Below are positions 1-40,309 of a stretch of DNA of 40,309 nucleotides, piece by piece. The stretch covers positions 1 to 40,309 of the forward strand of contig DRMV01000006.1 of NCBI GenBank assembly GCA_011322445.1, given 5' to 3'. The translations under genes were made by a program, and so were the position numbers. Position 1 is the stretch's first letter. Each line of letters starts with the position of its first letter. Below the pieces are notes generated by a model. The model was not told the DNA's origin and did no database searches. It was given only the letters and a program-made list of their open reading frames with translations. Source of the DNA: Chloroflexota bacterium (GTDB taxonomy: Bacteria > Chloroflexota > Anaerolineae > Anaerolineales > DRMV01).

Positions 1-256
1 CGGCGAGCGCCCCTTCGAGTTCCTTGATGCGTTGCTCCATTTGCTGAAAGGTGGGCTGGTCTTCTGGTGAGCAGATGAGCACTTGCTCGGTGCGGAAGCC
101 CTCTTTGCCGTACTTTTGCACCCAGCGCTTGATGGTGGTCGAGTCGCCAATCCCATACTTCTGCTTCAGGTAATGGGCGCTTGCGCCTGCTTCGTACTCG
201 CGTACAACCTGGCGCTTGAAACTTTCACTGTAACGTTTGATTTTGGTCGTACCCAT
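1..256 (-). CDS. IS3-family transposase OrfA, N-terminal part (cut by window edge)
   Basis: The reading frame on the minus strand starts at 256 (MGTTKIKRYSESFKRQ...) and runs open to base 1, giving 85 codons. The segment FKRQVVREYEAGASAH, followed by YLKQKYGIGDSTTIKRWVQK, is the helix-turn-helix typical of IS3/IS911-type OrfA proteins (HTH_Tnp_1). The last visible part (MEQRIKELEGAL) looks like the start of the usual leucine-zipper coiled coil. The start is supported by an AAGGA ribosome-binding site about 8 nt upstream. In this family OrfA binds the element ends and is normally joined to the DDE OrfB by programmed frameshifting. OrfB would lie to the left, outside the window, so whether the element is intact cannot be judged. 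Confidence 0.85.
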   Translation of the reverse strand, partial: MGTTKIKRYSESFKRQVVREYEAGASAHYLKQKYGIGDSTTIKRWVQKYGKEGFRTEQVLICSPEDQPTFQQMEQRIKELEGALA

Positions 257-279
257 ATATGCCGTCCTTTTTTGGTGAG

Positions 280-307
280 TTTACCTGTTGTCAGTGTAAA
301 CTATATT
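280..307 (+). promoter_or_regulatory. Possible outward promoter in the IS end
   Basis: TTTACC (280-285) and TATATT (302-307) are separated by 16 bp and read out of the insertion sequence toward the DUF115 gene at 368. They match the sigma-70 consensus at 4/6 and 5/6 positions. Outward promoters at insertion-sequence ends are well known. That this one is active is inference. Confidence 0.4.
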
Positions 308-367
308 CAGGACGGGTCACGAAAAGTCACCGTTCACTGTAACACCTGACACCGGAGCACTTTCCCC

Positions 368-1135
368 ATGCTTTCCCTCCTTCGCCGAGCCTATCAGACT
401 GCCCAATGGCTGCCCGAGTGGCCTGCGGCGGCCTTTCACCCCTGGCGGCTTGAGAGCAAGCGCCGCCTGGCTGCCCTGCACGATGTGCATCGCGGGCAGC
501 GTTGTTTCGTCATTGGTAACGGCCCCAGCCTGCGTCGCACCGATGTTTCCAAACTGCGGGACGAAATCACCTTTGGGATGAACCGCATTTACCTGGCCTT
601 CCCCGGTTGGGGCTTTCGCACCACTTACCTGGTTTCGGTCAACGATTTGGTCATCGAGCAGTGTGCGGCCGATTTTCGGGAGCTGGCAATGCCCAAATTC
701 TTCACGTGGCGCGCCCGCCGCTGGCTGCCTGCCGACGAGCATACCACCTTCCTGTTCACCACCTACATGGCCCCCAAATTTGCCACCGACGCCCGCGGCC
801 GCCTGTGGGAAGGCGCGACCGTGACCTACGTCAGCCTGCAACTGGCCTTCCACATGGGTTGCGAAGAAGTCATTCTCATTGGCGTGGACCACAACTTTGC
901 CACCAAAGGCCCGGCTAACCAAACCGTGGTGTCGGAGGGCGACGACCCCAACCACTTCCACCCCGGCTATTTTGGTAAGGGTTTCCGCTGGCAGTTGCCC
1001 GATCTGGAGACCTCGGAAATGGCCTACCGCATGGCGCGGGAAGCCTACGAAAAAGCCGGACGCCGCGTGCTCGACGCTACCGTGGGCGGCAAACTGACCG
1101 TGTTCCCGAAAGTGGATTACGAGAGCCTGTTCTGA
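368..1135 (+). CDS. DUF115 / MptE-like protein
   Basis: The 255-aa protein has the glycine-rich motif GQRCFVIGNGPSLRRTDVSK at about residues 38-57, which is characteristic of the DUF115 family (6-hydroxymethylpterin diphosphokinase MptE-like fold). Later conserved-looking stretches are FGMNRIYLAF and EVILIGVDHNFA. Archaeal MptE makes a pterin intermediate, but bacterial members mostly occur with surface-polysaccharide genes and have no settled function, so only the fold is called. There is no signal peptide or membrane segment, so it is probably cytoplasmic. Its start lies about 17 bp from the insertion-sequence edge, so its native upstream region has probably been displaced. The stop overlaps the next start by one base (TGATG), indicating translational coupling. 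Confidence 0.75.
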   Translation: MLSLLRRAYQTAQWLPEWPAAAFHPWRLESKRRLAALHDVHRGQRCFVIGNGPSLRRTDVSKLRDEITFGMNRIYLAFPGWGFRTTYLVSVNDLVIEQCAADFRELAMPKFFTWRARRWLPADEHTTFLFTTYMAPKFATDARGRLWEGATVTYVSLQLAFHMGCEEVILIGVDHNFATKGPANQTVVSEGDDPNHFHPGYFGKGFRWQLPDLETSEMAYRMAREAYEKAGRRVLDATVGGKLTVFPKVDYESLF

Positions 1136-1929
1136 TGCCTGCGGTGCGTTGGGAAACCCTGCGGCAGGAAGCCCAGGCGTTGGCCGCCCATGCCCACGCC
1201 CCGGCAGCGTTTGCTGAGACGTGGGGCGAGGTGTTGAGGCGCTACGCCGACCGCACTTTCCGGCCTGGGCAGGCGGTGGGTGCGCCGCGGTTGCCGAGTT
1301 ATCATTTGCCCCCTGCGGTGCTGATGGGGTTGTGGCAGGGGCTGCGCGGTCACCTGGAAAGCCGTCCGGCGCTGGTGCTTCCCCTGGCGGAAGCCCTGTG
1401 GGCGCGCCCTGATCTGGAATCACATTGGATGGCTGCCCGTTTGCTGGGGTTAGCGGCAGTGCAGCCGCCGGAGCCGGTGTTGCAACGTTTCTGGCGTTGG
1501 TTGGCTGCCGCGCCCGACCCTGCCATTGCCACGGCTTTGTTGGAATATGGCACGGCTCGGTTGGTAGCCGAGGCGCCTCAGGCTTATCTGGATGCCGTGG
1601 GGGCGATGTTGGGCCAAGAAGATGGCGTGGCCCTGGGCTTGCGGGCGCTGGTGCCGCTGTTGGGAGCCCCGCATTTTGAGAACCTGCCGCGTGTGTTGCG
1701 TTTTGTCGCGCCTTTGCTTTCGCCCCCCGACCCGGCGCTGCGTCCGGAACTGGCCGCCGTACTGCGTGTGATGGCGCGCCGCTGGCCGGAAGAGGTTACA
1801 CCGTTTTTGCGCTCACTGTGGCGCGCCTATCCTGATGCGACCCTGGCCTGGTTGTTGCGGCGGCTGCTTTCGGTGCTGCCCCCTGAAGCCGCACAGAGCC
1901 TCAAGGCGATGCTCGCCGAGCACCGCTGA
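1135..1929 (+). CDS. Hypothetical helical-repeat protein
   Basis: This 264-aa protein is rich in Ala, Leu, Arg and Trp. It appears to be almost entirely amphipathic helices of about 15-20 residues separated by Pro-rich turns, for example the stretches around PPEPVLQRFWRWLAAA and LRPELAAVLRVMARRW. The pattern resembles HEAT/ARM or AlkD-like solenoids, but no diagnostic motif is visible and no function is claimed. It has no signal peptide. It begins inside the stop codon of the DUF115 gene, so the two are almost certainly cotranscribed and coupled. Codon use matches the neighbours. Confidence 0.65.
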   Translation: MPAVRWETLRQEAQALAAHAHAPAAFAETWGEVLRRYADRTFRPGQAVGAPRLPSYHLPPAVLMGLWQGLRGHLESRPALVLPLAEALWARPDLESHWMAARLLGLAAVQPPEPVLQRFWRWLAAAPDPAIATALLEYGTARLVAEAPQAYLDAVGAMLGQEDGVALGLRALVPLLGAPHFENLPRVLRFVAPLLSPPDPALRPELAAVLRVMARRWPEEVTPFLRSLWRAYPDATLAWLLRRLLSVLPPEAAQSLKAMLAEHR

Positions 1930-1962
1930 ACTCGCGGCGGGGACGCTGGTCGCTGTGTAGAG

Positions 1963-3762
1963 ATGCCTATGTTTTCCCCTTTGACGCTGACCTTGATCAT
2001 CACCGCTTTGGCGGCCATCGTGCTCATTAGTGGCAAAGTGCGTCCCGATTTGGTGGGCTTGATGGTGGCGCTGAGCCTGGCTTTGACGGGGGTTTTGCCG
2101 TTGAAAAGCGCTTTGGGGGGCTTTTCGAGCGATGTGGTTTTTGTTTTACTTTCCATCTTTATCCTTACCAAAGGGCTGGAAAACACCGGCGTCACCGCGT
2201 GGCTGGGAGAGCGGCTGGCGCGGTTGGGCAGCGGTTCAGAAGGCCGTTTGGTGGGCGTGACGATGGTGGCTTCGGCGGTGCTTTCCCTTTTTATGAATAC
2301 GGTGGCCGCAGCGGCGGTGCTTTTGCCGCCCGTGCTTGCCATTACCCGCCGTCGGCGCGATGTGGCCCCTTCGCGGGTGCTTATCCCGCTGGCCTATGCC
2401 ACGTTGTTGGGCGGTACGGCCACCTTGCTGACCACTGCCAACCTGGTGACCAGCGCGTCGCTGGCGGCGCACGGGTTGAAGCCTTATGGGTTGCTCGATT
2501 TTCTGCCGGTGGGCCTGCCGGTGACGGCCGCGGGCTTGCTTTTCATGTTGCTGGTGGGGCGGCGGTTGTTGCCACGCTACCCTGCCGAGCCCGGCGGCGA
2601 GGCCCTCGCCGACCTGGTGGAAGCCTATCGCCTCCGGGAGGGCTTGCATGCTTTCCGGGTTGCGCCTGATTCCCCCCTGGTGGGGCGGCCCGCCCGCAAG
2701 CCGCGCACGGCAACCGATGCCGGCCTGACGCCGGTGGGGCTGCTGGTAGGGGGGCGCATTGCTTTTGCCGACCGCCTGCCGCCTGAGCGCCGTTTGCGCC
2801 CTGGTGATATTCTCGTGGTTGTGGGCACCAGCCCGCCGGATGTGCTGGCGCACCTGGGCCTGGAGCCGTGGGATGCGCCCGACCTGTACGACATTTTCCG
2901 CACCCAGGCGGTGCTGGTGGAACTGGCGCTCAACCCGCGCGGGAATGCCGCCGGTAAGACGCCACAATCGTTGCAACTTTATGCCCGCTATGGGCTGCGT
3001 ATTCTGGCCGTGCGCCGCGGTTCAGAGGTGCTGGAGCACAATCTCTATACCCTGCCGCTGCGCCAGGGGGATGCGTTGTTGGCTTTGATTCCCGCGGAAA
3101 ACGAGCCGCACCTGCGGGACGATGCCGATTTCGTGGTGTTGAGTGTGCATCGCGGAGAAGGGGGCAGCGTGGGCTGGCGGGGCTTTTTGGCGATTGCTTT
3201 GCTGGTGGCGGCGCTGGTGCCGGCGGCGCTGGGGTGGGCGCCGTTGGCGCTGACCACGCTTTCGGCGGCCACGCTGATGATGTTGGTGGGTATTGTGCCG
3301 CCGCCGCAGGCTTATCGGGTCATTCCGTGGCAGGTGCTGTTTCTCATCGGCGGGATGATTCCGTTGGGCGTTGCCATGCGCCAAACGGGGGCGGCGACCT
3401 TCCTGAGCCGTCAAATGCTGCTGCCGCTGGAGCACGCGCCGGGGTGGGCCATTGCGGCGGCCTTTCTGCTGCTGACGGCTTTGCTCGCGCAGGTGACCAG
3501 CGGGCAGGTGGCGGCACTGTTGCTGGCCCCCCTGGCGATTGCCGCTGCCGAAAGTTATGGCCTGCCGCCACGCGGGCTGGGCATGGCGGTGGCTGTGGGG
3601 GCTTCCTTCGCCTTTTTGCTGCCGACCGGCCACCCCGTCAACCTGCTGGTCATGCAGCCAGGGCGTTACAAACCGGCCGATTACCTCAAGGTGGGGCTGC
3701 CGCTGTTGCTGGTGGTTACGCCTGTGGCGGTGGTGGCGCTGCAATGGTTCTGGCTGCGGTGA
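1963..3762 (+). CDS. SLC13/DASS-type permease with two RCK_C-like domains
   Basis: The 599-aa membrane protein has an N-terminal block of hydrophobic helices (about residues 5-205), a soluble centre (about 215-400) and a C-terminal membrane block (about 405-598). The centre looks like two TrkA-C (RCK_C) units, each carrying the typical 'LRPGD/LRQGD' turn (RRLRPGDILVVVG and PLRQGDALLALI). This layout is standard for the large SLC13-type branch of sodium-coupled anion transporters (sulfate, dicarboxylate or similar). The repeated loop motifs MNTVAAAAVLLPP and TGHPVNLLV are in the positions of the paired SNT-like re-entrant loops. Substrate cannot be read from sequence. A second Met lies two codons downstream, so the exact start is uncertain. 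Confidence 0.85.
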   Translation: MPMFSPLTLTLIITALAAIVLISGKVRPDLVGLMVALSLALTGVLPLKSALGGFSSDVVFVLLSIFILTKGLENTGVTAWLGERLARLGSGSEGRLVGVTMVASAVLSLFMNTVAAAAVLLPPVLAITRRRRDVAPSRVLIPLAYATLLGGTATLLTTANLVTSASLAAHGLKPYGLLDFLPVGLPVTAAGLLFMLLVGRRLLPRYPAEPGGEALADLVEAYRLREGLHAFRVAPDSPLVGRPARKPRTATDAGLTPVGLLVGGRIAFADRLPPERRLRPGDILVVVGTSPPDVLAHLGLEPWDAPDLYDIFRTQAVLVELALNPRGNAAGKTPQSLQLYARYGLRILAVRRGSEVLEHNLYTLPLRQGDALLALIPAENEPHLRDDADFVVLSVHRGEGGSVGWRGFLAIALLVAALVPAALGWAPLALTTLSAATLMMLVGIVPPPQAYRVIPWQVLFLIGGMIPLGVAMRQTGAATFLSRQMLLPLEHAPGWAIAAAFLLLTALLAQVTSGQVAALLLAPLAIAAAESYGLPPRGLGMAVAVGASFAFLLPTGHPVNLLVMQPGRYKPADYLKVGLPLLLVVTPVAVVALQWFWLR

Positions 3763-3777
3763 GGCCTGTATTCCGCC

Positions 3778-3806
3778 TTGACAGCAACGGGGGGAAAGGG
3801 TAGCAT
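3778..3806 (+). promoter_or_regulatory. Sigma-70-type promoter for the phosphatidyltransferase-lgt-ABC operon
   Basis: A perfect -35 TTGACA (3778-3783) is followed after 17 bp by TAGCAT (3801-3806, 4/6 match to the -10). It lies in the only sizeable gap upstream of five closely packed plus-strand genes. Confidence 0.6.
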
Positions 3807-3852
3807 ACGGCTATCTTGCACCGGGCGGCATTGACCGCCGGGGAGGTGTTTT

Positions 3853-4485
3853 GTGTCTGTGCCCCAACCATTACCGCAACCTCAAACTTTTACCGACCGG
3901 ATGCGCGTGCGTTTCAAAGGGGTGTTGGATGCCGTGGGCGGGTTTTTCAATCGCCTGGGTGTGCACCCCAATGCGATGACCGTGACCGGCGTGGTGGGCA
4001 ATGCTGTGGCGGCTGTGCTGCTGGCGCAAGGCCGCATTGTGGTAGGAGGGCTGGTGGTGCTCGCGATGGGCGCGTTCGATGCCCTCGATGGCACGATGGC
4101 GCGCTTGCGCGGTGGCGGCACGGCGTGGGGGGCTTTCCTCGATTCGGTGGGCGACCGCTATTCCGAATTGTTGCTGTTTGGCGGGCTGGCCTATTTCTAC
4201 GCTGCCCGCGGTGATTTGCTGGGAATGTCGCTGGCGTATGCTGCCGCAGCGGGGGCGGTGTTGGTTTCCTATACCCGCGCTCGCGCGGAGGCCCTGGGGT
4301 GGGAGGTCAAGGTCGGTTTGCTGACCCGCTTCGAGCGTTACCTGGTGCTGGCCCCTGCTTTGGTGCTCAACCTGCCGCTGATCGGCGTGGGGTTGATTGC
4401 CGTTGGCGCGAATCTGACCGCCTTCCAGCGGATTTTCTTCGCTCACCGGTTGGCGGTGGCTTCACAAACCCAAGACGAGGCATAG
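3853..4485 (+). CDS. CDP-alcohol phosphatidyltransferase family protein
   Basis: The 210-aa integral membrane enzyme carries the complete family signature DG-x2-AR-x8-G-x3-D-x3-D (DGTMARLRGGGTAWGAFLD, then SVGD) at about residues 79-101. This motif binds the metal and the CDP group. Hydrophobic segments follow (around LLLFGGLAYFYAARGDLLG, AYAAAAGAVLVSYT, and VLAPALVLNLPLIGVGLIAV). The family transfers a phosphatidyl group from CDP-diacylglycerol (or a related donor) to an alcohol to make membrane phospholipids. The acceptor (glycerol-3-phosphate, inositol phosphate or other) cannot be decided here. The GTG start at 3853 is chosen because GGGAGGT lies 6 nt upstream. It is the first gene of an operon with lgt, which is consistent with membrane biogenesis. 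Confidence 0.88.
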   Translation: MSVPQPLPQPQTFTDRMRVRFKGVLDAVGGFFNRLGVHPNAMTVTGVVGNAVAAVLLAQGRIVVGGLVVLAMGAFDALDGTMARLRGGGTAWGAFLDSVGDRYSELLLFGGLAYFYAARGDLLGMSLAYAAAAGAVLVSYTRARAEALGWEVKVGLLTRFERYLVLAPALVLNLPLIGVGLIAVGANLTAFQRIFFAHRLAVASQTQDEA

Positions 4486-4489
4486 TGTT

Positions 4490-5329
4490 ATGGTTTTTCA
4501 TATTGGCCCTATCCCGATTCACGTGTACGGCCTGTTGCTGATGCTCGGCGCGCTCGCGGGCGCGTGGCTGGCGACGGTGGAAGCCAGGCGCCGCGGCCAG
4601 GACCCTGAAATTATTTGGGATGCGTTGACATGGGTGTTGATTGGCGGTGTCATTGGGGCGCGCCTGTGGCATGTTTTTACCCCGCCTGAATCAATGGTCG
4701 AGATGGGCATTACCACCCATTATTACCTCACCCACCCGCTGGCGATGATTGCCGTTTGGCGAGGGGGGCTGGGCATTCCGGGCGCGGTGATGGGTGGGTT
4801 GCTGGCGTTTTGGCTGTTTGCCCGCCGCCGCAAACTCAATTTTGCCCTTTGGCTGGATATTGCCGCCCCCGGCATTGCTTTGGGGCAAGCGATTGGTCGG
4901 TGGGGCAATTATGTCAATCAGGAACTCTACGGCGCGCCGACCCATTTGCCTTGGGCCATTTACATTGACCCGGCGCACCGTTTGCCCCAGTTTGCCGACC
5001 AGGCTTATTACCATCCGCTTTTCTTTTATGAGTTCCTTTGGAATTTGCTCAACATGGGTGTGCTGCTTTATGCTGCCCGCAAGTGGAGCGACCGGTTGTG
5101 CACCGGCGATATTTTCTTGATGTATCTCATCATTTACCCTGTGGGGCGCTTTTTCCTGGAATTCCTGCGGCTGGACCCGGCTGAAGTGGGCGGTCTGGAT
5201 ATCAACCAGATGCTGATGGCGGTGGTGGCGCTGAGCGCGGCTGCTGCGCTGGCCTGGCGGCATCGGCCGGGGGCGGCTGCGCCGCAACCAGCGGAAACGC
5301 CCGGCAAACGCCGCCGACGGCGTAAGTAG
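4490..5329 (+). CDS. lgt: Prolipoprotein diacylglyceryl transferase
   Basis: The 279-aa multi-pass membrane protein has the Lgt signature GRWGNYVNQELYG (family pattern G-R-x-G-N-[FY]-x-N-x-E) at about residues 142-154 and the upstream motif AVWRGGLGIPGAVMGG. The length is normal. Lgt moves the diacylglyceryl group from phosphatidylglycerol to the lipobox cysteine of prolipoproteins at the cytoplasmic membrane. Three lipoproteins in this window (9554-11041, 11019-12569 and 38456-39505) are plausible substrates. It starts 4 nt after the stop of the phosphatidyltransferase gene, so the two are cotranscribed. The C-terminal tail is basic (KRRRRRK), probably a cytoplasmic end. Confidence 0.95.
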   Translation: MVFHIGPIPIHVYGLLLMLGALAGAWLATVEARRRGQDPEIIWDALTWVLIGGVIGARLWHVFTPPESMVEMGITTHYYLTHPLAMIAVWRGGLGIPGAVMGGLLAFWLFARRRKLNFALWLDIAAPGIALGQAIGRWGNYVNQELYGAPTHLPWAIYIDPAHRLPQFADQAYYHPLFFYEFLWNLLNMGVLLYAARKWSDRLCTGDIFLMYLIIYPVGRFFLEFLRLDPAEVGGLDINQMLMAVVALSAAAALAWRHRPGAAAPQPAETPGKRRRRRK

Positions 5330-5339
5330 GCTTGGCGCC

Positions 5340-6260
5340 ATGATTGTTGCAGAGCATTTGGGTAAGCGTTTCGATGATTTTTGGGCAGTAAGCGATTTCC
5401 ACTTGAGCGTGGCGGCGGGGGAAGTGGTGGCTGTGCTCGGCCCCAATGGTGCCGGGAAGACCACAACCGTACGGATGTTGGCTTCCCTGCTGCGTCCCAC
5501 GCGTGGGCGGGCAGTGGTGGCGGGTTTCGATACGGCGACGCAGGGCCTGGAGGTGCGCCGCCATGTGGGGGTGCTGACCGAACAACACGGGTTGTATACC
5601 CGGATGCCGGCGTATGAATATCTGGAAGTCTTTGGCAAAATCTATGGTCTGGAAGGCGACCTGTTGGCGCGCCGAATTGCCCATTGGATGGACTATTTTG
5701 GGCTTTGGGATTTCCGCACCTGGCGCATTGGCACGTATTCCAAGGGAATGCGGCAGAAACTGGCGCTGGCGCGCGCTTTGCTGCATGAGCCGCCGGTGCT
5801 TTTGCTCGATGAGCCTACCTCCGCGATGGATCCCGAAAGCGCGCGGCTGGTGCGGGAAGCCATTCGCGGTTTGCGCTCTCAGGACCGGGCGATTTTGCTC
5901 TGCACCCACAACCTTTACGAAGCCGAGGTGCTGGCCGACCGCATTGCCATTATGCAGGCGGGGCGGGTGGTCACCACGGGCACGCCGCAGACACTCAAGG
6001 ACCGCTGGTTGGGCCCTCCGGTATTCGCGGTGATGCTTTCTCGCCCTGTGGAACACCCCTTGCCTGCTTTCCCTCCCGCGGTGGAGGTGGTGCGGGCTGA
6101 AGGGCGTACGTTGGAAATTCGCTCGCCCCAATGGGAGCGCGACAACGCCGCCGTGGTGGCGGCGCTGGTGGCTGCGGGGTATGGGGTGCTTCAAGTGGCT
6201 GAGGTGCCCCGTAGTTTGGAGCAGGTTTACCTCAAGGTGATGGCGCATGAACAGGCATGA
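5340..6260 (+). CDS. ABC transporter ATP-binding protein (ABC-2 export type)
   Basis: The 306-aa protein has Walker A GPNGAGKTT (about residues 34-42), a degenerate ABC signature YSKGMRQKL (about 134-142) and Walker B VLLLDEPTSAMDPES. The YSKGM form of the signature and a C-terminal extension of about 90 residues after the nucleotide-binding domain are typical of ATPases paired with ABC-2 permeases (NatA/CcmA-like). Its last 14 bp overlap the start of the permease gene, so the two are coupled and probably form one complex. The transported substrate is unknown. No strong ribosome-binding site precedes the ATG at 5340, and translation may depend on read-through from lgt. Confidence 0.9.
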   Translation: MIVAEHLGKRFDDFWAVSDFHLSVAAGEVVAVLGPNGAGKTTTVRMLASLLRPTRGRAVVAGFDTATQGLEVRRHVGVLTEQHGLYTRMPAYEYLEVFGKIYGLEGDLLARRIAHWMDYFGLWDFRTWRIGTYSKGMRQKLALARALLHEPPVLLLDEPTSAMDPESARLVREAIRGLRSQDRAILLCTHNLYEAEVLADRIAIMQAGRVVTTGTPQTLKDRWLGPPVFAVMLSRPVEHPLPAFPPAVEVVRAEGRTLEIRSPQWERDNAAVVAALVAAGYGVLQVAEVPRSLEQVYLKVMAHEQA

Positions 6261-7689
6261 GTGGAAGCGTTGGTGGCATGGCACGCTGTTGATTACCCGT
6301 CGCGAGGTGCGCGATCAGCTCCGCGACTGGCGCATTGTGCTGCCGATTGTCGGGCTGACGCTCTTCTTCCCGTTGTTGATGAATGCCACCGCCAAGGCGA
6401 TGGTGAATTTTGTGGCCCGTTACGGGGCGGATATTGTGGCCGAGCGGTTGTTTCCTTTTTTGATGATGGTGGTGGGGTTTTTCCCTGCTTCGATTTCGCT
6501 GGTGGTGGCTCTGGAAAGTTTTGCCGGTGAGCGTGAGCGCCGCACGATGGAGCCCTTGCTGGTGGCACCCCTTACCGATGCGCAGTTGTATGTTGGGAAA
6601 TTGCTGGCCGTGCTGTTTTTGCCGCTCACCGTGAGTTATGTCGGCGTGGGGGTGTATGTGGTCGGGCTGCATTTGGTCACAGGGTGGTGGCCTTCTGCCA
6701 TTTTGCTGGGCATGGTGTTGTTGCTCACCACGGTGCAGGCAGTGATGATGGTTTCCGCGGCGGTGGTGATTTCCACGCAGGCCACTTCGGTGCGGGCGGC
6801 TAACTTGCTGGCTTCGCTGGTCATTGTGCCGGTAGCGCTGTTGTTGCAGGGGGAAAGTGTGATGATGTTCTATCAGCATTATGCGGTGCTGTGGGCCACG
6901 GCCGCGGCTGTGCTGCTGGTGGCTGTGCTGACATCGCGTATGGGGTTGGCGCATTTCAACCGCGAGAACCTGTTGGGGCGGGAAGTGGACATTCTCAACA
7001 TCCGTTGGATGTGGCGGGTGTTTTGGAAGGCGTTTCGGGGCGAGGCCGCGGGCGTGCGCGCGTGGTACCGCGAGGTGTGGCGGGATGTCAAATCTTTGGG
7101 GTGGCTGATGGTGGTGGCGTTTGCGCTGATGGGCGGCGCGGCGGCGCTGGGTGTGTGGCTGGCAAGGGATGTGCCTGCCCAGGCGCTTTCGGCTCCTTCC
7201 CCAATGGAGTTTCGGGCCACGCTGCGTTCAGGGGTATGGAATGGCTTGACGGTGGTAGGATGGCACGGCAGCCTGTTCGTGTGGTGGCACAACATTCGCG
7301 CCATGTTGTTGGCCGCTGTGGGCGCAGGGTTTACCTTTGGGGTGTTGGGTATCTTGATCCCTTTGCTGCCTTATGGGTTGATCGGCGGGGCGTTGGCTTT
7401 GTTTGCCCGGTCGGGGTTGTTTTCGCCGTGGACGGCTTTCGCTGTGATGGTGCTGCCGCATGGGGTGGTGGAAATTCCAGCCACGGCGCTGTTTGTGGCG
7501 GCGACGTTGCGCCTGGGGGCTTCGCTGGCTTCCCCCGCGCCGGGCGAGAGCCTGGGGGCTTTCTGGCTGCGGGCGTGGGCACGCTGGTGGCGGGTGTTCC
7601 TGGGGGTGGTGGTGCCGCTGATGGCGGTGGCTGCGGTGCTGGAAACCCATCTGACGCCTCTCATGGTGAGCCGCTATTTGTTGCATTGA
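6247..7689 (+). CDS. ABC-2 permease fused to a SpoIIM (DUF95) domain
   Basis: The 480-aa membrane protein has two parts. Residues about 1-240 look like an ABC-2 permease: an N-terminal cytoplasmic start (TRREVRDQLRDWRIVLPIVG), then six hydrophobic segments with the family-typical loop ESFAGERERRTMEPLLVAPL. Residues about 255-480 match the stage II sporulation protein M (DUF95) pattern: WWHNIRAMLLAAVGAGFTFG, a run of Gly-rich helices, the hallmark LPHGVVEIPATALF, and a C-terminal helix ending ETHLTPLMV. SpoIIM acts with SpoIID/P in peptidoglycan remodelling in spore formers, but SpoIIM-like domains are widespread in non-sporulating bacteria with unknown role. The overlap with the ATPase gene implies a single transporter complex. 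Confidence 0.85.
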   Translation: MNRHEWKRWWHGTLLITRREVRDQLRDWRIVLPIVGLTLFFPLLMNATAKAMVNFVARYGADIVAERLFPFLMMVVGFFPASISLVVALESFAGERERRTMEPLLVAPLTDAQLYVGKLLAVLFLPLTVSYVGVGVYVVGLHLVTGWWPSAILLGMVLLLTTVQAVMMVSAAVVISTQATSVRAANLLASLVIVPVALLLQGESVMMFYQHYAVLWATAAAVLLVAVLTSRMGLAHFNRENLLGREVDILNIRWMWRVFWKAFRGEAAGVRAWYREVWRDVKSLGWLMVVAFALMGGAAALGVWLARDVPAQALSAPSPMEFRATLRSGVWNGLTVVGWHGSLFVWWHNIRAMLLAAVGAGFTFGVLGILIPLLPYGLIGGALALFARSGLFSPWTAFAVMVLPHGVVEIPATALFVAATLRLGASLASPAPGESLGAFWLRAWARWWRVFLGVVVPLMAVAAVLETHLTPLMVSRYLLH

Positions 7690-7750
7690 TGCCGCTTGTG
7701 GGGGTCTTGCGGCGTGGAGGGCAATGCCGCTTTGTGCCAGAACTGTTTGG

Positions 7751-7785
7751 GAAAACAAAAACGCCCGTCCATGCGACGGGCGTTT
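7751..7785 (-). terminator. Intrinsic terminator of the DUF4013 gene
   Basis: An 11-bp perfect stem (7759-7769 with 7775-7785, AAACGCCCGTC) has a 5-nt loop and is followed on the minus strand by TTGTTTTC. It may also stop the convergent plus-strand operon ending at 7689, though the T-run favours the minus strand. Confidence 0.85.
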
Positions 7786-7809
7786 GGGCTTGCTGGGGTT
7801 GGACGGTGT

Positions 7810-8505
7810 TTAGCCGTTCCAGTCGGCGGGCGCGCTGGGCGCTGGCGGCGTGCTGTTGGCGGTCACGATGCCACCGGTGGCCTCGGCGTATGCCTGGCCG
7901 TAAAGGTGGCCTTCCACCGCTGCAGCATAGGGGTAGGTGATGATGATACCAATGAGGCACGCAATGAGGCCCAGCGGGGCAACCAACCCGGCCACCAATC
8001 CCCCTAAGAAGACGATGACGTAGGCGCCCAGGTTGTCTTTCACCATGCTGATGGCTTTGCCAAAGGCCAGCCCTTCGCTAATGCTGTCGGCGGCCATGGT
8101 GAAGCGCATCAGGGCTGCGGGCATCACGAAGCCCATGAAGATGCTGTAAATGAAGACCACGCAGCCGATGAGCAAGTTGACCAGTGTGGCCGCGGTGCTC
8201 AGGTTGTTGCTGTTCTGGCCCATCATTGAAAGCGTTAAGGAGCAGGCTTCTAAGATGATGAGGGGCAGCGCGTAAACCAGCGCCACAACCAGCCCTTTCA
8301 GGCCGCGGACGAAGTAAGTGCCGAAGTCATCCCAGTCGGGCAGCACTTCGGCCTCGCCCCCAGCGACGCGGCGGCCGATTTCCAGCATCCACCCCAAGAC
8401 GGCCAGGTTGACGATGGGGATGAGCACGATGATGCCGGCGATGGCAAGTTTCTTTAGCCAATCTTTGTCTTCAAAAACGAATGAAAAGGCCTTTCCGAAA
8501 TCCAT
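7810..8505 (-). CDS. DUF4013 membrane protein
   Basis: The 231-aa protein is predominantly hydrophobic, with about five or six membrane segments (IAGIIVLIPIVNLAVLGWML, GLVVALVYALPLIILEACSL, LLIGCVVFIYSIFMGFVM, and AYVIVFLGGLVAGLVAPLG followed by LIACLIGIIITYPYAAA). The pattern FxDxDWxxKxxIxGxxxLIPIxN, GWMLEIGRRV and the final ITYPYAAAVEGHLYGQAY tail fit the DUF4013 family, which has no known function. The start at 8505 is preferred over an upstream in-frame ATG at 8538 because GGAGGA sits 6 nt before it. The gene is monocistronic with its own terminator. Confidence 0.8.
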   Translation of the reverse strand: MDFGKAFSFVFEDKDWLKKLAIAGIIVLIPIVNLAVLGWMLEIGRRVAGGEAEVLPDWDDFGTYFVRGLKGLVVALVYALPLIILEACSLTLSMMGQNSNNLSTAATLVNLLIGCVVFIYSIFMGFVMPAALMRFTMAADSISEGLAFGKAISMVKDNLGAYVIVFLGGLVAGLVAPLGLIACLIGIIITYPYAAAVEGHLYGQAYAEATGGIVTANSTPPAPSAPADWNG

Positions 8506-8558
8506 CTGACTCCTCCAGGTTGGTGATACATGCTGCATGATGCGATTAAGACACTTTT

Positions 8559-8587
8559 ATTATACAGCATTTAATGAGAGCAACGAA
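8559..8587 (-). promoter_or_regulatory. Promoter of the DUF4013 gene
   Basis: A perfect -10 TATAAT on the minus strand (8559-8564) has a weak -35 TTCGTT (8582-8587) at 17-bp spacing. It overlaps the T-run of the upstream gene's terminator. Confidence 0.5.
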
Positions 8588-8610
8588 AAACCGGCCCGAA
8601 AAGGCCGGTT
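8584..8610 (-). terminator. Intrinsic terminator of the YwiC-like gene
   Basis: An 8-bp GC-rich stem (AACCGGCC at 8589-8596, GGCCGGTT at 8603-8610) with a 6-nt loop is followed on the minus strand by TTTTTCG. Confidence 0.85.
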
Positions 8611-8635
8611 GAGGTCAGCAGATGGGGGGAAGGCG

Positions 8636-9454
8636 TTACCACGTCAGAATGAACACGATGGTGAAGAGCGTGGTGACGATGAATTGGCGGATGCCAATGA
8701 CGGTGGGCTTGACCTTGACGGCGGGGTGAAACACCCCCCATGTGGTCTCTGCCCACTGCACGGCATATGCCAGCCACAACCACGGGGAAACCACGCCGAA
8801 GATGCCTAAGATCAGCACGGCAACGAGGTTGAATGTGGTGTAGCAGAGGGGGCGCCACCCCTTGCGGGCGCGTTCCCGCAAAGGCGGGGCGGTAGGCCAG
8901 GTGCGTTGTTCCAGGCGCACGTAGGCATACACAATCGAGGCTGCAGCCTGGAACCACAGCAGCAGCCACAACAACCATCCTGTCCATGTGACGCGCCCCT
9001 GCGCCAGCCAGAGGGCGGCGGGGGCGCTGAGCGCCAACGAGCCGCTGGCTACGACTTCCACATCCATGCGGCGACGCTCGGCGCGGTGGGCTACCAGGCG
9101 AAGATGCCACAGGAAAACGAGCAGGCCCGGCGCGGCCAGCCAGAGCAGATATACTGCGCCGGCGCGCGCTAACGCGATGGCCGCGATAATGCCCACAGCG
9201 CCGTAAACGCCGCTCCAAAACAGCGCCGCCGGCAGGTCTTTTCGGCTGCGGCGTTTGGCATACACCTTTACGGCAATGGTCACCGGCTGACGGGCAAAAA
9301 AGGCGGCCAGTGCGCCTACGACCAACCACGCCGTCGCGGCATCCCAGCGGTGGCCGGCCACCAAGCCAACGGCTAACGGGCTGAGCAGGAAGGCCCAGGC
9401 ACCGTGCTCTTGGGGCAGGGCAATGTGTTTGCGAAAGATGCGTTCCAGTTTCAT
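8636..9454 (-). CDS. YwiC-like membrane protein
   Basis: The 272-aa protein has an N-terminal motif LPQEHGAWAFLLSPLAVGL and about eight hydrophobic helices. 'PQEHGAWA' at the start of a protein of this size is the hallmark of the YwiC-like family, a distant relative of UbiA-type membrane proteins with no established function. The motif RQPVTIAVKVYAKRR is also typical of that family. The start at 9454 (MKLERIF) is chosen so that the conserved motif is near the N-terminus. An upstream in-frame start at 9532 would add 26 Arg-rich residues that lie over the promoter. It has its own terminator at 8584-8610 and probably its own promoter. Confidence 0.8.
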   Translation of the reverse strand: MKLERIFRKHIALPQEHGAWAFLLSPLAVGLVAGHRWDAATAWLVVGALAAFFARQPVTIAVKVYAKRRSRKDLPAALFWSGVYGAVGIIAAIALARAGAVYLLWLAAPGLLVFLWHLRLVAHRAERRRMDVEVVASGSLALSAPAALWLAQGRVTWTGWLLWLLLWFQAAASIVYAYVRLEQRTWPTAPPLRERARKGWRPLCYTTFNLVAVLILGIFGVVSPWLWLAYAVQWAETTWGVFHPAVKVKPTVIGIRQFIVTTLFTIVFILTW

Positions 9455-9490
9455 AGTGCGCCTGCCGATGAGGAATGCGTGCCAGCCGCG

Positions 9491-9496
9491 ATTATA
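9491..9496 (-). promoter_or_regulatory. -10 element for the YwiC-like gene
   Basis: A perfect TATAAT on the minus strand lies 37 bp upstream of the chosen start. The best -35 candidate is TTGCCG at a long 19-bp spacing, so the element is plausible but not strong. Confidence 0.4.
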
Positions 9497-9553
9497 ACCC
9501 GCCCCACTGCGGCGGCGGCAAATTCTTCGCAAACTTTCATCTTCGCCCTGGCG

Positions 9554-11041
9554 TTAGTGCTGCGATTTGATTTCGGCCGCGGGAATGCCCTGATCGCTGG
9601 CAATGACCAGCCCCTCGCCACGCCGCAGGTCGCCTTTGTAGGCGATGCCGGTGGTTTCGGGCACCCAGCCTTCCAGGTTGAAGGGGATAACGCCGTAGGC
9701 GATCATCCATTCGCCGTTGTATTTGCGGGCGATGTGAACATGCGTGCCGGTCGTGCGCCCGCCCTCGCATGAGGGGTGGCCGATGGGGTCGCCAGCTTTA
9801 AGGCGGAGGCCCTGGGGGACGCGACCGTTATCGGCCAGGTGGAAGTAGAAAACATCCCAACCGGTGCGCTCGTCGCCGTCGCCGTCTAAATCGAGCATCA
9901 CTTCGGCGTACGTCGAGCGTGCCACAACACCGTCGGCGACGGCCACAGCCCATTTGTCGGTTGACTGGCAGCCGGAAACCCCCAGCGGGGCGAAATCCAG
10001 AGCGGCGAATGGCTGCCCCAGCCCCCAGCCGGTGTGCGGCGCGCCGGTGAACACCCAGATTTCGCCCTTTGAGAAGGGCAGTTTCATCGGCGGCTGATGC
10101 AGGTTGGCGGGAATGTGCGGTGGCGGCGGGTTTTTCCACGGATCGCCGAAGAGAAAGGCATAGAGCCGGAAGAACCCGCGCGGCGAGACCGCTTCGCGGT
10201 ACATATTGGCGGGCAGCATTTGGGCAAAATAGTTTTGCAACGCTACCGTGGCTGCATTTTGCCACGGGTCGGGGCGCACTTCGGTGCCGTCGCGCAGCAC
10301 GAAAAGCGGCAAAGCGCCCAGTTTCCAGCCATAATAGCCGTTGTTGAGCAGGTTGGCGGCATAATTGAGTTGCAGAAACAGGCCGTGGTGTTCGGGGTCT
10401 TTGTAGCCCAGGGGGTAGCGCATTTGGTCCGGCGGCAGAGATGGCCTGGTGAGCGCGCCGGCCTGGTATTCCAGCAGGGCCAGCAGCAGACGCGGGTCGA
10501 TGCTATACATTCTGCTGATGTAATCGACAATATTGGCACCGTCGCGCGTGGCATTGGCGGCGTATTCCTGGTAATGGGCCAGCCAGCCGTTGGGGTAATG
10601 CGCCAGGAAGGCGCGCGTGTTGAAACCCTGTGCCGCCGGGCCGTTGACGAAGAGCGCATCAGGCAGAATTTTGAACGGCGTGCCCCAGAACGGCGCGTAA
10701 TAAATGGGCACTTTCATGGGAAAGCCCGGCGGCAAGGTGGTGATGTCGCGCGGGAGGTTGGGGTTGGCATCCAGAATTTGCTGCACTGTGGTGTTGAAAT
10801 GCGCCGCAATCGCAGGGAGGGTGTCACCGTCCTGGGCGGTGTAATCCACCAGGGTGCCGGGAGCGTATTCGGGGCGGGTAGGCAGCGGGGTGCCTTCCAG
10901 CGTCGGGGTGGGGGTGGCCGCGGCAGGGGAAGCCGCCGCGGGCGCGCGGTTTCCCGAGGCAGCAGGGCTACACGCGGCCAGGAGCGCCAATGCCCCCAGC
11001 CAGAAGGCTGCTGTCAGGTTACGGAGTTTGATCATCATCAC
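9554..11041 (-). CDS. LysM / M23-like lipoprotein, copy 2
   Basis: The 495-aa protein has a lipoprotein signal (hydrophobic helix ending LALLAAC, lipobox Cys at about 24), a Thr/Pro linker, and a LysM-like domain (VDYTAQDGDTLPAIAAHFNT at about 66-85, ending near FPMKVP). A middle region follows (about 115-310) with SIDPRLLLALLEYQAG resembling a muramidase-like helix bundle. The C-terminal domain (about 325-460) resembles peptidase M23, keeping FAALDFAP, VADGVVARS, VFYFHLADNG and THVHIARK. The first zinc-ligand histidine expected four residues before Asp349 is Phe345, while His434 and His436 are kept. It is probably an envelope peptidoglycan-binding protein. Activity is doubtful. The start overlaps the preceding paralog by 23 bp, and three successive Met codons (11041, 11038, 11035) leave the exact start open. 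Confidence 0.85.
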   Translation of the reverse strand: MMMIKLRNLTAAFWLGALALLAACSPAASGNRAPAAASPAAATPTPTLEGTPLPTRPEYAPGTLVDYTAQDGDTLPAIAAHFNTTVQQILDANPNLPRDITTLPPGFPMKVPIYYAPFWGTPFKILPDALFVNGPAAQGFNTRAFLAHYPNGWLAHYQEYAANATRDGANIVDYISRMYSIDPRLLLALLEYQAGALTRPSLPPDQMRYPLGYKDPEHHGLFLQLNYAANLLNNGYYGWKLGALPLFVLRDGTEVRPDPWQNAATVALQNYFAQMLPANMYREAVSPRGFFRLYAFLFGDPWKNPPPPHIPANLHQPPMKLPFSKGEIWVFTGAPHTGWGLGQPFAALDFAPLGVSGCQSTDKWAVAVADGVVARSTYAEVMLDLDGDGDERTGWDVFYFHLADNGRVPQGLRLKAGDPIGHPSCEGGRTTGTHVHIARKYNGEWMIAYGVIPFNLEGWVPETTGIAYKGDLRRGEGLVIASDQGIPAAEIKSQH

Positions 11042-12569
11042 TGGGGCGGAAGATTTCCTGTTTGGGGCTGCCGCAGGGGCAGGCTTTGATGGTCTTGCCG
11101 TCTTTGGTCAGGGTGCCGTCGTAGGGCTTTTCGCCCGCGTGGGGCACCCAGCCATCCATCACGAAGGGCACCGGGCCGTCGGCGGCGATCCACTCGCCGT
11201 TGTATTTGCGGGCGATGTGGACGTGTGTGCCGGTCGCGTGCCCCCCTTCGCAGGAAGGGTGGCCGATGCGGTCGCCAACGTGCAGGTGGGTGCCCGCCGC
11301 GACGCGGCCATCGTCGGCGATGTGCAGGTAAAGAATGTCCCACCCGGTCTGTTCCTTGCCATCGCCGTCCAGGTCGAGCATGACAACACCGTGGCCGGAA
11401 CGCGCGACAACGCCTGAGGCCACGGCCACCACCCATTTGCGGGAAACCTCACAGCCCCCGTGGGTAGAGCCAGGGGCGAAATCCAGGGCTGCGCGCGCGC
11501 CGTCGTGTTCCCAGGCCCCATGAGGGCCGCCCGTAAAGTACCACACGCTGCCTTTTTGGAAAGGCAGAGTCAGCGGCGGTTGGGTAAGGTCAGGGGGGTA
11601 AAGGGGCTCGACGGTGTAAGCGCGTGCCCACGGATCACCGAACATCTTGGTGTAAAAGGCAGGGAAGCCGCTGTTTTCGTCCAGCGCGCGCGCCCATTCG
11701 GCGCGATTGGCGCTCACCTGGGCGAAGAAGTAGGCCAGAGCAACGGTGCCTGCGTTGAGGTCGGGGGCGAGACGAGCGGTGGTGCCATCGCGAAAGCGGA
11801 TGGTGGTGAGCAGGCCTTCCCGCCAGCCGTAGTAGCCAATGGAAAGCTGATTGACGGCCCAGGCCAGTTGGTGGTAGAGGGGGGCGTGGCTGTCGGTCTT
11901 CGTATAGCCGAGAGGGTGGTCTTCCTGAAAGGGGTTGGTAGGGTATTCGTAAACCCAGTGCCCTTCGTATTCCAGCAGCGCCAGAAGCAACCGAGGGTTG
12001 ATGGAATTGTTGAGGGCCACTTCGGCCAGGATGTCGGCGCCTGCCGTCATGCCTGTGCTTTGCAGGTATTCGCGATAAGTGCTCAAGTAGCCGCCGGCCT
12101 GTTCCACGTAGGCGCGGACGTTGAAATCAATGGCAGAGGGCGAATAGACAACCTCGCTATCGGGCAGCAAGTGCGTGTTGGCGGTGGTGTGAGCCAGCCG
12201 CCGCGGAATGAGCAGCATGGTGTTGGGGGAAAGCAACCCGGTGGGCGAAAGGGGCACGTTGGCGCGAATTTCCCTGGCAGCCACCCCAAAGCGCACAGCC
12301 AGGGCGGGCAAGGTGTCGCCCGCCTGGGTGTAGTAAATGTAAGGAGGCTGATGGGCTAGGTCGGGCGTGGGGGAAGGTGTTGGGGAGGGGGGCAAGGCGG
12401 TGGGTGGAGGGGTAGGGGTGGCTTGTGGCGTGACCGTGGGAATGTACAGCGGCACGGGCGTGGCCGAAGGCGCGGCGTTCCACGGCTGGGCGCCCGCGAC
12501 GACCGCGCTGCAGGCCGTGAGCATCAGCCCCAGGGTTAAGAAAAGCCACCACCGCGCTGGTTTTCGCAT
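11019..12569 (-). CDS. LysM / M23-like lipoprotein, copy 1
   Basis: The 516-aa protein is a paralog of the gene immediately downstream, with the same order: lipoprotein signal with lipobox LTAC (Cys at about 20), a Pro/Thr-rich linker, a LysM-like domain (YYTQAGDTLPALAVRFGVA), a helical middle with SINPRLLLALLEYEG, and an M23-like C-terminal domain (ARAALDFAPG, VASGVVARSGHG, ILYLHIADDG, THVHIARK). As in copy 2, the His expected four residues before the Asp ligand (Asp363) is replaced, here by Arg359, while His449 and His451 remain. The segment DLDGDGKEQTGWD resembles a calcium-binding DxDxDG loop and is shared by both copies. The role is probably in cell-wall binding or remodelling outside the membrane. 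Confidence 0.85.
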   Translation of the reverse strand: MRKPARWWLFLTLGLMLTACSAVVAGAQPWNAAPSATPVPLYIPTVTPQATPTPPPTALPPSPTPSPTPDLAHQPPYIYYTQAGDTLPALAVRFGVAAREIRANVPLSPTGLLSPNTMLLIPRRLAHTTANTHLLPDSEVVYSPSAIDFNVRAYVEQAGGYLSTYREYLQSTGMTAGADILAEVALNNSINPRLLLALLEYEGHWVYEYPTNPFQEDHPLGYTKTDSHAPLYHQLAWAVNQLSIGYYGWREGLLTTIRFRDGTTARLAPDLNAGTVALAYFFAQVSANRAEWARALDENSGFPAFYTKMFGDPWARAYTVEPLYPPDLTQPPLTLPFQKGSVWYFTGGPHGAWEHDGARAALDFAPGSTHGGCEVSRKWVVAVASGVVARSGHGVVMLDLDGDGKEQTGWDILYLHIADDGRVAAGTHLHVGDRIGHPSCEGGHATGTHVHIARKYNGEWIAADGPVPFVMDGWVPHAGEKPYDGTLTKDGKTIKACPCGSPKQEIFRPSDDDQTP

Positions 12570-12575
12570 GGGGGA

Positions 12576-12581
12576 ATTATA
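12576..12581 (-). promoter_or_regulatory. -10 element giving a near-leaderless transcript
   Basis: A perfect TATAAT on the minus strand ends 6 nt before the ATG at 12569, so transcription would begin at or next to the start codon. No ribosome-binding site fits between them. No convincing -35 is seen. Confidence 0.45.
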
Positions 12582-12659
12582 CCGTTAACTACTTTTCTCT
12601 TTGGGGCTGATAGCGAGATCACGGGCTTTTGCCTGGCATGCCTTCTGCACCTTGCCCTG

Positions 12660-12668
12660 TGTTATACT
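12660..12668 (+). promoter_or_regulatory. Extended -10 promoter of the LCP gene
   Basis: TGT-TATACT (12660-12668) is an extended -10 with 5/6 match, about 30 bp before the start codon at 12699. The -35 is not recognisable. Confidence 0.45.
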
Positions 12669-12698
12669 CTCGACGATGCTGTGGTAAGGAATCATTTT

Positions 12699-14114
12699 AT
12701 GCCTCAACGCGCTTTTCGACGTCGTGCGACGCCCTTGTTTTTGGCCTACGCTTTGGTCGCGGTGGCGTGCCTTTCGTTTACCGCCGCGGCGGGGGTGCTG
12801 ATTCATCGCTTTGGCGGCGCGGCCACGCCGCCCCCCACGTCTCAGGCCACCAGTTTGCCTTCCCTGGTGCTGCCCCCGCCCTGGAACGGTAAGGAGCGCG
12901 TCAACGTCCTCATTTTGGGGGTAGACGACCGCCCGTGGGACCCTACCTGGGGACCGCCCCGCTCCGACACGGTCATTTTGGCGACCCTGGACCCCAAAAC
13001 CATGACGGCCGGCGCGATTTCCCTGCCCCGCGATCTGTGGGTCAACCTGCCGGGCATTGGTGAGCGCAAGCTCACTCAGGCTTATGCGTTGGGGGAGATG
13101 GTGTATGGTAAAGGCCAGGGCCCGCGCCTGGTGGCAGAGGTAGTCAGCGATTTGCTCCATGTGCCCGTGCATCACTATGTGGTCGTCAACTTCCGGGCTT
13201 TCATTACCCTGGTGGATGCCGTACATGGGGTGAAAATTGAGGTGCCCCAACGGATGGCGCTGGACGTTTTCACCGCCGACGGGCGGCGTTACGATTATCC
13301 CCTGTATCCCGGCGTGCAGGTGCTCAACGGTGAACTGGCGCTGGCCTATGCCCGCAATCGCTCGGTGGGGCACGACGGCGATTTTGGCCGTATGCGCCGC
13401 CAGCAGCAAGTGCTGGAAGGCGTGCTCCAACGCCTCAAAGACCCGCGCGTGCTGGCCGAACTCGCGCTCAAAGCGCCTTCCCTGGCCGACCAGCTGAGCG
13501 ACAATTTGCATACCGATATTTCCGTAAGCGACGCGCTCCGCCTGGCGCGGCTGGCTGCCGAAGTGCCCTGGCAAAATGTGCACCTGGTGGTCATTGACCA
13601 GCGGGAAGCCACCGCCACGACCAAATGGGAAAACGGCGTGCCGGTGTATGCCCTGGTGCCCAACGAAGCGAAGTTGCTTGCCGCCCGCGACCAGGTTTTC
13701 TCGCCGCCTCCGCCGCCGACCCCCACGCCCTTGCCTCCCGCCACGGCCACCGCGGCCGCGTTGCCGCCCACCCCCACGGTGACGGCTGTTGAGGCCCTGC
13801 AAGAAGCCCCCCGCTTGCTGGTCGAAAACGGCACCGACGTGAACGGCCTGGCGTGCCGCACTGCCGCGCTTTTGCGGGTGCAAGGGTTTGACCGAATCGA
13901 TACCCGCAACGCCGACCGGCATTACGCTCACACCATGTTGGTGGAATACACCGCCAGGCCGAAAACATTAGCCTTTTTGCAGCAACGTTTTGCCGTGTCG
14001 CCTTCCCGCGTGCAATATCGCACCAGCGCCGACCCGCCTGCCGATATCGTCATCATTTTGGGGAGCGACTGGGCCGCGAGCGGGCAGGTAGACGGCGTGA
14101 CCTGCTCCCCCTGA
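12699..14114 (+). CDS. LytR-CpsA-Psr (LCP) family protein with LytR_C domain
   Basis: The 471-aa protein has an N-terminal membrane anchor (LFLAYALVAVACLSFTAAAG), then an LCP domain with VLILGVDDR, PRSDTVILATLDP, ISLPRDLWV, and the C-terminal family motif GHDGDFGRMRRQQQVL. A Pro/Thr linker (about 345-370) leads to a LytR_C domain (RLLVENGTDVNGLACRTAAL). LCP enzymes attach undecaprenyl-linked glycopolymers to peptidoglycan or other acceptors on the outer face of the membrane. The exact polymer here is unknown. The start at 12699 is chosen because AAGGA lies 8 nt upstream. An in-frame GTG at 12681 has no such site. It is followed after 18 nt by recD2. Confidence 0.9.
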   Translation: MPQRAFRRRATPLFLAYALVAVACLSFTAAAGVLIHRFGGAATPPPTSQATSLPSLVLPPPWNGKERVNVLILGVDDRPWDPTWGPPRSDTVILATLDPKTMTAGAISLPRDLWVNLPGIGERKLTQAYALGEMVYGKGQGPRLVAEVVSDLLHVPVHHYVVVNFRAFITLVDAVHGVKIEVPQRMALDVFTADGRRYDYPLYPGVQVLNGELALAYARNRSVGHDGDFGRMRRQQQVLEGVLQRLKDPRVLAELALKAPSLADQLSDNLHTDISVSDALRLARLAAEVPWQNVHLVVIDQREATATTKWENGVPVYALVPNEAKLLAARDQVFSPPPPPTPTPLPPATATAAALPPTPTVTAVEALQEAPRLLVENGTDVNGLACRTAALLRVQGFDRIDTRNADRHYAHTMLVEYTARPKTLAFLQQRFAVSPSRVQYRTSADPPADIVIILGSDWAASGQVDGVTCSP

Positions 14115-14132
14115 GGGGCGCGGCGTTTCCCC

Positions 14133-16328
14133 ATGCCGACCCTGCGAGGCACCGTCGAGCGCATCACTTACTACAATGCCGAGAACGGCTACACCGTGCT
14201 GCGGCTGAGGCCGGCGCGTCCCATCGGCGGGGTGGGGCGGGATGGCCTGGTGACGGTGGTGGGCAACCTGCCCGAAGTTTCTCCGGGGGAACATTTGGAA
14301 CTCACCGGCCAGTGGAAGACCCACAGCCGCTACGGGCGGCAATTTGTTGCTGAAACCTGCCGCCAGACCCTGCCCGCCACTGCCGAGGGCATTCGCCGCT
14401 ACCTCGGTTCGGGGCTGGTGAAAGGCATTGGGCCGGGGCTGGCTGAGCGCATTGTGGGGGTTTTTGGCGAGCGCACTCTCGAAATCCTCGACCGCCAGCC
14501 GCATCGCCTGCAGGAGGTCCCCGGCATTGGCCCCAAGCGCGCCGCCCGCCTGCGGGAAGCCTGGGAAGCCCAGAAGCACATCCGCCACATCATGCTCTTT
14601 TTGCACGAACACGGCATCACCACCGGTTTGGCCGTCAAAATTTACAAAGCCTACGGCGACGAAGCCCTGGAAATCGTGCAAAACGACCCCTATCGCCTGG
14701 CTGCCGATATCCACGGCGTGGGCTTCAAAACCGCCGATAAGGTTGCCCGCGCCCTGGGGCTGCCTGAAGACCATCCTTCCCGCTTGCAGGCCGGGTTGGT
14801 GTATGCGCTCAACAAAGCCGCCGAAGAGGGGCACACTTTTTTGCCCCGCGAGGCTTTGCTGGCCCAGGCAGCGGAACTCCTCGGCCAGCCGGCCGAGGCG
14901 CTGGAAGCCGCGCTGGCGACGTTGGAAGCCGAAGGTCGGGTGGTGACGGAAGCGGTGCCCCTGCCGCGTGTGCGCCTGAGCGGCGAGCGTGGGGCGGCGG
15001 AAACCGAAGCGGCCTATCTGACCACGGGCGTGTACCTGCCCGCGTTCCACACCGCCGAAACTGGCGTTGCCGAGCGCTTGCGCGCCTTGCTGGAAGCCCC
15101 CAGCCGCCTGTCGCAGCGCGCACACCCGCCCTTGCCTGCCGACCTGACAGCCCAGCAGGCGCGCGCTGTCCAGAGGGCGCTGGCTTCCCCGGTCAGCGTG
15201 CTTACCGGTGGCCCCGGCACCGGCAAGACCACCACGGTGCGCGCGTTGATCGGCGTGCTGGAGGCCTGGCACGTGGCCTATGCGTTGGCGGCGCCCACGG
15301 GGCGCGCCGCTCAGCGGCTGGCCGAGGCCACTGGTCGCGAAGCATCCACCATCCATCGCCTGCTGGGCTACAAGCCCGGCCAGGGCTTCAAGCATTCCCC
15401 GGCCGAGCCGCTGCCGCTGGCCTTCCTGGTGGTGGATGAGGCTTCGATGCTGGACACCGTGCTGGCTTATCATCTTTTGGGCGCGCTGGCCCCCGGCACG
15501 CATTTGCTGCTGGTGGGCGATGTGGACCAACTGCCCTCGGTGGGGGCGGGCGATGTGTTGCGGGAAATCATCGCGCATCCGCTTGTGCCTGCCACCCGGC
15601 TGGACACCATTTTCCGGCAGGCGGCGGGGTCGTTAATCATCACCAACGCGCACCGCATCAATCGGGGCGAAATGCCCCTTTTCCCGAAAGATGCAAGCGA
15701 CTTTTTCCTTTTTCCGGCGCGTGACGCGCAGGAGGCCGCCGACTGGGTGGTGAAAGTGGTCACCGAGCGCATCCCGCGGCGGTTTGGCCTGCACGCCCCG
15801 CGGGAAATTCAGGTCATTGCCCCCATGTATCGCGGCCCGGCGGGGGTGCACGCGTTGAATGCCCGCTTACAGGCTGCCCTCAACCCACCTGCGGCTGGCA
15901 AAGCCGAGCGGGCGTTGATGGGGCAGGTCTTCCGGGTGGGCGATTGGGTGATGCAAACCCGCAACAACTACGACTACGATGTTTTCAACGGCGACTTGGG
16001 CGAAGTGGTCGCCATCGACGCCGTGAGGCAGCGCCTGGTGGTGGATTTCGGCGGGCATCGGGTGGCCTACGACTGGAGCGAAGCCGACCAGTTGGTGCTG
16101 GCTTATGCCATCTCAGTGCACAAGGCGCAGGGGGCAGAGTTCCCCGCGGTGGTGGTGCCGATGGTGACGCAGCATTATGTGATGTTGCAGCGCAAATTGC
16201 TTTACACCGCGGTGACCCGCTCGAGGCAGTTGTGTGTGCTGGTGGGGCAAAAGCGGGCCATTGCGCTGGCAGTGCGGAACGAGAAAGCGCGCGTGCGCTA
16301 CACGGCTTTGCGGCATTTTCTGGCATAG
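14133..16328 (+). CDS. recD2: RecD2-type ATP-dependent 5'-3' DNA helicase
   Basis: The 731-aa protein has an N-terminal OB-like region (GTVERITYYNAENGYTVLRL), helix-hairpin-helix motifs (LVKGIGPGLAERIVG and LQEVPGIGPKRAARL), Walker A GGPGTGKTTT (about residues 356-365), Walker B LVVDEASMLD (about 432-441), motif QLPSVGAGDVL, and a C-terminal UvrD_C-like domain ending with VHKAQGAEF and YTAVTRSRQL. This is the standard order and length of RecD2, an SF1B helicase found in bacteria without RecBC and linked to repair and replication-fork maintenance. It lies just behind the LCP gene and is probably cotranscribed, without an obvious functional link. Confidence 0.95.
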   Translation: MPTLRGTVERITYYNAENGYTVLRLRPARPIGGVGRDGLVTVVGNLPEVSPGEHLELTGQWKTHSRYGRQFVAETCRQTLPATAEGIRRYLGSGLVKGIGPGLAERIVGVFGERTLEILDRQPHRLQEVPGIGPKRAARLREAWEAQKHIRHIMLFLHEHGITTGLAVKIYKAYGDEALEIVQNDPYRLAADIHGVGFKTADKVARALGLPEDHPSRLQAGLVYALNKAAEEGHTFLPREALLAQAAELLGQPAEALEAALATLEAEGRVVTEAVPLPRVRLSGERGAAETEAAYLTTGVYLPAFHTAETGVAERLRALLEAPSRLSQRAHPPLPADLTAQQARAVQRALASPVSVLTGGPGTGKTTTVRALIGVLEAWHVAYALAAPTGRAAQRLAEATGREASTIHRLLGYKPGQGFKHSPAEPLPLAFLVVDEASMLDTVLAYHLLGALAPGTHLLLVGDVDQLPSVGAGDVLREIIAHPLVPATRLDTIFRQAAGSLIITNAHRINRGEMPLFPKDASDFFLFPARDAQEAADWVVKVVTERIPRRFGLHAPREIQVIAPMYRGPAGVHALNARLQAALNPPAAGKAERALMGQVFRVGDWVMQTRNNYDYDVFNGDLGEVVAIDAVRQRLVVDFGGHRVAYDWSEADQLVLAYAISVHKAQGAEFPAVVVPMVTQHYVMLQRKLLYTAVTRSRQLCVLVGQKRAIALAVRNEKARVRYTALRHFLA

Positions 16329-16419
16329 ATGCGGCGCTGGCCTAAGCGGGTGTACGCCGCGGGGAGGCCACTGGGGATGTGCCTTTATCAGAGTTTTGTT
16401 AGAAACCTCTCGCGCGGGG

Positions 16420-16448
16420 TTGACTTCCCCTCTCAAGGCGGGTAAGAT
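16420..16448 (+). promoter_or_regulatory. Sigma-70 promoter of groEL
   Basis: TTGACT (16420-16425) and TAAGAT (16443-16448) are spaced by 17 bp, immediately upstream of the CIRCE operator. Confidence 0.8.
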
Positions 16449-16459
16449 AAAAGCGCAAA

Positions 16460-16486
16460 TTAGCACTCTATTTTGCGGAGTGCTAA
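16460..16486 (+). promoter_or_regulatory. CIRCE operator (HrcA site)
   Basis: TTAGCACTC, 9 bp, GAGTGCTAA is an exact match to the CIRCE element bound by the HrcA heat-shock repressor. It covers the predicted transcription start region and becomes part of the 5' leader of groEL. Confidence 0.97.
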
Positions 16487-16549
16487 TTTCTATGTAAGCC
16501 ATCTGGGCGCGGCTGCGCGCCACACCATCCCACAGCAAGGAGTGAGACC

Positions 16550-18178
16550 ATGACGGCAAAGCAGATTGTGTTCGGCGATGAAGCCCGACAGAAACTCCAA
16601 CGGGGTGTGGATACCCTCGCTCGCGCGGTGGCGACCACGCTTGGCCCGAAGGGCCGCAATGTGGCGCTTGACCGCAAGTTTGGTTCCCCTTCCATTACGC
16701 ACGATGGCGTTTCGGTTGCCAAAGAGATCGAACTGGAAGACCCCTTTGAAAACATGGGCGCCCAGTTGCTGAAAGAGGCGGCCACCAAGACCAACGACAT
16801 CGCGGGCGACGGCACCACCACCTCCACCGTGTTGGCCCATGCTATTGTGACCGAGGGCCTGAAAGCGCTGGCTGCAGGCGCGAACGCGATGCTGCTCAAG
16901 CGCGGCATCGAGGCCGCTGCCAAAGCGGTTTCCAAGAAAATTGGCGAGCAGGCCATCGAAATCAAGACGAAAGCAGAAATGGCCCACGTCGCTTCCATCT
17001 CGGCTCAGGATGAGCGCATTGGCGAACTCATCGCCGAGGTGTTCGACAAGGTCGGTAACGACGGCGTGATTACCGTTGAAGAATCCAAGGGCATGGACTT
17101 CGAGACCGAGTACGTTGAAGGTATGCAGTTCGACCGCGGTTATATTTCGCCTTACTTCATCACCGACCCCGAACACATGGAAGCGGTGGTGGAAGAGCCG
17201 TACATCCTGCTGTACGACAAGAAGATCTCCGCTGCGCAGGATATCGTGCCCATCCTCGAGAAACTGGTGCAGATCGGCAAGCGCGACCTGGTCATCATCG
17301 CTGAGGATGTGGACGGCGAAGCGCTGGCGACCCTGGTGCTCAACAAACTGCGCGGCATGCTCAACGTGCTGGCCGTGAAGGCCCCCGGCTTTGGCGACCG
17401 CCGCAAGGCCATGCTGCAGGATATCGCCATCCTCACCGGCGCGACCGTGATTTCCGAAGAAACTGGCCGCAAACTGGAAAGCGTGACCATCGACGACCTG
17501 GGCCGCGCCGAGAAGGTTGTTTCCACCAAAGAGGAAACCACCATCGTGGGCGGCAAGGGTGACCCGAAAGCCATCGAGGCCCGCGTGGAGCAGATTCGCG
17601 TGGAAATCGAGCGCGCGACCAGCGACTACGACCGCGAGAAACTGCAGGAACGCCTGGCGAAACTGGCCGGTGGCGTCGCCATCATCCGTGTGGGCGCGGC
17701 GACCGAGACCGAACTGAAAGAGAAGAAGCACCGCGTGGAAGATGCTGTTTCCGCAACCCGCGCCGCGGTGGAAGAGGGCATCGTGCCCGGTGGCGGTGTG
17801 GCCTTGCTGAACGCCCTCAGCGTACTCGATGACCTGAAGATGGACGACGAAGACGCGCAGATGGGCGTGAACATCGTCCGCAAGGCGTTGGTGATGCCCA
17901 TGCGGCTGATTGCCGAAAACGCCGGGTTGGACGGCGCGGTCATCGAAGACAACGTCCGCCGCGAGCAGAAGGCCAAGAAGAACGCCAACATCGGCTTCAA
18001 CGTCATCAGCGGCAAGTACGAAGACATGATCGAGGCCGGTGTGATTGACCCTGCTAAGGTGACCAAAGGCGCGCTGGAGAACGCTGCTTCCATCGCTGCC
18101 ATGATCCTCACCACCGAGGCCCTGATCACCGAAATTCCGGAAGAAAAACCGGCCACCCCGCCGATGCCGGAATACTAA
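16550..18178 (+). CDS. groEL: Chaperonin GroEL (Hsp60)
   Basis: The 542-aa protein is full length. Visible hallmarks are [10 protein letters not shown], the ATP-site motif [10 protein letters not shown] (about residues 85-94), [12 protein letters not shown], and [13 protein letters not shown]. It forms the double-ring ATP-driven folding chamber in the cytosol. The C-terminal tail ends in PPMPEY instead of the Gly-Gly-Met repeats of many bacteria. No groES lies directly upstream or downstream: CIRCE and promoter directly precede groEL, so this is a solo groEL unit and the co-chaperonin must be encoded elsewhere. The start is supported by AAGGAG 8 nt upstream. HrcA-mediated heat induction is strongly implied. 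Confidence 0.98.
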
Positions 18179-18201
18179 ACCGAACTGCTAAGTAGCCAAC
18201 C

Positions 18202-18235
18202 ACGCCCGCGGGTACACCCCGCGGGCGTTTGCTTT
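18202..18235 (+). terminator. Intrinsic terminator of groEL
   Basis: A 10-bp perfect stem (ACGCCCGCGG at 18202-18211, CCGCGGGCGT at 18219-18228) is followed by TTGCTTT. Its T-run touches the -35 box of the next promoter. Confidence 0.9.
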
Positions 18236-18261
18236 ACAGAACCCCCGTTCCATGCTACAAT
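18233..18261 (+). promoter_or_regulatory. Promoter of the RNase J gene
   Basis: TTTACA (18233-18238) and extended -10 TGC-TACAAT (TACAAT 18256-18261) are spaced by 17 bp. Both boxes match at 5/6. The predicted start near 18268 leaves a leader of about 230 nt. Confidence 0.75.
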
Positions 18262-18267
18262 GGGGCG

Positions 18268-18499
18268 GCAGTTGTGGGGGGGCAGTGGGTCCGGCGTATG
18301 GCCGGAAAAGTCTCTTCCGTCCCGTGTGGCAAGCGAAGTGATACGACCGCCCGGCCTCGACATTGCCGGTTCAGGCGGCCCTTGCAACTTGCATCCTGCA
18401 ACTTGCACCCTGCACCCTGCACCCTGCACCCTGCATCCTGCACCCTTTGACCCTTCCCGGCTTCTGCCGGATAATTCTTGAACCAGAGAGGTTAGACTT
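18268..18499 (+). promoter_or_regulatory. Long structured 5' leader of the RNase J gene
   Basis: Between the predicted transcription start and the ATG lie a hairpin CCGGC/GCCGG (18291-18305), a two-part hairpin CCGCC-CGGC / GCCG-GGCGG (18347-18378), then the 7-bp TGCA array (18383-18445) and the ribosome-binding site GAGAGG. No convincing small gene is present. Long leaders that let a ribonuclease act on its own mRNA are known for RNase E. Applying this to RNase J here is inference. Confidence 0.4.
18383..18445 (+). repeat. Heptamer tandem array TGCAnnn, copy 1 (9 units)
   Basis: TGCA occurs nine times at exactly 7-bp spacing (starts at 18383, 18390, 18397, 18404, 18411, 18418, 18425, 18432, 18439). 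The three variable bases are mostly CCC, with ACT or TCC in some units. It lies in the RNase J leader, about 50 bp before the start codon. Confidence 0.95.
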
Positions 18500-20164
18500 A
18501 TGAGTAAGCCCTTACGCATTATCCCCCTGGGCGGCGCCGGTGAAATCGGCAAGAACATGACCGCCTACGAATACGGGGATAACATCCTGTTGGTGGACGC
18601 GGGCATCATGTTCCCCACCAACGACATGCTGGGAATTGACTACATCATTCCCGATTTTCAGTATTTGCTCGACAAGCGCCACAAGATTCGCGGCGTGGTG
18701 TTCACCCACGGCCACGAAGACCACATCGGCGCAGTGCGCCACTTGCTGGAAGAAATCAATGTCCCGATTTACGCCACCCCGCTGACCATGGGCCTCATCG
18801 AGGTCAAACTGGCGCGCGGCGGGCTGAAAGACCGCGTCGAGCGCCACACCGTGCACGCGGGGGAAACCATCAAATTAGGCCCCTTCAAGGTGGAATTCTT
18901 CCACGTCAGCCACTCCATCCCCGACGCGGTGGGGTTGGGCATCACCACGCCCGCGGGGCTGGTGGTGCAGACCGGCGACTACAAATTCGATCACACGCCG
19001 GTGGACGGCTGGCCGACCGATTTTGGCAAACTGGCCGAGTTTGGCCGCCGCGGCGTGCTCGCCCTGCTGGCCGATTCCACCAACGCGGACAAAAAAGGCT
19101 GGACGCCTTCTGAAAAGGTGATTGCCCCCGCCCTGGAAACCGTTTTCCGGGAAGCCCCGGCGCGCATTCTGGTGGCGACGTTCGCTTCGCTGGTTTCCCG
19201 CATGCAGCAGGTGGCCGACGTGGCCCTGCAGCATGGCCGCAAGATGGCCTTTGTGGGCATGAGCATGGTAGAAAACGCCAAAATGGCGCGCAAACTTGGC
19301 TACCTTGACATTCCCGAAGCGATGATTGTGCCCCTCGATCAGGCGCTCAAACTGCCGCCCGAGCAGGTGGTGCTGATGTGCACCGGGTCGCAGGGCGAGC
19401 CGTCGTCCATCATGGGGCGGCTTTCCATGGGCACCAACCGGGCTTTCGACATTCAGGAAGGCGACACCATCGTACTTTCCTCGCACCCCATTCCGGGCAA
19501 CGAGGAAAACGTCTACCGCACCATCAACCGCCTCTTCCGCCGCGGCGCGCGGGTCATTTACGACCCCATCGCGCCGGTGCATGTTTCTGGCCACGCCAGC
19601 CAGGAAGAAATGAAGTTGATGCTGCACCTGGTGCAGCCGAAGTACCTGCTGCCCGTGCACGGCGAACTGCGCCACCTTCACCAGCACGCTGCAATGGCGC
19701 GGGAACTGGGTATGCCTGACGACCACATCGCGATTGTGGAAAACGGGCAGGTCATCGAATTCCACGATGGCGAAATGCGCCTGGGCGAGCGGGTGCCCGG
19801 CGGTTGGGTGTTTGTGGATGGCGGCAGTGTGGGCGACGTGGATATGCGCGTGCTGCGCGAGCGCGAGGCGCTGGCCCGTGATGGGTTGGTCGTGGTCAAC
19901 CTGGCGCTCGATGCTTCCACCGGCCACCTGCTCGACGAGCCGGAAATCATCACCCGCGGCTTCGTGCACAGCGGCGATTCGCAGGATTTGGTGGATGCCA
20001 TCCGCCGACGCGTGGCGCGCACGGTACGGTCTTCCGACGGTGACGTGCGCCGCGATGTGGAGCAGATGCTGAAATCGTACCTGTTTAACGAAACCCGCCG
20101 CCGCCCGCAGATTTTCGTGGCGCTCACCGAAGTGGAAAGCGCACGCCAGCCGCAGGCGGTATAA
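18500..20164 (+). CDS. rnj: Ribonuclease J
   Basis: The 554-aa metallo-beta-lactamase/beta-CASP nuclease has the N-terminal motif LGGAGEIGKNMTAYEY, zinc-binding HGHEDH at residues 70-75, SHSIPDAVGL, and the beta-CASP features TGSQGEPSSIMGRLS and HVSGHASQEEMKLM. RNase J is the main 5'-end-dependent exonuclease and endonuclease for mRNA decay and rRNA maturation in many bacteria lacking RNase E. Length and domain order are normal. The ATG at 18500 has GAGAGG about 9 nt upstream. It is monocistronic, with its own promoter and an inverted repeat 12 bp after the stop codon. Confidence 0.96.
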   Translation: MSKPLRIIPLGGAGEIGKNMTAYEYGDNILLVDAGIMFPTNDMLGIDYIIPDFQYLLDKRHKIRGVVFTHGHEDHIGAVRHLLEEINVPIYATPLTMGLIEVKLARGGLKDRVERHTVHAGETIKLGPFKVEFFHVSHSIPDAVGLGITTPAGLVVQTGDYKFDHTPVDGWPTDFGKLAEFGRRGVLALLADSTNADKKGWTPSEKVIAPALETVFREAPARILVATFASLVSRMQQVADVALQHGRKMAFVGMSMVENAKMARKLGYLDIPEAMIVPLDQALKLPPEQVVLMCTGSQGEPSSIMGRLSMGTNRAFDIQEGDTIVLSSHPIPGNEENVYRTINRLFRRGARVIYDPIAPVHVSGHASQEEMKLMLHLVQPKYLLPVHGELRHLHQHAAMARELGMPDDHIAIVENGQVIEFHDGEMRLGERVPGGWVFVDGGSVGDVDMRVLREREALARDGLVVVNLALDASTGHLLDEPEIITRGFVHSGDSQDLVDAIRRRVARTVRSSDGDVRRDVEQMLKSYLFNETRRRPQIFVALTEVESARQPQAV

Positions 20165-20176
20165 GGCTGTTAGAAG

Positions 20177-20206
20177 GCCTGTCAGGTTTCTGGAAACCTG
20201 ACAGGC
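20177..20206. repeat. CCTGTCAGG palindrome, copy A
   Basis: A 14-bp perfect inverted repeat (GCCTGTCAGGTTTC / GAAACCTGACAGGC) has a 2-nt centre, 12 bp after the RNase J stop. It could act as an RNA 3'-end hairpin, but no T-run follows directly. Confidence 0.9.
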
Positions 20207-20221
20207 GATGGTGTAGATTTT

Positions 20222-20251
20222 TGCAGGGGCGGCTGGTCGGTCGCCCCTGCA
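20222..20251. repeat. GGGGCG palindrome in the rnj-prmA gap
   Basis: TGCAGGGGCG (20222-20231) and CGCCCCTGCA (20242-20251) form a 10-bp perfect stem around a GTC-rich 10-nt centre. The rest of the 265-bp gap between rnj and prmA holds no gene that I can see. Confidence 0.85.
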
Positions 20252-20363
20252 TGACGTTGTAGCATCAACGCACCGCGCAGTGGAAGAAAATTGCTGAGCG
20301 TGGTGGAAACCGGAAGTCAAAAGTCGTCTTGAGAGGAAGTCGAAGGCCACCGCGGCAAAAGAA

Positions 20364-20396
20364 GGCCTGACAGGGTTTGAAAAACCCTGTCAGGCC
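20364..20396. repeat. CCTGACAGG palindrome, copy B, probable terminator of prmA
   Basis: A 15-bp perfect inverted repeat (GGCCTGACAGGGTTT / AAACCCTGTCAGGCC) has a 3-nt centre. On the minus strand it follows the prmA stop by about 33 bp and is followed by TTCTTTT, so it may end the prmA transcript. Confidence 0.88.
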
Positions 20397-20429
20397 TGTG
20401 CGCGATAGATGGCATTGCTGCCCCCTGCA

Positions 20430-21362
20430 TCAAGGCATTGCTACCGTCAGCGTCACCCAATCCTCGATTTGGCGGCGGTGGGCGAATTGCAGGCCGGCGC
20501 GCTGGGCTGCGGCCAGTACGTCGTCGGCCTGGCCTTCCAGAATGCCGCTCAGCACCAGATGCCCGGCCGGGGCGACCAGGTTGGCCAGCCCTGCTTCGTC
20601 CAGCAGTTTGACCAGCACGGGCGCGAGGATGTTCGCCAGCACCAGTGGCGCTTGCCGCGAGCCTAACGGTGGCGTGCGCAGGGCTTCCACCGAGCCTTCC
20701 GCGGCCCGAAAGCCCGCGGCCACACCGTTGCGGGCCGCGTTTTCCAGCGCCACGGCCACCGCCTGCGGGTCGGTGTCCACGCCGATGGCTTCCGCAGCGC
20801 CCAGTTTGAGCGCCGCGATGCTTAGAATGCCGCTCCCGCAGCCCACATCCAGCACGGTCATGCCCGGCCGGGTCAGACGTTCCACCTCGGCCAGGCACAT
20901 CTGCGTGGTGGGATGGGTGCCAGTGCCAAAGGCCATACCGGGGTCGAGCAGCAGGGGAATGCGCTGCGGGTCAGGGTTTTCCATCCAGGCGGGCACGATC
21001 ATCAGCCGCTCGCCCACGGGAATGGGGCGGTAAGCATGCTTCCAGGCTTCGGCCCAGTCGTTTTCCCCCAGCGTGCGGTAGGTGGGCTGAGGCAACGGCC
21101 GAATGACGTGCAGGTGCCATAGGGCTTCTTCGAGGCGCTGGCGGGTGGTTTCCAGCGCGTCATCCACGGGCAGATAGGCCATCACCCGCACCGGGCCGGT
21201 AGGCATGCCCTCGCCGTCGGGTTGGTCTTGAATGGCGGTGGATTCCAGCACCACGCGGTTGGGCGCATAACGGGCCAGCACCTCGGCCACGGCTTCGGCC
21301 ATTTCGCCGTTGACTTCCAGGCTGACTTCGAGCCATTGGGGGGCATCAGGGGGCGTTTTCAT
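20430..21362 (-). CDS. prmA: Ribosomal protein L11 methyltransferase
   Basis: The 310-aa protein has an N-terminal substrate-binding region and a C-terminal class I methyltransferase domain. The family motif WMENPDPQRIPLLLDPGMAFGTGTHPTTQ (residues about 135-163) ends with the PrmA hallmark 'DPGMAFGTGTH'. The SAM-binding motif VLDVGCGSGILS follows, then LVLANILAPVL. PrmA trimethylates L11 in the cytosol using SAM. The start at 21362 lies 28 bp after the lytic transglycosylase stop on the same strand, so it is probably the third gene of that operon. A TAGTAT 9 nt from the start codon might be a weak internal promoter. Confidence 0.95.
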   Translation of the reverse strand: MKTPPDAPQWLEVSLEVNGEMAEAVAEVLARYAPNRVVLESTAIQDQPDGEGMPTGPVRVMAYLPVDDALETTRQRLEEALWHLHVIRPLPQPTYRTLGENDWAEAWKHAYRPIPVGERLMIVPAWMENPDPQRIPLLLDPGMAFGTGTHPTTQMCLAEVERLTRPGMTVLDVGCGSGILSIAALKLGAAEAIGVDTDPQAVAVALENAARNGVAAGFRAAEGSVEALRTPPLGSRQAPLVLANILAPVLVKLLDEAGLANLVAPAGHLVLSGILEGQADDVLAAAQRAGLQFAHRRQIEDWVTLTVAMP

Positions 21363-21390
21363 GGGGTGATGATACTACATTTTGGGGCGG

Positions 21391-22134
21391 TCAGGGAAGG
21401 CCAATTTGGCGGTCGGCGGCAGCGCACATGCCGCGGCCCGCCTGAAAATAGAGGGAAAGCGTGGCGCTGTGCTTGCGTCCGGCGGCGGCGTCGTTGTAAA
21501 TTGGCCAGCCCAAACGCACATAGTGGCGGGTTTGGGCCGGCCAGAGGTTTTCGGGCAGGCTGATGACCCCCAGCCCACCGTTGTAACCGGCGAGCGCCAG
21601 GCGCACGTCGCCCCCGGAACGTTGCAAGGCGGCCTTCAGGTAGGCCAGGCCGCGGCGGGCGTTGGTTTCCGGGTCGAAAGGGTCTTCGCCAGCAGCAAAA
21701 TGGAATGGCATGACCTGGAATAGCCCCCGCGCGCCTGCGGACGAGACGGCGCGCGGATTGCCGCACGATTCGATTTGCATTACCGTGGCGATAAGGTTAG
21801 GGTCAAGACGGTAGGTTGTCGCCCAACGGAGGATGTCGTCTTCCCAATGGCGCACTTCGGGGGTGAAGAATGGGGCGATATGGCCGCTGATGGGCTGCTT
21901 CGCGGCCGGCGCCTGGGCGCTTGTTGGGGCGGCGGTGGTGGTGGGGGCGGTCGCGGCGAATGCAGGGGTGTAATGCCAGACGATGAAGGCGATCAGGCCT
22001 ATGAAAACCAGCACGCCCGCAAATGACACGAGGGTGATGTAAGCCGCGGGGGTGTTCAACATCGGCGCAGCGGAGGCTGGCCGATCGAAAGGCACCTCGG
22101 GCTCAAGAGAAGGGGCGTAAGGGCGGGCGCGCAT
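21391..22134 (-). CDS. Membrane-anchored lytic transglycosylase (SLT fold)
   Basis: The 247-aa protein has a short cytoplasmic start, one membrane segment (ITLVSFAGVLVFIGLIAFIV at about 33-52), an Ala/Thr/Pro linker and an SLT domain. Domain hallmarks are DPNLIATVMQIESCGNP with the catalytic Glu in the IES motif (about residue 119), SSAGARGLFQVMPF, and LALAGYNGGLG. These enzymes cut peptidoglycan glycan strands to anhydromuropeptides outside the membrane. The start at 22134 (MRARPYAPSL) lies 14 bp after the preceding gene. The frame stays open much further upstream, but that part overlaps the previous gene in another frame and is rejected. Confidence 0.9.
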   Translation of the reverse strand: MRARPYAPSLEPEVPFDRPASAAPMLNTPAAYITLVSFAGVLVFIGLIAFIVWHYTPAFAATAPTTTAAPTSAQAPAAKQPISGHIAPFFTPEVRHWEDDILRWATTYRLDPNLIATVMQIESCGNPRAVSSAGARGLFQVMPFHFAAGEDPFDPETNARRGLAYLKAALQRSGGDVRLALAGYNGGLGVISLPENLWPAQTRHYVRLGWPIYNDAAAGRKHSATLSLYFQAGRGMCAAADRQIGLP

Positions 22135-22148
22135 GGCGGGTGTGGGCC

Positions 22149-22784
22149 TCAGGAGTAGCGCGGCGAAGCGCCGTCGTGGGCGCTGCTGGCGGCGTAGGGG
22201 CGGTAGCGGGCGTCGCGGCTCGCAGTGGCCGGACGAGTAGGGCGGCGGGCGCGCTGCGTGGTGCGAGCGGTGGGGTGGGCAGTGCTCGCGGTGGAGAGAT
22301 GGAAGAGGCGGTCGCCGGCGACGGAGAAGGTGCCGATGATGAGCACCCGAATGAGCCATACCATGATGGCTACGAACACCGGCACAACCTTGAGCAAGGT
22401 CTCCCGCCCGATGACAGCATTCCCGAGGCTTTGGTGTTTCAAAATGGCGATGGAAACACCCCACCAGGTGAGCATCGCGTTCATCGTGGCAGCGAGCAGC
22501 CAGGCCCCGAAAAGGTACCATACCTCTTTGGGCTCGTCGCCGCCTTGTTCGGGGGTAAACAGGCGGGCGATGCCGGCAAAATCGATGCCGCAGAAGGCAA
22601 TGGCAAGGATGGTTGCCCACGGCAGGCCAACGAAGCGAAGGTCGCCGAGCAGGTCGTGAAGGGCGAAATCGGTAGTGCTGTAATTAAAGATTTCGAAGGC
22701 CAGCAAAGCGGCCAGGATGAGGGAGCCGAAGAGCATCCCGCGCTGCCATTTGAGGCCGCGAAAGGGGAACGATTTGAAATCCAT
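22149..22784 (-). CDS. Unknown four-helix membrane protein with basic Ser/Thr-rich tail
   Basis: The 211-aa protein has four hydrophobic segments (around GMLFGSLILAALLAFEIFNY, LPWATILAIAFCGIDFAGIA, WYLFGAWLLAATMNAMLTWW and VVPVFVAIMVWLIRVLIIGT). A C-terminal tail of about 50 residues follows, rich in Arg, Ala, Ser and Thr and probably disordered. I do not recognise the family. The ATG at 22784 has a strong AGGAGG 7 nt upstream and a near-consensus promoter further up. It is first in an operon with a lytic transglycosylase and prmA, so a link with the cell envelope is possible but unproven. Confidence 0.75.
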   Translation of the reverse strand: MDFKSFPFRGLKWQRGMLFGSLILAALLAFEIFNYSTTDFALHDLLGDLRFVGLPWATILAIAFCGIDFAGIARLFTPEQGGDEPKEVWYLFGAWLLAATMNAMLTWWGVSIAILKHQSLGNAVIGRETLLKVVPVFVAIMVWLIRVLIIGTFSVAGDRLFHLSTASTAHPTARTTQRARRPTRPATASRDARYRPYAASSAHDGASPRYS

Positions 22785-22826
22785 GAGTCAACCTCCTGAA
22801 GAATGGGAAGGGGGCAAGGTGCTCTG

Positions 22827-22855
22827 ATTGTAGAACAAGTGTTCTGATTTGTCAA
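22827..22855 (-). promoter_or_regulatory. Strong promoter of the membrane protein-transglycosylase-prmA operon
   Basis: On the minus strand a perfect -35 TTGACA (22850-22855) and TACAAT (22827-22832) are spaced by 17 bp. This is the closest match to the sigma-70 consensus in the window. Confidence 0.85.
22832..22845. promoter_or_regulatory. GAAC-N4-GTTC palindrome in the promoter spacer (possible LexA-type operator)
   Basis: AGAAC-AAGT-GTTCT lies between the -35 and -10 boxes, where a bound protein would block RNA polymerase. The core GAAC-N4-GTTC, with AAGT in the middle, fits the Gram-positive type LexA box (CGAAC-RNRY-GTTYG) except for the outermost base on each side. The protein that binds is inferred, not shown. 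Confidence 0.45.
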
Positions 22856-22993
22856 GTGGGAAAGGCTGGGGCTCGAGCCTTCATAAGCCCCCTGAAAGGC
22901 CTTCCCTTTGGAAGGCGAGGCGCTGTCGCCGCTTCGCGGTGGGCGTGAAGCGGTGGCTTTGCCATCCGGGGCGGCCACGGCGCGTGATGTGCA
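22856..22993. other. Intergenic region between divergent promoters
   Basis: About 140 bp separates the two divergent promoters. It contains a short palindrome GGCTCGAGCC, a 7-bp hairpin GCCTTCC-CTTT-GGAAGGC (22899-22916) and GC-rich repeats of GCGGTGG type. I see no gene and no recognised operator here. Confidence 0.4.
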
Positions 22994-23022
22994 TTGTCAA
23001 ATCTTTACCGTCGTGATACACT
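22994..23022 (+). promoter_or_regulatory. Promoter of mtnA
   Basis: TTGTCA (22994-22999) and extended -10 TGA-TACACT (TACACT 23017-23022) are spaced by 17 bp. The predicted start is near 23029. Confidence 0.6.
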
Positions 23023-23038
23023 TGAAGCACGAAGTTGT

Positions 23039-23067
23039 GGCGCTCTCTGCCCCGAGGGCGTCTTTTT
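23039..23067 (+). terminator. Terminator-like hairpin in the mtnA leader
   Basis: GGCGCTCTC and GAGGGCGTC can pair over 9 positions (two G-T wobbles) around a 6-nt loop, directly followed by TTTTT. It lies between the predicted transcription start and the mtnA ribosome-binding site, so it may be an attenuator. No ligand-binding domain is recognisable upstream. Confidence 0.5.
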
Positions 23068-23091
23068 CATGCCTGCCGAAAGGGAAGGACA

Positions 23092-24138
23092 ATGCGAACC
23101 GTCGAATGGTCTGTCGAAAAACACGCTTTACAACTCATTGACCAGCGCCTCTTGCCGGCGGAGTTCAAACTGGTTTATTGCCACACCTACCAGGAAACCG
23201 CCGACGCCATCCGCACGATGGTGGTGCGCGGTGCCCCGGCCATTGGCGCGGCCGCGGCCTTTGGCCTTGCGCTCGCGGGCTTCCAGTCGGAAGCCGACAC
23301 CGTGCCTGACTTGTTGCACGATTTGCAGCAGGCTGCGGACGTGCTCGCCCAGGCGCGACCGACCGCGGTCAACCTCAATTGGGCGTTGCAGCGCATGATG
23401 CGTGTCGCACGAGCGTATGTGGGCACTGCCGATAAACTGCGCCAACTGCTGCTGGCCGAAGCCCAGCGCATCGCTGACGAAGACGTCGCCATCAACAAGC
23501 GCATGGCCGAACACGGCGCGGCCCTGATTGCCGACGGCGATACCATCATCCACCACTGCAACACCGGCGCCCTGGCCACGGTAGATTGGGGCACCGCGTT
23601 GGGCGTGATCCGCATGGCGCACGAGCAGGGCAAGCGCATTCACGTGCTGGTGGACGAAACCCGCCCCCGCCTGCAAGGGGCACGCCTCACCGCCTGGGAA
23701 CTGAAACAGTACGGCATCCCTTACGACATCATCAGCGACAACGCCGCGGGCTACTTCCTGCGCACCGGGCAGGTACAAAAGGTGTTCGTGGGCGCCGACC
23801 GCGTCGCCCGCAACGGCGATGTCGCCAACAAAATCGGCACGTACATGCTGGCCCTGGCTGCCTACGACAACGGTGTGCCGTTCTACCCCGTGGTGCCGAC
23901 GTCCACCGTTGACCTTTCGCTGCAACATGGCGCGCAAATTCCCATCGAGGAACGCGACCCTGAAGAAGTGCTCGCGCTACAACTGCGGGGGCGTCCGGTA
24001 GCCCCGGAAGGCGCCACCGCCCGCAACCCCGCCTTTGACGTCACCCCCGCGCGGCTGATCACCGCCATCGTGACCGAGGAGGGCATTGTTTACCCACCCT
24101 TTGATTTGCATTTGCCGCGAGTGATTCACCATCCCTGA
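23092..24138 (+). CDS. mtnA: S-methyl-5-thioribose-1-phosphate isomerase
   Basis: The 348-aa protein carries family motifs [31 protein letters not shown] (with the catalytic Cys), [18 protein letters not shown], and [20 protein letters not shown] (with the catalytic Asp). MtnA converts methylthioribose-1-phosphate to methylthioribulose-1-phosphate in methionine salvage. The start at 23092 is chosen because GGAAGGA lies just upstream. The frame extends 19 codons further, but without a ribosome-binding site. It lies ahead of a nucleoside-type kinase and ahcY, forming a group for recycling SAM by-products. The later methionine-salvage enzymes (mtnB and so on) are not in this window. Confidence 0.93.
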
Positions 24139-24144
24139 GAGAAA

Positions 24145-24196
24145 AAACCACAGATTACGCAGAAAGAATCTGTGAAATCTGCGTAATCTGCGGTTT
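24145..24196. repeat. 19-bp inverted repeat between mtnA and the kinase gene
   Basis: AAACCACAGATTACGCAGA (24145-24163) pairs with TCTGCGTAATCTGCGGTTT (24178-24196) with one mismatch around a 14-nt loop. The first 12 bases recur at 33909-33920, so it belongs to a dispersed family. It could reduce read-through into the kinase gene. Confidence 0.9.
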
Positions 24197-24213
24197 GATT
24201 TGAGAGGTCCGCC

Positions 24214-25179
24214 ATGCACGTCGTCATTACCGGCTCGGTCGCGTTTGACTACTTAATGAGCTTCCCTGGCCGCTTCAAAGAGGCCATCTTGCCCGACCAG
24301 TTGGATTCCCTCAGCCTCTCGTTCCTGGTGGATTCGCTGGTCAAGCGCCGGGGCGGGGTTGCGCCCAACGTGGCTTATTCGTTGGCCCTGCTGGGCGAAC
24401 ACCCCACCATCATGGCCACCGTGGGCGAGGATTTTGCCCCCTACGGCAAGGCGCTGGAAGCCGTCGGCGTGGACATTTCGGGCATCAAGGTCATTGAAGG
24501 CGAGTCCACGGCTTCGTTCTTCGTGACCACCGACCAGGCGCTTTCCCAAATCGCCAGTTTTTACCCTGGGGCGATGGCCTCCGCGGCACAGCTTTCCATT
24601 GCCAACCTCAACCCGCGCCCCGACCTGGTGCTGATTTCCCCCAACGACCCTGCGGCGATGCGAAAATACGCCCGCGAGTGCCGCGAACTGGGCATTCCCT
24701 ACTGGTATGACCCCAGCCAGCAAATCGCCCGCGTGGGCGGCGACGAACTGCGGGAAGGCGTGGACGGCGCGGCGGCGCTGCTGGTGAACGAATACGAATT
24801 TGCCCTGCTGCAAGAGAAAACCGGCTACAGCGCCGAGCACTTGCTGGCAAACATCCCGCTGGTGGTGGTCACCCGCGGGGCGAAGGGCGCAAGTATCTAC
24901 GCCGAGGGGCAGGAGTACACCATCCCGGTCGCGCCCGCCAGGCACGTGGAAGACCCCACCGGCGCGGGCGACGCGTTCCGCGGCGGCCTGCTCAAGGGTT
25001 ACATGCGCGGCCTGCCCTGGGATGTGGCCGGACGCCTCGGCGCGCTGACGGCAACCTACTGCCTGGAAGCCTCGGGCACCCAGGGGCAGCACTACACGCC
25101 GGAAGCCTTCCTGCGGCGCTTTTGCGAAACCTTTGGGCGCGATGTGCCCTGCGAGGCGGTGAAAGCCGCGTTTGAGTAA
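24214..25179 (+). CDS. PfkB-family carbohydrate kinase, probably adenosine kinase
   Basis: The 321-aa ribokinase-fold enzyme has the N-terminal motif GSVAFDYLMSFPGRF, the substrate-side Gly pair RRGGVAPNVAYSLALLG, and the C-terminal PfkB signature DPTGAGDAFRGGLLKGY with the catalytic Asp in GAGD (about residue 253). PfkB proteins phosphorylate sugars or nucleosides. Assignment as adenosine kinase rests on context: ahcY directly downstream releases adenosine, and removing it drives that reaction forward. Other nucleoside or sugar substrates cannot be excluded from sequence alone. GAGAGGT 7 nt before the ATG supports the start. Confidence 0.85.
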   Translation: MHVVITGSVAFDYLMSFPGRFKEAILPDQLDSLSLSFLVDSLVKRRGGVAPNVAYSLALLGEHPTIMATVGEDFAPYGKALEAVGVDISGIKVIEGESTASFFVTTDQALSQIASFYPGAMASAAQLSIANLNPRPDLVLISPNDPAAMRKYARECRELGIPYWYDPSQQIARVGGDELREGVDGAAALLVNEYEFALLQEKTGYSAEHLLANIPLVVVTRGAKGASIYAEGQEYTIPVAPARHVEDPTGAGDAFRGGLLKGYMRGLPWDVAGRLGALTATYCLEASGTQGQHYTPEAFLRRFCETFGRDVPCEAVKAAFE

Positions 25180-25181
25180 GA

Positions 25182-25263
25182 TGCAAGATGCAAGATGCAA
25201 GTTGCACCCTGCACCCTGCAACCTGCAACCTGCTTGCATCCTGCACCTTGCAACCCGCTTGCA
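25182..25263 (+). repeat. Heptamer tandem array TGCAnnn, copy 2
   Basis: TGCA occurs seven times at exact 7-bp spacing from 25182 to 25224. After a degenerate unit (TGCT at 25231) and a phase slip, it recurs at 25235, 25242, 25249 and 25260. The array begins 2 bp after the kinase stop codon and ends about 40 bp before ahcY. The GATGCAAG units at the left end can pair with CTTGCATC further right, so the transcript can fold into a hairpin. Confidence 0.93.
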
Positions 25264-25288
25264 TCCCGCATCCTGCCACCCCCACTGA

Positions 25289-26563
<1,275 letters not shown>

Positions 26564-26573
26564 GGGGAGCCGG

Positions 26574-26605
26574 TTAGTCGTTTAGTCATTTGGTCGTTTC
26601 GTTGT
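26574..26605 (+). repeat. Octamer tandem array (TTAGTCGT-like, 4 units)
   Basis: TTAGTCGT, TTAGTCAT, TTGGTCGT and TTCGTTGT follow one another without gaps, starting 11 bp after the ahcY stop. They begin a gap of more than 400 bp before eno that holds no visible gene and consists largely of repeats. Confidence 0.8.
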
Positions 26606-26633
26606 TGAAACGCAGATAGCATGTGGTTTTGTA

Positions 26634-26656
26634 GGGGCGAGTCGGTGACTCGCCCC
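26634..26656. repeat. GGGGCGAGTC palindrome
   Basis: A perfect 10-bp inverted repeat (GGGGCGAGTC / GACTCGCCCC) has a 3-nt centre. It resembles the repeat at 20222-20251 in its GGGGCG/CGCCCC arms and GTC-rich core. Confidence 0.88.
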
Positions 26657-26711
26657 GATTTATATCCACCGATAACACCGATGGGCACCGGACAAAACAC
26701 CAGTGACATTG

Positions 26712-26745
26712 AGACCTGTCAGGTTTCCCAAAACCTGACAGGTCT
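26712..26745. repeat. CCTGTCAGG palindrome, copy C
   Basis: A 15-bp perfect inverted repeat (AGACCTGTCAGGTTT / AAACCTGACAGGTCT) with a 4-nt loop lies in the ahcY-eno gap. Confidence 0.92.
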
Positions 26746-26758
26746 GTTGCTTCCTGCG

Positions 26759-26812
26759 CTCTGCGCCTCTGTGTTCCTCTGTGTCTCTGCGTTCCCTCCT
26801 TGGCGGCCTTTT
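26759..26812. repeat. CTCTGTG-rich run (complement of CACAGAG type)
   Basis: The top strand is built of CTCTG/CTCTGTG words ending in TTGGCGGCCTTTT. The complementary strand shows the CACAGAG words also present around 33910-33960. It lies just upstream of the eno -10 box. Confidence 0.7.
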
Positions 26813-26818
26813 AAGCAG

Positions 26819-26824
26819 TATAAT
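26819..26824 (+). promoter_or_regulatory. -10 element of eno
   Basis: A perfect TATAAT is the best promoter candidate in the gap. No good -35 sits at the right spacing. The resulting leader of about 145 nt contains a possible hairpin with GCACGG / CCGTGC arms. Confidence 0.5.
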
Positions 26825-26913
26825 AACCATAGGAACGTTCGGCTCCTTGGATAATCTTTTAGGCAGTTGTCTTTGCACGGAGGTCAATCTCTCCCACCCC
26901 GTGCCCTGAGTGA

Positions 26914-28263
<1,350 letters not shown>

Positions 28264-28291
28264 CGGCAAAAAGCAATCACCAACCACGGAG

Positions 28292-28324
28292 ACCTGTCAG
28301 GCTTTAAGGGCCTGACAGGTTTTT
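28292..28324 (+). terminator. CCTGTCAGG palindrome, copy D, terminator of eno
   Basis: An 11-bp perfect stem (ACCTGTCAGGC / GCCTGACAGGT) with a 7-nt loop is followed directly by TTTT, giving a proper intrinsic terminator 28 bp after the eno stop. It is also the fourth member of the dispersed palindrome family. Confidence 0.85.
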
Positions 28325-28347
28325 CTGACACACCAAGCGAGGGCACC

Positions 28348-28830
28348 ATGCCTCACGACAACGACGACCTGGTGTTTACCTTCTCGGGCGACCTGGACCC
28401 CAACGACCCGTTGCACCAGTATCAAATCATGTTCAACGAACTGCTCGACAAGGCCGCCCCGCCCGAAGAAGTGGAAATCGAGCGGCTGGAAGCGGCGGTC
28501 GCGCCCGATGGCCGCCGCGTGCGGGCACACATCCGCCTCACCATGTACCGCTTCAGACCGCATCTCGTGGTTTCCCTGCTCGACCCCGAAGGCGAAACCG
28601 TGGCGGAACTGGACATCATCGAGCCAATGTCGCCCGCGATGGATTTCACCCTGCACGTTCGCGAGCCGCGCCCGGGCGATTACACCCTCCGCGTGGTGGT
28701 GCTCTACCCGACCCCGGAACACATGCCCAAGACCCCCGAAGAGCAGCGCATCACCCGCGGCGAACTCAAGCCCTTGCCGCCCATGCGCACCGTGGCCGAG
28801 CGGGAAATCACGCTGCAGTTGCTTCCGTAA
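28348..28830 (+). CDS. Hypothetical protein, probably beta-rich
   Basis: The 160-aa soluble protein has an acidic N-terminus (HDNDDLVFTFSGDLDPNDP), a short helical stretch (QYQIMFNELLDKAAPPEE), and then alternating hydrophobic strands (VRAHIRLTMYRFRPHLVVSL, DFTLHVREPRPGDYTLRVVV) typical of an immunoglobulin-like or C2-like sandwich. There is no signal peptide or membrane segment. I do not recognise a family. It is bounded by the eno terminator upstream and a palindrome downstream, so it is likely a single-gene unit. Its promoter is not obvious. Confidence 0.7.
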   Translation: MPHDNDDLVFTFSGDLDPNDPLHQYQIMFNELLDKAAPPEEVEIERLEAAVAPDGRRVRAHIRLTMYRFRPHLVVSLLDPEGETVAELDIIEPMSPAMDFTLHVREPRPGDYTLRVVVLYPTPEHMPKTPEEQRITRGELKPLPPMRTVAEREITLQLLP

Positions 28831-28841
28831 GCGGCGCGTAG

Positions 28842-28866
28842 TGGGGCGGAATACCATCCCGCCCCA
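28842..28866. repeat. TGGGGCGG palindrome after the hypothetical gene
   Basis: TGGGGCGG (28842-28849) and CCGCCCCA (28859-28866) pair around a 9-nt loop and are followed by AAAAA. The internal ACCATCCCGCCC resembles the repeat at 33848-33866 (GCCATCCCGCCC). Confidence 0.82.
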
Positions 28867-28895
28867 AAAACTCACCGAGCGGGAAATCACCGCAC

Positions 28896-28925
28896 ACCGG
28901 AGCACCGGAAAACCGGAACACCGGA
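28896..28925 (+). repeat. Octamer tandem array ACCGGAnn (4 units)
   Basis: ACCGGA occurs at 28896, 28904, 28912 and 28920, exactly 8 bp apart, ending 12 bp before the start codon of the ABC gene. The 12 bases ACACCGGAGCAC at its left side recur exactly at 349-360. Confidence 0.88.
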
Positions 28926-28937
28926 CACCCCTTTCTT

Positions 28938-30674
28938 ATGTCCTCACTCTGGCGTTTACGACACTACCTGCGCCCGTACTGGCGGCAGGTGCTGATAGCC
29001 TTCCTCGCGCTGGTCGGCATTACCGCGGCGCGGCTGGTCATCCCCAACATTTTGCGGGATGTGGTTGACTGCGGCCTGACCAGCGGCGACCGCGCTTACC
29101 TCGGCAAGGCCGCCCTGCTCATCCTCGGCATCGGCCTGGGGCAGGCCGCCCTGACCTTTGTGCGCCGTTACACCAGCGAATGGCTGGCGCAGCACATCGC
29201 CTACGACCTGCGGAACCGCCTTTACGACCACATCCAGCACCTCGACTTTGCCTACCACGACCAGGCGCAAACCGGCCAGTTGATCAGCCGCACCACCGAA
29301 GACGTCCGCTCGCTGCAGCGCTTCGCGGGCTACGGTTTGGTGGAACTGCTGCAACTCGGCCTGCTGGCCGCGGGGGCGGTGGCGCTGATGGTCAGCGCCC
29401 AGCCCATGCTGGCCGGGCTGGCGCTGCTGCCCATGATTCCGCTGGTGTGGGTCACGACCCGCTTTGGCCGCAAGGTGAGCAGGCTCTTTTACCGCGTCGA
29501 CCAGCACCTGGGCGAACTTTCCACCCGCGTGCAGGAAAACGTCATCGGTGCGGCGGTGGTGCGCGCCTTTGCCCGCGAAGATTACGAAAACGCCCGCTTC
29601 GACCGCAGCAACCGCGACCTCTACGACGCCCGCGTGACCGTAGTGAGCGAATGGTCGCGCGTCATGCCCACCACCCAACTGCTGGTCACGCTGAGCGTCA
29701 TCATCATCCTTTGGTTCGGCGGCAACGCGGTGCTGCGCGGGCAAATGACCCTCGGCGAAGTGGTCGCCTTCAACGGCTACATCATGCTGCTGGGCATGCC
29801 CGCCCGCCAACTGGCCTGGCTGGTCAACTCGGGCGGGGAAGCCGCCGCCGGGGCGCGCCGCATCTTCGAGGTGCTCGATACGCCCCCGAAAATCCAGTCG
29901 CCGCCTTCCGCCGTGCGTATCAACCCCATGCGCGGCGCGGTGGCCTTCCGCAACGTCTGGTTCCGCTACGCCACCCAAACCGACGACGCCCTGCGGGGCA
30001 TTGACCTGGACGTACCCGCTGAAGCCGTTGTGGGCATTTTGGGACCCACGGGCGCGGGGAAATCCACCCTCGTCAACCTCATCCCGCGGTTTTATGACCC
30101 CATCGAAGGCGCGGTGCTGGTCGACGGCCACGACGTCCGCTCGTGGGACCTGGCGACCCTGCGCCGCCAGATCGGCATCGTGCAGCAAACGCCGCTGCTG
30201 TTTTCCACCACCCTGCGGGAAAACATCGCCTACGGCCGCCCCGACGCCAGCGAAGAGGAAATTATTGCCGTGGCGCGTGCGGCGCAGGCCCATGACTTCA
30301 TCATGCGCCTGCCCGAAGGTTACGACACGGTGGTGGGCGAGCGCGGCATCACGCTTTCCGGCGGGCAGCGCCAGCGCATCGCGCTCGCGCGTGCGCTGCT
30401 GATGAAGCCGCGCATCCTCATCCTCGACGACGCGACTTCCAGCGTGGATACGGAAACCGAGCGCCTGATTCAGGAAGCCCTGCGGGCGTGGCTGGGTGGA
30501 CGCACCACCTTCATCATCGCCCAGCGCATCACCAGCATTGCCCACGCTGACATCATCCTCGTGCTGCAAGATGGCCGCATCGTGCAGCAGGGCACCCACG
30601 CCGAACTTCTGGCGCAACCGGGGCTTTATCGCGAAACCTACCACCTGCAAGCCGGTGACGACTCAAGGGCATAG
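28938..30674 (+). CDS. ABC exporter half-transporter A (degenerate catalytic site)
   Basis: The 578-aa protein has an N-terminal six-helix ABC exporter domain (about 1-320) and a nucleotide-binding domain with Walker A GPTGAGKST (about 369-377), signature LSGGQRQRI (about 473) and Walker B ILILDDATSSVD. The catalytic Glu after Walker B is Asp (residue 498), the mark of the non-catalytic partner in heterodimeric exporters such as TM287/288, BmrCD and LmrCD. The partner is encoded at 32055-33836. The substrate (drug, lipid or peptide) cannot be inferred. No clear ribosome-binding site precedes the ATG. The ACCGGA array lies in its place. Confidence 0.9.
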   Translation: MSSLWRLRHYLRPYWRQVLIAFLALVGITAARLVIPNILRDVVDCGLTSGDRAYLGKAALLILGIGLGQAALTFVRRYTSEWLAQHIAYDLRNRLYDHIQHLDFAYHDQAQTGQLISRTTEDVRSLQRFAGYGLVELLQLGLLAAGAVALMVSAQPMLAGLALLPMIPLVWVTTRFGRKVSRLFYRVDQHLGELSTRVQENVIGAAVVRAFAREDYENARFDRSNRDLYDARVTVVSEWSRVMPTTQLLVTLSVIIILWFGGNAVLRGQMTLGEVVAFNGYIMLLGMPARQLAWLVNSGGEAAAGARRIFEVLDTPPKIQSPPSAVRINPMRGAVAFRNVWFRYATQTDDALRGIDLDVPAEAVVGILGPTGAGKSTLVNLIPRFYDPIEGAVLVDGHDVRSWDLATLRRQIGIVQQTPLLFSTTLRENIAYGRPDASEEEIIAVARAAQAHDFIMRLPEGYDTVVGERGITLSGGQRQRIALARALLMKPRILILDDATSSVDTETERLIQEALRAWLGGRTTFIIAQRITSIAHADIILVLQDGRIVQQGTHAELLAQPGLYRETYHLQAGDDSRA

Positions 30675-30675
30675 C

Positions 30676-32052
30676 GTGGCTTCCCTCCCTCCGCTTTTCC
30701 TCGACCGCATGGCACACCTCCTGGGCGACGAATATCCCGCCTTCCAGGAAGCCCTGCGCGCCCGCCCGCACATCGGCCTGCGGGTCAACACGCTGAAACT
30801 GGGCGTGGAAGAGGCGCCCAAGCGCCTGCCCTTTGCGCTGACGCCGGTGCCGTGGTGCCGCGCCGGTTTCCGGGTGACCGATGGCAGCCGCCCCGGCAAG
30901 CACCCCTACCACGCCGCCGGGCTGTATTACCTGCAGGAACCCAGCGCGATGGCTCCGGCCGAAATTCTGGCGCCGCAGCCGGGCGAGCGGGTGCTCGATT
31001 TGGCCGCTGCGCCGGGCGGCAAGACCACCCACCTTGCCGCGCTGATGCAAAACGAGGGGCTGCTGATTGCCAGCGATGTGCAGCCCAAGCGCGTCCATGA
31101 GATGACCAACAACCTGGACCGCTGGGGGGCGACCCACCTCGCCGTGCTGGTCGAGCAGCCTCGCCGCCTGGCCGAGCGGCTGGGGGCGTTTTTCGACCGC
31201 GTGCTGGTCGATGCCCCCTGCTCCGGCGAGGGGATGTTCCGCAAAGACCCCTCGGCGCGCCGCACCTGGACGCCCAACCACGTCGCCCGCTGCGCCCGCA
31301 TTCAGGAAGGCATCCTGCGGCACGCGGCGCGGCTGGTGCGCCCCGGCGGCTTCCTGCTTTACAGCACCTGCACCTTTGCCCCCGAAGAGGACGAGGGCAC
31401 GATAGGCCGCTTTTTGGCCGCACACCCCGACTACGAAGTCGTGACCATCCCTGCGGCGCATGGGCTGGCGCGTGCCCGCCCCGAATGGGCTGCTGCCCCG
31501 CCGGAAGTGGCCGGTGCGGTGCGCCTTTGGCCGCACAAGGTGGCCGGGGAAGGCCATTTCGTGGTCCTGCTCCGACGGCGGGAAGACGCCCCGCCCGGCC
31601 CCTCGCTGCCTTTGCTGCGCCCCCGCCCGCCGCGCGGCGAATTGCTGGCGCACTACCGCACCTTTGTGGCCGAAACCCTGTGCTGCGAGCCGGTGCCGCG
31701 TGACCGGCTGGCCGTCTTCGGCAACCGCCTGTACGCCCTCCCCGAAGGGCTGCCCGACCTCAAAGGGCTGAAGGTGGAACGCTTCGGCTGGTGGCTGGGT
31801 TCGTTCAAGACCGGCCGCTTCGAGCCTTCTCACGCCCTGGCGCTGGCGCTCACGGCCGACGACTTCCTTCAGACCGTGGATTTCGCCGCCGACGCCCCCG
31901 AAGCCCTCGCCTACCTGCGGCGGCAGCCCATCGCGGCTTCCGGCCCCGACGGCTGGGTGGCCGTCACGGTAGAGGGCTTCCCCCTGGGCTGGGCGCGGCG
32001 GGTGCAGGGCGTGCTCAAGAGCAAAGCCCCCCGCTGGCTTGGGAGAATTTGA
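30676..32052 (+). CDS. RsmF-like rRNA (cytosine-5-) methyltransferase
   Basis: The 458-aa NOL1/NOP2/Sun-family enzyme has a SAM site VLDLAAAPGGKTTHLAAL (about residues 105-122), and both catalytic cysteines are present in DAPCSGEGMFRKDPS and YSTCTFAPEEDEG. The 'PCSGEGMFRK' form is typical of RsmF/YebU, which methylates 16S rRNA. The C-terminal third (about 325-458) resembles the RsmF-type RNA-binding extension (ALPEGLPDLKGLKVERFGWW). The GTG start at 30676 lies 1 nt after the previous stop, with AAGGG about 7 nt upstream. An internal ATG at 30709 is the alternative. It sits unusually between the two halves of an ABC exporter. Confidence 0.9.
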   Translation: MASLPPLFLDRMAHLLGDEYPAFQEALRARPHIGLRVNTLKLGVEEAPKRLPFALTPVPWCRAGFRVTDGSRPGKHPYHAAGLYYLQEPSAMAPAEILAPQPGERVLDLAAAPGGKTTHLAALMQNEGLLIASDVQPKRVHEMTNNLDRWGATHLAVLVEQPRRLAERLGAFFDRVLVDAPCSGEGMFRKDPSARRTWTPNHVARCARIQEGILRHAARLVRPGGFLLYSTCTFAPEEDEGTIGRFLAAHPDYEVVTIPAAHGLARARPEWAAAPPEVAGAVRLWPHKVAGEGHFVVLLRRREDAPPGPSLPLLRPRPPRGELLAHYRTFVAETLCCEPVPRDRLAVFGNRLYALPEGLPDLKGLKVERFGWWLGSFKTGRFEPSHALALALTADDFLQTVDFAADAPEALAYLRRQPIAASGPDGWVAVTVEGFPLGWARRVQGVLKSKAPRWLGRI

Positions 32053-32054
32053 AC

Positions 32055-33836
32055 ATGTCGTTGCAGGCACGCGAAGAAAAACTCGGCAAGGGCTACGACC
32101 CGCAGGTGGCGCGGCGGTTGTGGGGCTTCCTGAAGCCTTACAAACACCGCTTCCTCACCGCGCTGATTTTGATGTTGGGCGCGTCGGCGGCGAGCGTTGC
32201 CGGGCCCTATTTCGTCAAAATGGCCATCGACCAGGGCATTGCGGGGCATTCCCGCCCGGCCCTGGCGCGGGCTGTGCTGCTTTACCTCGGCGTGGCCGCC
32301 ATTTTGTGGCTCTTCACCTTCCTGCGGGTCAACATCATGGCGCGCGTCGGGCAGGCCATCATCTACGACCTGCGCCAGCAAATGTTTGCCCACATCCAGA
32401 ACCTTTCCCTTGGCTTCTTCAACCACTACGGCGTCGGGCGGATGATTTCGCGCCTCATCAACGACGTCGGCGTGCTGCGGCAATTCCTCACCTGGGCGGT
32501 GCTGGCCGTGGTGCGGGACTTGTTCACGCTGGCAGGCATCGTGGTGGTGATGCTGAGCATGGACTGGCGGCTCTCGCTGCTCACTTTTACCGTGCTGCCG
32601 CTGATGGCGCTGGCGACGGCGCGTTTCCGCAAACTGGCGCGGGAAAACTACCGCAAGGTGCGGGCGGCCATCAGTTGGGTGAACGCCGTGCTGGCCGAAA
32701 ACATCCACGGCGTGCGGGTGGTGCAGGCTTTCGTGCGGGAAGAACGCAATTTGCAAACCTTCCGCGACGAGGTCAACCGGCACAACCTGGAAGTCAACCT
32801 GCAGGCGGCCAAAGTTACTTCGCTTTTCTTCCCCACGATTGACTTTTTGGGCAAAGTGGCCACGGCGGTGGTGGTCTATTTCGGCGGCGCGGCGGTGCTG
32901 GGGCAGCACATTACCGCCGGTGTATTGGTGGCTTTCGTGCTTTACATTGACCGCTTCTTCGAGCCGATTCGCTCCCTCAGCCAGCGGTACGACCAGTTCC
33001 AGTCCACCATGGCGGGCGGTGAGCGCATTTTCGCGCTGCTCGATACGTCCCCCGAAGTCCACGATGCCCCCGACGCCATCGACCTGCCGCCCATCCGCGG
33101 CGATGTAGATTTCGACCATGTCTGGTTTTATTACCCCGACGCCCCCGATGTGCCGGTGCTGGAAGACATTGACCTGCACGTCCCCGCCGGGCAAACGCTG
33201 GCGCTGGTAGGGGAAACCGGCGCGGGCAAGACCACCATCGTGAAACTGGTTTCCCGCTTTTACGACCCCACCCGCGGCCGCGTGCTGGTGGATGGCTACG
33301 ACCTGCGGCACGTTACCCAGCGCAGTTTGCGCCGCCAGATGGGCGTGGTGCTGCAAGAGCCGTTTCTGTTTTCCGGCAGCGTGAGGGAAAACATCCGCTT
33401 TGGGCGGCTGGACGCCAGCGACGAGGAAGTGGAAGCCGCCGCCCAAGCCGTGGGCGCGCACGATTTCATCATGCGCCTGCCGGAAGGCTACGAAACGCCG
33501 GTGGCCGAGGGCGGCCTGATGCTTTCGGTGGGGCAGCGGCAGTTGATTTCCTTTGCCCGCGCGCTGCTCGCCGACCCCCGCATCCTCATTCTGGACGAAG
33601 CGACTTCCAGCGTCGATACCCAAACCGAGCGGCTGATTCAGCAGGCTCTGGCACGGCTACTGCAGGGACGCACCGCGTTTGTGATTGCCCACCGCCTTTC
33701 CACCATCGTCCACGCCGACCAGATCGCCGTGGTGGACCAGGGGCGGGTGGTGGAACTTGGCACCCACGCCGAATTGATGGCGAAAAACGGGCTGTATGCC
33801 CGCCTGTACCGCATGGGCTTTCGCGAGATGGAGTAA
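32055..33836 (+). CDS. ABC exporter half-transporter B (catalytically canonical Walker B)
   Basis: The 593-aa protein has an ABC exporter transmembrane domain (about 25-330) and a nucleotide-binding domain with Walker A GETGAGKTT, Walker B ILILDEATSSVD (catalytic Glu515 intact), and a non-canonical signature LSVGQRQLI (Val492 where Gly is usual). In heterodimeric exporters the degenerate ATP site combines the Asp-bearing Walker B of one subunit with the altered signature of the other, which is what the two proteins here would give. The start at 32055 is 2 nt after the methyltransferase stop, with GGGAG upstream. The frame opens earlier but overlaps the methyltransferase gene. Confidence 0.92.
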   Translation: MSLQAREEKLGKGYDPQVARRLWGFLKPYKHRFLTALILMLGASAASVAGPYFVKMAIDQGIAGHSRPALARAVLLYLGVAAILWLFTFLRVNIMARVGQAIIYDLRQQMFAHIQNLSLGFFNHYGVGRMISRLINDVGVLRQFLTWAVLAVVRDLFTLAGIVVVMLSMDWRLSLLTFTVLPLMALATARFRKLARENYRKVRAAISWVNAVLAENIHGVRVVQAFVREERNLQTFRDEVNRHNLEVNLQAAKVTSLFFPTIDFLGKVATAVVVYFGGAAVLGQHITAGVLVAFVLYIDRFFEPIRSLSQRYDQFQSTMAGGERIFALLDTSPEVHDAPDAIDLPPIRGDVDFDHVWFYYPDAPDVPVLEDIDLHVPAGQTLALVGETGAGKTTIVKLVSRFYDPTRGRVLVDGYDLRHVTQRSLRRQMGVVLQEPFLFSGSVRENIRFGRLDASDEEVEAAAQAVGAHDFIMRLPEGYETPVAEGGLMLSVGQRQLISFARALLADPRILILDEATSSVDTQTERLIQQALARLLQGRTAFVIAHRLSTIVHADQIAVVDQGRVVELGTHAELMAKNGLYARLYRMGFREME

Positions 33837-33847
33837 AATTGCCGCAA

Positions 33848-33866
33848 GGCGGGGTGCCATCCCGCC
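33848..33866. repeat. GGCGGG palindrome after the exporter operon
   Basis: GGCGGG and CCCGCC pair around GTGCCAT, 12 bp after the stop codon. The right half matches the repeat at 28842-28866. Confidence 0.7.
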
Positions 33867-33908
33867 CTGCATCGCTACGGAAAAACGCATCTATCGTCTC
33901 AGCAAGGA

Positions 33909-33960
33909 AAACCACAGATTGCCCAGATTCCGCAGATGCAGAAAAACACAGAAGGCGCAG
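33909..33960. repeat. CACAGA/GCAGA-rich run
   Basis: The stretch begins AAACCACAGATT, identical to the left arm of the inverted repeat at 24145, and continues with CAGATT, GCAGATGCAGA and ACACAGAAGG words. Confidence 0.7.
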
Positions 33961-34071
33961 AAAAACTCCGTAATTACCTACCCAGAAGCGTTGCGGGTAG
34001 CCCTGTGCCCATCAATGCTCCCCCGGAGAACCCAGAGGACACGGAGAGTATTTCTTTATTGCAAGTTGCTT

Positions 34072-34131
34072 TTTGGAGTGCGGTGCCTTGGCACCGCTTT
34101 GGAAAGCGGCGACTCGTCGCCGCACTCCAAA
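34072..34131. repeat. 60-bp three-arm inverted-repeat element (MITE-like)
   Basis: Outer arms TTTGGAGT and ACTCCAAA (extendable through GCGG/CCGC) enclose two 8-bp hairpins, GCGGTGCC-TT-GGCACCGC (34080-34097) and GCGGCGAC-TC-GTCGCCGC (34106-34123), separated by TTTGGAAA. As single-stranded DNA or RNA it could fold into a cloverleaf. Confidence 0.88.
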
Positions 34132-34342
34132 GAAAAACTGCCGACAGAAGCACTTTGCCACCACGCAGGTAAATTACAAAACTCCAGAAAACACCGCGTT
34201 TTTCTTTGCATTCTTTACCCTCTCTGCGCCTATGGGTTACTTCCCTGGCGCCTGGCATTCTAAAAATACGCAAGCATCTGTGACGATCGACGGCTGATTT
34301 TTCCAGGGCTGAACAGTTACAGGAAATTCGGAAGGCGAAAGC

Positions 34343-36163
34343 ATGGCCGAAAAACCCCCTCACACATTGCGCATCCCCGCATGGGGCTGGCTGCTCATCC
34401 TGCTGCTGGTGGGGCTGGCGGCGGGTGTAGGCATGCGCCGGGTGGTGGAAGCCCGCGCCCCGCGGGCGCTGCCCACCGCCACGGCCACGGCTTCCCCTAC
34501 GCCGACGGCCACGCCCACGGCTTCCCCCTCGCCGACGCCGCCCCCCGCGCCTGCCGTCGCGCTTGCGGCGACGCCCACGCCGCCCGCGCTTTCCCTCACT
34601 TTCCCTCCCGGCCTGACCGTGCTGGCGCTGCAGGAAGGGGCTTACAGCCAGTTGTTTGCCTATGCCGATGGTCAGTTGCCCCTCACCCGCCTGACCGCCG
34701 ACGCCGCCGACCACCTCGCCCCGGCGCTCTCGCCCGATGGCCGCACCCTGGCCTACGCCCTCCACCGGCAGGGGCGCTGGAGCCTCGCCCTGCTTTCCCT
34801 CGCCGACGGCACGACCACCACCCTCCCCAACGCCGACGGTGCGTACGTCGGCGCGCCTTCCTGGTCACCCGACGGCTTGTGGCTGGCCTATGAGCGTTAC
34901 GCCGAAAACAACCTGGATATCTTCATCCGCGATCGCGATGGCAAGCAGCAGCCCATCCGCCTCACGGCGAACCCCGCCGCCGACGACGCCCCCGCCTGGG
35001 CGCCGCAGGGACGGCTGATTGCCTTCGTTTCCACCCGCGAGGGCGCGCCGCAAATCTTTCTGGCCGATCTGGACAAAGCCGGTGCGGCGCGCTTCCGCCG
35101 CCTTTCCCGCCCGGAAGATGGCCCCTGCCGCCATCCCGCCTGGTCGCCCGACGGCCGCTACCTGGCCTGGAGCCAGACCCGCGGCGGCGTGCCCCTGCTG
35201 ATGGTGTGGGATGCCGCCCATCCCGACCGGCCGCCGCGCGTCCTCGGCGAAGGCTGGTGGCCGCAGTGGGGCGCCGACGGCACGCTGGGGGCGGTGGTGC
35301 GCCTTCCCCACGGCGATGCCCTCACGGCTTATGCGCTTTCCCGCCGTCAGGCGTTGCCCCTGCTGCCGCTCCCCGGCACGGTGCGGGGCTTCGCTATCGA
35401 GAAGGCAACGGTGCGGCTGGCGTTTTCCCCTGCCATCGCGCAGATGACCCCTACCCCTGCCTGGACGCCCGAAACCCACCCCATCGGCCCCGACCAGCGG
35501 CTGGGCACCGTCCCGCTGAAAGGCGTCAAGGCGCCGTACTCCAAACTGAGCGACGCCGCCGACGAGGCCTTTGCCGCCCTGCGTGCGCTGCTGGCGCAAA
35601 AGGCCGGCTGGGATGTGCTCGGCACGCTGGAAAACGCCTTCGTGCCCCTCACCGCCCCCCTGCCGCCCGGCCTGGGGCAGGATTGGCTCTACACCGGCCG
35701 CTCCATTGCCCTCCCGACCACGCCGCTTCAGGCCGGATGGATGGTCGTGGTGCGGGAAGGCCTGCCGCCTTACACCTACTGGCGGGTGTTCGTGCGCGCG
35801 GCCAAACAGGATGGCAGCCTCGGCCAGCCCCTCCACGCCCTGCCGTGGGATTTCAACGCCCGTTTCGACGGCGACATCACGGCCTTTGAGCAGGGGGGCG
35901 CGTACGCCGCCGCCGTGCCGCCCGGCTACTGGGTGGATGTGACCGCCCTCGCCCAGGCGCTGGGCTGGGAACGCCTGCCTGCCCTGCCCGACTGGCGGCA
36001 CGACCTGCCCGGTGCGCGCTTCAACGAGTTTGCCCTGCAGCAAGGGTTGACCTGGCAGGAAGCCATGGAACAACTCTACCCGCGGGAAGCCATCCTCACC
36101 CCCACGCCGCACCCCACGCCCGACATTCCCATCCTTACCCCCACCCCCACGCCGGAAGGCTGA
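34343..36163 (+). CDS. Membrane-anchored TolB-like beta-propeller protein
   Basis: The 606-aa protein has one N-terminal membrane segment (WGWLLILLLVGLAAGVGM at about 14-31), a Thr/Pro/Ser linker (about 45-85), and then a series of TolB/PD40 beta-propeller blades with the repeated 'APxxSPDGxxLAY' pattern (ALSPDGRTLAYAL, SWSPDGLWLAYERY, AWAPQGRLIAFVS, AWSPDGRYLAWSQ). A C-terminal region (about 375-585) has no family that I recognise, and the tail is again Thr-Pro rich. It is probably displayed outside the membrane. The function is unknown; PD40 propellers usually mediate binding. It is followed after 2 nt by the BtuF-like gene. Confidence 0.82.
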   Translation: MAEKPPHTLRIPAWGWLLILLLVGLAAGVGMRRVVEARAPRALPTATATASPTPTATPTASPSPTPPPAPAVALAATPTPPALSLTFPPGLTVLALQEGAYSQLFAYADGQLPLTRLTADAADHLAPALSPDGRTLAYALHRQGRWSLALLSLADGTTTTLPNADGAYVGAPSWSPDGLWLAYERYAENNLDIFIRDRDGKQQPIRLTANPAADDAPAWAPQGRLIAFVSTREGAPQIFLADLDKAGAARFRRLSRPEDGPCRHPAWSPDGRYLAWSQTRGGVPLLMVWDAAHPDRPPRVLGEGWWPQWGADGTLGAVVRLPHGDALTAYALSRRQALPLLPLPGTVRGFAIEKATVRLAFSPAIAQMTPTPAWTPETHPIGPDQRLGTVPLKGVKAPYSKLSDAADEAFAALRALLAQKAGWDVLGTLENAFVPLTAPLPPGLGQDWLYTGRSIALPTTPLQAGWMVVVREGLPPYTYWRVFVRAAKQDGSLGQPLHALPWDFNARFDGDITAFEQGGAYAAAVPPGYWVDVTALAQALGWERLPALPDWRHDLPGARFNEFALQQGLTWQEAMEQLYPREAILTPTPHPTPDIPILTPTPTPEG

Positions 36164-36165
36164 CC

Positions 36166-37080
36166 ATGCCCGCCCGCGCCGTGCCTGCCGCTGCCCCGCC
36201 CGAGCTGCCCGCCCCGCCGCGGCGGGTGGTTTCGTTAGTGCCTTCCGTCACCGAAAGCCTGTTCGACCTCGGCCTGGGGAAAGCCGTCGCGGGCGTGACC
36301 GATTACTGTATCCATCCGGCAGAAGCGGTGGCCGGGCTGCCGAAGGTCGGCGGCCCGAAAAACCCCCAACTGGAAGCTATCCTGGCGCTGCAGCCCGACC
36401 TGGTGATTGCCAACCGCGAAGAAAACACGCCCGCCGTGGTGCGCGCGCTGGAAGCCGCGGGCGTGCCGGTATGGGTGACGTTTCCCAACACCGTGGCCGA
36501 AACGGTGGCCTTTTTGCGAGACCTCGCGGCGCTCTTCCGCAGCCCTGCGGCGGAAAGGCGCGCCGAAGCGATAGCCCAGGCGGTGGAAGCCGCCCGCCGC
36601 TTGCCGCGCCGCCGCTGGCGCTATTTCGTGCCCATTTGGGAGGGCGAAACCCGCGGCCTGCGCTGGTGGATGACCTTCAACCGCCACACCTACCCCCACG
36701 ACCTGCTGGCCCTGTTGGGCGGGGAAAACATCTTCGCCGACCGGCAGCGCCGCTACCCCCTGGAAGCCGACCTCGGCCTCGCGCCGGAACGCCCGGCCCC
36801 CGGCCGCGACCGCCGCTACCCGCGGGTGCGGCTGGAAGAAATCGTGGCGGGGCAGCCCGAGGTGGTGCTGCTGCCCGACGAGCCCTGTACGTATGATGCC
36901 CGCGGGCGCGAGGCAATGCTGGCCCTGCTGGCCGAAACCCCCGCAGGCCGTGAAGGGCGGGTTTTCCTGGTCGATGGCACGCTGCTGTTTTGGTTCGGCG
37001 CCCGCCTCGCGAAGGCCGTGGCAGTGTTGGTCGAAGTGATCGGCGGTGTTGGGCTGCAGGATGCCCGGCCCTGGCCGTAG
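36166..37080 (+). CDS. BtuF/TroA-like helical-backbone binding protein without signal peptide
   Basis: The 304-aa protein shows the two-lobed pattern of class III substrate-binding proteins: VVSLVPSVTESLFDLGLG, the spacing AVAGVTDYCIHPAEA, KVGGPKNPQLEAILALQPDLVIA, and a second lobe with RYPRVRLEEIVAGQPEVVLLPDEP. This is the cobalamin/iron-siderophore type. No export signal or lipobox is present: the N-terminus is Ala/Pro-rich and charged residues begin at once. No ABC permease or ATPase is adjacent. It might act in the cytoplasm, or be one of the BtuF-like proteins with other roles. It is coupled to the propeller gene by a 2-nt gap. Confidence 0.8.
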   Translation: MPARAVPAAAPPELPAPPRRVVSLVPSVTESLFDLGLGKAVAGVTDYCIHPAEAVAGLPKVGGPKNPQLEAILALQPDLVIANREENTPAVVRALEAAGVPVWVTFPNTVAETVAFLRDLAALFRSPAAERRAEAIAQAVEAARRLPRRRWRYFVPIWEGETRGLRWWMTFNRHTYPHDLLALLGGENIFADRQRRYPLEADLGLAPERPAPGRDRRYPRVRLEEIVAGQPEVVLLPDEPCTYDARGREAMLALLAETPAGREGRVFLVDGTLLFWFGARLAKAVAVLVEVIGGVGLQDARPWP

Positions 37081-37172
37081 GGCGGCGGCGCGCTTCCCTG
37101 TGAGGAAGGGGGCACGGTTTGAAAGTGTCTTGGCACGGTGCGGTTTGGAGGCCGCATAGGGCTTCGTGCGGG

Positions 37173-38402
37173 TTACCGCAGGTTTTTCATCTGTTGTTTG
37201 GCCGAAGGCACACACCAGGAACGCCCGCTGGCGACCAGTACCCGGCACAACCAGGCTTCGACCACATCGCGCTCTTCGCGGTGCACCACGGCCACCTCGT
37301 GAGCGCGGTGCAAAATGTAGGGGTAAGGAATTTGCGGTACCCGGCGGCTTTGCCATACCAGCACGGCGTGGAGGGTGGCTAAGGCTTCCGCGTCTTCGGC
37401 AACCCAGGCAGGAATTTCCACCCGGGCGATGTTGGCCCGCTGAGGGTCGAGCGAGGTGTTGAGGTAGAAGAAGTGCAATGCCAGGGGGCCAGCGTAGTCT
37501 TTTCGCGATTGCGAAGCGAGGCCAAATACTGCCGAGCGCTGGCCGGGTTTCAGCAGGTGCCCGAACAGCGCTGTGTCGGTCACGCCTTGCAGCCGGGCCT
37601 CCCCGCGGCTGATGGCCTGCGCCTCGTGCTTCGAGGGCGCTTTGTCGAGCAAGGCCAGTTCCAGCAGATGCACGACCAGATTCGCGTGGGGTTTGTCGAC
37701 GAAGCCCGCGGCAATGGCCTTGTAACGCTGCAAAGTCTCCAGGCTTTTGCGGTAGGCTTCCAAAGCCGTGCGGAAACTGCTGCCTTCCTCGTCTTTGGCT
37801 CCCCACAATTCCAGCGGGCCATCGGTCAGGGCCAGCACGGGGGCTTCGGCAGGCAGGTCCGCGACAAACGCTTCCCAGGGCGCTTCATCGGCAGGCGGCT
37901 TGCCGGTGTGGAGGGCTTCCACGATGTCGGCCAGCACCGCGCGCTCGCGCAAGTCGCGCTGCAGGCTGACCTGCAGGTGCCCGGTGGCTAACGCTTCGGG
38001 CGTCCAAAGGGTGCTGGTGACGTGCGTGCGCGGGGGGATGCCCGCGACCATTGCCACCGCACCCACATTGACGAGCGCAAAATACACACTGGCATGGGGG
38101 TTAGGCTCGATTTGTGAACCGTCGGCGGCCAGCACGACGGCCTTGGCCACGCGGTTTGCGGCATCGGCGGGTGGGTCCACAGCCTGGGTGAGTGGTTCTT
38201 GCGCCGGCATGGCCGAGCGCCAGTAGGGAATCTCATCCATAGCCTTTGCCACGCGCTGGGCCAGTGGCTCCAGCCGCTCGCTCCAGGCGTGCAGGCTTTC
38301 CCATGCTTCCTTTTCCCGCGCTTCCTGCTTTTCGTAAAAGCCTTTGACCTGGGATTCCCAGCGGGCCACGGCGGCATAAACGCTTTGATAATCCAAAGGC
38401 AT
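37173..38402 (-). CDS. NurA-domain nuclease
   Basis: The 409-aa protein has the NurA features VVLAADGSQIEPNPH (metal-binding Asp in the DGS motif, about residue 94), PVLALTDGPLELWG, and a C-terminal GRSWCVPSAKQQMKNLR. NurA is a 5'-3' nuclease that works with the HerA helicase in DNA end resection in archaea, and in some bacteria with HerA-like partners. No herA lies in this window. The long N-terminal coiled-coil-like helix (about 10-60) is common in bacterial members. GGAG lies 6 nt before the ATG at 38402. Confidence 0.85.
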   Translation of the reverse strand: MPLDYQSVYAAVARWESQVKGFYEKQEAREKEAWESLHAWSERLEPLAQRVAKAMDEIPYWRSAMPAQEPLTQAVDPPADAANRVAKAVVLAADGSQIEPNPHASVYFALVNVGAVAMVAGIPPRTHVTSTLWTPEALATGHLQVSLQRDLRERAVLADIVEALHTGKPPADEAPWEAFVADLPAEAPVLALTDGPLELWGAKDEEGSSFRTALEAYRKSLETLQRYKAIAAGFVDKPHANLVVHLLELALLDKAPSKHEAQAISRGEARLQGVTDTALFGHLLKPGQRSAVFGLASQSRKDYAGPLALHFFYLNTSLDPQRANIARVEIPAWVAEDAEALATLHAVLVWQSRRVPQIPYPYILHRAHEVAVVHREERDVVEAWLCRVLVASGRSWCVPSAKQQMKNLR

Positions 38403-38447
38403 GAGCGGCTCCGTTCAGGGGTGGGGCGTGATCCAAAGTTCGGGTGA

Positions 38448-38453
38448 ATTATA
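38448..38453 (-). promoter_or_regulatory. -10 element of the NurA gene
   Basis: A perfect TATAAT on the minus strand lies 46 bp upstream of the NurA start, abutting the end of the upstream PLD gene. No good -35 is seen. Confidence 0.45.
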
Positions 38454-38455
38454 CT

Positions 38456-39505
38456 TTACGGCTTGCTGATGGCGTACACGCGCTGAAATTCTTCCATGAA
38501 ACGGGCGGCCAGCAGGGGGGCGTGGACGATGAGCAGGTTTTCGTCGTTCCGTGTCTCGGCGCTGCGGGTGAAGTTGTACGAGCCGAAAATGACGGTTTTG
38601 CCATCCACGATGATGACTTTGTGGTGCATGGCATAGGGGTTGCCATCGAGGCGCACGTCCAAGCCGGCGCGGCGGAGGGTTTCGTAGTCGTTGCCGCGGC
38701 TGGTATCTGCCTGGCGCGCATCGAAAACGCCCTGCACCTTCACCCCCTGGTGGGCTTTGGCAATCAGCAAGCGGGCCAGGTCGTCGTCGGTGAGGTTGAA
38801 GGCCATGAAAATGATGCTCTGTTGCGCCTGGGCGACCACGGGCAGGTAGTGATCGCGCGGGTGATCTTCGGGTGAGAAATACACTTCTACCAGCGTGCCA
38901 TCGAGGTTCACCTGCGGATAGGGGGTGTTGGCAGGGGAGCCCGCACCGAAACGGTGGTCGGTGAACATTTCCTCAAACTCGGCGGTGTAATCGGCGGCGA
39001 GGCGGGAAGAGCGCAGCCGCACCAGGTCGTTGTTATTGCGGTAGACCCCGTTGAGGGTGTAGTTCATCGAGCCCGTCCACACTTCGTAGTGGTCAATGAT
39101 GAGAAACTTGTCGTGCATGAGCGCCTGGCGGTGGTCGCCTACGATGGGAATGCCTGCGCGGCGCAACGCCTGGAATTCGGCGCGCCCCAGGTGGTCCGAT
39201 TCAGCGACAATGCGCACCTGCACCCCGCGGTGGGCGGCGCGCAAGAGGGCATCGCGAATGCTCCACAAATCCAGGTCATAGAGGGCGGCATCCACGGTCA
39301 GGTGGGCGTTGTCGATGGCGGCGGCCACGGTGTCGTCCAGCCCGCCGCGCAGGCGGGCGGGGGTGACGGGGTGGGTAAAGAACACCTCGATGGGCGCGGC
39401 AGAAGCGGCCGGCGTGGGGGAAAGCGGCGCGGCGGCTGGTGTGGGCTGGCAGGCGGTGGCCACCAGTCCCAAGAAGAGCAACAGGGCAAGCAATAGGCGT
39501 TTCAC
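38456..39505 (-). CDS. Phospholipase D-fold (HKD) lipoprotein
   Basis: The 349-aa protein has a lipoprotein signal (MKRLLLALLLFLGLVATAC, lipobox Cys at 19), an Ala/Pro linker, and two complete HKD motifs: MHDKFLIID with GSMNYT (about residues 129-150) and MHHKVIIVDGKTVIFGSYNFT (split here as two parts: MHHKVIIVD and GKTVIFGSYNFT, about 292-312). Two HKD motifs in one chain form one active site. The family includes phospholipases, nucleases (Nuc-like) and transferases, so the substrate is open. It is probably anchored outside the membrane. The start is GTG at 39505. AAGGA lies about 11 nt upstream. It is followed closely by the NurA gene and preceded by a lamin-tail-domain gene. Confidence 0.88.
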   Translation of the reverse strand: MKRLLLALLLFLGLVATACQPTPAAAPLSPTPAASAAPIEVFFTHPVTPARLRGGLDDTVAAAIDNAHLTVDAALYDLDLWSIRDALLRAAHRGVQVRIVAESDHLGRAEFQALRRAGIPIVGDHRQALMHDKFLIIDHYEVWTGSMNYTLNGVYRNNNDLVRLRSSRLAADYTAEFEEMFTDHRFGAGSPANTPYPQVNLDGTLVEVYFSPEDHPRDHYLPVVAQAQQSIIFMAFNLTDDDLARLLIAKAHQGVKVQGVFDARQADTSRGNDYETLRRAGLDVRLDGNPYAMHHKVIIVDGKTVIFGSYNFTRSAETRNDENLLIVHAPLLAARFMEEFQRVYAISKP

Positions 39506-39545
39506 GGGGAAGGCACATCCTTATGGGGTGGAATTCATCCCCATT

Positions 39546-40309
39546 CTACCGCACCCAAACCCAACGGAAGCGTCCAATTCCAAAGGGCAGCCGCCCTGCC
39601 CACAGGGGCAGTTCCCCGCTGCGGGGTTGTGGGCTTTCCCCTGCGAGATGCACCCCCTGCCCGGAAACGGGAATGCGCGCCCCTGCTGGTGCGCTGATGG
39701 GCCTGCCCGCGGCAACATCGTAGCGCACGTTCTTCGCCCCGCCCGGCGTTGGCCAGCAGGGGTAGGTGATGCCCCCCCAGCCCCAGTCGGGGCGGCACCA
39801 TGAGAGGTTCCACGCCGCAGCGCGATAACTCACTGCATCGACCAACCGGCCGTCGGGCGTGAACAGGCGCACCGTATCGCGGCCGTCGTTCAGGCGAATG
39901 TGGGTTTGGCTGGCGAAAAACACCACCACATGCCCTGGCAGCAGGCCGGTTTCGGGAATTTCGTAAGGTTTGGAGCCGCCTTCGCCGTCGTCGAGTAGCC
40001 AGTTGTCCAGGTCCACCGCCCCAGGGCCGAGGTTGACCAGTTCGATGAATTCGTCGCCGTTGTCGGCGTGACCATCGCCGTTCCAGTCATAGTGCGGGCG
40101 GGGAAGGAATTCGCTAATGCGCACCTGCCCTTTCGGCGGCCGCGGCGTGGGCGGCGTTGTGGGTGTGGGCGTTGGGGAAGGTGTCGGCGTGGGGAAATTG
40201 ACCGAGTTGGTCCATTTGGCAGTGCCGCGCAGGGGGTTGCCGTGGGCATCGTGGCCGTGGGTGAGGAAGCCGGTGTTGGTGCCCCAGGCGGCGTCGCTGT
40301 CGGGCGCCA
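39546..40309 (-). CDS. Lamin-tail-domain protein, C-terminal part (cut by window edge)
   Basis: The frame is open from the right window edge to the TAG at 39546 (254 codons). It shows an unknown segment (APDSDAAWGTNTGFLTHGHD), a Thr/Pro linker (FPTPTPSPTPTPTTPPTPRP), and then a lamin tail domain from about 40124: VRISEFLPRPHYDWNGDG, DEFIELVNLGPGAVDLDNW, and PGHVVVFFASQTHIRL. LTD domains in bacteria occur in secreted proteins, often alongside nucleases or phospholipase-D folds. The next gene downstream (40 bp away) encodes such a PLD protein, so the two may act together outside the cell. The N-terminus is missing. Confidence 0.85.
   Translation of the reverse strand, partial: APDSDAAWGTNTGFLTHGHDAHGNPLRGTAKWTNSVNFPTPTPSPTPTPTTPPTPRPPKGQVRISEFLPRPHYDWNGDGHADNGDEFIELVNLGPGAVDLDNWLLDDGEGGSKPYEIPETGLLPGHVVVFFASQTHIRLNDGRDTVRLFTPDGRLVDAVSYRAAAWNLSWCRPDWGWGGITYPCWPTPGGAKNVRYDVAAGRPISAPAGARIPVSGQGVHLAGESPQPRSGELPLWAGRLPFGIGRFRWVWVR

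What the first reader, a model, noticed from the sequence alone, without database searches (positions are those of the whole stretch)
6247..7689. ABC-2 permease fused to a SpoIIM domain
One chain joins a permease half to a SpoIIM/DUF95 half, including the hallmark PHGVVEIPA motif, and is coupled to its own ATPase. SpoIIM in spore formers belongs to a peptidoglycan-remodelling complex. The fusion suggests that SpoIIM-like domains in non-sporulating bacteria work as part of, or are gated by, an ATP-driven ABC machine.
Basis: partly seen in the sequence, partly recalled or inferred. Interest (0 to 1): 0.55.

Follow-up and report, generated by a model that had tools for sequence, protein, structure and literature searches.

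The report
Exporter permease fused to SpoIIM domain
One gene joins the membrane half of an ATP-driven exporter to a sporulation-type membrane domain (SpoIIM); the join is widely kept in the bacterial phylum Chloroflexota, and it suggests that SpoIIM can act as a built-in part of an export pump rather than as a cell-wall remodeller.

Summary
Window 6247-7689 (+) encodes one 480-residue protein: residues 11-242 are a complete ABC-2 permease half (NosY-like, Z 20.6) and residues 291-471 match the whole SpoIIM profile (E 9.7e-16). Folded alone, the SpoIIM half is confident (pLDDT 93.8) and matches no ABC-2 chain. At least 64 of 301 Chloroflexota genomes carry the fusion, 26 of them with two ABC-2 halves and one SpoIIM (hand counts). 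The ATPase gene is immediately upstream in 75 of 76 testable loci and 19 of 20 mostly more distant ones. Circular-bacteriocin plasmids carry SpoIIM, ABC ATPase and ABC-2 permease as adjacent separate genes (4 of 4 annotated records). Best reading: SpoIIM is a built-in accessory membrane domain of an ABC-2 exporter for a hydrophobic envelope substrate, still unknown. The peptidoglycan link is not supported: no SpoIIP or SpoIID match in this genome. That SpoIIM works with an ABC ATPase is already in print for circular bacteriocins; the fusion itself turned up in none of my paper searches. Stand-alone SpoIIM genes in the phylum are not next to ABC genes (0 of 18 examined), so the idea does not cover all SpoIIM proteins.

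The parts
6247..7689 (+). ABC-2 permease half fused to SpoIIM domain, 480 aa
6277..6972 (+). residues 11-242: ABC-2 (NosY-like) transmembrane half; residues 77-118 hold 18 of the 51 invariant columns of the 59-member alignment
   Evidence: VIA Z 20.6, rmsd 2.9, 218 aligned to NosY 7o0z_E; Pfam ABC2_membrane_2; invariants
7117..7659 (+). residues 291-471: SpoIIM domain, full profile
7456..7482 (+). PHGVVEIPA motif, residues 404-412 (P404, H405, E409 invariant in 59 of 59)
5340..6260 (+). dedicated ABC ATPase (DrrA/NatA type), overlaps the fusion gene by 14 bases
4490..5329 (+). prolipoprotein diacylglyceryl transferase (lgt); conserved neighbour in Anaerolineae only
   Evidence: Pfam LGT E 4.5e-68; 68 of 71 loci; 0 of 20 wider regions, mostly from more distant genomes
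3853..4485 (+). CDP-alcohol phosphatidyltransferase; conserved neighbour in Anaerolineae
   Evidence: Pfam CDP-OH_P_transf E 2.4e-12; 62 of 70 loci; 2 of 20 wider regions

Best explanation
The gene pair makes a two-gene ABC exporter. Two copies of the fusion protein and two copies of the ATPase assemble into one pump; the ABC-2 halves form the translocation path and the SpoIIM domains are permanently attached accessory membrane domains that flank it and help to receive, hold or release a hydrophobic envelope substrate. In other Chloroflexota two ABC-2 halves and one SpoIIM lie on one chain, so one SpoIIM per pump seems to be enough. Shown by sequence and model: the fusion, both folds, the ATPase partner and its motifs, wide conservation, and the same three parts as separate neighbours in circular-bacteriocin operons. 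Inferred: direction of transport (export), dimer assembly, and the accessory role of SpoIIM. Weakest: the substrate; the neighbourhood in Anaerolineae (FtsK, phosphatidyltransferase, Lgt) hints at a lipid, lipoprotein or membrane-active peptide.
For: Pfam and fold results; 59 of 59 members with both domains; fusion in at least 64 of 301 phylum genomes (hand count from the listing) and in 42 of 61 genomes of the order at E <= 1e-30, 38 of them aligned past residue 472, three cut by contig ends, one frame-broken; ATPase adjacent in 75 of 76 and 19 of 20 loci, mostly overlapping or within a few tens of bases; tandem ABC2-ABC2-SpoIIM in 26 genomes (hand count; ten examples); separate adjacent SpoIIM, ATPase and ABC-2 genes in 4 of 4 annotated circular-bacteriocin plasmids with Pfam confirmation in one. 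From the literature, as cited in PMC6131525 and PMC7132975 (passages): loss of the DUF95 protein LcyD makes mature leucocyclicin Q accumulate inside the cell, that is, a SpoIIM protein is needed for export.
Against: In one genus the tandem fusion has no ABC ATPase match nearby (L154 in 18 kb, L035 and L036 in under 5 kb; the gene upstream in L154 carries a P-loop but gives no ABC match). The bacteriocin ABC-2 permease belongs to another Pfam family (ABC2_membrane_5) and shows no BLAST similarity to the fusion, so the pairing there may be an independent one. No complex was modelled; direction, stoichiometry and substrate are untested. Stand-alone SpoIIM genes in Chloroflexota do not neighbour ABC genes (0 of 18).
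Confidence: 0.58

Rival explanations
1. SpoIIM here is a scaffold for cell-wall hydrolases, as in the SpoIID-SpoIIM-SpoIIP complex, and the ABC module gates those hydrolases much as FtsEX does (FtsEX recalled).
For: The one well-studied SpoIIM protein does this in Bacillus (PMC5898192, passages). An FtsK gene lies upstream in 54 of 66 loci (identified as FtsK in one representative). A LysM protein with a weak M23 match is encoded 1.9 kb downstream on the other strand in the window, but its linkage was not tested.
Against: No SpoIIP match in this genome and in 0 of 61 order genomes; no SpoIID match in this genome and 7 of 61 in the order (both families ring in Bacillus subtilis in the same searches). 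The permease half matches NosY-like ABC-2 chains; no FtsX chain is among the 50 rows listed.
Confidence: 0.1
2. The pump exports, or confers immunity to, a small hydrophobic peptide, as the SpoIIM/ATPase/ABC-2 sets of circular-bacteriocin clusters do.
For: Same three parts; SpoIIM needed for leucocyclicin Q export and linked to immunity (as cited in PMC6131525, PMC7132975, PMC5695211, passages).
Against: No circular-bacteriocin precursor match in this genome: PF12173 none, while the same search rings in both plasmid controls; PF09221 none, without any positive control. The gene is a single copy in 42 of 42 positive order genomes and, in close relatives, sits in a conserved neighbourhood, unlike a mobile bacteriocin cluster.
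Confidence: 0.17
3. The fusion is a convenience of expression: SpoIIM and the exporter are made together and do separate jobs in the membrane.
For: No invariant residue lies in the stretch 251-290 between the two halves, so the join itself is not strongly conserved in sequence.
Against: The join is kept over the phylum, in single and tandem forms; split forms are rare in the sample (G046 and G015) and each may be a frameshift.
Confidence: 0.1

Closest known systems
Circular-bacteriocin export/immunity sets (gassericin A, plantaricyclin A, plantacyclin B21AG)
   Same: SpoIIM (PF01944), an ABC ATPase and an ABC-2 permease encoded side by side
   Different: Three separate small proteins (157, 227, 214 aa in plantacyclin); permease of another Pfam family (ABC2_membrane_5); a bacteriocin gene is adjacent; here no precursor match
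NosFY/NosDFY ABC transporter (NosY, PDB 7o0z)
   Same: Permease half, Z 20.6, rmsd 2.9, 218 residues aligned, 18% identity
   Different: NosY is a 264-275 residue chain without a SpoIIM domain; it is found with NosD, NosL and NosZ (titles)
Bacillus subtilis SpoIIM of the SpoIIDMP engulfment complex
   Same: Same Pfam family
   Different: No ABC partner is mentioned for it in the passages read; its partners SpoIIP and SpoIID have no match in this genome
SpoIIM of the MoxR-DUF58-SpoIIM-RDD neighbourhood
   Same: Same Pfam family; RDD and DUF58 neighbours also seen in Chloroflexota (L143)
   Different: Longer stand-alone protein beside a MoxR AAA+ ATPase and a DUF58 protein, no ABC genes adjacent
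ABC permease-CPBP protease fusion (NCBIfam NF041647)
   Same: An ABC-2 permease with a second membrane domain on the same chain; weak match to the permease part (36.3 bits against a cut-off of 435)
   Different: The second domain is a CPBP protease, not SpoIIM

Membership tests
SpoIIM (PF01944) | Score above the curated cut-off over the whole profile | tested here: met
   58.6 bits against 26.9, profile 1-163 of 163
SpoIIM (PF01944) | P-H-G-x-x-E motif (called a hallmark in the finding) | tested here: met
   Residues 404-409; P, H and E in 59 of 59, G in 48 and A in 11 of 59; the same motif, LLPHGIIEI, in the plantacyclin SpoIIM
ABC-2 type exporter | ABC-2 transmembrane sequence and fold | tested here: met
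   Pfam PF12679 and PF01061 over cut-off; NosY Z 20.6
ABC-2 type exporter | Dedicated ATPase with Walker A, signature, Walker B, D-loop, H-loop | tested here: met
ABC-2 type exporter | ATP-driven transport out of the cytoplasm | not testable with these tools
   needs an assay
SpoIID-SpoIIM-SpoIIP wall-remodelling complex | SpoIIP partner in the genome | tested here: not met
   0 matches in a genome 96% complete; 0 of 61 in the order; Bacillus subtilis rings
SpoIID-SpoIIM-SpoIIP wall-remodelling complex | SpoIID partner in the genome | tested here: not met
   0 matches in this genome; 7 of 61 in the order
Circular-bacteriocin export set | SpoIIM + ABC ATPase + ABC-2 permease encoded together | tested here: met
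Circular-bacteriocin export set | Circular-bacteriocin precursor gene | tested here: not met
   PF12173: none in this genome, rings in both plasmid controls; PF09221: none, no positive control; other precursor families not searched
   Pfam gives SpoIIM, not ABC-2; no ABC-2 chain with a meaningful score for the C-half model, but a family not listed by that tool is not excluded by it

The most novel reading that the evidence does not exclude
SpoIIM is at root a transport-associated membrane module: a flanking domain of ABC-2 exporters that handles amphipathic or lipid-linked substrates. In Anaerolineae it serves a housekeeping pump coupled to lipoprotein and phospholipid synthesis; the sporulation protein of Bacillus would be a derived member that kept the membrane-handling fold and lost the pump.
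Probability: 0.17. Interest if true: 0.68.

Novelty: new variant of a known kind. Interest (0 to 1): 0.43.

Why it matters
SpoIIM (DUF95) is widespread in bacteria and archaea (PMC5898192, passages) and its biochemical role is unknown: PMC3533761 (passages) lists spoIIM among genes without activity or structural data, and my sequence and fold searches found no solved relative of this domain. A natural, widely kept fusion to a defined ABC-2 exporter with its own ATPase turns a vague 'membrane remodelling' label into a testable one: does SpoIIM change what an exporter binds or releases? The fusion removes doubt about the partner, and the tandem form fixes one SpoIIM per two permease halves.

Tried and rejected
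Triple fusion: open frames of 1122 and 646 codons at G313 and G310 looked as if they might hold ATPase, permease and SpoIIM on one chain; reading them showed the ATPase in another frame, so they are only long open frames.

Second permease domain: rejected by Pfam and by the lack of ABC-2 matches for the C-half model. For the C-half, 485 PDB chains were aligned and the best Z was 6.2, below the level the tool calls meaningful for helical bundles; this does not prove a new fold.

Sporulation: no SpoIIP or SpoIID match.

Phage or plasmid origin: no phage record matches; plasmid matches of the whole protein cover at most 26% of it, in its permease half; no PHROG match.

Lgt/phosphatidyltransferase as a universal partner: dropped, because in 20 wider regions LGT is found in 0 and the phosphatidyltransferase in 2. 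The downstream metallo-beta-lactamase gene is less constant (39 of 78).

First tally of neighbours required a gap above zero and so lost overlapping genes (ATPase 69 of 76); one search allows overlap and gives 75 of 76. One search counted any Walker A protein as ATPase; for L035 and L036 that was wrong.

Rosetta-stone survey beyond Chloroflexota: only possible in plasmids; 'of' in the genome search takes G handles only, and all mine are of the window's phylum. The genome-contig scan keeps the best 80 of 383 relatives, all titled as Chloroflexota or its lineages, so fusions elsewhere are not excluded. tblastn with the SpoIIM protein of L137 found no plasmid.

Literature for the fusion itself: the listings and the passages read show no paper that describes an ABC-2/SpoIIM fusion; subscription papers, preprints and domain-architecture databases could not be searched, and the architecture may well be listed in InterPro.

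Full report
What is there. Window 6247-7689 on the + strand is one open frame of 480 codons with an ATG start. Pfam finds SpoIIM over residues 291-471, the full length of the profile, at E 9.7e-16 and 58.6 bits against a cut-off of 26.9, and ABC2_membrane_2 over residues 16-194 at E 1.7e-11. The gene 5340-6260 ahead of it is an ABC ATPase (ABC_tran E 5.5e-29) and overlaps it by 14 bases; its Walker A (GPNGAGKT), signature (YSKGM), Walker B (VLLLDE), D-loop and a TH at the H-loop position are present. This is the only SpoIIM match in the genome, which is 2.63 Mb and 96% complete.

Is the C-half really SpoIIM. An AlphaFold2 model on a 59-member alignment has mean pLDDT 91.1 and pTM 0.86. The N-half aligns with NosY at Z 20.6, rmsd 2.9 over 218 residues (model 11-242), followed by CcmB, ABCA and ABCG chains. 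The whole-model search says little about the C-half, so residues 248-480 were folded alone (pLDDT 93.8, pTM 0.90). That model has no Foldseek match at E <= 0.001, and the best VIA score among 485 chains is Z 6.2, which the tool rates as no more than a common arrangement. So no solved relative of the SpoIIM half was found; a weak or missing match does not prove a new fold. In the alignment, 43 of 51 invariant columns lie in the ABC-2 half, 18 of them between residues 77 and 118, and 8 in the SpoIIM half: N349, P404, H405, E409, P457, A462, E466, P471; none lies in the stretch 251-290. An alignment with more distant members (A1, 20 sequences) keeps N349, P404 and E409 invariant; H405 is N in two of them.

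How widespread. Of 301 Chloroflexota genomes, 161 match the protein at E <= 0.001, many in the ABC-2 half only. Counting by hand from that listing, 56 genomes show one alignment that runs from the permease half to residue 438 or beyond, and 8 more show a separate SpoIIM alignment in the same open frame, so at least 64 of 301 carry the fusion; the list of matches was truncated. In 26 genomes (hand count) the frame holds two ABC-2 alignments as well: ABC2-ABC2-SpoIIM, 735-768 residues in the ten taken out. A tree of the ABC-2 halves groups most first halves together and most second halves together, near some single forms, with one pair of loci (L037, L039) placed apart; this fits duplication of the permease half within the family (no formal test). 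In the window's order 42 of 61 genomes match at E <= 1e-30, each with a single copy; 38 reach residue 472 or beyond, three stop at contig ends and one (G046) is broken by a frame change; 19 of 61 have none. A named scan returned 80 loci, all titled as Chloroflexota or its lineages, best 58% identical; it keeps only the best 80 of 383.

The partner. Among those 80 loci the ATPase lies directly upstream on the same strand in 75 of the 76 that extend far enough. In 20 wider regions, 17 of them from outside the window's class, it is adjacent in 19; the exception, L154, has a P-loop gene of another kind upstream and no ABC ATPase match, and its relatives L035 and L036 have no match either in the shorter stretches held. 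In Anaerolineae the order FtsK - phosphatidyltransferase - Lgt - ATPase - fusion is common: phosphatidyltransferase 62 of 70, Lgt 68 of 71, FtsK 54 of 66 (FtsK identified in one representative). The window keeps the phosphatidyltransferase and Lgt, with a CitMHS-type transporter ahead of them. In the 20 wider regions Lgt is absent and the phosphatidyltransferase present in 2, so only the ATPase is a constant partner.

Independent evidence for the pairing. Plasmids of Lactiplantibacillus and Lactobacillus carry, in order, a cyclic bacteriocin, SpoIIM, an ABC ATPase and an ABC-2 permease: 4 of 4 records annotated at that place, standing for two related systems; a fifth record has no annotation under the match, and a Geobacillus plasmid with a weaker match has only hypothetical and transposase genes around it. 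In plantacyclin B21AG Pfam confirms SpoIIM (E 4.3e-8), ABC_tran and ABC2_membrane_5 (E 8.7e-20). A profile comparison aligns its SpoIIM with the fusion's C-half at E 6.8e-8 over the LLPHGIIEI region and the last helix. Papers, read as passages: SpoIIM/DUF95 occurs in all described clusters (PMC6131525; PMC8534725); loss of the SpoIIM protein LcyD leaves mature leucocyclicin Q inside the cell (Mu 2014, not seen, as cited in PMC6131525 and PMC7132975); SpoIIM is proposed to act with the ABC protein as its membrane part (PMC7132975). The last idea is thus in print; in the gassericin-type clusters, however, an ABC-2 permease is present as well (also noted in PMC7452424, passages), and the fusion shows the two side by side in one chain. 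This argues for SpoIIM as an addition to the permease, not a replacement.

Evidence against a general rule. Of 18 stand-alone SpoIIM loci fetched from Chloroflexota (chosen by hand from the many), none has an ABC ATPase next to it; two have one more than 2 kb away. Neighbours that were identified include RDD and DUF58/vWA (L143), ClpC (L137), EF-G (L129), an M24 peptidase (L133) and an amino acid kinase (L141, L142). A Paracoccus plasmid shows MoxR-DUF58-SpoIIM-RDD, in line with PMC5898192 (passages), which predicts membrane remodelling for the family. So SpoIIM proteins come in at least two contexts and the ABC role may hold for one branch only.

Wall remodelling and bacteriocins. SpoIIP: none in this genome, 0 of 61 in the order; SpoIID: none in this genome, 7 of 61 in the order; both ring in Bacillus subtilis. 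The circular-bacteriocin family PF12173 has no match in this genome and rings in two plasmid controls; PF09221 has none either, without a control.

Mechanism. Most likely the pair forms an exporter of two ATPases and two fusion chains. ATP binding closes the ATPases and moves the ABC-2 halves through the segment around residues 77-118, the most conserved part of the protein and, by general knowledge of NatB/NosY-type permeases (recalled), the place of the coupling helix. SpoIIM, with about five further membrane helices and conserved polar residues (N349, H405, E409, E466), would lie against the pump and handle a hydrophobic substrate at the membrane surface. The tandem form, with one SpoIIM per two ABC-2 halves, suggests that one suffices. 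All of this paragraph is inference; no complex, direction or substrate was tested.

Verdict.

Noticed in passing
window 7810-8538 (-): DUF4013 membrane protein (Pfam E 6.2e-26), convergent with the fusion gene; a family of unknown function.
   Followed up: no
window 9554-15578 (-): A LysM protein with a weak M23 match and a lipobox-like N-terminus (9554-11041), followed in the same direction by three long frames (11019-12569, 12585-13931, 13968-15578) without a Pfam match at 1e-5.
   Followed up: partly
L154 (G230), fusion at about 8800: In one genus the tandem ABC2-ABC2-SpoIIM gene has no ABC ATPase match in 18 kb; the gene just upstream (7566-8156) starts with a P-loop (SGKTT) and may be a small GTPase.
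   Followed up: partly
L171 (Paracoccus aminovorans plasmid), 3717-7907: MoxR - DUF58 - SpoIIM - RDD gene row: the other, non-ABC context of SpoIIM.
   Followed up: no
L137 (Chloroflexota), 3847-7345 (-): A stand-alone SpoIIM gene of 258 aa directly after a ClpC-type AAA+ gene.
   Followed up: no
window 18383-18446 and 25178-25281: Short tandem arrays of similar heptamers (TGCACCC/TGCAACC type) in two places about 7 kb apart.
   Followed up: no
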